Source: Entoloma clypeatum
Taxonomy: Eukaryota; Basidiomycota; Agaricomycetes; Agaricales; Entolomataceae
NCBI GenBank assembly: GCA_963565915.1
Contig: OY751485.1
Location: 5,518,001-5,582,000 of the forward strand
Length of the DNA: 64,000 bases
Direction: 5' to 3'
Shown: positions 1 through 64,000 of the stretch, piece after piece
Layout of the letters: each line of letters begins with the position of its first letter
Position numbering within the stretch: the stretch's first letter is position 1
Notes under the pieces: model-generated
Told to the model about the DNA's origin: nothing
The model's database searches: none
What the model saw: only the letters and a program-made list of their open reading frames with translations
Made by a program: the position numbers and the translations under genes

Positions 1-1620
1 CTGGTGCTGTCGTGATTGCCCGTATGAGACCTTCAAATGCTTCTTGCGCCGTTGGTCCCCATGTGAATTCTGTATTTCCCGTAAGTGTTGTGAGTGGCTT
101 TGCGATGTTTGAGTATCCTTCAATGAAGCGTCGATAAAAATTGGCAAATCCCAGGAACCTCTGGACTTCCTTTTTTGATGTGGGTACTCGCCAGTTCCGG
201 ATTGTATCCACCTTTTCAGTTTCCATCTCAACACGTCCTTCTCCAACGACATATCCCAATATGGGGCATTTCGTTACTTCCCAAAGACACTTCTTCTCCT
301 TTAGGAACAGGTCATTGTCTGACAGAATCTGCAAGATCTCTTCGGTGTTCCGGGCGAGTTCTTCCTTGGCTTTACCAATAACCACTATGTCATCCGTGTA
401 GATCACACGGATGCGCCGACGGATCTGATCCCTGAATAGGCTGGCCATCATCCGAGAGAACGTTCCCGGGGAGTTGCAGAGACCGAAAAACATGACCAAT
501 GGTTCAAACAATCCTCGGCTGGTCAGGAAGGCGGCTTTCCATTCGTCACCCTTCTTAATCCGCACGTTATTGTATCCCCACATGATGTCCATTTTGTTGA
601 AGTAGACTGCGTCCTTCAATACATCCAAGAGGTCGTTGATGCATGGGAGTGGGAATTTGTCCTTAACTGTGAATTTATTGACCGTGCGATAATCCTGTAC
701 CAATCGTTTGGAACCGTCTTTCTTGTTAATGAAGAAGCAGGGTGATGCATAAGGGGATTTGGACGGTCGGATCTTTCCGGTTGCCAGGCCTTCATCGATG
801 AATTCGTCCAGTTCTTCTTGCTCCTTTTGGGTCATAGGATACGTGTTTCCTCCTAGCTCCTTTGGTGTGTCCGGTGTAAGTTCGATGCCGTGGTCCCATT
901 CTCTTTCCTTTGGGATCTTGTCAAAGTTTTCTTTTTCAAAGAGATGGGCAAAACGTTCAATGTATGAGGGTCGTTTGGTTGTGGGAGGTGGTGTGGGAGT
1001 AACTGCTTCCAATATGGGGTCTCCGGGCTTCCATTTCTGATCCGATTTCTTGGGCGCGTCCTTGTCTCGTACTTCCACCATGCGAACCCGATGTTTGCGA
1101 CCATTAAGGTTAACCCTGAAATCCGAGTGTTTGGTTTGACATGTTGATGGGCACCGGTTGAATGTTACAGCGCCGGTCGTCCAATTGATCGTGGGGTTGT
1201 GGTGCACCAACCAGTCATGTCCCAAAAGCATGTCCGTTCTCCCAATGTCCAATACCATTGCTTCCATGGTTTCCTGGTGTGTTCCTAAGTCCAGCTTGAC
1301 TTCGGCAAGTTTTTCTGCTTTCTGTTGTCGGTTCGGCGATCCATCCGCATTTAGGATTGATATGGGCTTTATTCCCCGTGTGGGAAGGTTCTGTTCGCGT
1401 ACTATTCTGGGATGGATACATGTGCGTTCACATCCGCTATCAACCTCGGGTCGAATGGCCTTTGGTCCTCGTCGTGTTTTGATCTGAGCTTGCAGCTTGA
1501 TCTCTCGTCGTTTTGGAGGTTTATCTCCCTTGACAATCTTAGTTGACGCAACGGCTCGCTTTGCAGGGATAACATAAGTTATATTGTCTGTAGCTGCACC
1601 AGGCAAGCGAGTTTGTTTAA
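1..1620 (-). pseudogene. gypsy A pol: protease and reverse transcriptase, cut by the window edge
   Basis: Minus-strand reading gives an aspartic protease region (about 1150-1480) with DSG and LGHDWL motifs, then the RT from about 1090 down to 1. The RT active site is YTDD near 390-400 (copy C has YMDD). The RT frame appears open to the window edge. The product would be the replication polyprotein of the element. RNase H and integrase are outside the window. Called pseudogene because the upstream gag of the same copy is broken. Confidence 0.85.
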
Positions 1621-1647
1621 TGGATAAGGGTCGCGACTTAGCGTCGT

Positions 1648-1971
1648 TTAATCGGACCCTTCGGGAAAATCCTTCTCATCGGTCTGTATGGTGATGGTTT
1701 CATCATCATCGGTATCTCCATCAGACACCTTCCTAATCTTTCCAGAGTTCTTCTTCGGCTTGCGGCAGTTGCGCGCGATATGTCCTTCTTGGTCGCAGTT
1801 GAAACACTTACGACCATCTTTCTTCTTTGGGGCTTTGCAGTCTTTGGCAAGGTGACCAAAGCGCTGACAGTTGTAGCAACGGGCTACTCCTGCTTTGTCG
1901 ATCTCCATGGCTTTGCCTTGACCACCATAAGTGGTGCCTGATCCGGTGCGTGTGTCGCCACCCCCTCGGAT
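1648..1971 (-). pseudogene. gypsy A gag, C-terminal zinc-knuckle part
   Basis: Two CCHC knuckles (CYNCQRFGHLAKDC and CFNCDQEGHIARNC), followed by an acidic tail. This is the nucleic-acid-binding end of gag. It is separated from the rest of gag (7704-8895) by copia-1. At 1966-1968 this copy has CGA (Arg), where copies B and C have TGA, so this part of A retains the ancestral reading. Confidence 0.85.
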
Positions 1972-2281
1972 TGTTGAAAGTTTTCCCATCACGTAGATTA
2001 GATTACATTAGATTACATCACGTGACCTTTACATATCTTCATTACATACTTGTTTGGTTGGTACAAACAGTAGTACGGTATATAAGACCAGGAAACTGTC
2101 AATATCAACAAGTTGTCTCTTGACTCTTAACCAGCTCCATCGCTCTCACCAGCCTCAACCGCTCTCACTAGCCTTACCCCCTCCAAACCATGTAAGTGAC
2201 CATAGCGGTATCATAGAGTACTTCCACTATAGCTATGTTGCTCAGTACACCTGTGGCTAGCGCCCAGGTGGAACTTCAACA
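1972..2281 (+). repeat. 5' LTR of copia-1
   Basis: Begins TGTTGAAAG, ends CTTCAACA. Contains a GATTA-type pentamer run, CACGTG, a TATATAA box and a GTAAGT splice-donor-like site near 2192. Confidence 0.93.
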
Positions 2282-2646
2282 GGTTATGGGCCCCGGATAG
2301 CAGAGGGACTTGGGAAACGCTGGCAACAGCGAGTACCTGCCCACTCTACCCTGGCTGGCGAAGAACCGATCGAAAGATCTAGGTTCTGAGTCTTACTTCT
2401 TCACATATGAACCTGGGAACGTCATTACGACAAGTACCTGTCATGGGACGTCCCTAAAAAGGGGATTGACCTAGTACACCCCATGTGGAAACGTTGATCG
2501 CACCTTATACGTTTCTGACATATAAAGGGTTTTCCCGTGACCGCTATTCCTAAAGGGAATATGTCATAAGGAATCATTTAATTGTTTTCTTGAATCATAT
2601 TCATAACACATCACTGATTGGGAACCCTTTCTTAGATTCATCTACA
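2282..2646 (+). promoter_or_regulatory. copia-1 leader with primer-binding site
   Basis: Directly after the LTR comes GGTTATGGGCCCCGG. Its complement resembles the anticodon-arm region of initiator tRNA-Met (CAU anticodon, GGGC.CATAACC), the kind of internal half-tRNA priming known for copia-type elements. The leader contains a five-codon upstream ORF starting at that ATG and a CCCTTTCTTAG acceptor-like site 13 nt before the gag ATG. Confidence 0.6.
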
Positions 2647-3975
2647 ATGTCTACCTCTCGCTCTGCTCTTGACATCATCACCCCCTTCGACGGTATCGAC
2701 TACCAGAGCTGGGCCGAAAAAATGAAATCTTACCTCCTCCATCAAGGAGTCTGGCGCATCGTCTCTGGCGACATCACTCGTCCCGTGATCGCTGACTTCA
2801 CCACCACAGTCTCCACCCCTGGGGCCACTGCTGCTGCTCCCCCTGTGCTGACTACCACGGTCGACCAGCCCGGCTTCCGTAAGGAAGAAAAGGCCTGGAT
2901 CAGGGACGACGACGTAGCTCTTGGGGCGATACGCCTGAAGGTCTCTGAAGCGATCAGACGCCACATCAAGGACAGCACCTCGGCACTTGGCGCGTGGAAA
3001 TCGCTGAAAGATAACTACTCCAAGGTATCCCCGGCTGTCATCTTCGGCGACTTCAAGACCGCCGCCACCTTCAAGCTGTCTGGACGCGACCCCGTGCCTG
3101 AAATTGAACACCTGGGGTCTCTTTTTGCTCGGCTCGCCGATTCGAACTTTGTCGTCCCCGATCTGATGCAGGCAATGATCCTCGCCAACATGATTCCCGA
3201 CGCCTGGTCGTCACTCTCCACCGCCCTTTTCCAGGTCTACGACGCCGATGATTTTACCTACAAAGCCGTCGCCGAGAGCATCATCTCGGAATACAGGCGC
3301 AAGTATTTGGTCGGGTCTACTCGTGCGTCCAATGAGCAGGCCCGGAAAATTTCCGGGACAAAGCGAAAGGGGCAGGACCCCAAATGGGAAAGGCAGCAAA
3401 AGCCGAGTACCTCGCAGAACGATGCTGACGAGCAGCCTAACTTGTCCGACCCAAGTACCGCTTCTGAGAAGAAGAAGGGAAAGGGACGCTGGCGCAATCA
3501 GAAGAAAAGCGCTAACAATGCGGACAACACGTCCGACCATGTGGAAGAAACAGTTGAGTTTGTTGCTCCTGCCATTCACTTCCCCCCTCATCCGGCACCG
3601 TCCTTCACCACCGTCACTGGTCGCGGGAAAACGACAAGTACCGCACAGCCCGATTCCACAAGGATGCAGTCGCTCCTTCAGCGAATGAACCCGCCTCCAT
3701 CCCAATACACCGGGCTTCCTTCGGGCAAGCCGTCTGCGTGGAAAAAGAACGATCACATCCGTAAACTCGCGCGGAACATTGGTGCTCGTCCCTCTGGATC
3801 AAACCTTCGTATCCTAGACACCATCATTCCTGACATCGACGAAAGGCCGGCTAAACAGCGTCGCGTAGCCCCATCGATAGAAGAATCGCTGAAAATGATG
3901 GACATAGACCATCAAAGCGAGCGGATGGGGCCGGATCAATTCGAAGATGGGCTGATCGAACTTGACGACGTATAA
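2647..3975 (+). CDS. copia-1 Gag (443 aa, terminates at an exon-junction-like site)
   Basis: Starts ATG (MSTSRSALD) at 2647. It has the UBN2/Retrotran_gag-like region of copia elements (DYQSWAEKMKSYL near the N terminus, then a helical core ending with SEYRRKYLVGSTRASNEQAR). The C-terminal half is basic (KKKGKGRWRNQKK) with no CCHC knuckle. It ends in ELDDV and TAA at 3973-3975. The copia-2 equivalent continues into Pol because 62 additional nt sit between 3967 and 3968. Copia-1 Gag therefore equals the product expected from spliced RNA. The reading frame itself is intact. Confidence 0.85.
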   Translation: MSTSRSALDIITPFDGIDYQSWAEKMKSYLLHQGVWRIVSGDITRPVIADFTTTVSTPGATAAAPPVLTTTVDQPGFRKEEKAWIRDDDVALGAIRLKVSEAIRRHIKDSTSALGAWKSLKDNYSKVSPAVIFGDFKTAATFKLSGRDPVPEIEHLGSLFARLADSNFVVPDLMQAMILANMIPDAWSSLSTALFQVYDADDFTYKAVAESIISEYRRKYLVGSTRASNEQARKISGTKRKGQDPKWERQQKPSTSQNDADEQPNLSDPSTASEKKKGKGRWRNQKKSANNADNTSDHVEETVEFVAPAIHFPPHPAPSFTTVTGRGKTTSTAQPDSTRMQSLLQRMNPPPSQYTGLPSGKPSAWKKNDHIRKLARNIGARPSGSNLRILDTIIPDIDERPAKQRRVAPSIEESLKMMDIDHQSERMGPDQFEDGLIELDDV

Positions 3976-6900
3976 TATATTAGCCAGTACCACTACAGAG
4001 TGCGTAGATCACTTCAGCAGTGATCTACACAAAAAATATATTAAACATTTTGCCTCTTGTACACACTGTAAGGAAAAAGAACGCGCTCAGTAGATCTTAG
4101 ATTCCGGCGCATCATTACACTTTACCCATGAGTTTAAAGACTTCGCGTACTACAGGCCTCTCAAGGCTAAGTGATTTGTCCAAACAGCTGCAAAGGGAAA
4201 GAAACTGGAAATTCTCGGAGTTGGGGCCGTTCCAGTACGGCATACCCTAAATGGGGAAATAAAAACCCATCTTCTCCGACCCGTATTCTACATTCCGGAC
4301 ATGGACACACGCCTATTGTCCCTAGGCGTCTTCCTTAATCACGGTTACAAAGTAGACGGAATGCGCGGAGAAATTAACATCTCCAAAGAACAGAACAAAA
4401 TACAGTTCTCGCCTCACATTCTTGGACAAACCATTTATTGGTTAGACACTGAAATACGCTATGACCAAATCCATGCGATCTCTAGCGAAATCACTGTTGA
4501 AACCTGGCATAAACGCCTTGGCCACCCAAATGACCAGGCGCTCAATAAGATTCCCACCAGTACCAAAGGAGTACCCAAAACATTAGTACGTGAGAAATCA
4601 CAGGAAAACTGCACAGGGTGTCTCAAAGGGAAAATGCCGAATCAGTCATACCCCAATTCAATGACCAGGGCTGTCAAACCCTTCGATCTGATCCATTCAG
4701 ACCTGAAACAGATATCCACGGCATCGTACCACAAGTACAAATATTTCCTTACCTTTTTGGACGATTTTTCTTCCCATGTCTGGGTCGTCTTGCTTAGGAA
4801 GAAGTCAGGCGCCATCACGGTGCTGAAACAATTTCTTGCGATGATCCAGAATCAATTCGCCGCCACCCCTAAAAAATGGCGGGTTGATGTAGGTGGAGAA
4901 TTTGACGAATACAAGGATGTACTTGCCGATCATGGAATTCTGATCGACGTCACGCTCCCATATCAGCACCAGCAGAATGGTAGAGCAGAAAGGATCAATC
5001 AAACACTATGGGAAAAATCTCAGGCATTGTGCTTCGATGCATGCTTACCGCCCATGTGGTGGGAATTCTGTTTGGAACATGCAGCATTTCTCTATAACAG
5101 AACCCCCATGCAGCGTCTTGAATGGAAAACCCCCTACTTCAGGGTGACCAATGAGATCCCCGACATGTCCAGCGTCAGAGTATTCGGATGTCAGGCATAT
5201 GTATATATCCCAAAGGAGAAACGTAGGAACTCCCTGGAATCAAGATCCCGATTGATGATTTATCTCGGATCGAAACCAGGTGTCAAAGGATACCGCTTCA
5301 TGGATCCTGAGACTAACACGATTTTCATGGGCGGGAAAGCTATCTTTGATGAAAGCAAGTACCCTAGATGCCACATCGACCCGTTGCCAGAAAACCACCC
5401 AGAAATGGAAAACCCAGAGCCGGCTGATGAGTTTGAGGATCTCATTCCTGGCAGCAATGATGATGATAGTCACACCGAAACACCTCATAACCCAGTTCCC
5501 ATTGAACAGGATCAACCTGAATCAGACAACGAATTGCCTGCCAGTGAGCCTGATGACGAGCCGCGAGTACCCACTCCGGAACCCGAGCAAGTACCAGATC
5601 GACCGATCAGGGAACGACGAGTTCGGAAGATGCCAGGAAGCATCTATGGGGAAGACACTCCAACGTCTGATCTTGAAAAATTAGATCGAAGAAGGAGATT
5701 GGGCGGTCAAACGGCATGGATGAATGACCTCCTGATGGAGGCGATATCAGTCCAAGTTGGCATCGTTGAAATGTCCCATAAAGACATATACCCTCTTCCA
5801 AATAAAGAAGACTGGTATGCGGCTGAACGTAAAGAGCTAGACATGCTCAAACGCCGCGGGGTGATCACGGAGCTAGTACCCCTGCCTGCAGGGAGGAAAG
5901 CTCTAAGGAACAAATGGGTCTATAACGAAAAATCCGACGGGCGTCTGAAAGCACGCCTTGTCGCAAAAGGCTTTTCACAGGTAGAAGGGATCGACTTTGA
6001 TCAGATCTTCTCACCAGTCGTAAGATATGAAACCGTCCGACTAATACTGGCATTGACAGCCCTTGAAGGGTGGTTCATGACACTTTTGGACGTCTCATCA
6101 GCCTTCCTCTATGGAACGCTCCGTGAAGTCATTTACATGCGACAGCCTGAGGGCTACATAGTAAAAGGGAAAGAACACCTCGTGTACCAACTATTCAAAG
6201 CTCTATATGGACTTAAGCAGGCCGCATTAGCCTGGTGGAGGGAACTTGATTCCTCCATGAAAAAGCTCAGCTTTGTCCGGCTCCACTCCAATGCGGGAGT
6301 GTTCATTCACAAAAGTACCAACGGGGAAATTGTAATCGCCGTCATCTATGTCGACGACTCTGCTTTTCTCGGCACAAACCAGGAATATACGCTAGAGAAA
6401 AAGAAGGCCTTTATGACCACATGGGAATGTAGGGACCTAGGGCACCTTGTGCCTGATGGGGAACCGAAAGAATTTCTCTCTATCCAAATAAGGCAACGCG
6501 GGAAACGTATCTTCATCGATCAAGTACCTTACCTTGAGAAAATACTCGAACGAATGGGGATGAGCGAATCTAACGCCACCCATACCCCACTTCCTACGGG
6601 CTACAAACCCATGATGTCCGAAGATGAACCCAATGCAGAACTTCGATCAAAGTACCAATCCGTCATCGGATCACTTCTATATCTGATGATTGGAACGAGG
6701 CCAGACATCTGTTTTGCCGTGATTAAAATGTCACAGTTTTCCGCAAATCCCACCAAGCGCCATTTAGAAGTGGCTAGGGACATTTGCAGGTATCTGAAGG
6801 CGACAAAAAATTACGCAATCATGTATGATGGCGACTCAGGGAAAGGAATCTATGCATTCACAGACTCCGACTGGGCGTCAGATGAGAACACGAGGAGGTC

Positions 6901-7312
6901 TACCACTGGCTTCTTCATATCACTGGCGTCTGGAGCAGTAACATGGGGATCATCGGCGCAAAAGACCATCGCCCTCTCTTCCACAGAAGCAGAGTATATG
7001 GCGTTATCAGACTGCAGTCGCGCAGCAACATGGCTGAGAAGCATGCTTGCCGAACTTGGAATGCAGATCGGATCAGTACTGATCTACGGAGATAACAACG
7101 GCTCCGTCTTTATCGCATCCAACCCTGTAACTGAGAAGCGATCCAAGCACATTGACGTGCGATTCCACTTCATCAGAGAAAAAGTCTCCGAAGGGATAAT
7201 TACGGTCGAATTCATTGAAGGAGTGAACAACCCTGCAGACCTTTTAACTAAAAATCTGGGGAAAATCCTCTTTTCTAAGTTTATCCCGTACTTCGGATTG
7301 ATAAAAAACTAG
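3976..7312 (+). pseudogene. copia-1 Pol: protease, integrase, RT, RNase H
   Basis: Pol reading frame homologous to copia-2. Stops interrupt the protease region: TAG at 4093-4095 (a Trp codon in copia-2), just before LDSGA, and TGA near 4171 (CGA in copia-2). From 4301 to 7312 the frame is open for 1003 residues with an HHCC integrase finger (HKRLGHPND...CTGCLKGK), catalytic D...D...E, RT YVDDSAFLG, and RNase H (DSDWAS, SSTEAEY). Without the in-frame Gag junction it cannot be made as Gag-Pol. Confidence 0.88.
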
Positions 7313-7388
7313 GCGAAACAAAGTACCTATATATATATGTGGGAAAAAGTAAAAATGTATTTAGAAGTATGTACTAAATATGGGGGGG

Positions 7389-7698
7389 TGTTGAAACTTT
7401 TCCCATCACGTAGATTAGATTAGATTAGATTACATCACGTGACCTTTACATATCTTCATTATATACTTGTTTGGTTGGTACAAACAGTAGTACGGTATAT
7501 AAGACCAGGAAACTGTCAATATCAACAAGTTGTCTCTTGACTCTTAACCAGCTCCATCGCTCTCACCAGCCTCAACCGCTCTCACTAGCCTTACCCCCTC
7601 CAAACCATGTAAGTGACCATAGCGGTATCGTAGAGTACTTCCACTGTAGCTATGTTGCTCAGTACACCTGTGGCTAGCGCCCAGGTGGAACTTCAACA
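7389..7698 (+). repeat. 3' LTR of copia-1
   Basis: Preceded by a purine tract (ATATGGGGGGG). Begins TGTTGAAAC and ends AACA before the CGGAT duplication. Confidence 0.93.
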
Positions 7699-7703
7699 CG
7701 GAT

Positions 7704-8895
7704 GACTAAAGCATTTCCCTCCATCTGTCGTCCCTTGTTTCGGATCTCCTTTGCGTAATCAGTGTACGTCTTGCCATCGCTAGCCACTTGTTCAGAAATT
7801 CTGTGGTTGACGTTATTTCCCAGTTTCTTCGCCAAGGTTTGACAGCTTCAAGAGCTCTTCAAATTCGTCCAAGAATTCGTCGATGGTGCGTTTCTCCTGT
7901 TTCAGGACTTTGAGTCTCGCCTTGGCCGCTGCCGACTTGTTGGCAATAGAGAATCGCGTAGCGATGTCGTCTGAGAACCCTAACCAGGTGATGTTCTCGC
8001 CATCGGTGGCAAGGTCGTCTAACTTGTTGCTGGCCCAGTGTTTACCGGATCCTTCCATCATGCGGGATAACACCGCAAGAATTTTCTGATCGTCGGACAG
8101 GCCCTTCTGGAACCTGATGTATAATTTGGTGGCTTTCCACCACTCGTCGAAGGTGTGTCTGTCCTTGAACATCCCAGGATCTTTGATGATCTTGGATGTA
8201 TCCATTGTTTGTACAGCCGGGGCTTCTGCCATGTCTAGAGTCTGCGGAGGAGAAGAGGGGTCGGGTTGTTGGGATGAAGATGGGGTTCGGGATACAGGTA
8301 GGCGTCTGTTCGATATCTGACTGCGCGGAGTCAAAAGTAAATTCGTCAGGGGACTCGTCGGCGGAATCGGTGGCAAAACGTTTGGGGTATTTCCTCTGTA
8401 GATCTCTAAGGAATCTCTGTTCCTGCACGTCTGTTGGTCGCGAGAAGGGGTCAAGTCTCTCGTTTTGTGCCCAACGGTTGTACTCGGTCTGTTGCTCGTC
8501 GGTGGTGAAGTGGGCATAGATCTGCTGCTTCGAGTAAGACGTGATGATGTGGCTCTGGGACGTCTCAATGTGAGCGTCCTAATCAATCTTCTGATAACGG
8601 TTGTCTGGACACCGATAAACTCTCTGATCTCTGTGATCTGACCTGTCTGAGGTCCTTCTTGAACGCGAAAGCTTTCGAGTTCGTTCTGTCAGGCGTTGTA
8701 ACGCGCGATCTGGTGTTGCCGAGCAAGATGGATGCTCTCTGCTATCTCGCCGTGGGGGCGATGCTCGTCGTTGTCTAGTTCTTCGTCAAGCACCTGCTGT
8801 AGGATGCGACGGATCTCCGATTCGATGTACTGCTGGATGAGTGTAAAATCGATACTGTCTCGAGGACTTAGCTCCTCCTGTCGGGCTTCTGGCAT
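7704..8895 (-). pseudogene. gypsy A gag, N-terminal and central part
   Basis: Continuation of gypsy A gag beyond the copia insertion. The protein starts at MPEARQEE (8895) and matches the gag of copies B and C, including the central segment with KDRHTFDEWWKATKLYIRFQ. Breaks: a CGA-to-TGA stop at 8689-8691, and loss of about 14 bp near 7815 (present in B and C) that shifts the frame and ends the reading at 7813. Confidence 0.82.
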
Positions 8896-8984
8896 GCTGA
8901 ATGGGTTACTGGTGAAGTCTTCAAAGAAGCGCGACGTCTTGACTCGTCTGGTAGTTGCTCTCTTCGCTCTGGGCGAACCTAACG

Positions 8985-8995
8985 AGATTTAGCAA
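8985..8995 (-). other. putative self-complementary primer-binding site, gypsy A
   Basis: Two nt inside the 5' LTR end, on the minus strand, is TTGCTAAATCT. It lacks the TGG expected of a tRNA site and is the exact reverse complement of AGATTTAGCAA in the LTR. Confidence 0.6.
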
Positions 8996-8997
8996 CT

Positions 8998-9366
8998 TGT
9001 TATGCGTAACAAACCGTTCCAAGGTTCGGGCAGAGTATGCAGGAAGATGGAAAGGCGAAGAGTAATGTGATTGCTAAATCTAAGGAATCTACTATAGTAC
9101 GAGAGGTTTATATAGTACTGACTATGAGCGGTAGCGAATGAGTCAGTAACTGCGGAAGGCAGTGCGCATGAGTAAGGCGACTGCGGAAGGCTATGCACTA
9201 ATGAGTAAGCTGACTGTGGAATGAGTCAGACAGCTGCGGAAAGCGAGTCAGCGCGGGAGCGAAGTATACTAAAGGAAATAAAGTATAATACGATATGTGT
9301 AAACGGGGGCCGATGAGTAAAAGTGAAAAAGTAAGCGTATATGTCCGTAGTCGTTAGTCCGTAACA
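8998..9366 (-). repeat. 5' LTR of gypsy A
   Basis: Starts TGTTATGCG and ends GTAACA on the plus strand. It aligns with the LTRs at 11008-11373, 18731-19131 and 24429-24829 but is shorter and more diverged. A TATATAAA box on the minus strand near 9110 precedes the predicted RNA start. Confidence 0.85.
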
Positions 9367-9934
9367 ATCCTAGACGACTTTGGCACACTCGACTTCCTTC
9401 CACAACTTGGTGAATTTATCACTACAAATTCTATCTGTTCTCCTGTCCCACCGTCGACTCTATTCTTGTTCCCTATTTTCCACCTCCTCTCACTGGTACT
9501 CCCATCGATTGCGGAAGTATCATCTCATCCCATTAAGGACACTATCATGGCCACCAAGCACAAGAAGGGAAGAATCACAACCTGGTGCCGCGCGCACCCA
9601 TGTGATGCATTCTGCGCATTCTTTACTATTATTTGGTGCAGAGCTCTGCATCGCTATATCATAAGATCTGTGGCAAAATTTCACAAAATAGATACATAGT
9701 CAGTGACACAAAATGCTCCAATACTTAATTGATATAGTGCATAAGCTTTTGCTGCCCCTGTGTAAGACATGTAGGCAGATGTGCAATGTTTTTTTAAGTG
9801 TGTTTATATTTAGTTGACACATTTGATGCGCGCCTGATGCACGTCCAAACGAGGGCAAGCTATTTGCCCTTATTTGCTTTGGCTGCTTTCTGGGCCAAAC
9901 AAACCCTTTGCCCAGTTCACCATCTGACTTTCAT
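9367..9934 (+). other. stretch with no assured gene; possible 5' gene stub
   Basis: A pyrimidine-rich leader is followed by an ATG at 9547 opening a 50-codon frame to 9699 (MATKHKKGRITTWC start). I do not recognise it. It could be the 5' remnant of a host gene cut by the repeats, or chance. The remainder is AT-rich with no feature seen. Confidence 0.2.
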
Positions 9935-10345
9935 GCCCACTCTTGCCCAATGGCCCTTTCTGGTGCCCAACGGCCTTGACTCATGCCAATGCCCCCCTCT
10001 AGCGCCCAACGGCGTCCTTTCATGCCCAACGGCCTCCCTTTGTGCTCAACAGCCTCCCTTCACCCCCAATGGCCTCCACCCACACCCAACAGCCTCCACT
10101 TGCACCCAACGGCCTCCACTTGCGCCCAACAGCCCCTCTCATGCCCAACAGTGTCCTTTCACGCCCAACGGCGTCCCTTCATCTCCAACGGCCTCCACTC
10201 ACGCCCAACGGCCTCCACCCACGCCCAACAGCCCCCTATCGCGTCCCAACGGCCCCCACTGGTGCCCAACAGCTTCGACTCACATCTAACGCCCTCCCTT
10301 CATGCCCAACGGCCTTGACTTGCGCGCAACGGCCCATCCTCATGT
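9935..10345 (+). repeat. 20-bp-unit minisatellite, block 1
   Basis: About 20 imperfect tandem copies of a unit close to GCCCAACGGCCTCCACTCAC. The period of 20 is not a multiple of three, yet no stop occurs, so all forward frames stay open. The P-N-G-L-H type protein reading is thus a repeat artefact. The same unit, in reverse orientation, recurs at 17898-18090, 18310-18436, 18637-18725 and 24835-25030. Confidence 0.85.
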
Positions 10346-10377
10346 CCTGTAAATATATAAGTAGACCCTGTATTAAC

Positions 10378-10550
10378 ACCCAAAAGACTGGTCTAGACCG
10401 GTCTTCAAAAAAATTTTTTTTGTTGAGACCGAAGACCAGGGCCGTCCCAATTTAGCAAGACCAAGACCGCGGTCTCGGTCTATTTCGGTTCATTTTTTGG
10501 TTCAGTCTGGTCTGGTTCCAGTCCTATTGGACTGAACCTTGAAACACTAC
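10378..10550 (-). mobile_element. small palindrome-ended repeat, copy 1
   Basis: Begins with a near-perfect palindrome (AAGACTGGTCTAGACCGGTC) and is rich in GGTCT/AGACC words. Read on the minus strand it starts GTGTTTCAAGGTTCAGTCCA, matching the start of the copy at 18091. It is non-coding. It resembles a MITE-like non-autonomous element adjoining the minisatellite; no class can be assigned. Confidence 0.45.
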
Positions 10551-11007
10551 CACTACCTCTATAACCTCCAAAAATATTGCAACCGCCCGCCAAGTGAAGT
10601 AGCTCATGCCCAACGGTCTGCCATAGGCCACAGTATTCACCAACAGACCCTTGCACGAACCCCCCACTAGTCCATATTTCATTCATCACCGTCACCCCAC
10701 AGGCTCCAAGTCCTGGGCCTGGGCTGGATACCACAATGCATACACACAAACATACACCGCACTTTGATGCCCCCTGCCCCACAACGATGCACTGGCATGC
10801 ACATCCCCTTATGCCTGCCACGTTGACCACCCCCACTACCACCCATCAACACCCCATGGTTGCTCAAAACCCTGCACAATGCAGGTGATGATGAACAATG
10901 ATCCAGCATGATGCATGTGCACAAATGTGCCACATTGATGCTCCATGACGATGAGCTGGTACACACACTGACCACGTCGACCACCCCCACTACCATGATC
11001 AGCACGC
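10551..11007. other. no gene seen
   Basis: Contains a duplicated segment (CGTTGACCACCCCCACTACC near 10820 and a close copy near 10976) and TGCA-rich sequence. No coding signal recognised. Confidence 0.4.
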
Positions 11008-11373
11008 TGTTATGCTTAGCAAACTGTTCCAAGGTTTGGGCAGAGTATGCAGGAAGTGGAAAGGCGAAGAGCAATGTGATTGCTAAATCTAAGGAATCTA
11101 GCTATGCTACAGAGTGTTTATATAGATACTGACTGTAGGCGGTAGCGGATGAGTCAGTACTGCGGAAGGCTATGTACAGTGAGTAAGCTGACTGCGGAAA
11201 GCGAGTCAGCGCAGGAGCGAAGTATACTAAAGGAGATGACGAAGTAATGTAATGAGTCAGACTGGGAATTGAAGGTTGCGAAAGTAGACATGAGACATAG
11301 TAAGTTTGTAAGAGGGCGCCGGGCCAATAAGTAAAAGATATGATGTGGTCCTCATACCGTAGAGTCTGTAACA
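11008..11373 (-). repeat. 3' LTR of gypsy B
   Basis: TGTTATGCTTAGC... to ...GTCTGTAACA. Followed on its high-coordinate side by the element's purine tract (GAGGGGAACA on the minus strand), which identifies it as the 3' LTR. Confidence 0.88.
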
Positions 11374-11407
11374 TGTTCCCCTCTTCAAGCTCTGTGTCCT
11401 CACAGAG

Positions 11408-11779
11408 TCACTGTCCCCATCCCTCATTGTTGCCGGGATCGGACCAGTTTGGACTCTCCTTGAGGCTCCAATCATATATTAGCTCCTCGTTGATGGCAAC
11501 AGCGAGTTCAAGGCCTTTGATAGCTAGTCGAATACGTCGATTTTCGATGACGAGGGTGCTGGTGTAATTTCCGAGAATTTGTTTCTCCTCGGGACTCGGG
11601 GAAATGGGGAGGTTGGACAGTGAGTGGAGGCGGATGTGCATCTGACGATGAAGGAGGTTGGCAAGGGAAGTTTCGAGAGCATGGATCTGGTCTCTCATGG
11701 AGAGCACTTCATTCATGAGGGTGGCGATGGCGGGGTTGATGTCGGTGGTGGAGGTGGAGGTAGTGGTAGTGTTAGACAT
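11408..11779 (-). CDS. gypsy B small 3' ORF, 123 aa, unknown function
   Basis: Lies between the end of pol and the 3' LTR. ATG at 11779 (MSNTTTTSTSTTDINPA). The N terminus is Ser/Thr-rich; the middle is predicted helical with heptad-like hydrophobics (LMNEVLSMRDQIHALETSL, then LAVAINEELIYDWSLKE). It ends in GWGQ. Copy C has the same ORF with the same length (19166-19537) and mostly conservative changes, so it seems to be a real element gene rather than chance. A coiled-coil structural or accessory protein is possible; no family recognised. Confidence 0.6.
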   Translation of the reverse strand: MSNTTTTSTSTTDINPAIATLMNEVLSMRDQIHALETSLANLLHRQMHIRLHSLSNLPISPSPEEKQILGNYTSTLVIENRRIRLAIKGLELAVAINEELIYDWSLKESPNWSDPGNNEGWGQ

Positions 11780-11911
11780 GGTGGTGAGGAGGGTTGAGAG
11801 ATAGAAGAAGAATGGGGAGGCTATATTGGGTGGGAAAAGGACTAGAGCGGGGAACTCGGTGTGTAGGTGACTGATGAGGTTGATACTGTCATGGGTTTTG
11901 AACACTGTCTT

Positions 11912-12848
11912 TTATCGTGGGCGAGACAGGTTCTGCCGATGGAAATCATGGATCAAATCTTGGGCATTCTGAACATTGGTTCAAGGTTCCCATGTGTTCT
12001 CTTCTGGGCCATATCCTTCCCACTGGACGAGGTACTGGATCTTTCCACGGAACTTTCGAGAGTCTAGGATTGTAGACACATGGTACTCTTCTCGTCCTTC
12101 GATGATGATCAGATCAGGGGCTGGTTTATTTTTCTGGATGGCATACTTCGGAGTTTCATATGGTGACAACAGGGTCTCGTTGAACACAGGGTGAATCATC
12201 TTCCAAGTCTTTGGAAGATCAAGAAGGTACGCGCTAGCTCCTTTGTTTTCTAAAACTTTGAATGGTCCATGTCGGAGTGCATCAAGTTTCTTTGAGGGGC
12301 GATTGGTCCTGATGTTAGTCCCTTCCAGCCACACCTTGTCCCCGATGCGGTAGTTCCGAGACGGACAGGTTCCTTTTGATCCCTAGCATGCGGCAGAGTA
12401 TCTCCATGAACTTCGCAGCGAACTGTGGTCCCCTATCGCTGATGATCTTCTTGGGGATCCCATGAAGCTTCCATATTTGATCCCAATAGATCTTGGCTAA
12501 TCCTTCAGCTGACAATTCCACGGTTGTCAGAATGAGGTGAAGCATCTTCAAATGTCTATCCGTGATGACCAGAATTGCATTTTTTCCATCAGATTCTGGT
12601 ATCAGTCCCACAACATTGATTCCTATGTCTTCCCATAGGTGACTTGGTGCTGCGTGGGGGTGTAGCGGAGCATGTCGTTTCTGTCAGTTGATCTTGTTGC
12701 ATTGACAAGTGTCACAACCCTTTACATACTTCTTTACATCATGCAGGATAGTAGGCCACCAGTAGGTGCGAGTGAGGAGTTCATGTGTTCGGTACTGTCC
12801 TGGATGTCCAGCCACTGGTGCATCATGTGACTTGAACATCAATTCTTG
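11912..12848 (-). pseudogene. gypsy B integrase and chromodomain, broken
   Basis: Integrase core ([12 protein letters not shown]) followed by a deletion that removes the catalytic-Glu region and shifts frame. Then comes the C-terminal [18 protein letters not shown] module and a chromodomain ([20 protein letters not shown], then [12 protein letters not shown]). A CGA-to-TGA change at 11981-11983 stops the chromodomain. The original end is HRQNLSRPR and TAA at 11912-11914. In intact relatives the chromodomain targets integration to chromatin. Confidence 0.85.
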
Positions 12849-13800
12849 TCATAATTGTGGATCTGGTAGGACATAGACTCGTTCTCCTGCATAGGTGATT
12901 CCATTCTCCTGCTGATACCAATGAGGATTCTTTTTTAGGCCCTGAGCTACTTCTGTCTCCATGCGGTTCGAAGCCTTGATGCATGCGATCCATGGATTTT
13001 CAATGGTTGTGACATTTCCAATTTTGATGGAATCAGATGTTTCACCCCCTTCAAAGAATTGTTCCTCCGTGAACATCTCCATCTGTACCACATCTTCTGA
13101 TTCCAACCGTTTCAAGAATAGTCCCTCCTTGAGCATCTGGTCACTGTCTTGTGGTTCAAGTTCCATTTCATACCAGGGTAAGTGCAACAAGATGTCCGCT
13201 TTCACATTTGTCTTGCCAGGCACATGCCGTAATTCAAAGTCATAGTCTTGTAACTTCATCTCCCAGCGCCGCTGTTGTTGATTTAGGTCCTGAGGATGAC
13301 GGAAATATTCCAGGTTCTTGTGATCAGTCAAGATCTCGAAACGTTCCCTGGCCTCGAGCAGATAGTGTCTCCAATTTTTCAATGCTTCCATGACCGCCAG
13401 GAGTTCCTTGTCATATATTTCATAATTCTGTTTGGCCGCGGACATGGTCCGCAACAAGAACACGATGGGGTGCCATTTGTCATCTTGCTTCTGAAAGAGT
13501 ACTGCTCTAATTGCATAGCCTGATGCATTGGTTTCAACCCTGAACTGTCCCTCTGGTTTCGGTAATGCCAAGACTGGTGCCGATGTAATTGCCCGTATGA
13601 GACCCTCAAAGGCTTGCTGCTCTGTTGGTCCCCAGGTAAATGCTGTACCGCCTGTGAGCGCGGTGAGAGGTTTCGCAATGTTTGAATATCCTTCAATAAA
13701 ACATCGATAGAAGTTGGCAAATCCAAGGAACCTCTGAACTTCCTTTTTTGATGTGGGTGCTTGCCAGTTTCGGATCGTATCCACCTTCTCAGTTTCCATC
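12849..13800 (-). pseudogene. gypsy B RT C-terminus and RNase H
   Basis: Begins METEKVDTIRNW (end of RT), then the RT connection (FLGFANFYRCFIEGYS), RNase H (RVETNASGYAIRAVLFQ, YEIYDKELLAVMEALK, FEILTDHKNLEYF) and the start of the integrase zinc region. It ends at a TGA (12849-12851) that is CGA in copy C. The N-terminal RT is missing, replaced by the insert at 13801. ETNASG replaces the usual ETDASG, so a catalytic Asp of RNase H is also lost. Confidence 0.86.
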
Positions 13801-15580
13801 TTGGCGCTGATAGGGCCGCAATGTGTCTAGGCCTAAATCTGCGCATTTTGCATCATTTCACACTATCTCTAAGGGATGTAGAGAGTCCTAGATGAGCTCC
13901 GATTCTGAGGACTTAGTGGCGACGTTAGAGAGAGATTTTAAAGCATTTAGAGACCATGGCAATGTAGGACATAGCGCTGGTCACCACTATGGGCTTAGCT
14001 ATGATACTCGAGAGCCATGGAATCGCCTCGCGAGATAGATAAGACTATCAAGCATCTCTTGAAACGAAGTGCGAAACAAGGAGATTGGTTATATTGGATT
14101 TATCGATGACACTAGCACTGTCTACTATACATTGAGGGCTTGACTGGAGACATTCTCGCGAGAGGCTTGGCAAATGTGCGCCTCGCTTCGCGTCCAAATT
14201 GTCCATATGGGGAATAGCCAATGACATCGGATCGAACAGACCGAGATCAGGTTTGATACACCACGATCAATGTGCATTACATGGCAGACATATTGATATG
14301 GATCGGTTGCTTACCGAGATGACCCTTAATCAAAGCATCTGATACCTCGCAGTAACTCGTTGGCATCGTCGCGAGGTGTATCAATAGACCGAGATAGTGG
14401 AATAGTGTCCTCACAAGCATGATAGAGGTAGAAAATGGAGAAAAGAATGTACCTGTCGCATTGTCAACCACATGGACACATCGCGACGTCTCTAGCAAAG
14501 GCTCACTTGACTGGATACCCCTTAGCGAGACCACATGCATCCCTTTTCTATATTTATTGCAGCTCATGTATAAAGTCTCATAGTTTCGTCGTAGATAGGT
14601 TAGGTTAGATTGTGCCCCAGAATTGATAGCATTTGTCTTGTGCATCTGTCGTCGTTCGCGAGTATCATTGAAGCCTCGAGATCGTTTGGTTTGCATCGGA
14701 AGTCAGTCGCAATTGTGTTTTGTGTGTTCGAGAACTTGTCAATCGTCAAATCGTGTTATCTATCGGTCGTATTGGTCATTGTCGTGTTCGTATTTGGTCG
14801 AGATCGTGTTCGTGAAGTCTTGTTGGTCCGGAAATCACAAACCTCGGTTCATTATCTATTGAGAACTATCTCTAAGTCTTGTTTGAGACCTATCGAGCCA
14901 TCACTAAACGAGTTATTCAATTGTTGTTTGGAAGAGTCGCATCCTGAGTGATCCCACTCATCACCCCAAACTATATCGATTGAGAAGTACACATCGCGAG
15001 ACTTGTTCGGTCTTTGTTGTTGTGTTTGGTGTTTGTGTGTGTGATAGAGATATCGCTCGCGCTCATCCCCAGACTCACTTCCTTCGTTTCATCTGGAGCC
15101 CACCGCGAGGGGTGGTTCTAAAAACAAGAGTTTAACTCTATATTGGTTCGCTATTGTCCCTTTCAAGGAATTCAGCGATAGCTCTCGCTTGAGAGATAAC
15201 CCTGTCCTCTTCAAGCACAGCTGGTGTCGCACCAAGAAGCGATACAAACCCTTGCAGTCAGCATGCTCATGCAAAGTGAAATGGCCAAGCACAACCAGCG
15301 GATTGCTATGTTCAATAGCGGTCTTGCACAACCGTTTGCTGCATCGCTAAATGCTGTTCAGCAACTCTATTATAATCTTAATACATATGCACCACTTCGC
15401 GGTGCTATGCCATCGATACCCATCCCTTATACCCCTGTTCAGAGCTATTCAATGTCTGGAACATTGAATCCAGTTGCTCATGATGTGGCGATGCCTGCGA
15501 ATTGGATCGCGATGCAAAGGCAGTATGACAACATCACAGTCACACCAGTGCAGCAGCTGCTACCTGTTCAGAACAATCTC
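13801..15580 (+). mobile_element. 5' fragment of an unrelated LTR retroelement inside gypsy B
   Basis: Plus-strand sequence unrelated to gypsy replaces its RT. Layout: an LTR-like stretch of about 1.28 kb ending CA at 15090-15091, two nt, then a classical tRNA-type primer-binding site TGGAGCCCACCGCGAGG (15094-15110), then the beginning of an ORF. The 3' end joins gypsy at about 15580 within a shared CCCGGTGTTTGCG. The LTR start may be TG at 13802 or 13808. It has a TATA-like stretch near 14548. Confidence 0.6.
15224..15580 (+). pseudogene. truncated gag-like ORF of the inserted element
   Basis: Open frame after the primer-binding site, reading VSHQEAIQTLAVSMLMQSEM onward for about 119 codons, Gln/Met/Pro-rich, then running into gypsy protease sequence in a meaningless frame. 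Position suggests gag; I do not recognise the family. The true start is not clear (GTG at 15224; a later ATG at 15263). Confidence 0.35.
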
Positions 15581-15646
15581 CCGGTGTTTGCGACCATCAA
15601 GGTTAATCCTGAAATCCGAGCGTTTGGTTCGACATGTTGTTGGACA

Positions 15647-16099
15647 TCAGTTAAATGTTACCATGCCGGTTGTCCAATTGATTGTGGGGTTGTGGTGTAC
15701 CAACCAGTCATGTCCCAAGAGCATGTCTGTTCTCCCAATGTCCAGTACCATTGCTTCCATGGTTTCCTGATGTGCTCCCAAATCCAGCTTGACTTCGGCA
15801 AGTTGGCTCGCTTTCTGTTGTCGATTTGGTGATCCATCCGCATTTAGAATCACTATGGGCGGTATTCCTTGCGTGGGGAGGTTCTGTTCGCATACTATTC
15901 TGGGGTGGATGCATGTGCGTTCACATCCGCTGTCAACCTCAGGTTGGATAACCTTTGGTCCTCGTTGTGTTTTGAGCTGAGCTAACAGCCTGATCTCTCG
16001 TTTTTTTGGAGGTTTATCTCCCTTCACAATCTTAGTCGACGCAGTGGCTCGCTTGGCAGGGATGACATAGGTTCTATTGTCTGCAGTCATACAAGGCAA
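15647..16099 (-). pseudogene. gypsy B protease region
   Basis: Retropepsin-like aspartic protease: EVDSGCERTCIH (catalytic DSG), ILNADGSPN and MLLGHDWLVHH. It is interrupted on its C-terminal side by the foreign insert. The basic stretch RAKRATASTKIVKGDK lies upstream, toward gag. Confidence 0.8.
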
Positions 16100-16140
16100 G
16101 CAAGTCCATTTAATAGATAAGGGTCGCGACTTAGCGTCGT

Positions 16141-16446
16141 TTAATCGGACCCTTCGGGAAAATCCTTCTCGTCGGCTTCTAAGATTGTGATTTCATCATT
16201 CTCGGCATCTTCCTCGGACACCTTCCTAACCCTTCCGGAGTTCTTCTTCGGCTTGCGGCAGTTGTGTGCGATATGGCCTTCTTGGTCACAGTTGAAACAC
16301 TTGCGATCATCTTTCTTCTTTGGAGGGCTACAGTCTTTAGCCAGATGACCGAAGCGTTGACAGTTGTAGCAACGGGCTACTCCTGCTTTGTCGATCTCCA
16401 TGGCCTTGCCCTGACCACCATAAGTAGTACCCAATCTGGTGCACAT
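16141..16446 (-). pseudogene. gypsy B gag zinc-knuckle part
   Basis: Two CCHC knuckles (CYNCQRFGHLAKDC, CFNCDQEGHIAHNC) plus acidic tail. Separated from the rest of gag by an in-frame TGA at 16459-16461 that is CGA in copy A. Confidence 0.82.
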
Positions 16447-16458
16447 GTCGCTGCCACC

Positions 16459-17712
16459 TCAAATGACCAGTGCATGTCCTTCCATCTGTCGTCCTTTGTT
16501 TCGGATCTCCTTTGCATAATCGGTGTACGTCTTGCCATCACTAGCCACTTGTTCAGAGATTCTGCGGTTGACGTTCTTCTCTAGGATGTATTTCCCAGTT
16601 TCTTCGCTAAGGTTTGACAGCTTCAAGAGTTCTTTGAATTCATCCAAGGATTCATCAACAGTGCGTTTCTCTTGTTTCAGGACTTTGAGTCTTGCTTTGG
16701 CAGCGACCGATTTGATGGCAATGGAGAATCGTGTGGCGATATCATCGGAGAAACCTAGCCAGGTGATGTTTTCCTTGTCAACAGCAAGAGCGTCTAACTT
16801 GTTACTGGCCCAGTGCCTGCCAGATCCTTCCATCGTGCGGGATAGCACCGCAAGAATCTTCTGATCATCTGTGAGGCTCTTTTGGAATCTAATGTATAGT
16901 TTGGTGGCTTTCCACCACTCGCCAAAGGTGTATCTGTCCTTGAACATCCCAGGATCCTTGATGATCTTGGATGTATCCATTGTTTGTACAGCCGGGGCTT
17001 CTGCCATGTCTAGAGTCTGCGGAGGAGAAGAGGGGTCGGGTTGTTGGGATGAAGATGGGGTTCGGGATACAGGTAGGCGTCTGTTCAATATCTGACTGCG
17101 CGGAGTCAAAAGTAAATTCGTCAGGGGACTCGTCGGCGGAATCGGTGGCAAAACGTTCAGAGTATTTCCTCTGTAAATCTCTAAGGAATCTCTGTTCCTG
17201 CGCGTCTGTTGGTCTCGAGAAGGGGTCAAGTCTCTCGTTTCGTGCCCAGCGGTTGTACTCGGTCTGTTGTTCTTCGGTGGTGAAGTGGGCATAGATCTGC
17301 TGCTTCGAGTAAGACGTGATGATGTGGCTCTGGGACGTCTCGATGTGAGCGTCCTAATCAATCTTCTGATAACGGTTGTCTGGACACCGATAAACTCTCT
17401 GATCTCTGTGATCCGACCTGTCTGAGGTCCTTCTTGAACGCGAAAGCTTTCGAGTTTGTTCTGTCGGGCGTTGTAACGCGCGATCTGGTGTTGCCGAGCA
17501 AGATGGATGCTCTCTGCTATCTCACCGTGGGGGCGATGCTCATCGTTGTCTAGTTCTTCGTCAAGCACCTGCTGTAGGATGCGACGGATCTCCGATTCGA
17601 TGTACTGCTGGATAAGCGTAAAATCGATACTGTCTCGAGGACTTAGCTCCTCCTGTCGGGCTTCTGGCATGCTGAATGGGTTACTGGTGAAGTCTTCAAA
17701 GAAGCGCGACAT
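16459..17712 (-). pseudogene. gypsy B gag, truncated by a stop before the knuckles
   Basis: ATG at 17712 (MSRFFEDFTSNPFSMPEARQ) in this copy; A and C have ACG here and could start at MPEARQEE. A Ser/Arg/Pro-rich linker follows, then the capsid-like core (TFGEWWKATKLYIRFQKSL) ending GHALVI at the shared stop. Nearly identical to copy C in this part, with a few differences mostly at CpG sites. Confidence 0.82.
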
Positions 17713-17772
17713 CTTGACTCGTCTGGTAGTTGCTCTCTTCGCTCTGGGCAAACCTAACGAGATTTAGCAACT

Positions 17773-17897
17773 TGTTATGCTTAACAAACTGTTCCAAGGT
17801 TTGGACAGAGTATGCAGGAAGTGGAAAGGCGAAGAGCAATGTGATTGCTAAATCTAAGGAATCTAGCTATGCTACAGAGGGTTTATATAGATACTAG
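17773..17897 (-). repeat. truncated 5' LTR of gypsy B
   Basis: LTR sequence from TGTTATGCTT to about GATACT, then abrupt change to minisatellite. The 11-nt self-complementary site lies beside it at 17760-17770. Confidence 0.8.
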
Positions 17898-18090
17898 GCT
17901 GTTGGGCATAAGAGGACACTGTTGTGGATGAGGGATGGCTGTTGGGATGAGAGGCAGCCATTGGGAATGAGAGAGTACTGTTGGGAACAAGAGGGTGCCA
18001 TTGGGCATGAGCAGATGCCATTGTAGACGAGGGATGGCCATTGGGGCAAGAGACAGCCATTGGGGATGAGAGGGTGCTGTTGGTGATGTA
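17898..18090 (-). repeat. 20-bp minisatellite, block 2
   Basis: Ten or so units of the form GCCATTGGGCATGAGnnnnn, the reverse complement of block 1, abutting the broken LTR of gypsy B. Confidence 0.8.
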
Positions 18091-18266
18091 GTGTTTAAAA
18101 GTCCAGTCCAGTCTCGTTTTTGACCTCCAAAAGGGAGGGACCAAGAACCAGACCGGTCTCTCACTGACACTGCCTCTTCCAAAAACGAGAGCAGACCAGT
18201 CAGGCACCAGTCACACCAGTCTGTTTACTCTGAACTCACAAGACTGGACTGGTTTAAACCAGTCCA
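18091..18266 (+). mobile_element. small palindrome-ended repeat, copy 2
   Basis: Inverted ends: GTTTAAAAGTCCAGTCCAGTCT at 18093 and AGACTGGACTGGTTTAAAC at 18241-18259, nearly reverse complements. The right end contains a perfect 20-bp palindrome at 18246-18265. Non-coding, about 170 bp, matching 10378-10550 in opposite orientation. Consistent with a MITE-like element; the target duplication is not clear. Confidence 0.5.
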
Positions 18267-18309
18267 GACCTATGTATATTACAACAAAAACAATTAATTA
18301 ATTATTACA

Positions 18310-18725
18310 CGATGCCGTTGGGCATGAGTGGATACCGCTGGGAGTGAGTGGGCACTGTTGGGTGCAACTGGATGCATTGGGTGCATTGAGCACAGGCGTG
18401 GGCCATTGGGCACAGTTGGTGGCAGTTGGACATGAGNNNNNNNNNNNNNNNNNNNNNNNNNNNNNNNNNNNNNNNNNNNNNNNNNNNNNNNNNNNNNNNN
18501 NNNNNNNNNNNNNNNNNNNNNNNNNNNNNNNNNNNNNNNNNNNNNNNNNNNNNNNNNNNNNNNNNNNNNNNNNNNNNNNNNNNNNNNNNNNNNNNNNNNN
18601 NNNNNNNNNNNNNNNNNNNNNNNNNNNNNNNNNNNNCATAACAACCATTGGGCATGAGTGGGGACTGTTGGGTGTGAAGGGGGGGCCATTGGGCACGAAG
18701 GGGGGGCCATTCGGCACGAGTCAAC
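18310..18725 (-). repeat. minisatellite block 3 with a 200-N gap
   Basis: Units of GCCGTTGGGCATGAG type at 18310-18436 and 18637-18725. Positions 18437-18636 are exactly 200 N, an assembly gap inside the array, so true array length is unknown. Confidence 0.8.
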
Positions 18726-18730
18726 ACTGT

Positions 18731-19131
18731 TGTTATGCTTAACAAACCGTTCCAAGGTTCGGGCAGAGTATGCAGGAAGTGGAAAGGCGAAGAGCAAAGT
18801 GTTTGCTAAATCTAAGGAATCTACTATAGTACAAGAGGTTTATATAGGTACTGACTATAGGCGGTAGTGGATGAGTCAGTACTGCGGAAGGCAGTGTGCA
18901 TGAGTAAGGCGACTGCGGAAGGCTATGTACAGTGAGTAAGCTGACTGCGGAAAGCGAGTCAGCGCGGGAGCGAAGTATACTAAAGGGGATGACGAAGTAA
19001 TGTAATGAGTCAGACTGGGAATCGAAGGTTGCGAAAGTAGATATTAGACATAGTGAGTTCGTAAGAGGGCGCCGAGTCGGGCCGATAAGTAAAAGATATG
19101 ACGTGGTCCTCATACCGTAGAGTCCGTAACA
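18731..19131 (-). repeat. 3' LTR of gypsy C
   Basis: TGTTATGCTTAAC to CCGTAACA, 401 bp, followed by the purine tract on the minus strand. Confidence 0.93.
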
Positions 19132-19165
19132 TGTTCCCCTCTCCAAGCTCTGTGTCCTCACAGAG

Positions 19166-19537
19166 TCACTGTCCCCATCCCTTGTTGTTGCTGGGATTGG
19201 ACCAGTTTGGACTCTCCTTGAGGCTCCAATCATATATCAACTCCTCGTTGATGGCTACGGCGAGTTCGAGGCCTTTGATAGCCAGCTGAATACGTCGATT
19301 CTCGATTACGAGGGTGCTGGTGTAGTTTCCGAGAATTTGTTTTTCCTCGGGACTCGGGGCGATGGGTAGGTTGGACAGTGAGTGGAGCCGGATATGCATC
19401 TGGCGATGGAGGAGGTCGGCAAGGGAAGTTTTGAGAGCGTGGATTTGGTCTCTCATGGAGAGTGCTTCGTTCATGAGGACGGCGATGGCGGGGTTAATGT
19501 CGGTGGTGGAGGTGGAGGTGACAATGGTGTTGGACAT
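19166..19537 (-). CDS. gypsy C small 3' ORF, 123 aa, unknown function
   Basis: Counterpart of 11408-11779, same length, ATG at 19537 (MSNTIVTSTSTTDINPA). Differences from copy B are few (for example ALKTSLADLL versus ALETSLANLL) and keep the helical pattern and the SPNWSNPSNNKGWGQ end. It is intact although the pol of the same copy is broken. It sits 3' of pol, the place where some LTR elements keep an extra gene; no transmembrane segment or signal peptide is seen, so it is not env-like. Function unknown. Confidence 0.6.
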   Translation of the reverse strand: MSNTIVTSTSTTDINPAIAVLMNEALSMRDQIHALKTSLADLLHRQMHIRLHSLSNLPIAPSPEEKQILGNYTSTLVIENRRIQLAIKGLELAVAINEELIYDWSLKESPNWSNPSNNKGWGQ

Positions 19538-19670
19538 GGCGGTGAGGATGGTTGAGAGGTAAAAGAAGAATGGGGTGGCTATATTGGGCAGGGAGAAGAC
19601 TAGAGCGGGGAACTCGGTGTGTGGTTGACTGATGAGGTCGATACTGCCATGGGTTTTGAGAACTCGTCTT

Positions 19671-20555
19671 TTATCGTGGATGAGACGGGTTCTGCCGATG
19701 GAAATCACGGATCAAATCTTGAGCGTTCTGAACATTAGCTCGAGGTTCTCATGTGTTCTCTTCTGGGCCATATCCTTCCCACTGGACGAGGTACTGGATC
19801 TTTCCACGGAACTTTCGAGAGTCTAGGATTGTAGACACATGGTACTCTTCTCGTCCTTCGACGATGATCAGATCAGGGGCTGGTTTATTTTTCTGGATGG
19901 CATACTTCGGAGTTTCATATGGTGACAACAGGGTCTCGTTGAACACAGGGTGAATCATCTTCCAAGTCTTCGGAAGATCAAGAAGGTACGCGCTAGCTCC
20001 TTTCTTCTCTAGGACTTTGAACTTCGCAGCGAACTGCGGTCCCTTATCGCTGATGATCTTCTTGGGGATCCCATGAAGCTTCCATATCTGATCCCGATAG
20101 ATCTTGGCTAATCCTTCAGCTGATAGTTCCACGGTTGTCGGAATGAGGTGAAGCATCTTCGAATGTCTATCCGTGATGACCAGAATTGCATTTTTTCCAT
20201 CAGATTCTGGTATCGGTCCCACGACGTCGATTCCTATGTCTTCCCATGGGTGACTTGGTGCTGCATGGGGATGTAGCGGAGCATGTCGCTTTTGTCGATT
20301 AATCTTGTTGCGTTGACAAGTGTCGCAACCCTTCACATACTTCTTCACATCATGCAGTATGGTAGGCCACCAGTAGGTGTGAGTGAGGAGTTCATGTGTC
20401 CGGTACTGTCCTGGATGTCCGGCTACTGGTGCATCGTGACTCGAACATCAATTCTTGTCGTAATTGTGGGTCTGGCAGAACATAGACTCGTTCTCCTGCA
20501 TAGGTGATCCCATTCTCCTGCTGATACCAATGAGGATTCTTTTTTAGGCCCTGGG
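19671..20555 (-). pseudogene. gypsy C integrase and chromodomain, deleted
   Basis: Integrase with its zinc region ([14 protein letters not shown]) and the first two catalytic Asp ([23 protein letters not shown]). It then jumps directly to [17 protein letters not shown]: the part carrying the catalytic Glu is deleted in frame near 20021. A two-base loss near 20440 shifts the upstream frame. The chromodomain has a TGG-to-TGA stop at 19749-19751, then HRQNPSHPR and TAA at 19671-19673. Confidence 0.87.
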
Positions 20556-21809
20556 CTACTTCTGTCTCCATGCGGTTTGAACCCTTGATGCGCGCGATCC
20601 ACAGATTTTCGATGGTTGTGACGTTTCCAATTTTGATGGAATCAGATGTTTCACCCCTTCAAAGAATTGTTCCTCCATGAACATCTCCATTTGTACCACA
20701 TCTTCTGATTCCAACTGTTTCAAGAATAGTCCCTCCTTGAGCATTTGGTCACTGTCTTGTGGTTCGAGTTCCGCTTCATACCAGGGTAAGCGCGACAGGA
20801 TGTCCACTTTCGCATTGGTCTTGCCGGGTACATGCCGTAATTCAAAGTCATAGTCTTGTAACTTCATTTTCCAGCGTCGCTGTCGTTGATTTAGGTCCTG
20901 AGGACGACGGAAATATTCCAGGTTCTTGTGATTGGTCAAGATCTCAAAGCGTTCCCTGGCTTCAAGCAGATAGTGTCTCCAATCTTTCAATGCTTCCACA
21001 ACTGCCAGGAGTTCCTTGTCGTATATCTCGTAATTCTGTTCAGCCGCGGACATGGTCCGCGACAAGAACGCGATGGGGTGCCATTTGTCGTCTTGCTTCT
21101 GAGAGAGTACTGCTCCAATTGCATAGCCTGATGCATCGGTTTCAACCCTGAACTGTCCTTCTGGTTTCGGTAATGCCAAGACTGGTGCCGATGTAATTGC
21201 CCGTATGAGACCTTCAAAGGCTTGCTGCTCTGTTGGTCCCCAGGTAAATGCTGTACCACCTGTGAGCGTGGTGAGAGGTTTCGCGATGTTTGAGTACCCT
21301 TCAATAAAACGTCGATAGAAGTTAGCAAATCCAAGAAACTTCTGAACTTCCTTTTTTGATGTGGGTGCTCGCCAGTTTCGAATTGTATCCACCTTCTCAG
21401 TTTCCATCTCAACACGTCCCTCACCAACCACATATCCCAATATAGGACATTTCATTACTTCCCATAAACACTTCTTCTCCTTTAGGAACAAATCATTGTC
21501 TGATAGGATCTGTAGGATTTCTTCAGTGTTTTGCGCGAGTTCTTCCTTGGTTTTACCAATAACCACAATGTCATCCATGTAGATCACACAGATACGTCGG
21601 TGGATCTGGTCCCGGAATAGACTAGCCATCATTTGAGAAAACATTCCTGGGGAGTTGCAAAGACCGAAAAACATGACCAATGGTTCGAACAATCCTCGAC
21701 TGGTGAGGAAGGCAGCTTTCCATTCATCGCCCTCCTTAATCCGGACATTGTTATAACCCCACATGATGTCCATTTTATTGAAGTAGACCGCATCTTTCAG
21801 CACGTCCAA
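20556..21809 (-). pseudogene. gypsy C reverse transcriptase and RNase H
   Basis: RT palm (FNKMDIMWGYNNVRIKEGDE, FGLCNSPGMFSQMM, IYMDDIVV) followed by RNase H (RVETDASGYAIGAVLSQ, YEIYDKELLAVVEALK). Catalytic Asp residues are present in both. The C-terminal end shifts frame near 20658 after loss of one C in a CCCCC run present in copy B. Confidence 0.88.
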
Positions 21810-22640
21810 GAGATCAGATATTCATGGGAGTGGGAACTTGTCTTTGACCGTGAATTTATTGACCATGTGGTAATCTTGTACCAATCGTTTGGAGCCATCC
21901 TTCTTGTTGATGAAGAAGCAAGGGGAGGCATAAGGGGATTTGGACGGACGGATCTTTCCTGTTGCTAGACCCTCGTCAATGAATGCGTCCAATTCCTCTT
22001 GTTCCTTTTGTGTCATAGGATATGTATTTCCTCCTAGTTCCTTTGGTGCGTCCGGTGTAAGTTCGATACCATGGTCCCATTCCCTCTCCTTTGGGATCTT
22101 ATCAAAGTTCTCCTTCTCAAAGAGATGAGCAAGTTGTTCAATATATGAGGGTTGTTTGGTTGTGGGAGTGACAGCTTCCAAAATAGGGTCTCCAGGCTTC
22201 CATTTCTGATCCGACTTTTGGGTGCATCTTTGTCGCGCACCTCAACCATGTGAACCCGGTGTTTGCGACCATCAAGGTTAATCCTGAAATCCGAGTGTTT
22301 GGTTCGACATGTTGTTGGGCACCGGTTGTCCAATTGATTGTGGGGTTGTGGTGTATCAACCAGTCATGTCCCAAGAGCATGTCTGTTCTCCCAATGTCCA
22401 GTACCATTGCTTCCATGGTTTCCTGATGTGCTCCCAAATCCAGTTTGACTTCGGCAAGTTGGCTCGCTTTCTGTTGTCGATTTGGTGATCCATCCGCATT
22501 TAGAATCGCTATGGGCGGTATTCCTTGCGTGGGGAGGTTCTGTTCGCATACTATTCTGGGATGGATGCATGTGCGCTCACATCCGCTGTCAACCTCAGGT
22601 CGGATAACCTTTGGTCCTCGTCATGTCCTGAGCTGAGCTA
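21810..22640 (-). pseudogene. gypsy C protease and N-terminal RT
   Basis: Protease motifs DSGCERTCIH and LGHDWLIHH, then the RT fingers (ASPCFFINKKDGSKRLVQDY). A TGA replaces the Cys codon of the usual PLPCINDLL motif near 21822, and a small frame change lies near 22210. The product cannot be made as one polyprotein. Confidence 0.82.
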
Positions 22641-22796
22641 ACAGCCTGATTTCTCGTCTTTTCGGAGGTTTATCTCCCTTCACAATCTTAGTCGACGCAG
22701 CGGCTCGCTTGGCAGGGATGACATAGGTTCTATTGTCTGCAGTCATACAAGGCAAGCAAGTCCATTTAATAGATAAGGGTCGCGACTTAGCGTCGT

Positions 22797-24326
22797 TTAA
22801 TCGGACCCTTTGGGAAAATCCTTCTCGTCGGCTTCTAAGATTGTGATTTCATCATTCTCGGCATCTTCCTCGGACACCTTCCTAACCCTTCCGGAGTTCT
22901 TCTTCGGCTTGCGGCAGTTGTGTGCGATATGGCCTTCTTGGTCACAGTTGAAACACTTGCGATCATCTTTCTTCTTTGGAGGGCTACAGTCTTTAGCCAG
23001 ATGACCGAAGCGTTGACAGTTGTAGCAACGGGCTACTCCTGCTTTGTCGATCTCCATGGCCTTGCCCTGACCACCATAAGTAGTACCCAATCTGGTGCAC
23101 ATGTCGCTGCCACCTCAAATGACCAGTGCATGTCCTTCCATCTGTCGTCCTTTGTTTCGGATCTCCTTTGCATAATCGGTGTACGTCTTGCCATCACTAG
23201 CCACTTGTTCAGAGATTCTGCGGTTGACGTTCTTCTCTAGGATGTATTTCCCAGTTTCTTCGCTAAGGTTTGACAGCTTCAAGAGTTCTTTGAATTCATC
23301 CAAGGATTCATCAACAGTGCGTTTCTCTTGTTTCAGGACTTTGAGTCTTGCTTTGGCAGCGACCGATTTGATGGCAATGGAGAATCGTGTGGCGATATCA
23401 TCGGAGAAACCTAGCCAGGTGATGTTTTCCTTGTCAACAGCAAGAGCGTCTAACTTGTTACTGGCCCAGTGCCTGCCAGATCCTTCCATCGTGCGGGATA
23501 GCACCGCAAGAATCTTCTGATCATCTGTGAGGCTCTTTTGGAATCTAATGTATAGTTTGGTGGCTTTCCACCACTCGCCAAAGGTGTATCTGTCCTTGAA
23601 CATCCCAGGATCCTTGATGATCTTGGATGTATCCATTGTTTGTACAGCCGGGGCTTCTGCCATGTCTAGAGTCTGCGGAGGAGAAGAGGGGTCGGGTTGT
23701 TGGGATGAAGATGGGGTTCGGGATACAGGTAGGCGTCTGTTCGATATCTGACTGCGCGGAGTCAAAAGTAAATTCGTCAGGGGACTCGTCGGCGGAATCG
23801 GTGGCAAAACGTTCAGAGTATTTCCTCTGTAAATCTCTAAGGAATCTCTGTTCCTGCGCGTCTGTTGGTCTCGAGAAGGGGTCAAGTCTCTCGTTTCGTG
23901 CCCAGCGGTTGTACTCGGTCTGTTGTTCTTCGGTGGTGAAGTGGGCATAGATCTGCTGCTTCGAGTAAGACGTGATGATGTGGCTCTGGGACGTCTCGAT
24001 GTGAGCGTCCTAATCAATCTTCTGATAACGGTTGTCTGGACACCGATAAACTCTCTGATCTCTGTGATCCGACCTGTCTGAGGTCCTTCTTGAACGCAAA
24101 AGCTTTCGAGTTTGTTCTGTCGGGCGTTGTAACGCGCGATCTGGTGTTGCCGAGCAAGATGGATGCTCTCTGCTATCTCGCCGTGGGGGCGATGCTTGTC
24201 GTTGTCTAGTTCTTCGTCAAGCACCTGCTGTAGGATGCGACGGATCTCCGATTCGATGTACTGCTGGATAAGCGTAAAATCGATACTGTCTCGAGGACTT
24301 AGCTCCTCCTGTCGGGCTTCTGGCAT
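22797..24326 (-). pseudogene. gypsy C gag with shared stop before zinc knuckles
   Basis: Starts MPEARQEE at 24326; 403 codons to TGA at 23115-23117, then two CCHC knuckles (22797-23102). The TGA is at the same codon as in copy B and is CGA in copy A. Apart from this stop the gag appears intact. Confidence 0.85.
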
Positions 24327-24415
24327 GCTGAATGGGTTACTGGTGAAGTCTTCAAAGAAGCGCGACGTCTTGACTCATCTGGTAGTTGCTCTCTTCGCTC
24401 TGGGCGAACCTAACG

Positions 24416-24426
24416 AGATTTAGCAA
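24416..24426 (-). other. putative self-priming site, gypsy C
   Basis: On the minus strand TTGCTAAATCT starts 2 nt after the LTR end (24429). It is the perfect reverse complement of 24501-24511 read on the same strand. Confidence 0.62.
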
Positions 24427-24428
24427 CT

Positions 24429-24829
24429 TGTTATGCTTAACAAACCGTTCCAAGGTTCGGGCAGAGTATGCAGGAAGTGGAAAGGCGAAGAGCAAAGTGT
24501 TTGCTAAATCTAAGGAATCTACTATAGTACAAGAGGTTTATATAGGTACTGACTATAGGCGGTAGTGGATGAGTCAGTACTGCGGAAGGCAGTGTGCATG
24601 AGTAAGGCGACTGCGGAAGGCTATGTACAGTGAGTAAGCTGACTGCGGAAAGCGAGTCAGCGCGGGAGCGAAGTATACTAAAGGGGATGACGAAGTAATG
24701 TAATGAGTCAGACTGGGAATCGAAGGTTGCGAAAGTAGATATTAGACATAGTGAGTTCGTAAGAGGGCGCCGAGTCGGGCCGATAAGTAAAAGATATGAC
24801 GTGGTCCTCATACCGTAGAGTCTGTAACA
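24429..24829 (-). repeat. 5' LTR of gypsy C
   Basis: 401 bp, TGTTATGC to CTGTAACA on the plus strand, followed by the ACTGT duplication. Confidence 0.93.
24501..24544 (-). promoter_or_regulatory. gypsy LTR promoter: TATA box and predicted RNA start
   Basis: Minus-strand TATATAAA at 24544-24537; 33 nt downstream is AGATTTAGCAA (24511-24501), the likely 5' end of the RNA, complementary to the primer site. The same spacing is seen in copy A. Confidence 0.5.
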
Positions 24830-24834
24830 ACTGT

Positions 24835-25030
24835 TGGGCATGAGTCAACATGAGTAGGGGCCGTTAGGCAGGACAGGGGACCATTGGGAAAGAAGGGGAA
24901 CCATTATGCATGAGGGGGGACCGTTGGGCATGAGTCAATAAGAGTGGGCATGAGTCGACACAAGTGAGCATGAGTCAACGCATGTAGGGGCCGTTGGGCA
25001 TGGAGGGGGGCCGTTGGGCATTTGGCTCAA
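24835..25030 (-). repeat. 20-bp minisatellite, block 4
   Basis: Units such as CCGTTGGGCATGAG with GGGG runs; continues the array interrupted by gypsy C. Confidence 0.75.
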
Positions 25031-25668
25031 CCAAACATCATGTGACCCTCCAAACCCATCCAAACGGTGCGGGTTTTTGAAGGGTAAGAAATTCTGACCC
25101 TCACCCTTACCCTCCCTTACCTTTCACCAAAGCCCTGAGGGTTTTGTGTACCCTTGTCCATCACTACCTGCAACTCAAAAGGAACAACTGAAGTCAAAGC
25201 AACAACTCTATGCTTTTACAATGGACTGCATGGATGGTCTAACATCTTGATCTGCTCAAAACATCGCTTCGCAGTGTATATCTCAACAATTAATGCATTC
25301 CCAACATGTTCTGCACATCTGGATGATGCGGCAAAGATCCTCACCCACACCATCGCTGACTTTGAAGCTCAAGGAGGCGAGTTGGATGATGGTAAGTTTC
25401 CCTCCTCATTTACCAGCAAAATATGTATTACTGAGCTTTTATGAAGTATCTCAAAATATGTCTATTCTAGTAGGAGATTAACCATTTCATTGTGCTCTCC
25501 TCCATTCCTGATCTTGGCATATAGGTGTTCAAGGCAGCTTTCTATCCAGCCAAATTCAAGAATGCTGTGCCCAAGCATGCTGTTGCACTGGCAATAGCAT
25601 GTGCAAGTACCTCACACAGCTCACTATTGCCTTCTAATTCTCTGTCACAGATCCAGAATTGTCTCGAA

Positions 25669-25978
25669 TGTTGAAACTTTTCCATCACGTAGATTAGATT
25701 AGATTAGATTATATCACGTGACCTTTACACATCTTCAATTACATACTTATTTGGTTGGTACAAACAGTAGTACGGTATATAAGACCAGGAAACTGTTAAT
25801 ATCAACAAGTTGTCTCTTGACTCTTAACCGCCTCCATCGCTCTTACCAGCCTCAACCGCTCTCACCAGCCTCACACTCTCCAATCTATGTAAGTGGTCAG
25901 AACGGTATCGTAGAGTACTTTCACTGTAGCCGGTTGCTTCAGTACACCTGCGGCTAGCGCCCAGGTGGAACTTCAACA
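25669..25978 (+). repeat. 5' LTR of copia-2
   Basis: TGTTGAAACTTTTCC to CTTCAACA, with CACGTG near 25717 and a conserved GTAAGT at 25889-25894. Confidence 0.94.
25776..25782 (+). promoter_or_regulatory. TATA box of copia-2 LTR promoter
   Basis: TATATAA in the conserved stretch ACGGTATATAAGACCAGG, shared by every copia LTR in the window including the solo copy. Confidence 0.6.
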
Positions 25979-26322
25979 GGTTATGGGCCCCGGATAGCAG
26001 AGGGACTTGGGAAACGCTGGCAACAGCGAGTACCTGCCCACTCTACCCTGGTTGGCGAAGAACCGATCGAAAGATCTAGGTTCTGAGTCTTACTTCTTCA
26101 CATATGAACCTGGGAACGTCATTACGACAAGTACCTGTCATGAGACGTCCCTAAGGGGATTGACCTAGTACACTCCATGTGGAAACGTTGATCACACCTT
26201 ATACGTTTCTGACATATAAAGGGTTTTCCCGTGACTGCTATTCCTAAAGGGAATATGTCATAAGGAATCATTTAATTGTTTTCTTGAATCATATTCATAA
26301 CACATCGGGAACCCTTTCTTAG
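25889..26322 (+). other. candidate leader intron of copia-2
   Basis: Donor GTAAGT in the LTR (conserved in all five LTRs seen) and acceptor CCCTTTCTTAG 11 nt before the gag ATG. Removal would delete the primer site (GGTTATGGGCCCCGG at 25979-25993) and upstream ATGs, giving a translation-only message. Predicted from sequence only. Confidence 0.35.
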
Positions 26323-26333
26323 ATTCATCTAAA

Positions 26334-29300
26334 ATGTCTACCTCTCGCTCCGCCCTCGACTCCATCGCCATCTTCAACGGCATCGACTACCAAAGTTGGG
26401 CCGAAAAAATGAAGTCATACCTTCTCCATCAAGGAGTCTGGCGCCTCGTATCCGGCGACATTGAGTGCCCCGACATCAAGGACTTTACGGTCATGGTCTC
26501 CACCCCTGCCTCAGCCACTTCGACATCTGCGACTCAACCTCCGGCGGTCACTATCACTGTCGACCATCCCGCCTTCGCCAAGGAAAAGAAGGCCTGGATC
26601 AGAGACGACGACATGGCTCAGGATTCCATCTGTCTCAAAGTCTCCGAAGCAATCAGGAGGCACATCAAGGACGCCTCAACCTCAAAGGAAGCTTGGACGA
26701 CGTTGAAAGACGCGTATTCGAAGGTCTCCCCCGCCACCATTTTTGGCGACTTCAAGGCTGCTGCCTCCTTCAAGCTCTCGGGTCGCGACCCCGTACCAGA
26801 AATCGAGCGCCTCGGATCACTCTTCGCTCGCCTCAGCGACGCGAAGTTCATCGTGCCTGATCTGATGCAGGCTATGATCCTGGCGAGTGCCATCCCTGAC
26901 GCTTGGTCGTCTCTCTCCACCGCCCTCTTCCAGGTCTACGACGCCGATGACTTCACGTGGCAGGCCGTTGCTGACAGCATCGTATCAGAGTACAGGCGCA
27001 AGTATGCAATTGGGTCTACTCGGGCGTCCAACGAGCAGGCCCGGAAAATCTCCGGGACCAAGCGAAAGGGGCAAGACCCCAAATGGGAAAAGCAAACAGT
27101 GCCGAGTACCTCGCATAACAATGCTGACGAGCAGCCTAACTCGACCGACCCAAGTACCGCTTCTGAAAAGAAGAAGGGAAAGGGACGCTGGCGCAACCAG
27201 AAGAAACGTGCCAACAACGCAGACAACGAGTCCGACCAAGCCGAGGAAATGGTCGAGTTCATCGCACCAGCCATTGAGCACATCCCTCGTCGTCCTGCTC
27301 CTTGTCCCCTTCCTCCTCGTCAACGTGCCCCTTGCCCTCTCCCTCCTCGTCATGCACCTACCTTCACCACTGTAACGGGCCGCGGGAAAACTACGAGTAC
27401 CGCGCAGCCTGACTCGGAGAAAATGCAGTCTCTCCTGCAACGCATGAACCTGCCTCCTTCTCAGTACACCGGGCTTCCCTCAGGAAAGCCGTCTGTGTGG
27501 AAAAAGAATGAGAGGGTGCGAAGACTCGCCCGAGAGATCGGTGCTCAACCCTCTGGGTCAAACCTCCGTATCTTAGATACCATCATTCCTGACATCGACG
27601 AAAGGCCGGCTAAACAGCGTCGCGTAGCCCCGTCGATAGAAGAATCGCTGAAAATGATGGACATCGACCAGGAACGGATGGGGCCGGATGTGTTTGAGGA
27701 TGAGATAGAACTTGACGGTTCGTCGAAACCCTTTCTTGAACCTTATCAATTGCGGAATGCTAATAATACCTCTCAACAGACGTATAATATATTAGCCAGT
27801 ACCAGTACAGAGTGCGTAGATCACATTAGCAGTGATCTACATAAAAAATATATTAAACATTTCGCCTCTTGTACACATTGTAAGGAAAAAGAACGCGCGC
27901 AATGGATACTAGATTCCGGCGCCTCTTTACACTTCACCTATGAGTTTAAGGACTTCGCATATTATAGACCTCTCACGGTCAAGCGATTCGTCCAAACTGC
28001 AGCTAAAGGGAAGAAACTGGAAATACTCGGAGTTGGGGCCGTTCCAGTACGGCACACCCTAAATGGGGAAATAAAAACCCATCTTCTCAGACCGGTGTTC
28101 TACATCCCGGACATGGACACACGCCTATTGTCCCTAGGCATCTTCCTTAACCATGGTTACAAAGTAGACGGGACTTGTGGAGAAATTAACATCTCCAAAG
28201 GGCTGAGCAAAATCCAGTTTTCGCCCCACATCCTTGGTCAAACCATTTACTGGTTAGACACTGAAATACGCTATGACCAGATCCATGCGATCTCGAGCAA
28301 AATCACTGTTGAAACATGGCACAAGCGCCTTGGTCACCCAAATGATCAAGCACTCCGAAAGATTCCCACCAGTACCAAAGGGGTACCTGAAACACTAGTA
28401 CGTGAGAAATCACAGGAAAGTTGCACAGGTTGCCTCAAAGGGAAAATGCCAAATCAGTCATATCCAAATTCGATAACAAGGGCAACAAAAACCTTTGATC
28501 TGATCCATTCCGATCTTAAACAAATATCCACGGCATCATACCACAAATATAAATATTTCCTTACGTTTTTGGACGATTTTTCATCCCACGTCTGGGTCGT
28601 CTTGCTTAGGAAGAAGTCGGATGCTGTCATAGCACTACGACAATTCCTTGCGATGATCCAGAATCAATTCGCCGCCACTCCTAAGAAATGGCGAGTTGAT
28701 GGAGGTGGAGAATTTAACGAATACAAGGATGTACTTGCCGATCATGGAATTCTGATCGACGTCACGCTCCCGTATCAGCACCAGCAGAACGGTCGAGCAG
28801 AACGGATAAATCGAACCCTGTGGGAGAAATCTCAGGCCTTGCGCTTCGACGCGTGCTTACCACCTATGTGTTGGGAGTTCTGTTTAGAACATGCAGCTTT
28901 TCTCTACAACAGAACCCCCATGCAGCGTCTCGAATGGAATACCCCTTACTTCAGGGTGACCAATGAGATCCCCGATATGTCAAGCATCAGAGTCTTCGGA
29001 TGTCAGGCATATGTGTATATCCCAAAAGAAAAACGTAGAAATTCCCTGGAGTCTAGATCTCGATTGATGATTTATCTCGGATCAAAGCCAGGGGTCAAAG
29101 GATACCGTTTCATGGATCCTGAGACTAATACAATTTTCATGGGTGGGAAAGCTATCTTTGATGAAAGCAAGTACCCTAGATGCCACATCGACCCTTTGCC
29201 AGAGAACCATCCAGAAATGGAAAACCCAGAACCGGCTGATGAGTTTGAGGACCTCATCCCCGGAAACGATGACAATGACAGTCATTACGAAAAACCTCAC

Positions 29301-31124
29301 GACCCTGTTCCCACTGGACAGGATCACCCTGAATCAGACGATGATTTGCCGTGTAGCGAACCCGATGACGAGCCACGAGTACCCACTCCAGAGCCCGAGC
29401 AAGTACCAGATCGACCAATCAGGGAACGACGAGTTCGGAGAATGCCAGACAGCATCTATGGGGAAGACACCCCTGCTTCTGATCTTGAAAAAATGGATCG
29501 AAGACGTAGACTGGGCGGTCAAACGGCATGGATGAACGATCTCCTAATGGAGGCAATCTCCATCCAAGTAGGCATCATCGAAATGTCACACAAAGACATA
29601 TACTCTCTTCCGAACAAAGAAGATTGGTATGCGGCAGAACGAAAAGAGCTAGACATGCTCAAAAGCCGCGGGGTGATCACGGAGTTAGTACCCCTACCTA
29701 CAGGGAGGAAAGCTCTAAGGAACAAATGGGTTTACAATGAAAAGTCCGATGGGCGTCTGAAAGCACGCCTCGTCGCAAAAGGCTTCTCACAGGTAGAAGG
29801 GATCGACTTTGATCAGATCTTCTCACCAGTCGTAAGATATGAAACCGTCCGACTAATACTGGCATTGACAGCCCTTGAAGGGTGGTTCATGACTCTTTTG
29901 GACGTCTCATCAGCCTTCCTCTATGGAACGCTCCGTGAAGTTATCTATATGCGACAGCCTGAGGGCTACATAGTAAAAGGGAAAGAAAACCTCGTGTACC
30001 GACTATACAAAGCCCTATACGGACTCAAGCAGGCCGCATTAGCCTGGTGGAGGGAACTTGATTCCTCCATGAAAAAGCTCGGCTTTACCCGGCTTCACTC
30101 CGATGCGGGAGTTTTCATTCACACAAGTACCAAAGGGGAAACTGTGATCGCCGTCATTTATGTCGATGACTCTGCTTTTCTCGGCACAAACTGGGAATAC
30201 ACGCTGGAAAAGAAGAAGGCCTTCATGACAACATGGGAATGTAGGGATCTAGGCCACCTAGTCCCTGATGGGGAACCAAAAGAATTTCTCTCTATCCAAA
30301 TAAGGCAACGTGGGAAGCGGATCTTCATTGATCAAGTACCCTACCTTGAGAAAATTCTCGCACGCATGGGGATGAGCGAATCTAATGCCACCCATACCCC
30401 ACTCCCGACGGGCTACAAACCCATGAAGTCTGAAGATGAACCCAATGCAGAACTCAGATCCAAGTACCAATCCGTCATCGGGTCACTATTGTACTTAATG
30501 ATCGGGACAAGACCCGACATTTGTTTCGCCGTAATCAAAATGTCCCAATTCTCCGCAAACCCTACCAAATGCCATTTAGAAGTGGCAAGGGATATTTGCA
30601 GGTATTTGAAGGCGACAAAAAATTACGCGATCATGTACGATGGTGATTCTGGGAAAGGAATCTACGCATTCACAGACTCTGATTGGGCGTCAGACGAAAA
30701 CACCAGGAAGTCCACCACTGGTTACTTCGTATCGCTGGCATCTGGAGCAGTAACATGGGTTTCATCGGCGCAAAAAACCATTGCCCTCTCTTCCACGGAA
30801 GCAGAATACATGGCGCTATCAGATTGCAGTCGCGCAGTGACATGGCTTAGAAGCATGCTTGCCGAACTTGGGATGCAGATCGGATCAGTCCCGATCTATG
30901 GAGATAACAATGGCTCCGTCTTTATCGCATCCAACCCTGTAACTGAAAAGCGGTCCAAGCACATTGACGTGCGATTCCACTTCGTCAGAGAAAAAGTATC
31001 CGAAGGCATCATTACGGTCGAATTCATCGAAGGAGTGAATAACCCTGCAGACCTTTTAACTAAGAATCTGGGGAAAGTCCTCTTTAGCAAGTTTATCCCG
31101 TACTTTGGATTACTTAAAAACTAG
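26334..31124 (+). CDS. copia-2 Gag-Pol polyprotein (1596 aa)
   Basis: ATG at 26334 (MSTSRSALD). Order: copia-type Gag (residues 1 to about 460; no CCHC knuckle but a basic KKKGKGRWRNQKK tract); protease with DSGAS near residue 527; integrase with HHCC finger near 660-705 (HKRLGHPND...CTGCLKGK), Asp near 722 (IHSDLK), Asp near 785 (VDGGGEF) and Glu near 822 (GRAERINR); an acidic/proline linker; RT from about 1130 with YVDDSAFLG near 1277; RNase H with DSDWAS near 1443 and SSTEAEYMALSD. Compared with copia-1 the Gag tail has a duplicated APCPLPPR motif. It would replicate by reverse transcription in cytoplasmic particles. It can probably be made only from RNA in which the 27718-27779 segment is retained. 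Confidence 0.93.
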   Translation: MSTSRSALDSIAIFNGIDYQSWAEKMKSYLLHQGVWRLVSGDIECPDIKDFTVMVSTPASATSTSATQPPAVTITVDHPAFAKEKKAWIRDDDMAQDSICLKVSEAIRRHIKDASTSKEAWTTLKDAYSKVSPATIFGDFKAAASFKLSGRDPVPEIERLGSLFARLSDAKFIVPDLMQAMILASAIPDAWSSLSTALFQVYDADDFTWQAVADSIVSEYRRKYAIGSTRASNEQARKISGTKRKGQDPKWEKQTVPSTSHNNADEQPNSTDPSTASEKKKGKGRWRNQKKRANNADNESDQAEEMVEFIAPAIEHIPRRPAPCPLPPRQRAPCPLPPRHAPTFTTVTGRGKTTSTAQPDSEKMQSLLQRMNLPPSQYTGLPSGKPSVWKKNERVRRLAREIGAQPSGSNLRILDTIIPDIDERPAKQRRVAPSIEESLKMMDIDQERMGPDVFEDEIELDGSSKPFLEPYQLRNANNTSQQTYNILASTSTECVDHISSDLHKKYIKHFASCTHCKEKERAQWILDSGASLHFTYEFKDFAYYRPLTVKRFVQTAAKGKKLEILGVGAVPVRHTLNGEIKTHLLRPVFYIPDMDTRLLSLGIFLNHGYKVDGTCGEINISKGLSKIQFSPHILGQTIYWLDTEIRYDQIHAISSKITVETWHKRLGHPNDQALRKIPTSTKGVPETLVREKSQESCTGCLKGKMPNQSYPNSITRATKTFDLIHSDLKQISTASYHKYKYFLTFLDDFSSHVWVVLLRKKSDAVIALRQFLAMIQNQFAATPKKWRVDGGGEFNEYKDVLADHGILIDVTLPYQHQQNGRAERINRTLWEKSQALRFDACLPPMCWEFCLEHAAFLYNRTPMQRLEWNTPYFRVTNEIPDMSSIRVFGCQAYVYIPKEKRRNSLESRSRLMIYLGSKPGVKGYRFMDPETNTIFMGGKAIFDESKYPRCHIDPLPENHPEMENPEPADEFEDLIPGNDDNDSHYEKPHDPVPTGQDHPESDDDLPCSEPDDEPRVPTPEPEQVPDRPIRERRVRRMPDSIYGEDTPASDLEKMDRRRRLGGQTAWMNDLLMEAISIQVGIIEMSHKDIYSLPNKEDWYAAERKELDMLKSRGVITELVPLPTGRKALRNKWVYNEKSDGRLKARLVAKGFSQVEGIDFDQIFSPVVRYETVRLILALTALEGWFMTLLDVSSAFLYGTLREVIYMRQPEGYIVKGKENLVYRLYKALYGLKQAALAWWRELDSSMKKLGFTRLHSDAGVFIHTSTKGETVIAVIYVDDSAFLGTNWEYTLEKKKAFMTTWECRDLGHLVPDGEPKEFLSIQIRQRGKRIFIDQVPYLEKILARMGMSESNATHTPLPTGYKPMKSEDEPNAELRSKYQSVIGSLLYLMIGTRPDICFAVIKMSQFSANPTKCHLEVARDICRYLKATKNYAIMYDGDSGKGIYAFTDSDWASDENTRKSTTGYFVSLASGAVTWVSSAQKTIALSSTEAEYMALSDCSRAVTWLRSMLAELGMQIGSVPIYGDNNGSVFIASNPVTEKRSKHIDVRFHFVREKVSEGIITVEFIEGVNNPADLLTKNLGKVLFSKFIPYFGLLKN
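27718..27779 (+). other. 62-nt retained intron at the Gag/Pol junction
   Basis: Starts GTTCGT, has a branch-site-like TGCTAATAA and a pyrimidine run, ends CTCAACAG. Copia-1 joins the two flanks exactly (CTTGACG followed by ACGTATAA). Since 62 is not a multiple of three, removal puts TAA three codons after the junction and ends translation after Gag. Confidence 0.75.
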
Positions 31125-31189
31125 ACGAAAGAGTACCTATATGGGAAAAAGTAAGATGTATTTAGAAGTATGTACTAAATATGGGGGGG

Positions 31190-31499
31190 TGTTGAAACTT
31201 TTCCATCACGTAGATTAGATTAGATTAGATTATATCACGTGACCTTTACACATCTTCGATTACATACTTATTTGGTTGGTACAAACAGTAGTACGGTATA
31301 TAAGACCAGGAAACTGTTAATATCAACAAGTTGTCTCTTGACTCTTAACCGCCTCCATCGCTCTTACCAGCCTCAACCGCTCTCACCAGCCTCACACTCT
31401 CCAATCTATGTAAGTGGTCAGAACGGTATCGTAGAGTACTTCCACTGTAGCCGGTTGCTTCAGTACACCTGCGGCTAGCGCCCAGGTGGAACTTCAACA
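31190..31499 (+). repeat. 3' LTR of copia-2 with purine tract
   Basis: Preceded by ATATGGGGGGG at 31179-31189; TGTTGAAAC to AACA. Confidence 0.94.
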
Positions 31500-31669
31500 T
31501 CGAAGAATATGAGATCTTTGGCTACCGACAACGAATCAACTTCAAAGGCAACATATACCAGTCAGTTTATGATGGTGTGCTCAAGCTTATTGGGGAAACT
31601 AAGGAGGACGAATATTATGGTGGAAAATGGGATAACATGTGTTGTCATTGGGCGGCTGAGGGAATGTAG

Positions 31670-32082
31670 GTACTATGACAGTTTGTTATGAATCTTCTAA
31701 TAATTTCGATCCAGAAAAACCATGGAGCCAGCCAGTGCACCCTGTCGGCACAACAAGTGTGTCTTCCTCAATTAGCAATAGCTTTCACACTTCCATCTTC
31801 TATTATCCTGAGCCAACCATATCTCAATTTCTGTTGCTCATGTCTTTGGCTGGAATACTTATTGGTAACCCTCGCAAAATCCTCATTGTTCCTTTCTATT
31901 TTGCATCCTATAGCCTGTCAGTCATGGTAGTAGAGTAACTGCAATTTAATGTTTTGAATCACCTACATTTCATGAAATAAGGGCAGTGGACAAACCCAAT
32001 CCAGCTATTTTCATGCTATTGTTACAGATTGGTATGTTGGCTGGCTCATCTTGTGTAGAATGGCCCCATCCTGGCTAGGTCT
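31670..32082. other. no gene seen
   Basis: AT-rich, short frames only (31675-31938 is an 87-codon frame without recognisable features). May hold the 3' end of the disrupted gene. Confidence 0.3.
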
Positions 32083-32388
32083 TGTTGAAACTTTTCCATC
32101 ATGTAGATTAGATTGGATTAGATTATATCACGTGATCTTAGACATCTTCAATTACATACTTATTTGGTTGGTACAAACAGTAGTACGGTATATAAGACCA
32201 GGAAACTGTCAATATCAATAAGTTGTCTTGACTCTTAACCAGCTCCATCGCTCTTACCAGCCTCAACCGCTCTCACCAGCCCCACCCTTCTCAACCAAGT
32301 AAGTGACTAGAATGGTAGAGTAGAGTACTTCCACTGTAGCTGTGTTGCTCAGTACATCTGCGGCTAGCACCCAGGTGGAACTTCAACA
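32083..32388 (+). repeat. solo copia LTR
   Basis: 306 bp, TGTTGAAAC to CTTCAACA, flanked by the duplication GGTCT (32078-32082 and 32389-32393), so a full element inserted and was later reduced by LTR recombination. About as old as or older than the two full copies. Confidence 0.93.
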
Positions 32389-32465
32389 GGTCTGGCTAGC
32401 ACTGTTCAGAATTGACACGAGACTGCACAGAATTGATATGAGACTGTACAGTGCTACACAGATAA

Positions 32466-32844
32466 GAACCCATTCTATGGCCCTATGACACTATACAAGG
32501 CTGTCTGGTGCTGGGTAGCATGATCAGAGTTTGCTGATGAAGACAGAAAAAGAGAAGTGGAAAATGATGTCTTGCAGGGTTTGGAAGTGAAGGGTAGGTT
32601 GATTGATGGGAACACAGAGAAAGGTGGTGTGGGTAGTTGTAACCTTGACCTCATGACATGAGGTGAAGGTAGAGGATGGGTTATTATGGGAAAAATCAGG
32701 GTTTGCTGATATAATTGGAGGGGTCTGAGCTGGACTTTTTTTGACCCCTGAGGACCCCCCCCCCCACCCACATCAGCAAACCCTGATCATGCTACCCAGC
32801 CCTGGACAGCACTATATAGGGTCATAGCATCACAGAATGGGTGC
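32466..32844. mobile_element. foldback/MITE-like element with ~73-bp inverted arms
   Basis: Left arm 32466-32538 (GAACCCATTCTATGG ... TTTGCTGATG) and right arm 32771-32844 are imperfect reverse complements sharing CTGGGTAGCATGATCAG and CTATGACnCTATA. The loop of about 230 bp has another copy of the inner word (AAATCAGGGTTTGCTGAT at 32694). A further fragment with GGGAAAAATCAGGGTTTGC lies near 34733-34756. Non-coding. Confidence 0.6.
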
Positions 32845-34931
32845 TTTGCTATGTAGTTCTGTGTAGTTCAGGGTTCCTTCTATGCAGTTCTAGCCAGTTA
32901 GGGTCCTTTCTACACAGCACGAGCCAAACAGGGTACCAGTAGCATAAAAACGGCTCAATGAAATTGCTAACTGCTTGTGCTGATCTTATTTTGGACAAGG
33001 TAGAGGGTTTAAATCATTATATTAATTATATGTTATACAAATGTAAATGTAAAGTAGGGAGAAATGCTGAGGGCTCCGAAAAAAGCGGCGTAGTGATGTG
33101 TTAATGCATGCCAAGAAAAGTGGGGGCTCATGACATAGATGCGGCAGGTAGTGCCTATAGGTAAATACATTAGATATGGATATAAATAATGAAGGAGAGG
33201 CATACATTGGTGAAAAAAAACAGGAAAAATGACCATGTGTGACATGGCACGTCTGCATCTGGTGCCACCACCCTGTCGGGAGAGGTGGGTGGGTATGGTT
33301 GGGAGTAGCAGGGTTCAAGGCATGGTGCATTGGAGGGACAAGCTGGCATTGGTGATGGGCAAGGTAGAACGGGGTGGCGAGCATAGAGCAGTGTGGGAGA
33401 TAGGCTTTGGGAGTGTGGGGCCATGGGTGTGGTGACGTGTCATTGAAGAGAGCACCTGGGTCATGGGAGATGATGAGGGACAGGCTGGCATTAGGGGAGG
33501 GGTCGGTGTGCAGAATGTAGGCAAGAACAGACAATAGCTGTAAGATTTTGTTAATTACTGATATCAATAATAGAAAGAGGGATGTATCACTGGGGGCTTG
33601 GGTGCTTGTGGCATGGTGGGGGCATCACAGCGATGGTGGAAGAGGATGGGATTGAGAAGAACAAACAAAACAAAAAAATCCAACCAAGTACAAATGTGGT
33701 CACATGACTTTGTTGACATGACTTTGTCCATTGTTGAACTTCAATCAACATTCATTGCCACGCTCAACGTGATCCTTGCCTCCTACAGCAGACTCAACCT
33801 CGGAGTCTATTGGCCAACATTCCAGGGATGGGAATTTAGAGAGTATGTTGTTAGTATGCTGTATTCTAATTCTTGCATAAATATAATACACTGTGTTGCT
33901 ATTCCAACTGATGTCCAATGTGATGCCATGGACTTGGTCAGAACTAAGTTATTGCACTATGGACACTATAGAACCAGCAGTCTAGGCACACTGTGATACT
34001 GTTGACACTAGAGTATGTTTGCAGCTCCTCTGGGAACCCTTTTTCCACAGCCCCAGGGAGAACCCCCGCGGCAACTGTGCAGATCCCCAAATTATTCCCT
34101 AGAACCCCAAAATGCATGCCTGCAATGGTTCATGTGAAGAAAGCATGTGATTATGTTAGATAATGCCCCCGCGTGCCCACGCCGAATCGCCACACGCCTC
34201 AACCAGCTTGCCTTGTTGGCAGTTTCTGATGATCTCAACCCACCTGAAGATCCAGCCCAGACACTGATGATGTTGGATGAGGAGGGGGAGAATCAGCTTG
34301 CACCGCAGCTCAGCCAAGGTGGCTTTCAAGTAACGGAGGAAAATTTACTGCAATTGGAAGATTCTGAGTGTTTGTATCAGATAAGTCTTTCAAAAGCACA
34401 TAGGAATTCTAACATGATAACATGTGGGGCAGATGAGGTACACGAGGGGGCAAAACAGACAGGAAAGCACAGTCAACAGATGTGCGACACATCTGTTGGT
34501 GTTTGCTGATTGTCTCATGTGACAGGCTAATCAGCGACTCGCCAAGCCAGAATCTGGGGTTGCGAGGCCAGCTTCAAAAAATCCTTGGCGGTTTGCCTCC
34601 ATGACAACTCCTTCAAAGTGAGCTCCCAAGGACATTGCAAACATACTCTACTATGCATGCTATGGGTTGCTCTCGGCTAAGGTGGGTTGCTATGGGTGCT
34701 GTCAGCTAGATCAGGGTGCTATGACAGGCTATGGGAAAAATCAGGGTTTGCTGATGCACATGTGTTGCCGGGATCGCGTTCCAACACCCCCTTGTGATGG
34801 TGGTTAGAGGAGAAGGAAGGTGAGTTGTGTGCACAGTTGAACACGAGATAATCTGGTCATTGGAGAAAAATCCTGCTGGCATTTGACTGGTTCAAGGTGG
34901 ACATTGTAAACAAATATTTGTGATTGAACAG
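32845..34931. other. degenerate region, no assured gene
   Basis: Two unrecognised open frames: 33598-33996 (132 codons; includes FVDMTLSIVELQSTFIATLN, which looks protein-like) and 34147-34509 (120 codons; acidic Leu/Asn-rich). Likely remnants of an old gene or transposon. The end carries a partial copy of the foldback family. Confidence 0.25.
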
Positions 34932-35026
34932 GTCACTTTGCCGGAGTGGTTAACGGGATCGCCTGCTATAAACAGCGCGTGAGCGGTTGGGCTTTGCCCG
35001 CGAGTGTTCGAATCGCTCAGGTGACG
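34932..35026 (+). tRNA. tRNA-Ser(GCT) with 13-nt intron
   Basis: Acceptor GTCACTT pairs with AGGTGAC, discriminator G at 35026. D arm CCGGAGTGGTTAACGG; anticodon stem ATCGC/GCGGT with loop CTGCTA...A, anticodon GCT; long variable arm TGGGCTTTGCCCGC typical of class II tRNAs; T arm GAGTG-TTCGAAT-CGCTC. The extra TAAACAGCGCGTG after the base 3' of the anticodon fits the canonical tRNA intron position. A run of five T at 35030-35034 is a Pol III terminator. Mature length 82 nt without CCA. Confidence 0.88.
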
Positions 35027-35034
35027 TTCTTTTT

Positions 35035-36285
35035 CACTCAAGCCCCGAAAATCATCCGATTCATTCAACTTTGCATGTGCGGCTTATAAAATAAAACACA
35101 GGTTATAAACGCATTCGGATGCATCCAGATTCCAGAATGCGAACCCAATGCCCGAGTGCACTAGTTTCGCGTTCACATTCTTGTGCGGAATATCTGGCTA
35201 CATTCAAGTTCGGGGTGACTTATTGCCGAACTGAACTTCAGCGACCAGAGGACTCAGGGCTCTGTGTGAGTGCGTCAAACGACCGTGCCGCCCTGCAGGC
35301 AGTTACGTGGAGACACCGACATCCACGACAGGACGGCGCAAGGAGGGGAACAAGAGGTGTGACTCAAAGCAGGGTGAAGAGGGCGGAAGCAAAGTTGTTT
35401 GGGTTGGTAAGGTAGAAGACTGCGTGAACTTGAATCGTTTCTTCATGCCAAATATATGCGCAACGTACCAAGAAAACCCTATCGTTCGTTGCTGGAAAAC
35501 CCAGCTTTTGGCGGTCGGACCGACACGCAGACGATGGCCATACGGGCGAGGAAAGTAAGGAGAATGTGTATCTGGATGGAGAGGGGGTTAGATGGTAAAT
35601 GTCTAGCAGCTGAAAAAGAAAGAGACGGGTCGGCACAGTGAAGGAGGGTAGAGGTAAAGACTCACCCGGAAACCAGGAGGCCGGGAGATATCACCAGTTG
35701 TCTATGGCACGCTCTCAGCCCACGTAGTCGATGGAGTCAATGCTTCCTTGAAAACGGGGTATTGCGGGCGACGAACTTGCAGTTTACGTTTGGGACAAGT
35801 TTGGCTGGCCCTCGCATGGTAACCCATTGTCCTAGTCAGTGGCATTGCGTCTGATCAGACTCGTCTACTGTGTTGTTCTTCTCATCGCGGCGAACAAAGG
35901 AAACAGGGACAAAAAAACTGTGAACGAATTCGGGTGATTTCATCCTTGAAACAAGTACCCACCTGTACTGCGTCCCCCGTCGAGTTGTTGACCCATGATC
36001 GATGCATGATCCCCTGCGGAGAATTGGCCTACTACAAGACGTCCCACAGATACGCATACCGCAACCGAATGTTCCCAGTGCAGGGTCTGTGAACTGCTCT
36101 GGGCTTTGGTGCGTCTGCCTGTTTCACGCCGCGTGTCCCCCGTTTTCTCATCTCCATTCACCTGGTACGCAAATACAGCCATCGTAATCATCGTTATGAC
36201 ATAAAAGGAGGCAGCGATGGTCCTCACCTTCAGCACAACAAGTTTTTGAGTCATTTCAGCCAAGAAACCCTCTCGTGCCACTGAT
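35035..36285. other. no gene recognised
   Basis: Short frames on both strands without domain signatures. May contain the promoter of the gene at 36286. Confidence 0.35.
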
Positions 36286-36503
36286 ATGCATATCTCCCTC
36301 GCTCTTATATTTTCCATCGCTCTCAGCGCTATGAGCGCCGCTGCCGCCGCCGCATCCCCCGTCCCGCTTGATGCACGCATGCAGGATGTGAGTCACCCAC
36401 CTACTAAGCCTGCCTGTCGAGCTGAATTTTGGAAATATGGGTCCAGGCTCCGGAGAAGCCATGTGTCCCTGCCCGAGCAAAAAAGTACTGTCCCGGGCAA
36501 TAA
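36286..36503 (+). CDS. putative small secreted peptide (52 aa, one intron)
   Basis: ATG at 36286 opens a classic signal peptide (MHISLALIFSIALSAMSAAA, then AAAASPVPLDARMQD). A 59-nt intron at 36388-36446 (GTGAGT...GTCCAG, phase 0) leads to an 18-codon second exon with two cysteines (KPCVPA, KYCPGQ) and TAA at 36501-36503. Small cysteine-containing secreted peptides are common in mushrooms, but this one is not recognised. A competing minus-strand frame (35940-36380) has no domain evidence. Confidence 0.4.
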
Positions 36504-37510
36504 GGCCTGTCCACAAAGTTTGGATTATCGAAGTGTTATCGAAGTGTATCGTGTATTAGGAAACCTGTCCAATAAGATCCGAAAAACGCCCACTGTACCT
36601 TGCCGTTGGTTGTACCGTTGTTTCACTCGTTTGTGAACCGCACGATGCCCCAGGACTGGCCGAACAGTTGGTCGTCGTCCAGAGGCTCAGCCCTTGATCG
36701 CAGTTCTGTCAGGGCAAAACGGCGTTTTTTCTCGTCGACCCTTCAAAAAACGTAATCTTTAGCAAAACGAGGGTAGTTTTATCAGGTGTGCTTGATGAGA
36801 TTACTTACACCACGAAGGAACAAGGTAGCCATGAAGGTCGATTATATATATATCCCACAATACCGCACTGGCACCCGCCTCACGGCACGAAACGCCGCCG
36901 TTTTTTTTTGGTGCCCGAGACTCGAAGAAGCAAGATTTCTGACAAGCGCCGATGAGTAAGATGGCAGGCTTGTGGGGTTTGTTGTAGTTCCAATGTCCAG
37001 ATGTAGTGCCGCTGGCAGATCATGAGGGTGCCCTGGATCACGGTGTTTGAACAGGTCGAACTTTCAGAACGAGCATACATACTGTACTTACTCCGAGTCG
37101 CCTGAAGGCGCTGCGAAAGTTCAGAATGCGGGGGCATCGAACTGGCACGACCAGAGACACGAAGTTCAAGTGGCGTAGTACCTGATAGCATTCAACCTCC
37201 GCCTGCGGTATGGATCATCAGCATGAAACAACGCGTTTTTTCTTGAGTCTGCTGGTCGCGCGAGTAGGAACTGGAAGAGCAGCCGATATCCGATCCGATC
37301 ACCATCAACTAAACGCCAAGATACAGTACCCAGCGATTTCCCAGCCTCCTAATCATGCGCAATTTCCATGGGTTGAGTAGTCGGATACGTTCTTCTTCTG
37401 GGAGATTAGCTCCAAAGTAAGTAACGTCATCCGCCAGCCGTCGACGATGCTTAAACTGGCCCATTTACCGCCATTTCATCTCCACCTAACTTACGACAAA
37501 CCCCCCACAG
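36504..37510. other. no gene recognised
   Basis: No supported frame. The stretch 37354-37510 contains an exon-like ATG and a GTAAGT donor that might be the 5' exon of the next locus, but the frame does not join. Confidence 0.3.
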
Positions 37511-38100
37511 CAATCACCACAAGCGGTGAACAGCTGCATGCATGCCCCAAGAGAGGATTTAACGCCGCCGAAGGAGGATCATTACACAGCTGAGGAGGAG
37601 CTGCGGAGGTACGATGGATCCAACCCAGATTTACCCATCTACGTCGCCATCCAAGGGTTCGCAAAACGATATTTACATATAAGTAGCCTGAGGTTGTGGG
37701 ACGGGTGTGCTGATTGTGCCTTGGGGTCTTTGACATTGACATATAGGAAACCATTTTCGACGTCACCTATAAGTACTTAACGTTTAACCGCGACTTGTAC
37801 GGTCCCGGGAAGTCGTATGGTGTATTCTCTGGGAAGGATGCTTCCAACTTGAAGGGGTCTTGGGATGTTGAGTCTGGAGCCAGAGCATGCTATTATTGGA
37901 GATTACAGCGATCTCGATGAGAAGGATCGGGGGAGGCTGGACTATTGGTATTCCTTTTTCACGTCAGTTCAATCGTTGTTTCAACTCTGTTGTTAGGCGA
38001 ACCCCCGGTTCAACCGCTGACGAGGTCGCTTTTGATTAGAAGACGATACAATATTGTTGGGAAAGTGGTTGATTCTCCCAGTGCGGCGTCAAACTTCTAG
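37511..38100 (+). pseudogene. MAPR/Dap1-like cytochrome b5-fold heme protein, broken
   Basis: Clear MAPR signature: YTAEEELRRYDGSNPDLPIY, VAIQG, IFDVTYK, LYGPGKSYGVFSGKDAS, LGMLSLEPEHA, DLDEKDRGRLDYWYSFF, RYNIVGKVVD. Exons end near 37660 and at 37962, and the last is 38040-38100 with TAG. The family binds heme and supports P450 enzymes of sterol synthesis at the ER. Breaks: the frame does not join across the first intron, there is a one-base shift near 37855-37864 between GKDAS and LGMLSLEP, and no convincing start or membrane anchor exists upstream. Either a young pseudogene or sequence errors. Confidence 0.72.
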
Positions 38101-40093
38101 ATCGTCCCCGTTCTCCCTTTGCCTCTCGTACTTTGCTTCTCGCCGCTGTGTTGTATGTGCCACGGAAGGATATGAGATATTTTGCATAATCTTTGAGTAT
38201 GTCAGTTGATCGTTGATCTCAGTTTCATTGGGGAAGTTACGGTGCTTAACATCCCATTCGTAGGATTGAGGAAATGTGGATATGGATTCGGGTGAAGTAC
38301 TACAATCCATACCCGTGTGACATTAGGAGTTACAAAGGCACCGTAGCCCCGTAAACCCCGGTACTAGGCGGTAGACCTCCGCAGGGACCAGGGACTGCAG
38401 GTCATCGTGAAGCTAGCGAACATCGAGCTGACTCCCCGAGGAGCCACAGTCTGAAGGGTGGCACGTGGCACGCCGTGGAAGGGGGGCAACCCGTGCGCCT
38501 CTTTCTGTATAGCCTGAGGGCGTGGACTTATTATGCTGTCATCATATCAGAGTGAGCACGTCGACGCGTCAGCGATCCATTGCTACGACCATAACAGCAG
38601 TCGCCTCAAGTTCCCTCGCTTTCCGGCCAGAAATCGAGCATCGAACAGGCCAATCAAGTCAATGCAGCTGCAACACACCAGCCGCTGCAGCCACCCGTCC
38701 CATGGTGCCACTTGTGAGATCTGGCGGCGCAGGCGCGGGGAGGGGGAGGGAAAGGGAAAGGGAGGGAAGGGGCAGGAATAGGAGGTTGGTGAGGTTGTCC
38801 TGCGAGGGGTGAGAGGGGCGGTTGAGTTTTGAGTTTGAGTTTTGAGAGCCTGCGGCTGGAAGGAAACTTTCAGGATAAGGTCTAAGGTGCGGGGGTGTCG
38901 TGCCTTTGGTCTGGGTTTGATGGTGAGCGCCGACTGTCCGCCGGTTCCCTGCGTTTTGCGGAGTGGAAGGGTGAGGTGGAACTTTTCAAGTTAAAGCGGG
39001 AAAGAGCGACTTATCAAGATTTGAGAGCGGAATTCTTGGGGGGAGCTTCGTCTGAGGCCGATGGACGAGGGGGGGTGAGTATCTCAGCCCTTGCTGTTCT
39101 CTTGATCGCGGTCCTCGGGATAAGTTCGCCGAGCACGAGCTGGACGCGTCTGGACTCATGTCGAACTTGGATTCAGGTCCGTTTGAGCAGGAGTCTGCGA
39201 GTTCCTCGATATGCACGTGATTAGGGGTTGGGAACGGCAAGGAAGATGGGCATGACATCGTGGATGAAAGTCGAGATGAGGTTGAAAGTATTGGCGCTTT
39301 TGCACTAGACACAAGGTTTTGATTACAACTCGGCGTAGGCAGGCTGTATATATCCATGCGGACTGCAGGGGGGTGAAAAGATGCTCTGGACATCGTCGGC
39401 CTAAGATCCTTGGTATAGAGCGCTGGCGCGTGAGATGATGGCAGTGAGCTGGTTCCTGTCCGCAGAATGACCGACGGCGATGTGTAGACGTGCGCAACAC
39501 AGCTCTGGGAGCGTGATCAGATCTGGACTGTACCCGAATCCGCCGGAGTCGCTGACACATTGGCTTGTTGCATATGTCCTGCCTTGATACATGATCGATG
39601 ATCAGATGGCTATAGTTGCTTCAGGGACTCACAGTGACATTTTGGCAGTTCCAAAAAAAAGAGATCAGAGTTTGGCCTGGTGCAGAAAGGAAAGTGGAAA
39701 GATGATGGTAGATGTTCGCAATCAGGGCAGAAAGTTTTGCCGCCGCAGTTGGCAGCGTTGACAGCATGCCACAAACTCAACCAAACCTGGGCCTGAAGGG
39801 ACGAATTAGGGGCGGTGTGAGAGCATGCGTAAGTATTGCGTCAAAATGGGAAGACGGGACATGGTTGCGACTTCAAGTAAAAAGAATTACATCATAGGTC
39901 GGCCGCCGATGGGTGGAGCGGTGAAGAAGACCCTTCCGTGGTCGAGGATGACGGGCAAAGTGAGGAGAGGAGGGCCCGGGGTTGTAGCGGACCCGCGGAC
40001 GGGTTGAGCTGAGGTGCTTGTGAAGTTTGAGGACTGAAAATAGGACAAAGTGCCTCGAGCGGTGTAAATAACTTAAGCTACACACGTGTCGTG
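38101..40093. other. no gene recognised
   Basis: GC-rich segment 38340-38520 without coding or known RNA signature; open frames at 38895-39224 (+) and 38986-39592 (-) lack domains. The last 100 bp should hold the glycosyltransferase promoter. Confidence 0.35.
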
Positions 40094-42224
40094 ATGAGCG
40101 ACAGTTTAAACTCCGCTGTGGTACATTTCTGGTCCCTTGTCGTCGTCGTCGTCGTGGCCAGCTGGCTTAGTTTCTCAAACGTCGAATCTGGCGTCCGTCC
40201 GCTCTTTACCACTATACCATGCTCTACCTTACCTCTGATGACTTTCCAATATGTAAGCCTCCCCTTCCCCCTTACTTATCACTTGCTCACCTTTCTCAGT
40301 TGTCCCCTTTGGTGTAATTGGGTATCCAATCCTCTAACCCCTCCAACCCTCCCAATTTTCTAACCACGCCCTCCCCTTAGTTTCTACCGCTACCTCTGGT
40401 ACCTCATCCGCCTCTCCGCCGCCTTCGCCTACCGACCCGTCCCGCTACCTGAAAACCCCACCTATGTCGCCTCCGAAGACGTCACCATCATCGTACCCAC
40501 CATCGACGCAGGCGAAGAGTTCAAAGAGGCCGCCCACAGCTGGCTCGTCGGCAAGCCCAAAGAAATCCTCATCATCACCGAAGAAAAGATGCTCGGACCC
40601 CTCCAGGACCTCGCCAACGCCGTCGACCCCGACCGCATCCGCGTCCTCACCGTTCCCTTCGCCAACAAGCGCCTCCAGATGAGCCACGGCATCAAGAACA
40701 CCACCACCGACCTCATCGTCTTCGCCGACGACGACGCCATCTGGCCCCCCACCATGCTTCCCTACATGCTCGCCTGCTTCGAGGACCAGAAGGTCGGCGG
40801 CGTCGGCACCAGCCAGCGCGTCCAGCCCGTCGGCGACAGCATGACCGTCTGGGAGGTCCTCGCCGCCTTCCGCCTCTCCATCCGCAACATCGAGATCGCC
40901 TCCTCCACCCACATCGACGGCGGCATCCCGTGCCTCTCGGGCCGCACCGCCGCGTACCGCACCGTCATCCTCAAGGACCCCGAGTTCCTCCACGGGTTCA
41001 CCCACGACTACTGGCTGGGAAAGTATCAGCTCAACTCGGGCGACGACAAGTTCCTCACGCGCTGGATGGTCAGCCACGGGTGGAACACGTACGTCCAGGT
41101 CTGTCCAGAGGCGGAGCTGCTCAGCACGATGAAGCCGAATTGGAGGTTCTTGAAGCAGGTGTTGCGGTGGACGAGGAACACGTGGAGGTCGGACTTGAGG
41201 AGCCTGTTCATGGAGAGGCATGTGTGGACGAGTCATCCGTATGTAGCTTATACCATGGTATGCCTTTTACTTTTTTATTCTCGAGCTGGTCCGCTTACAA
41301 CTTGTGGCGTTATTTAGGTGGACAAACTGTTCAACCCCCTGACGCTGCTGGTCGGGCCTTGCCTCGTCTCCTACCTCATTTACAAAAGTACCATCCCCAT
41401 TGCTCAAGGCGGGTACCACCTGCCGTGGTGGTAAGCCCTTCTCCCCTCCTTCCGTCGCCGTTAACCTCAAGATTATCATTTTTTTTTTGCTTCCTCCAGG
41501 AACATCATCCTATCATACATGGTTTGGCTGACAGCAACTCGCACAGCCAAGCTCCTGCCCCACCTCTGGTACCGCCCGCAGGACATCATTCACGTTCCCG
41601 CATTCATCATGTTCGGGTACTACTTTGCGATTATGAAATTATACGCTTTGTTTACGCTTCACGAGGTGGGTTGCTCCTTCCTTCTCTCCCCCCTCCCCCC
41701 TCCCTCTCACCAACTTAACCCGACACTGATCACCTCACCACCAGACTGGCTGGGGCACCCGCGCCGGCATCGGCGATGCCTCCGCCGCCACCGCTGCTGC
41801 CGACCGCGCAGCGGAAGAGGAAAAGCTCAACGCCACCAACCCTCCCCAAACTCACTCGGGCTCGGGCCCGAGCACGGGTGCGAACGACAACAACAACAAC
41901 CCGTATAGACAGGCGTATGCTGAGTCATCAGGGGGGTATGCGTTTGCTGGGTATTCTTCTTCTTCGCATGAACGGGGACAAGGGCAGGGGCAGGTGCAGG
42001 GGAGAGAGAGCGTGGAGGATGGAGCGTATGTGTATGATCGGTCTGCGGCGATACCTCCTTCGCCGTATCGGGATGGGGCTGTTTCGCCGTATGCTGATGG
42101 GGGGATATCGCCGTTTGGGGATGGGGGGACGACGCCGGTGTATCATATGAGGGCGAGGGGGAGGGGGGAGGAAGATGAGGAGGTGGAGATGCGGACGCCG
42201 GTGCAGGGGGGGTTTGCTAGGTAG
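40094..42224 (+). CDS. family 2 glycosyltransferase, Cps1/hyaluronan-synthase-like (602 aa, 6 exons)
   Basis: Exons 40094-40252, 40300-40313, 40381-41257, 41318-41430, 41500-41665, 41745-42224 by splice sites and frame. The 14-nt second exon restores QYLSPLVFYRYLWYLIRL. Membrane-embedded processive polysaccharide synthase: N-terminal hydrophobic segments; GT2 core with VTIIVPT, FADDDA (nucleotide-sugar binding), CLSGRTAAYR, NSGDDKFLTRW and the QVLRW (QxxRW) motif that holds the growing chain; then three membrane segments (LFNPLTLLVGPCLVSYLIY; NIILSYMVWL; FIMFGYYFAIMKLYALF). It resembles basidiomycete Cps1 proteins that make hyaluronan-like cell-surface polymer. The last exon is a low-complexity Gly/Ser/Gln tail, likely cytoplasmic. 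Strong NNC codon bias suggests good expression. Confidence 0.92.
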
Positions 42225-44219
42225 GGGAGGGGGGTTGAGAAGGAGGGAGGAGGGAGGAGGGGGGGGAGGCTGGCTCCGTCTGTCGTGTTTTTTTTTCGTT
42301 TCCCCCTTTTCTTTCTTCCACTACCACCACCACCACTCTCCCTCGTTCATTTGCATCGTACCGCATCGCACTGCATCGTTTATCACCATCATCGTCATCG
42401 TCATCGTCATCATCATGATCGTCCTTTCTCCATCCATCCCCTTTTTTCTTTTGTTCGCACTTGATCAACTCCTCTCCTCCCCCCCCTCCCCCCACACACA
42501 CACACATCCAGGAAGACAGGCATACCCCCACTGCAGGAAGTGGTGAAGAGACTTCGAAAAAAAAAATTACCTGGGAACTTTTTCTCTCTCGCATTGACGA
42601 TTTTTTTTGACTTTTTTGACTTTTTTCCTTAATTCTTTTTTTTATTATGTACATACACTTTGAAATGTTTTTTTTTTCCCCTCTTTCCTCTTCCCTCTCT
42701 CTCTTCTCTTCTTTTTTTTTTGTTCGTTTTTACGATACATTAGACAAAATGAAATAGATTATATATATACCCCCCCCCCCCTCCCCCTCCCTCCCCGTCA
42801 ATGCTAGTAGAGTGTACATATGCCCTGTCGGTGTCTGTCTTTTTTTTTAAAAAAGGTCTGGTGGTTGGTGGTTGGGGGGCTTTTGGATCGGTGTCGATAG
42901 GAACTTGAAGGTTGGACCTTGGACCAAGTTGATGACTGGTGACTCGGGGCCAGGGGAAGAGGACGTTCTCGCACTGGGACGTACGTTGAATGGATTTTGC
43001 CACCAGTGCCAGTTCGGGAGTCGGAATCTGTTTCTCTGACACCCTCAGTACTTTAGACTCGGATAGGCGTTCGATATCGATGATGATGAACTGGGCGGCG
43101 GTGAAGTACTAGCGGGTTCAATGGGTGAAAGTCCGAGTCGTTTTTTTTTTCTGAACGAAAATGAAAACTGACTGTTAATCAAGCAGGGATGCAGTATCAG
43201 GGGATTGTGGGCAACCAATGTTGTGCAAATTTCTGTGGTATCGACTAAGCATCATTGATGAACGGCCCTCAGACTGGGAAGTTGGATTTTGAGAGTGGGA
43301 AGTGGGGGGAGCCAAGCTGGATGGTATTAGTACTGGTTCGAGATACATAATCCATTATCATCTATTGCTAAGGTCTGCTTCGAATTATATCTACCTTGCC
43401 CCCCAAGTCGACTGAATGTGGCTCTCCACGACTTCACCCGAAGAATCCCCGGCGAGGTCCCTAGAGGGGACCCGAACTCTTCTGAACTTCTTTTCCGATA
43501 ATTGACGGTTCTTTTTCTTTTTCTTTTTTCCCTCAATGTCGGCCGGCTCTTACCTTTCTTCTTTCTTCCTGTGATATGTATAACGCCAGTGGATATACAT
43601 ATACCCCTCAATGCCACACCCGTCTCATGCTAGAGTACGGCGAGTCCTGACCAAATCTTGCATAGGATGGCAGCGTATGTGTGTGTACATGCTCCTTACT
43701 AAAGCTCTGACGCAGAAAGCATTTTTTTCAGGCTGAATATCGGTGTCTACTCGGGTCAGTATGTCGTCTCACAATTGTCTCGTAGACCGTTTGTCTCTTC
43801 AAGAATGTACCCGCGATGTTTCGCAGAAACAAATGGGAATCGAATTTCGGGTCCGGTGGGGGATGTCATCATGGCCGGTCCGTGGTGGCACTCTGCCGTT
43901 TCCTAGAGTCAACTTTGTCACTCTATCGTTCTCAGCGCCTGTACCGTTCCAACATTCAAAGTTGTTGAAACTTGAGGGGATTCTATGTACGTTGTATTCT
44001 CTGGTTTCTCTTTGGGAAAATATCCACGCGACGCGTTTGTTTGGCGTTGTCATATTGTTTCACAATGCCGTCGACTGAACAGCAACCATCGAGCCTGGGC
44101 ACCAGTCCCCGTCCAAACCTGTAGGTCCTCAGACTCATATCTTCTCGCCGACTCTCAAATTCATGACAATGCTTATTAGCTTGGCACAGCATTTCCCCTC
44201 GCGACACCTCCCGAGCCTG
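42225..44219. other. 3' flank with simple repeats; no gene seen
   Basis: TCA/TCG trinucleotide run at about 42378-42421, CA run near 42490-42506, several poly-T and poly-C tracts. The remainder has no supported frame. Confidence 0.45.
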
Positions 44220-45640
44220 ACTCTCCTAGCATACCGCAATTTGAAAACTTGACAGAATTGGAAAAAAGCACGTACCATCTCACGGTTTCCGTCGAACGTC
44301 GCGTCAACATCCTCATCCGAGAAACTCGTTCTGAAATGGTCTACCTCAATGCTGAGATTGAACGCGCTCAGTCGCTCCTCTCCTCGCTTCAGCGTAATTA
44401 TACTGAGAAGGACGAACGAATGCACAGGCTACAAGGGATCGTTTCTCCCATGCGGAAACTCCCGTCTGAACTTCCTTCAGAGATCTTCGTTCTTTGCCTT
44501 CCCAACGATCATTGGGTGAGATTTCCTCCGATGCGCATAGAGGACTCGGAGGCTGAGCTACGTGTGTTCTCGGTGGCGACAAGTGGCGCTGAACGAAACT
44601 CGGTTGTGGAAGTGCGTCGTGGTGGATGAAAAGGCGTCAACACCCGAGTTCAGAAAGGCAGCAGGACTTGTACTCGGCTGCAGTGGACGAATGCCGCTGG
44701 CGGTTTGGTTGAACACACCGCTGTCCTATGAGGTTGATTTTTCTCGGGAAGTCGTAATGCCCCATGCGCACAGAATCATAAAGCTGAAGCTCCACGTTGG
44801 GCTCGACCACTGGAGGTCCCTGCCAGCCTCGCTCTTCACTTCGCTGGAGGAGTTCGAGGACAGTGGTTCTGGACGCTTTCAAACGCTCTCTGATTCTCCA
44901 TCCTCTATGTTTGACGGTGTTCCAACCTGCGGAAAGTCAAACTTGAAGCAGGTTCTCACTGGAATGGCCGTGATTATCAGAGATTTCTCGCGCGCCTGCG
45001 GCCTCCTTGGGCTCAAATCACTCATCTTACGTTGTCATCGATATCTATCGGTTCATCTTTCGCGCAATACATATTCGAACAATCCCCCAATCTCATCGAA
45101 TGCCGCATACACTTGGAAGAACATGTCCATCGTCCGCTGTCCAATTATGGAAGACGCTCTGGCGACGCTTGCATCACTCTTCCTCACCTTGGGACCCTGG
45201 AACTATGGTCGGACCGAGTGATGGGTGACATCTTCCATGACCTCGTCCTTCCATCACTTTCGCGGATCAGAATCACGTCAGGATCTGTGAACACTGTACT
45301 TCAGCCCGACGCGTTTATATCACTTGTGACTCGCTCATCCTGTCGGCTCACCCATCTCATCTTCCACAACATCTGGCGCAACATGGGTCCCCTCGTCGAG
45401 AACTTGCCTTGCCTCATTCTCGTCGAGTCCTCGTCCTCGTTTATCTCTACTCCCACATTGCAGCATATGGCGGACGGAGAATGTGCACCCCGACCTTGAC
45501 AGCCTCACCTGCTGGGTCTCGTCGGATGATGCTGACACCTTCTTTGAGATGTTAGATACGAGATGGTCAATATACGTTCGGGGTTGGACGACAAAAGCCG
45601 GTCGCGATTCACAACTGTAGGAACCTACGGGTTGATGTCA
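44220..45640 (+). pseudogene. F-box/leucine-rich-repeat-like protein, frameshifted
   Basis: Homologous to the intact gene at 46514. Pieces in successive frames: N-terminal helix and F-box start (VSPMRKLPSELPSEIFVLCL), a shift near 44560, then CSRWRQVALNETRLWKCVVV through FTSLEEFEDS, a shift near 45010-45040, then LTLSSISIG, FEQSPNLIECRIH, LVTRSSCRLTHLIFHNI, and a shift near 45480 into DLDSLTCWVS. Three separate frame breaks argue for a pseudogene. The gene order suggests a tandem duplication with the next gene. Confidence 0.8.
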
Positions 45641-46513
45641 CGTTCGTGGGCAAACCTGGTGACGACGCTTTCGATCACTATCTTGCGGTAGACCTGGAAT
45701 ACAGGCTCCACAAACTTGAGAAAAAGCACGGAATAACCGAGAGAGTCTTGTTAAGTTTCTGTGATCAGAACAATGGTGTGCTTTGGTGAAGTGCTGCAGG
45801 ACAATCGGTTTGGGTTTTATTGGAAGGACGACAGTCGAAAGCCTTCAAAATTGTCGTGTTGGTTAATGCATTTAGATTTCCCCATTTTTTTTTTCATTTG
45901 TACAATCAGGACGGCCTCATGGGACCGTCGGGTTGCAAGAGGGGATATAGATAGTATATTTGGAGAAACTACCAATGGGCCAAGGTGCAACTGCCAGGAC
46001 TCTCGAGCCGCCGCGTATCAACTTGAAGCCTTGCGCTATTTTGAGACCTTACAATAAGAGACGTATTTCTGCCGAGGGAAATTGATCGGCAAAGATCTGA
46101 CTGACGATATGGATCTCAAAACTACTCTGTATGTACTCGTGCCGGGTGTCGCTCCATTGTACCTCATTGCACTACTGCTTGGCGATTGCACAATACCCGC
46201 CACCACTGGAAGCGTTATTTTAGGTGATTTAGTCACACTCGACGTCGCGCGGCGTCAGTTCGGGGATTTTATTGAGAACGAAGCCGAGAATGCCCGAAGC
46301 CGAAGCTCCTCGGCTTCGCGGCTTCTCCATGCATTTCATTTGAGCGGAGCTCTAAGCTTCGCCTGATATATCATGGATACGTCATTGTTTAGCGGTTATT
46401 GACCGGGCCTGTGTAGCTCCTGGTAGCCGCGAGGACGATCATATCAACCCTCTCATCATGATCTCACACGTTGCACTGTTTGACATCGCAGCAAGGAACA
46501 TTGAAAGACCAGC
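45641..46513. other. no gene recognised
   Basis: Short frames only; region between the broken and intact F-box copies. It has a direct repeat of GCCGAAGC/GAAGCTCCTCGGCTTCG type near 46280-46325 that could fold. Confidence 0.35.
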
Positions 46514-48325
46514 ATGTCCCTTTTCGGGAGCGCTGCGGGTCAATCCCATCCCATCCCATCTCCACTATGCATCTCGCAAACCTATCTGCAGAGGTATGGG
46601 TACCTCAAAATACAGTGGATGGCTCATGACATTCTGATGCAGCGTCCATCGTCGACCCACCTCAATCCAAAGCCGACCACCTTCGACGGCCTTGCCTGGC
46701 GACCTATCACGGAAGAAGACCTACTCAAACTCGAACAAACCAATGACCAGCTTCCCGAATTGACTGAAGTACGGGTCAAAGCACTCCTTCAAGACACTCG
46801 ACTTGCAATCGATCAGCTCGATGCTCAGATTGATCGTGCTCGAAAACTTATAGAGACTCTCTCCGTCCAACGCACACAAAAGGTCACCGAATTCGAGAGA
46901 CTGCGTGTCATCCTCTCTCCTGTGAAGAAGGTACCTGCCGAAATCCTCGTGGAGATCTTTCTGCTGTGTCTACCATGCAACCCTTGGGTGCATGTGCCCG
47001 AGTCGAAGTGGCAGCAAAACTTTGGCTCGGTCTCACCCTGGAAGTTAAGCCATGTCTGCTCGCGCTGGCGGCAGGTGGTGCTAGGTGAGGCCCGATTCTG
47101 GAATCGTGTCGTGTTGAGTCACGGTCGGGCGGTTGATTTCCAATCGGCTGCGGACATGGTCCTGCGACTTAGCGCTACCGCAAATCTCCACGTTCGAGTT
47201 AACACTGGCGTAGCGTGGCCGTCCCAGAGGAACGAGCTCATTTATAGCGCCATCGAGCGGCACGCAAGCAGGATCGCGACGCTCAAAATGATATCGTGCT
47301 GGAAATTTGCTGAGAAGTTGATTTCTCTGCCTTCGGAGACGTTTACCTCGCTGTCCAGCCTAGAATTGGCGTGTCATGGCCCTCACTTGATCCCATCCAC
47401 GTCCGTCACTCCTGCGCTATTCGCAAAGGCTAGCAATCTGCGCAGAGTTTCTATCGCAGTGCTCGAGCCCTTCATCCCCAGTCAACGTCAGTTCCAGGAG
47501 TTGATCGTCGATATGCGGCTTCCTCTCCATCAGCTAACACATCTCACCTTCTCGTCGCTCGCGCTCTCTCCATCATTTCTGAAGTTCCTGTTTGATCGCA
47601 CGCCCAATTTAGCTGAATGTTCTCTCTGCATCGGAAAGCAGGAGAAGACAGGGCCCATCGATACCAGCTCATACCCTCCTGTCTCCCGGACTCAGTGTCC
47701 TACGGTTATCAGCATCACGATGCCCTGCCTCCGTAGTTTGGAGCTTCAGGTGCCCTCCAGCGACTACTCTCTGATAGACAAAGACATCCTCCCTCACCTC
47801 GTTCTCCCAGCCCTTGCGCAGTTGAAGATCTGCCTGCGTCGCGATGTTCGCCGATCGGCGCCAGACGCCCTGATGGACCTCGTTGCTCGTTCGTCCTGCA
47901 GCATCACACATCTCACGTTCGAGCGCATCTGGTCTGACATGGGATACCTCATCGAAAACCTTCCGTCTCTCGTATCGATATCCTCCCGCACTTCGGTCCT
48001 TTCCTCTCACACGCTGGAGCGCCTCACGCACGGGAAATGTGGTCTCAACCTCGAAACCCTGACGTGCTGTGTCCCCAACCCGGATCATAAGATGTTGTTG
48101 CAGTTCCTCGAGGCACGGTGGTCTAAGGAGTTTGAAGGTAGAACGACCGGGGTCGTGTCGTGCAAGCGTCTTGAATATGTGGATGTTACGCTCGTCAATG
48201 GGCTGGACGACCTGCCCTTCACAGACTTCACCACTGACTGGTTCAGCAATGAATTCTGGGACCTCCAGGATAAATTCGACATTGACAGAACGCGGGGTTC
48301 TTTGGGGTTCCAGAATTACTGGTGA
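46514..48325 (+). CDS. F-box domain protein (603 aa)
   Basis: Single open frame from ATG 46514; a later ATG at 46619 (MAHDILMQRPSS) is an alternative start. A coiled-coil N-terminal helix (AIDQLDAQIDRARKLIETLS) precedes the F-box (LSPVKKVPAEILVEIFLLCL ... WKLSHVCSRWRQVVLGEARF). The C-terminal 350 residues carry irregular leucine-rich repeats (ATLKMISCWKF, LSSLELACHG, LTHLTFSSLAL, ITHLTFERIW). F-box proteins link substrates to SCF ubiquitin ligases through Skp1; the LRR part would choose the substrate. This architecture is strongly expanded in Agaricomycetes. Single-exon structure is unusual beside its intron-rich neighbours. Confidence 0.88.
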   Translation: MSLFGSAAGQSHPIPSPLCISQTYLQRYGYLKIQWMAHDILMQRPSSTHLNPKPTTFDGLAWRPITEEDLLKLEQTNDQLPELTEVRVKALLQDTRLAIDQLDAQIDRARKLIETLSVQRTQKVTEFERLRVILSPVKKVPAEILVEIFLLCLPCNPWVHVPESKWQQNFGSVSPWKLSHVCSRWRQVVLGEARFWNRVVLSHGRAVDFQSAADMVLRLSATANLHVRVNTGVAWPSQRNELIYSAIERHASRIATLKMISCWKFAEKLISLPSETFTSLSSLELACHGPHLIPSTSVTPALFAKASNLRRVSIAVLEPFIPSQRQFQELIVDMRLPLHQLTHLTFSSLALSPSFLKFLFDRTPNLAECSLCIGKQEKTGPIDTSSYPPVSRTQCPTVISITMPCLRSLELQVPSSDYSLIDKDILPHLVLPALAQLKICLRRDVRRSAPDALMDLVARSSCSITHLTFERIWSDMGYLIENLPSLVSISSRTSVLSSHTLERLTHGKCGLNLETLTCCVPNPDHKMLLQFLEARWSKEFEGRTTGVVSCKRLEYVDVTLVNGLDDLPFTDFTTDWFSNEFWDLQDKFDIDRTRGSLGFQNYW

Positions 48326-48711
48326 ACGTGTTGTGTGCTTCGGAATGTTTGGTATTTATATTCCAGGGACTCTGGCCGGAGACGACGAAATGTTAGGAGG
48401 AGGTGACGGCCTCGCAAATCTTTAGCCCGTTGGACCTACATATACGAGCTTGAGCGGGCGGGGCAGTATCGTGGTATCTATCTCTTCGTTTCAAGGACTC
48501 AATCACTCCATGTATTATTACTGCTTGTTCCAATCTGCATTGAAAAATTCGAAATCTCCAACTACTACGACAATCTAGTCCTTCTGTCCAACAATGTCCA
48601 TATATAAACGGGGCAAATTACAAACAAACATAACGAAGGAGTGGTTGAAACTTGAATGAAAAAAAAAAAAAAAAAAAACAGGATGAACCGGACAAGTAAA
48701 TAAGGCAAAGA
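48326..48711. other. convergent 3' ends; no gene
   Basis: Space between the F-box gene (plus) and the membrane-protein gene (minus). A run of about 20 A at 48659-48678. Confidence 0.5.
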
Positions 48712-50903
48712 CTATGATGATGATGTGTCCTGGGCAAAACGATGAGGCCGTCCCTTTGGAATAGGAATAGACGAAGAAACGCCGTCCCGAGCTCCCGAAC
48801 CATCGCCATGAGGGATGATGGAACGTGAAAAGGGGTCGCGATAATGTATTGGAGAAAACGTGGTCTGTGATTCCGTCGTATCAGGAGATAGAAGGCACGG
48901 ACGGAGCTCCCATTGACACGCAGACAGGTCTTCTTCTGACATCACCATACGTTTCGGGCGTGAAGAAGCAGAAGAAGAAGACGTAGTAGTAGGCGTCGGA
49001 GGGCGCGCACCCTTTGGTCGGAGGGACGACCTTGATCTCTGGTCTGTGGTGTTTGTCACCAGATGTGGTAAACGCCCTCGCGGTAAGGGCGAGGTCGGGG
49101 GAAGGGGTTCATCGCGTTGTTGTGCAAGTGGTCCCTTTCTCGGTTGTGGTTCGTGTGAAGAGGGGGAACGTGGGCGTGACGGGCCCGCGAGTGCCGAATG
49201 CATCTCCCCAGAGGCGGCCTGTGCCGACGATGTATTAGGGAGTGGTTGGAGGCGAGATGGTGTGTGGGGGAGAGGGGGAAGGGGAATAGATGGAGGGGGC
49301 GTTAAGGGGGGAGATAGAGGCTGAGTGCCATTTGGCGTCGAGGGAGGTGGGCAGCGTTGGGCAGACGATGGGGGCCTCTTGACCAATTCTCTGTCAGGTG
49401 TGTGGCGGGGACTTGACTGGACTGCGGGCGTGGGTGTGGTTTGTCGTGATGATCTCGATAGAGATGATTGTGATGGGGGAGACGGAAGAGGCGTGGATGG
49501 TGGAGGCGTTGGTGGAGGCGGCGAAGGAGGAGGAGTCTTCGGAACAGGAGGTATTATTAGAGGTCGCTGTTGAGGGAACATCAACACGCGAACTTCATTT
49601 AGAGATACTCTAGATGACTTACGTCCCGTGGAGGAGTGATGGGTTCAGGTGGTGGGAAAGGATCGCTCGCTTCTGAGGTGGGGGTCGCTGGTATCACGTC
49701 AATCTGATGATAATCACGATCATGACTATTGGAGGATCCAGATTCGAGTGTGAAGTCGACATTGGGATAACGGCTTATCAGAAGGACACGATTCTCATCC
49801 CTTTCCTCCTGTGAAATCAAAGAGATCCCTTCGTCTTCATGATTGGCTATACCAGGTTCCGTTACAGGGCGGGTGTATCGCCCGGCACTAAGGTCGGAAG
49901 TCCTAAGGGGTGTGATTCCGTCGAAAGCATCTATGCGGAATGCGTTCGAGGGCTGTACATCCTGAACCCGCCATTGGAAGAAGGAGGAGGCGTGGATGGA
50001 TAACCGACGCAAGTGCTGAGAAAACGGCGAATGTTTCCAAGCTCTTTTGCCGGGAACATGATATTCCGTTTCGGCCGCTGCATCCCCATTCAACGGAACA
50101 ATAGTTTCAGAGGATGGCAAGCGGTGGTGGCCTCTATGAGACCGCGTCTCGTCATGATCCACCATAACGAAATGTCCCAACTCCTCTGAAGGGTCAATGG
50201 ACCAGGTGCTGCTACGCTCTGCTGTCCTGACCTTGTGGACACGGGGTCGGCGATGCAAGAGGTGGACATTCTTGAAAGACCCCAATACTACCTTCTTCGA
50301 GCTCGAACGATAGAGCAGGAAGACAAGCAGGCCGAGCGCAACTGCACCGACCATTATGGGTAGCATGACTTGTGTTTTCGTCCACCCCTGTGTTGGATTG
50401 GCCACTGCGAAGAAATTAACGTTTCGAAAGGGAGCAGCAGTGAACGGACGAACTCTGCATGGCCCCACCGACATCAAACTGTGACGTAGAAGGTACGTTC
50501 ATGAATGCCCATCCCGGAAGGTCAAGGCTTTCACGGAATTGAATGGGATAGCCGTCCTTCAATACGAGGGAGCTGTCCTCGCATTGGATTCCCCAATCAT
50601 CATATCGTGGAAGAGTGTCATTTCCGGTCGAGAGCACGCACGCACTCCAGAGATTGAAGAACACGTTATTGCTTGTGTTTCAACGACATCGGCTTCCAGG
50701 AGATCCTTTGAGTAATGAAGTGTTGCGTACCATGTGCATGAAGAAGGGGTTGGGAATGAGGGATCGTCGTCGCCTATTTCATGGTGAAGTTAGTCGTGCA
50801 GACCTTCCGACGGGATAGTTCAAACACAATACTGCGAACCTAAACAGGGCGTTGCACTTTTGCTCATCATTGTACAAGGGGTTTCCCCATCGCTGCTGTT
50901 CAG
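48712..50903 (-). CDS. single-pass membrane protein with extracellular Cys domain and proline-rich tail
   Basis: Minus-strand exons: 50404 to 49623, 49566 to 48712, and upstream 50469 to about 50672 plus two short exons above. Introns 50405-50468 and 49567-49622 keep frame. Joined N-terminal parts give ETPC, PSSCTC and VFFNLWSACVL, the cysteine pattern of an agaricomycete-specific extracellular domain; then a membrane helix (VMLPIMVGAVALGLLVFLLY), a basic stop-transfer, and a long disordered cytoplasmic region. The last exon is Pro/Ser-rich (PPPSPPPPTPPP). The signal peptide and first exon were not found, so the high-coordinate end is approximate. Function unknown; it could be a cell-surface sensor or wall-linked protein. 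Confidence 0.68.
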
Positions 50904-53771
50904 CTATGGGATAAGAACACCGTCAACATCAGGTAGCGGACCAATGCCCTTTTGGAAGCGCACATCTGCGAGGCTGTCTTTTCTTCGAGCCTGCTGGAGA
51001 AAAGTGAGGCATTATTCAGTGGCAAGCGTGAGAATGACTAACCAAAGCGAATGATGAAGCACTTCGATTGCATACACAGAGGAAAGCGAGGAGAAGAGGA
51101 GGCAAATTCATGACATAGGTGATTAGACTCAGAAACGTTGTGCAAGATCGGCAGCCATGGATGCAGTCGCCTGAGAACCAACTCATTCATGCGGCAGGTA
51201 AAGATCTGTCAACATTAACTCGGCCGTCTGGGCGTCCCTGATCATCATGTGCGGCGCTCCATCCAAATCCGGATCCCAGTGAATGGAGTGAAATGGACCG
51301 TCGGAGACTCATGTCATGAATGCTCTGCCGCGTGTAATATGGCCCGTGCTGTGGTATTTGCTGTAGTAGCTAGGACCTTGTTGTGAACAGCTTTCGTCAA
51401 AAAGTTCTGGATTCTGGATTCATTCTAGAGAAAAGCATAAATCGCATACGGCAATCATCCCTGTCCTCGCTTTTTCACATGCTTTGACAGACGTCGACAT
51501 TTCGAATGTCGAGACGGATGCATTTGAAGATGTGAAGCCACACGACGGTCAGGGGAGCTCTTATTTTCTGCGCGACAGCCGCGTACCGTCTCCTGCCCGC
51601 TAGTGGGAAGAATCGATTTGTTCAATCTTCATCTCACAGACTCGCACCGAATGAACCAACATAGGCTGGGAGCTGGACGTGATTGACAACGAGGCATCAG
51701 TGGAGATGAAACGCTCGATATTCATGGCAAGTTACCAGGCCGATATATGTGGACAGCCTGGAGCCTGCGCTTGAAGTAGTGTACAGTAGTGTAAGTAGTC
51801 GAGTGCCGTCCATTCAAGTCCACCGCAGCGGAAATATATTTTGCCACACGAAGCGCAAATTGCAGTTGCAAGCCGGGCTAATCAGGTCTCAGGTTCAGGA
51901 TCGACGTTGCTTGAGCCGTCTCACCTTCTACGAGACCACTGTCCTGATCGCCCTACATAAACGCACCGAGAACACGCCAATCCCTTGGCAGGTTCTATCA
52001 GAAACTCTACTGCCCAAGGCTCAATCTAGCACGCTTCTTGGATGGCCTTCCAGCCACTGGCAGGGATCCTCTTGACTCTCAACAAAAAGCCAATTGTTCT
52101 GCAAGCAGTCAACTCACAAATAGGCGTTTCTGTGCTCGGATCGGGAAAGGGACTGGCACTTCACCAAGGAATTTGCACCGCCGACGGATTCCAGGATAGG
52201 CTAGATTAAGCGTAACAGGTCACGCGGTCACGCGAGGCACGGACGCGTCATTCACGTGCTGAGCATTCTCCTAACATTGTACAAACCTTGTACCTTGTTC
52301 GCCCCTTGCTTGCTCGTGCCACTGGACCTTCAGACAGGAAAGAGTACACGCTGCGCCGTCAGTCTTGCCCAACAGCTTCCTGCCCTCAGTGCCCTATTTT
52401 GAACAGGAATATCTGGAAAACTATCTTCTGATTTCTAAGCATGACTCGGACTTGGTCTAGATTTGACTGCAATCGAGGCACTCTGGGAGAAATTTTTCTT
52501 AGATCTTCACCGGCCATCCAACAAAGGTCCCAAGAAACTGGTTTTATAGGCTAGAGAGATTTCTGGCCGTTCAGGGTGTGCTTGTATGCGCCTTGTGCTG
52601 GGGCAGGCCACTCCTCATCGACTCTCCTGCTCACAATCGCCGCAGTGTGTATTAGAAATGCTTGCGTGCGCAATTTCATCATTTCGAGAATTCTCAAGTC
52701 CCACCCTCTCCGAATCGGGGCTTTGTTGGAGGTGTCTTGTGACCTGCTACATTCCGAGTGCTCCGGTCTGCCCGCCCGCAGGAGGTCGGCGTCTCTTTTG
52801 AATATCCTTCGGCTGTTTAATCGGACCGAAAAGCCACAATTCACTGTCACCAGTTACAGTAAACGTCATTCCTTCAGGGTTTGCTGGATGTGCACATTTC
52901 TGTCACCCTCTTTTCATTTAATTGTTTGGGTTCGATGACAAACCACAGACCTTTTCTCATGCAGCTGGCTCGCGTCCTGATTCAAATCCTGAAGAGCCGT
53001 CGTCCCTTCAACCTTCTGATATCAACTGGTCATCCATGTGATATCCTCGCGGCGCTCAGCAAACAACGCCCTGCCGCGTTGATCAAGTGTGCGTTTTGTG
53101 TAAGATCCCTTCACTTCATGGCCATTAACGCTTCATTGTACCTAAATACTCTGATCATTGCTGATGCGTGTATCAACCCGCGCGCTGTCGGCAATGATCA
53201 AGCTCTGACAGGCCTCGACTAACCTTGATGGTCGTTCAGAACATCAACCGGATTAGGACACGAGGCATTGTGTACAGCATGGGGGACAACTATATCACAC
53301 CACCGCGGGGGGCCGGCCAATCGCTTGGAAGTCGGCAGGTCGACCTATCTGGGCTGGTTTTATCGGACCTGGGACCCATATTTTGGCCTATCCGAACTTC
53401 CCTCTGCAGAGAAAGTCCCCAGATTATTTTTGGGGGTGACTCAGGTGGTGAGGCCAGTGTGGCCCCTAAATATTTTCTCTCATCCCATCGTGGTTCATCG
53501 TCGAGACCAGATCGAGATTGATCAGGTAACATCTGGCAACATCAGTGCATAATTGATCGCCGGTTACCGGTTACCATATACGGGGATATCTATAAGGCAG
53601 CACGTTGCCCGAAACTTGATCATTAACTCAAGGGTAAGTAACAGAAAATTGTTAATTCCCCCGCTCACAACCCTGAAGCTTGAAGCTGCTGTATCCGCCT
53701 CGTGCTTACCCCAAGTCCTAGCAGCAGGTAAATATTGCGCGGATACATATTCTCTTGTCATCACGAGCATC
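50904..53771. other. no gene recognised
   Basis: Holds the 5' part of the membrane-protein gene at its left edge. Elsewhere only short frames (51749-52075, 52576-52938, 53225-53552) without domains or splice-supported joins. Confidence 0.35.
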
Positions 53772-56700
53772 ATGACACCACCCCCACCACCCATCTGCAT
53801 GCCGTTCAAAATTGGTCGTTCGAAAGGCGGACGTCGTCTTTCATGGTCAAGTTCCGGCACTGCTCACCCCCACGAAATGATACGACAACCATCACAGTCG
53901 CCTACCCCTACCCTCGCCGACGATACCGACGGCCTCACATTTCACTCGGACACGGAAAAGTACGATGACATTCCTGGCACATTGTCTGTTAAAGATGCGA
54001 CAGGGAAAGCGAAGCTGGCACGCTCGAACACGATGACGGGGACGAAAAAGTCGACTACGTCCACCAAGTGGGGCTATGGTTGGGGTGTGGGGCGGAAGGA
54101 GAAGGAGGTCGAGGCTGACCTGGAAGAAGAACCGCCCTCCATGACATCTCAAACTCTGCCGGCTTACCAACCTCCAACGTCACCGCCCACTCGCAGCAAC
54201 ACCATGTCCTCGCAAGCAAGCAAATCTTCACAGGCAAGCAAGTCCTCGCAAGCCAGCAAGGCCACCTACAAGTCACAAGAGACGCACAAAACCCACTCAT
54301 CACACCAGTCCCAAGGGTCGCACATCACGCAAGACCCAAACCTCAAGAGGAATGACTCGCAGCGGAGCTACGCCAGCGGCTCGACCCAGCGAACCGCAGC
54401 CAGCGGAAGCGGCAGCCCGAAGCCCCGGCAGCCACGTCACCAGCATTCCAACGACTCGACCAGTACCCTCGTCGGATCCGCCCTTGACAGGAAAATCAAC
54501 GAAGTGGATTCACTAAGGGACGAGGGAGATACCCATGAGAAATTGGCCGATTTGCGTCGGAATATGGCAAGCCAAACATTGGATTACTAGTGGGTACCTT
54601 ATCCCTGCCTTTGCGAGTCTGAAGCGTTTCTTACGAATCCCAGTATTGTGCCCGGCGAGGATGCCCATGGTTCCGAATACGTCGCTGAAAGCGACCAGCG
54701 ACTGCAATACATATCTGCGTAAGCCCCGATGGCCATCGGTATTCGCTGGAAGGGGCTCATCTTTATTTTTTTTCCAGGTTCTTCGGCAGTGTTGGCACGG
54801 CGGTCGTGACGATGACGGATGCTTACCTTTTCACCGATTCAAGATACTGGCTTCAAGCCCGGCAACAGCTAGATCCCAACTGGAGGCTGATTAAAGCCGG
54901 CGACGTCGGTCAACCGAAGGATTGGATCGAATGGGTGGTCGTGAGTCCAGAAGTCTCTTCGTATCCTGACGCCTTCTTATGCCTTCTTTATCAGGATCGT
55001 GGCAAGGACGCTAGGATTGGTCTCGATGCCCGTATGATCTCGCACGAAAAGGCCACTCTCCTCAACACTCAAATCGCCCATTCGAATTCGAAACTGGTGT
55101 ACCCTCCTCAAAACCTGATAGACCTTATATGGAAAGATAAACCTCAAAAGTCCAAGGCCCCACTATTTCTCCAACCTATTGAATTCACCGGTGCGTTCCC
55201 TGTTTGCGAGCGTGATTTTGCGACTCATCCCGTTCCAGGTGTTAGCGCTGCAACTAAGCTCTTCAAACTACGAGAATGGATCAAACAACAGTCCCCCTCA
55301 ATACCATCGTACTCCAAGGCACCTGCAACGCCCGCCCAAAGGCAGGTAGGGACGCTCATTACACATTTGGCTTCAATAGGTGAGGTGTTGGGATTCATAT
55401 TCCATGCACGTATGCTGGCTGACAAAAACCCATTCCATTCAAAGCCCATCTTCTCAACCTTCGCGGCTCAGACATCCCGCATAATCCGCTTTTCCACGCA
55501 TTCCTTTTCGTCGGTCTTGACAATGCTACTATCTTCTTGGATGCCAGCAAGGTCAACGGGGAGACAGCGGAATACCTCAAATCACTAGGGGTGGAGAGGC
55601 GAGAGTATACCGATCTGTGGACCTTTTTGCGACGGAGGGAGTGGGGTGAAGGGAAGGTGAGAGTCTCCGTTACAAAGAAGGCATCCCATGTCTTTGATCA
55701 CCCGCTACCTAACAGGTCCTGATCTCGCCCGAAACATCTTATGCCATTTCGTTGATGCTCACTCATTATCGATACACTGTCGCGCCATCATGGGTAGAGA
55801 ATGCCATGGCAGTTAAGAATGAGACGGAGCTACAGGGTTTGAGGCATGCATACCTACGGGACGGTGTCGCTTTCGTACGTTCTTCTGGTAATTATCGCCT
55901 CTAGGGACCTCGACTTACTTTTGAAAAAGGTACGATTCCTCGCTTGGCTTGAATCCAAGCTTGCGGACGGCTACGATATCACGGAGTATGAAGCTGCATC
56001 TCGCCTCACAGAATTCCGACGGCACAGCAAGCATTTCATGGGGATCGCCTACAAGTCCATCTCTGCGACAGGCGCCAACGCGGCACTTCCCCACTATACA
56101 CCGAGGAAATCGACGGCAAAGATGATTGACCGAGATACACCATATCTCAAGTACGTGGCTTTCTCTTCCTCTTTGCATCGGCGTTTTCTGAATTCAACTG
56201 TGGTTGCAGTGATTCTGGTGGTCAATACAGAGACGGAACGTGCGATACCACACGAACAGTGCATTTTGGCCGGCCCACCCAAGATCAATGTGAAGCCTAC
56301 ACACGGGTGCTCCAAGGCCATGTACGTTCTCTCTCGGGTGCTCTAAGAATTCATGTACTGAGTCCACGCACTAGATCGCCATCGATAGTGCGGTCTTCCC
56401 TGAAGGCACCTCTGGGAACCAGCTGGATGTCCTGGCGCGCAAAGCCCTTTGGAGGGACGGGTTGAACTACATGGTACGTTCTCCGCAGCCGGAGAGGCTT
56501 TTTTCCCCATGCTTCTGATACTGATCTAGCTGTTCTTGCCTCGCGTTTGCAGCATGGGACCGGCCACGGTTTTGGCTCCTTTTTGACGGTGCATGAAGGG
56601 CCGCAGAGCTTCGCAAGCAGCGTTGCGTTGGTCCCTGGTCATGTCATCACGAACGAACCCGGATTCTGTGAGTCCCCCTATCGCCCCTCCCGTTCCCTTG

Positions 56701-57196
56701 GAAAGATCCGTGACGTTTTGTTTGTATCTGTGTATGCAGATCTTGAAGGCAAATGGGGAATGCGGATCGAGTCGGCACTTGCGGTGCGGCGTGTCAAGGT
56801 GAGTTATCTCAATTGTTCTCTGTATCTGGAAGGACTTGGGGGGCCTGATGGAAAATGGATCTTTATCGACAGACGAGAGGGGAGTTTAATGGGAACGTTT
56901 GGCTTGGTTTTGAACGACTCACCTGCGTGCCGATCCAGACGCGGATGGTCAAAGAGGGCATGCTCACCAAGGAGGAAAAGTCGTGGTTGAAGGTCCGTTT
57001 TTGGACAAGGATTGGATACTATTTGCAACGCTGAAGCTCACAGACAACCCCCTAGGACCACAACCAGCGCTGTTATGAACGAATTGCCCCCCATCTCAGA
57101 GACGACAAACGGGCTTTGAAATGGCTGAAACGGGAAGCGGAACGAGGCATAGGTCTCGCGAGTGGCCCTGTCGGCAGGAGCATCGATTGGGACTGA
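53772..57196 (+). CDS. Xaa-Pro aminopeptidase P (M24B) with N-terminal extension (876 aa, 14 exons)
   Basis: Exons 53772-54589, 54644-54718, 54778-54940, 54995-55190, 55239-55379, 55445-55656, 55716-55874, 55930-56150, 56210-56321, 56375-56473, 56553-56667, 56740-56798, 56873-56992, 57056-57196; every junction keeps frame. It cleaves the N-terminal residue from peptides with Pro in second place, using two metal ions. All five ligands are visible: [15 protein letters not shown] (two Asp), HGTGHGFG (His), TNEPGF (Glu), GMRIES (Glu). The creatinase-like N domain has TDSRYWLQA and LNLRGSDIP. The first 240 or so residues are extra compared with the usual length of about 610: basic, Ser-rich, with SSQASK repeated three times. 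ATG at 53802 is an alternative start. Confidence 0.93.
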
Positions 57197-58696
57197 TCCT
57201 CCTTTTTCTTCGGACATGCCTATTTATTCTCTTTCGCCTTTCTGCTTTCGGCGATGCCCCCCCTCTCATCTTTCATTTCTCTTTCGCTGGACGTGATCTG
57301 TCTTGGCCCGTCCTTGAACAGATCGTCCTTGGATGTAGTTTGTTGTACTTTTAACTGACGCCCTTAGATATCTCACATTGGATGATTCTCAACCCCATCT
57401 ACCACCCCCTATATATAATACATTCCATATATACAACTCGCAACGACGACATGCCCTTGATGCTTTGACGTTTATATTCGTCGTCGTTGATACTATTCAA
57501 TAGATTAAGTGGTTCTACTCACGACGTAAGTACTGATGCTATAGAGAGGATCACACGGCCTATATGCAGCACCAACGCCACCTGCTCCGCGCTATCATCG
57601 AGGGTGATGGGTGGTTGTGGGGGTTGACAAGGTTTACACCCTGCCAGGTATCATATCGATCAGGGAAATCCGTAGAATTCTGTTGGATATACATACGTAC
57701 AGTGGGGGCCCTGTGGTTCCAAGAAGATGTTAGCTGGTCAGCTCTAGCCCCGATCTTTGAGAATATTGAAAAGCCATGGATGGGGCCCCCAAAGAGAAGA
57801 AAAACCCTGTGAAAAAAAGAGTCATGGCATAGGTGATGTTTGAAACGATTCACATTCCACCGAGCATTCAGACCCCCAATGACGGGCGAAATCGTGACAT
57901 TCAGCCCAAGTGGAAAGCGCTACCCTGACTGAGATGCGTTAACGTTGCATACTATACTTATGTTGATATACGACAGACTTACATGTGATGGTAGCACCGC
58001 TGAGGGGGGGGGGGGGGGGGGGGGGGAGGTCGGAAACATCTATAGAAACGTAGTTGCGTCTGGTTCGTCGGACGCGTCTAGGCTGGCAGGGCACTGGCAT
58101 GGGTATACCCATCCCAAGTCATGACTCCAGACTGATTCAACGAATTATATTATCATGAGAAGTCGACATACCGAATCTCTTTTGAGATCCTCCTCACCCC
58201 GGATGAAAATATCGTCTGAGCTCACCTTGCAAGTTATCCGAAAAGCACTGGTAGGAGTTATATGCAGAGAGCCGCCCTCGACTTTTCTATTCATGTGAGT
58301 AAAAAGACAACATTCACTGGCAGCATGCGAAAAGGCTTGATTGTATTGCGAGTTCCGTATCCTGTTCATGTGCTAAACCGAAGTATAAAATATGGCGGAG
58401 TCGAGCCACCGAATTTCAGAGGAAGATCTGGATGAGGGATGTTGGGTCTTACACTGGATTTAAGTGGTTTTGCGGGGGAAAAACAGTCAGGAAACTGAAC
58501 GCTTCGTCGGCACAGGGCATAGGGCAGTTGATGCGTTCATTTGGCACGATGATGGCTCTGCTACCGTTAATTCAACTGATGCCAGCGTTAGCGAACGATA
58601 TCAATGAAACGAAGGACCCATAAGTTTTGGAATTGATATGCCATACGTGACCTAGTACAGAAATCTGAACGCCAGCAAGAACGGGGTCTCAACTAC
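57197..58696. other. intergenic with a 23-G run
   Basis: No supported gene. 58004-58026 is an uninterrupted run of 23 G. Short frames at 57564-57812 (+) and 58145-58369 (-) have no domain. Confidence 0.45.
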
Positions 58697-60199
58697 TCAC
58701 GACATCAACGGGGGCGGGGTTGCAGCTGCGTCCTTCCTCTGAATCAGCGCATGTGTCCATGGTTCGCTTGTCGGATAGTAAATCATCTTGTTCCCCGGTA
58801 CCCTCTCATCTAACTCTGCGCATCTTTCGATGAAAACCGGGCAAGAGTAATCCCAGGTCGCATGACCCGGCGTTCTGCACGAAATGCAATAGTAAGATCT
58901 GCTCCTGCACGCCCCAGTTCTGTGCCCTTGAGTTTCTCCACATTTCCCGCATCTCTCCTGTTTGGTGCAGCCCTGCGCAAAATGGTCCCACCCCTGGCAT
59001 CGCCAGCATCGGAGCGGCGTGCGTACTCGGACTTTCTCCACGGGCTTCTTGTCTGAGTTAAATATGATACCTTCCTTGATGAGTTTGTTCGCTAGGTCTC
59101 GTGAGGTGATGAAGGCTTCGACGAACGCGACGGTTTGTTTTGGGTCACGACGCTCAAGAGACTTGATCCAGCGCATGGAGTCTATGGAACCATTTGGAAG
59201 CCCGTTGTCGATCTCCAACTTTTCAATCGCCTCCTGGCTGTCGATTTGGAATGTGATCGGGACGGAACGAATGATCACTGGGCAACTTTCGTGTTTGGAA
59301 GATTGCTGGTCTGATTTCAGCAATGATGCACTCTTGTATTCTGTATGCCGCAAGTCGGTGAATTCTTCGGCCCACGATGTGACAGACAGTGGAATTTCAA
59401 TCGTGACATTCTTTACATCGATCCTGTCGAAGAAGTCCCGGATATGGGCTTCCTCGCGACTTGCGACGAGGACCTTTACAGGAAGGCCATGCGTCACAAC
59501 GAGCTCGAAAATATGTGACAGTATCCGTAATTGGTCGATGTCGGCTTTGCACTCATCCAACCCGTCAATCACTATCATGAGGAACGGCGAGGTGGTAGAG
59601 GTGGATCCTGCATTGGACAAGAGGGACTGAAGGGGTTGGGTTATCAATTTCTTCAGTTGGATCTCGGACGTCTGACAGATGATCGTGGCGTCGTCCTCGA
59701 CGGCTGCGTTAAATTGACGGTCGAATTTCAAGTGCGATTGTCGGAACAAAATTGGTGATAGAATCAAGAGACCTATTGTTGCGACAGAAGAAAAAGCTGC
59801 TGAATAGTTGACAACGTTCTGCCCAGAGATCTGAAATGGTTTGCGAGATCGCGGATTTCCCTGTTCCCGGAGGACCACGAAGCCAACAAATCTTTGCTCC
59901 CTCAGTGTTACCATCATTGATCCAGTTAGAAATGTCCTCTAACACTTGGTGCTGCGTTCCAGGAAGGCAGCGTGGTGCAGAATTCCGCGCTTCAGAATTG
60001 TGAGCAGCACCTGGGGAGGATACGCTGAGGAGTATGCCTGAACGGCCATCTTTGTCAATTAAGTAGTGCGTGTCCAGTCAAGCGAGTTCTCACCAGTTAT
60101 CGACCCGCCTCCATAGTTCGAGATATTCAACTGATCTCCATTGATATTGGTGAACGAGCTATGTGAGAATGAGAGGCTTTGTGATCGAGAAAGTGCCAT
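58697..60199 (-). pseudogene. NACHT NTPase fused to LINE ORF1-like zinc-knuckle region, frameshifted
   Basis: Start ATG at 60199 (MALSRSQSLSFSHSSF), intron 60050-60093, then a typical basidiomycete NACHT entry (APRCLPGTQHQVLEDI) with Walker A GPPGTGKS near 59860 and Walker B MIVIDGLDEC near 59560. A one-base shift lies near 59720-59730 between FVPTIALEI and FNAAVEDD. The second frame continues without stop from Walker B through about 59290 into sequence typical of Tad-like LINE ORF1: IIRSVPITFQ, then three knuckles (CWRCQGWDHFAQGC, CGKCGETQGHRTGAC, CISCRTPGHATWDYSC), ending at 58697. NACHT proteins are signalling NTPases of fungal non-self recognition. Missing: any repeat domain and the LINE reverse transcriptase. 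Confidence 0.78.
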
Positions 60200-61105
60200 C
60201 AGAGATTCTGGAGAAACTGCTAGGCGTGTTGCTCCCCTTGAGCTATCCTGCGGCTAAGCGTAACTGAATGTTACTTGTGTAAAGGAGAATAGGCGCTCGG
60301 GCCGAGTTCGGACACTCGTCTATTTATACACAGGCCCAGGTATGCAACACGTTCCAACATCCAAGAATCCCCCAAGGATGAATAGATTTGACCTGTTCGG
60401 CGTCTCGGAGCGTGAATACAAGCCTTGAACTCGCTAGAACACACCTTCTGTACCCTGGCAACATGATTGTCAGACGTAGAAGATGTCCAAGACTTCAGGG
60501 AAGGATGGTCTTGTCCTCAACGTCAAATAGTTGAACCGTGGGGCAAGGCATTCTGAGGCTAGGGCTAGAATAGGGTGTTGAGTTGGGAAAGCAGCGTCAC
60601 GTTTAGGGCCACATGGCCACATGCTCACATCAGGGGTGGGACCTCGCAATTGACATCGCCAAAATTCGAATCCGAAGAAATTTTTGCGTGATTCATTTGG
60701 AAGCCTTTCCATCCGAAGATAAATGCGCCCGAGAAAAAAAAAGAAGAGGTTCTTGATCCCTTGGTACAAAACGTGTCATGACATACTGGTGGGTGTGGCA
60801 TATCATGGGCAACAAGTTCAGGTAGGTGGCAGTGCCGAAATAGGACCGGCATTTCCGGCATTGATGATGGGTTGATTGTGGCCGACTTTCGGACGACTCA
60901 TGATCTTCAGGCTGATAAGAGTCCAAAGGGAAAATTGGAGATCGATATCGATCAAACCCAGTGACATGCAGCATCGATCCCCCAGGCCTGCTTCCTTGTA
61001 GACATTGGGCTGTTGTTCTGCATACCATTCGTGGCGTGGTGTAGGACCTCTCCTCGTCCACGAGTTCCCCTCCAGGCCCCTCTTATATTCTAAACACTAT
61101 CGCTG
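60200..61105. other. no gene recognised
   Basis: Divergent promoter region between the NACHT chimera (minus) and the F-box gene (plus). A 122-codon minus frame (60693-61061) has two CxxC-like cysteines but no recognised family. Confidence 0.35.
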
Positions 61106-62521
61106 ATGGGGGCCATAGGCTCGCACATGCCCACCACCCCTTATCTCCCGCAAGAGCTCATCGACCACATCATCGACCACCTCTACGATGACCGCCTCAC
61201 ACTGAACAACTGCTCCCGAGTGAACCGAGCATGGCTGCCGACAAGCCGCCTCCACCTCTTTACCAAGGTTTCGCTCACAATCTCCCCAGCCAACACCCTG
61301 GTCCCGACAGAGCTCTGCAAACGACTGTACCACCTCCTCTCAACCTCCCCATCCTTGATTCCCAACATCCGCGAGCTCGACATCTGCGAGGGGAGCCCGG
61401 GGCAGCCTGCACAGGCCGCACCACAATCCATCCGCTCGACGACATGGGTCACGACGGAGCGGACGTTCCCCCCACTCCTGAATATGCTCACACATCTCAA
61501 GCGCGTGGAATTCAGCGCGCAAGCAACGTTGCACTGGGCCACGCTGCCTCCTGCCCTGCAGAACGCGTTGCGTCACGTGTTCGGCCTCGCTTCCCTCACA
61601 TACATTCGCCTCAAGTCGTGGTCATTCACGAGCTTCGGAGATCTTGCGGACCTCCTTGCGTGCTGTCAGAATCTCAAAGGGCTCGCCTTGTCGTCCACCA
61701 GGGTCTGCAATGATTCTGGGGATCTCTATGTTGGTCCGCTGCCAGTGATTGAGACCGAACCCGGGCCCTCCATCGAGGAATCCGACGGCGTGCCGGGGGG
61801 GAGCGATACGGCGGTTGAAGTTCCCAGGAGGTGTGGTCTCGAGTTCTTGACGCTCGACTACGTTGACTTTGGGTATCTGGGGTATTGGTTGTTGAGCCAG
61901 CAATCAACCGTGGACCTGAAGAGTCTGCGTGAACTGCGCGTTGCCCACTTCCACGACGTCACAGCGATAGAACGGGTTCTCGTCGCGACGGGGGGCTCCC
62001 TCGAACACTTCCACCTCAAACCTGGACCCTGGGATGGTACGTTTATCCTTTTTTTTCTTCCCTTCTTCAACCTCCACAGCCCGCGTCATTCCTCTTTTTT
62101 TTACTACTACATGCTTACAGTGTATTCCTTCAACCTCGCTCTCAACTCCGGCCTCCGCTGCCTCCGACTGACGCTCGAAGATCCCAATCACGCACTCGCA
62201 TGGGTCAAGACCCTCGTCTGCAGCCTCGCATCCACCAACGTCCTCGAGCGTATCGGGGTCGAGTTCTACACCGATCTAAAGCTGATGGCCGAAGGCTGGG
62301 CAGAACTAGACGCGCTTCTCCTGCGTCCAGAACTCACCTCACTACGCCAAGTTGACATCGGGCTCTTTGCCGCGCCGTCGCATGCGGAGTTCATCAGAGT
62401 GAAAGAAGAACTTGCGGGGCTGAGCGCGCGCGGCGTGCTCAGGGTGTATCAGCTCGGGATCAAGAGCCAGCGGTCGAGCCGGCAACTTATGCCGAGGGTC
62501 AGCCGGTATGAGAATAATTGA
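61106..62521 (+). CDS. F-box-like protein (443 aa after splicing)
   Basis: ATG at 61106. N-terminal F-box-like motif LPQELIDHIIDHLYDDRLTL, then NCSRVNRAWLPTSRLHLF, typical of agaricomycete F-box proteins. Leucine-rich segments follow (LTHLKRVEFSAQ, LTYIRLKSWSFTSF, LKGLALSSTRV, LRCLRLTLEDP). An intron of 84 nt at 62037-62120 (GTACGT...TTACAG) has no in-frame stop, so the unspliced frame is also open and would add 28 hydrophobic, Phe/Tyr-rich residues. The spliced form reads PWDVYSFNLAL, which fits better. Role: presumed SCF substrate adaptor. Confidence 0.82.
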   Translation: MGAIGSHMPTTPYLPQELIDHIIDHLYDDRLTLNNCSRVNRAWLPTSRLHLFTKVSLTISPANTLVPTELCKRLYHLLSTSPSLIPNIRELDICEGSPGQPAQAAPQSIRSTTWVTTERTFPPLLNMLTHLKRVEFSAQATLHWATLPPALQNALRHVFGLASLTYIRLKSWSFTSFGDLADLLACCQNLKGLALSSTRVCNDSGDLYVGPLPVIETEPGPSIEESDGVPGGSDTAVEVPRRCGLEFLTLDYVDFGYLGYWLLSQQSTVDLKSLRELRVAHFHDVTAIERVLVATGGSLEHFHLKPGPWDGTFILFFLPFFNLHSPRHSSFFYYYMLTVYSFNLALNSGLRCLRLTLEDPNHALAWVKTLVCSLASTNVLERIGVEFYTDLKLMAEGWAELDALLLRPELTSLRQVDIGLFAAPSHAEFIRVKEELAGLSARGVLRVYQLGIKSQRSSRQLMPRVSRYENN

Positions 62522-62768
62522 ATTATAGGGGGGATTCAAGGTGTCGACCTCGGGTCGAAACATGCAAATGTAAGTAAATACACAGAGATCCAGGAGAGAG
62601 GGCCCGGAGCACACAGAACGGATGGGTCAGCAGACATTGGGGGGGGGGGGGGGGGCTATGTATTCTATTACCTTCTGCTAAGGCAGTTGTGTGTGATGAT
62701 GGCGTGGGGGGAGTGGTGCTATGGTATATGGATGTGGAGCGGTGGATATAACATATGCCGAGAAATGG
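62522..62768. other. convergent intergenic stretch with a G run
   Basis: 17 consecutive G at 62639-62655 between the F-box stop and the G-alpha stop codon. Confidence 0.5.
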
Positions 62769-64000
62769 TCATACGAGGCCGATCTGTGAGACGTGTTTGT
62801 GCAGGATTACTTCTCCCACTGTGTGATGACCATAAACCGCCGATTCAGCTCCATGTTTCGTGATTGTAAATTCTCGTAGATGGGTACTTGCCGTTTGCGA
62901 TTATACTATGTGTTGCTTTGATATCCTAAGGTCAAAAAAAAAATAATCGATACTTTGGAACTGTGGTCAGATGCATAGGGTGAATATCGACGCACCAGCA
63001 TGGAAGTGAAATGCTGTAAGATTATCATCATCATGAGAAAGTGATTTTCTCTGACCTGAGTAGATATGAACTCACGGCATATATAGATCGTGCCGAAGAA
63101 GAGACGTCTTTCCTCCGATGCACCTGCATGAAATGTGTCCTAAAATATTCTGAAACGCTTTCATACGTGTTTGGCCTGTCGCCATAACTTGTGATACTGT
63201 GACGGAATAAAGCAAAAGATCAGAATTAGCATCGAAAAAGTTGATCATGAGAACGCACTATTTTCGGACTTTCACGCCGGCCTTCAGCTTCTGTTTCAGC
63301 AAATCAGCCTGTTGACAAACGAGTTCAGCGGTGAGTGCCAAAATCCGCGAGAAAAAATAAGAGGAGGAGAATGGAATGTCGGAAGGAGGAGCAATGAGGT
63401 GTTTCTCCCGTCTTAGGAAACTCGTCTTGCTGGTCCGCCGACGGGTAAAGTTGGGAAACATACCTTATTTAGCAACAGTACGATCTGAGCGTCCTTCAAA
63501 AGTTTGTTGGAACATATCGCGGTGAAGAGTTGCAACGAGTCATTGATTCGATTCGTCTTCGGATCTTCCTCGAGATACTGGAGAACCATGAGGTGTTAAA
63601 GCGGGTGGAGCAGAGAAGGCGGAGCACCCCCAAACCTGGTCAAATGCGCTGATCGGGGCTAGGGAAGGAGAGAGAGTTTGAATGAACCTGACGAACGTTA
63701 CGTTAAAAGGGCTGGACTCTACATACCAAGAAAAATTATCGCCGTCGCTTACATCAACAGATATCGGTCAGCTTGATGTAGTGGGGTATCAAGGTGGCGC
63801 GGAAACTCACCATCATCGAAGTATGGCACCCACGCGTGCCGCTTGGGGATAGACCGATGAGAGACGAGTTGAAACGAACGAACAATCATCATCATACCTG
63901 ACCACGCTAGACCATTGGTTCATCAATATCAGCTTACGAGTATACTGGATATATATCGTAAAAACACCGACGTACCGCGCCGCCGACGTCATATAGTTTC
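62769..64000 (-). CDS. G-protein alpha subunit, divergent, C-terminal ~164 residues (5' end outside window)
   Basis: Minus-strand exons: 64000-63976, 63906-63898, 63841-63811, 63747-63727, 63658-63636, 63577-63464, 63308-63259, 63196-63076, 63013-62996, 62925-62892, 62818-62769 (TGA). All joins keep frame. Motifs: switch II YDVGGARGQRHAW, IIFLAPISAFDQ, the base-binding NKAD (LLLNKADLLKQKL), ITSYGDRPNT, HFTSML, DIKATHSI (in place of TCAT) and C terminus SQIGLV. It binds GTP and relays receptor signals at the plasma membrane. The catalytic Gln of DVGGQ is Ala, so GTP hydrolysis is probably weak. It fits the expanded divergent G-alpha group of mushrooms. The intron 62819-62891 has a GC donor (GCAAGT). 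Confidence 0.93.

Follow-up and report, generated by a model that had tools for sequence, protein, structure and literature searches.

The copia-2 retrotransposon of Entoloma clypeatum, located at 25669–31499 of the analyzed window (64,000 nucleotides of contig OY751485.1), very probably carries a real, facultatively spliced intron of 62 nt at the border between gag and protease. In the best explanation, to which a probability of about 0.87 was assigned, the host spliceosome would remove this segment from only part of the element RNA (an 'exonic' or facultative intron). The RNA that keeps the intron would be translated into Gag-Pol and would be the usual template for new copies. In the spliced RNA, the frame would shift and meet a stop at the third codon, giving a 463-aa Gag alone. 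Since the spliced RNA would code for Gag alone, the element could produce Gag in excess. Junction-dependent decay should not act on the spliced RNA, since its stop lies past the junction. In addition, spliced RNA would now and then be packaged, reverse transcribed and integrated, giving intron-less copies such as copia-1, which lies in the same window.

The genome (60.08 Mb, 20 contigs) was searched for copies of the element. The following features of copia-2 were annotated:

25664–25668 (left) and 31500–31504 (right), plus strand: target-site duplication TCGAA flanking copia-2 on both sides
25669–25978, plus strand: 5' LTR, 308/310 positions the same as in the 3' LTR
31190–31499, plus strand: 3' LTR, paired with the 5' LTR at 25669–25978
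26334–31124, plus strand: Gag-Pol frame with the segment retained, ATG at 26334, 1596 codons and a stop
26334–27717, plus strand: gag part upstream of the intron, 461 codons and 1 nt, PF14223 with E 1.2e-20
27718–27779, plus strand: putative facultative intron (splicing deduced from DNA) between gag and protease, 62 nt, phase 1, precisely missing in four genomic copies
27718–27723, plus strand: donor GTTCGT; GTNNGT in 32/34 distinct variants, GTCCAT in 2
27759–27764, plus strand: predicted branch site GCTAAT with the branch A at 27763; GCTAAY in 34/34 variants
27777–27779, plus strand: acceptor CAG; 34/34 variants
27785–27787, plus strand: TAA that would be read only after splicing, the end of Gag alone (463 aa); TAA or TGA in 34/34 variants
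27903–28160, plus strand: start of Pol, protease region with WILDSGAS (Pol_BBD), assigned by Pfam match and motif

The copia-2 frame matched the Pfam families Retrotran_gag_2, Pol_BBD, gag_pre-integrs, rve, SH3_retrovirus and RVT_2. Integrase lies ahead of reverse transcriptase, which is the Ty1/copia domain order, and membership of this group agrees with the presence of PF14223, PF22936, PF00665 and then PF07727, of two LTRs and of TCGAA on both sides. Note that the 5' LTR contains GTAAGT at 25889–25894, a good donor by eye. A solo LTR lies at 32083–32388, shortly 3' of copia-2, with GGTCT at 32078–32082 and 32389–32393 (also by eye).

The preliminary description had placed a segment GTTCGT...CAACAG at 27718–27779, at the gag/protease border, and had stated that the element encodes Gag-Pol with it and Gag alone without it. 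The segment was confirmed in the sequence, and the reading frames agree with both predicted products. The 62 nt are arranged as GTTCGT...TGCTAATAA...CAACAG, with the predicted branch A 16 nt from the 3' end. With the segment kept, a single Gag-Pol frame of 1596 codons is open; with the segment removed, the flanks read ...EIELD-D-V-stop, where the stop (TAA) is the third codon past the junction.

For the evaluation of chance, a strict rule was applied (donor GTNNGT, CTRAY 8–30 nt before YAG, a length of 45–75 nt that is not a multiple of three, a stop within 10 codons), and 27718–27779 was the sole candidate over the whole copia-2 ORF. Among 1000 synonymous-codon shuffles, a strict candidate appeared at no more than 150 nt from the border in 1 and anywhere in 140, which rules out a chance look-alike at the gag/protease border under this rule. 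A looser rule, which also accepted GTRNG donors and AAG acceptors, allowed 45–90 nt and dropped the frame condition, gave six segments at four donors; loose intron signals by themselves would not be remarkable in this ORF.

For the conservation of the segment, 75 records that carry the intron were compared; they come from 60 distinct places and gave 34 distinct variants (33 nt, the segment and 35 nt). These variants are related and were largely picked as best matches, and the following counts are neither independent nor a random sample: CAG and GCTAAY were found in 34/34, GTNNGT in 32/34 with GTCCAT in the other two, and a stop at the third codon in 34/34. The donor, branch site and acceptor pointed out in the preliminary description were thus upheld by the family comparison. 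The records L128–L130, with an upstream part of 31 nt, were dropped from the variant count; all three have CAG and TGA, and L130 has the donor GTTTGT. The segment length was 62 nt in 28 variants, 59 nt in four, 56 nt in one and 51 nt in one. An 11-nt deletion was found in the segment of L139, where the unspliced frame is broken. Among the 28 variants of 62 nt, signal positions were variable in 1/11 cases versus 31/51 for the other positions (Fisher p 0.0023). The dipeptide read behind the junction in the unspliced frame varies (YN, CK, FE, YK, YD, CN), while the spliced frame keeps a stop there, TAA in 27 and TGA in 7 of the 34 variants. A stop kept while the unspliced residues change is the pattern expected from selection on the spliced reading. 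The conservation of the segment may also be partly due to the peptide that it codes. A search that tolerated three mismatches located segment ends followed by exon 2 at 471 places, and no more than four of these could be intron-less copies.

Four genomic places have the flanks without exactly the segment, namely C1:5521961 (copia-1), C12:2950321, C11:4136313 and C1:1137114 (L014). The features of copia-1 are as follows:

1972–7698, plus strand: copia-1, intron-less copy, with CGGAT on both sides
1972–2281 and 7389–7698, plus strand: copia-1 LTRs, 305/310 positions identical
2647–3975, plus strand: gag frame of 442 codons, uninterrupted, ending with TAA at 3973–3975; the junction at 3967/3968 is without exactly the intron
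3968–7312, plus strand: pol frame, shifted relative to gag and interrupted by two in-frame stops at 4091 and 4172

Both pol stops are missing from the intron-bearing sister L135, which is identical to copia-1 at 596/601 positions; besides the 62 nt, the five differences are all transitions. Copia-1 seems to derive from spliced RNA by reverse transcription and would be able to code Gag, not Pol. The preliminary description did not point out that this second copia element of the window is intron-less. When the copia-1 border was used as a query, 788 candidates were obtained and 40 of them were scored. Among these 40, four, copia-1 included, match without an insertion, and five copies with 99% identity on both sides hold extra sequence at the exact junction point. 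This extra sequence is 62 nt long in L079 and L080, the two that were read.

A tree was built without records that have short flanks (L139 included) and with repeats of identical rows removed (52 records to 40 rows); the long-branched L059 was kept. In this tree the four loci require four changes, and well-supported branches force four. The nearest intron-bearing copies over 220 nt differ among the loci: L135 for copia-1 (99.1% upstream and downstream), L136 for the C12 locus (98.2% upstream, 98.6% downstream), and L141 upstream (95.5%) and L140 downstream (97.7%) for C1:1137114. For the C11 locus, L139 is nearest upstream (92.3%); downstream, copies of the window type are closest (90.5% versus 84.8% for L139), and the first 100 nt downstream are identical to L139 at 97/100 positions. 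Copia-1 and the C12 locus share 199/220 positions upstream and 215/220 downstream, and each matches its intron-bearing kin better. Downstream of the junction neither of the two is clearly nearer to one of L135, L136 and L137 than to the others, and it is the upstream flank that marks their losses as separate. In L014, a mosaic, the upstream flank is closest to the 59-nt subfamily (L141) and the downstream flank to L140, the pattern expected from template switching; the spread of an intron-less junction by recombination could in principle occur.

The tree and the flanks point to four separate losses of the segment. The ends of the deletion are identical at the four loci, and only 1 nt is shared between the two ends. 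Repeated precise loss is predicted by reverse transcription of spliced RNA, which would explain the four loci simply; repeated deletion with one shared end base would not. A single deletion inherited by all intron-less copies was ruled out by the tree and the nearest copies, subject to the caveats on the upstream flank and on recombination. A late gain of the intron was also ruled out by the intron-bearing kin near each intron-less copy in the tree. At the C12 locus, TATCC is duplicated on both sides and the LTRs are the same at 309/309 aligned positions; judged by their duplications, copia-1 and the C12 copy are complete insertions. No matching target-site duplications were found for the C11 and C1:1137114 copies; the 3' LTR of the former is broken off, and the LTR pair of the latter was not resolved in the stretches read. 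No intron-less copy turned up in a search of the 59-nt subfamily, and no relatives in viral contigs. Since intron-less copies are few, the spliced RNA may be scarce, or mostly barred from reverse transcription, or such copies may seldom spread. Their share (4 versus about 470 segment-bearing sites) could give an approximate measure of how seldom spliced RNA undergoes reverse transcription.

The precise losses and the conserved signals with a conserved stop in the spliced frame strongly support the removable intron that had been proposed. On sound grounds, we infer, as the preliminary description did, that splicing of the segment would set the Gag:Pol ratio. Both RNAs would then be present together, the losses would have passed through the spliced one, and the ratio may be under selection.

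It is very unlikely that the segment is an ordinary coding linker between Gag and protease and that chance deletion of DNA produced the intron-less copies. The long frame indeed runs through the segment in most of the copies examined, the peptide bits GSS and ANN recur, and small deletions of 6 and 11 nt exist within it. However, a linker would leave unexplained four deletions with identical ends, 1 nt shared and different nearest kin, the retention of intron signals and an out-of-frame stop while residues vary, and a border site seen in just 1/1000 synonymous shuffles.

With the intron taken as real, its role could be in silencing rather than in Gag supply, where a weak intron would stall the spliceosome and feed host RNA interference. 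T at donor position +3, as found here, is not the commonest choice, which would suit a weak intron. Precedents are described in the accessible part of PMC7175516, where inefficiently spliced transposon RNAs of Cryptococcus feed host RNA interference and a cryptic intron of fission-yeast Tf2 is tied to silencing. However, an element should shed a silencing trap, yet the segment ends persist at about 470 places, and a stop past the junction is maintained even as the codons change; this role is considered unlikely. In a further reading, the main RNA would be the spliced one and a +1 frameshift in the short tail of Gag would give Pol; in its favour, Pol of the spliced RNA would follow the junction immediately, in the +1 frame. 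Intron-less copies would then be competent and hence common, but four were observed versus about 470, and an uninterrupted frame across the segment would be superfluous, which makes this reading extremely improbable. Partial splicing by the host, with Gag in excess, is preferred to these readings.

The preliminary description knew of no account of such a design. However, the accessible text on barley BARE1 (PLoS One 2013, PMC3735527) describes the same design, namely a single Gag-Pol frame with a 104-nt GT/AG segment at the start of protease, whose removal shifts the frame to a stop three residues past Gag. According to the same text, BARE1 splicing was demonstrated by RT-PCR, the spliced product makes up about 12.5% of the total and half of the polyadenylated BARE1 product, the spliced RNA is nearly full-length with coding capacity for Gag only, and genomic copies of it could not be amplified in barley (PMC3735527). 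Like BARE1, the fungal element has a small GT-AG segment at the gag/protease border, where the frame is open when the segment is kept and its removal leads to a stop just past Gag (within about three codons in BARE1 and here, at the third codon in 34/34 variants). Unlike BARE1, a plant element, its segment is 62 nt, the size of many host introns, and its splicing is deduced from DNA. In addition, the exclusion of spliced RNA from reverse transcription that is reported for BARE does not seem to hold here, since four copies lack the intron precisely; the mechanism does not require such exclusion. We claim that the element probably works like BARE1, a likeness drawn from the description of BARE1; descent from BARE1 is not claimed.

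In the accessible text of PMC8892269, a related scheme is described for Arabidopsis EVD and the shGAG RNAs of other plant Ty1/copia elements, in which GAG-POL comes from unspliced RNA and GAG alone from spliced RNA. Early termination of spliced GAG RNAs is known from EVD (PMC8892269) and from sunflower elements. The EVD-type intron is longer and its removal takes out the whole protease domain, as stated in the part of a review available (PMC12786077). The division between a Gag-alone spliced RNA and a Gag-Pol unspliced RNA is shared with the fungal element, but the EVD intron is longer and coupled to premature polyadenylation, in contrast to the 62 nt here. Both LTRs and duplications are present in copia-1 and the C12 copy, which speaks against a spliced RNA that ends early; the spliced RNA here may be of full length, unless template switching, from which the 3' part could come, completed the copies.

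Splicing also gives a Gag-only RNA in Drosophila copia, where the part of pol that is excised measures about 2.9 kb (PMC3735527, accessible text), in contrast to the 62-nt segment here. For Ty3/Gypsy elements, the accessible part of PMC10085805 lists a -1 frameshift, an in-frame stop and a single ORF as modes of Gag/Pol expression, and splicing is absent from that list. The need for more Gag than Pol is common to fungal elements with frameshift, readthrough or a single ORF; the splicing route differs. No Gag/Pol border intron in a fungal copia element was found in the accessible parts of the literature searched (including PMC7175516, PMC5014426 and PMC10085805), which is weak evidence, as most subscription papers lie outside that search. 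The intron is well supported by the DNA evidence, and the element would add one more case to a design already known from plants, with putative spliced retrocopies as a new feature. As far as the searches reach, the fungal host, the host-sized intron and the putative genomic copies of spliced RNA are new. A high-copy family outside plants with natural intron-less retrocopies would extend the design and allow it to be measured with genome sequences as the sole data.

For comparison with host introns, 20 gaps in host CCT genes were examined and 19 were solved; these are predictions, several of them weak. The best solutions were 52–58 nt long in 11/19, had GTNNGT in 11/19 and both in 7/19, with a scoring that favoured such donors. 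GTTCGT was the best-scoring donor at two of the 19 solved gaps (L098 and L111, the latter with a poor acceptor). In length and signals, the 62-nt segment resembles these predicted introns.

Other copia families were scanned over 600 nt before protease. No strict candidate was found there in L016, L018, L020, L022, L023, L025, L026 or L075 (an 801-nt locus), nor in family 2 (L027, L033). With a looser branch rule, applied to L016, L018, L020, L023, L026, L027 and L033, only the family 2 candidate appeared. Family 2 (L027–L044) has 45% identity to the copia-2 family over 491 aligned columns of protease-integrase and frames of up to about 1745 codons. Its border candidate, GTATGT...GTTAAC...CACAG, is 52 nt long and fails the strict rule by its branch (TTAAC); its removal makes the eighth codon a stop. 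Both ends are intact in 17/18 loci, L040 being cut off at the left, and a search for an intron-less family 2 copy found none. These features are suggestive of a border intron, as a weaker candidate. The distance from the start of the border segment to the protease W is 184 nt in family 2 versus 185 nt in the copia-2 family. Since the putative donors lie at a matching place in two families of 45% identity, splice-controlled Gag supply may be old in the lineage. It is possible, though rather doubtful, that border introns in the two families reflect an old strategy of this lineage for splice-controlled Gag, which arose separately from that of plants; spliced RNA leaking into replication would seed the genome with copies coding Gag but not Pol. 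If so, such copies could be Gag donors or brakes on the parent element.

Elsewhere in the window, Ty3/gypsy-type frames (RNase H, RVT_1, Retrotrans_gag) were found on the minus strand at 12849–24374, seemingly as two similar copies, and the minus strand at 58700–59938 holds a frame that matches NPHP3_N (E 1.6e-7).
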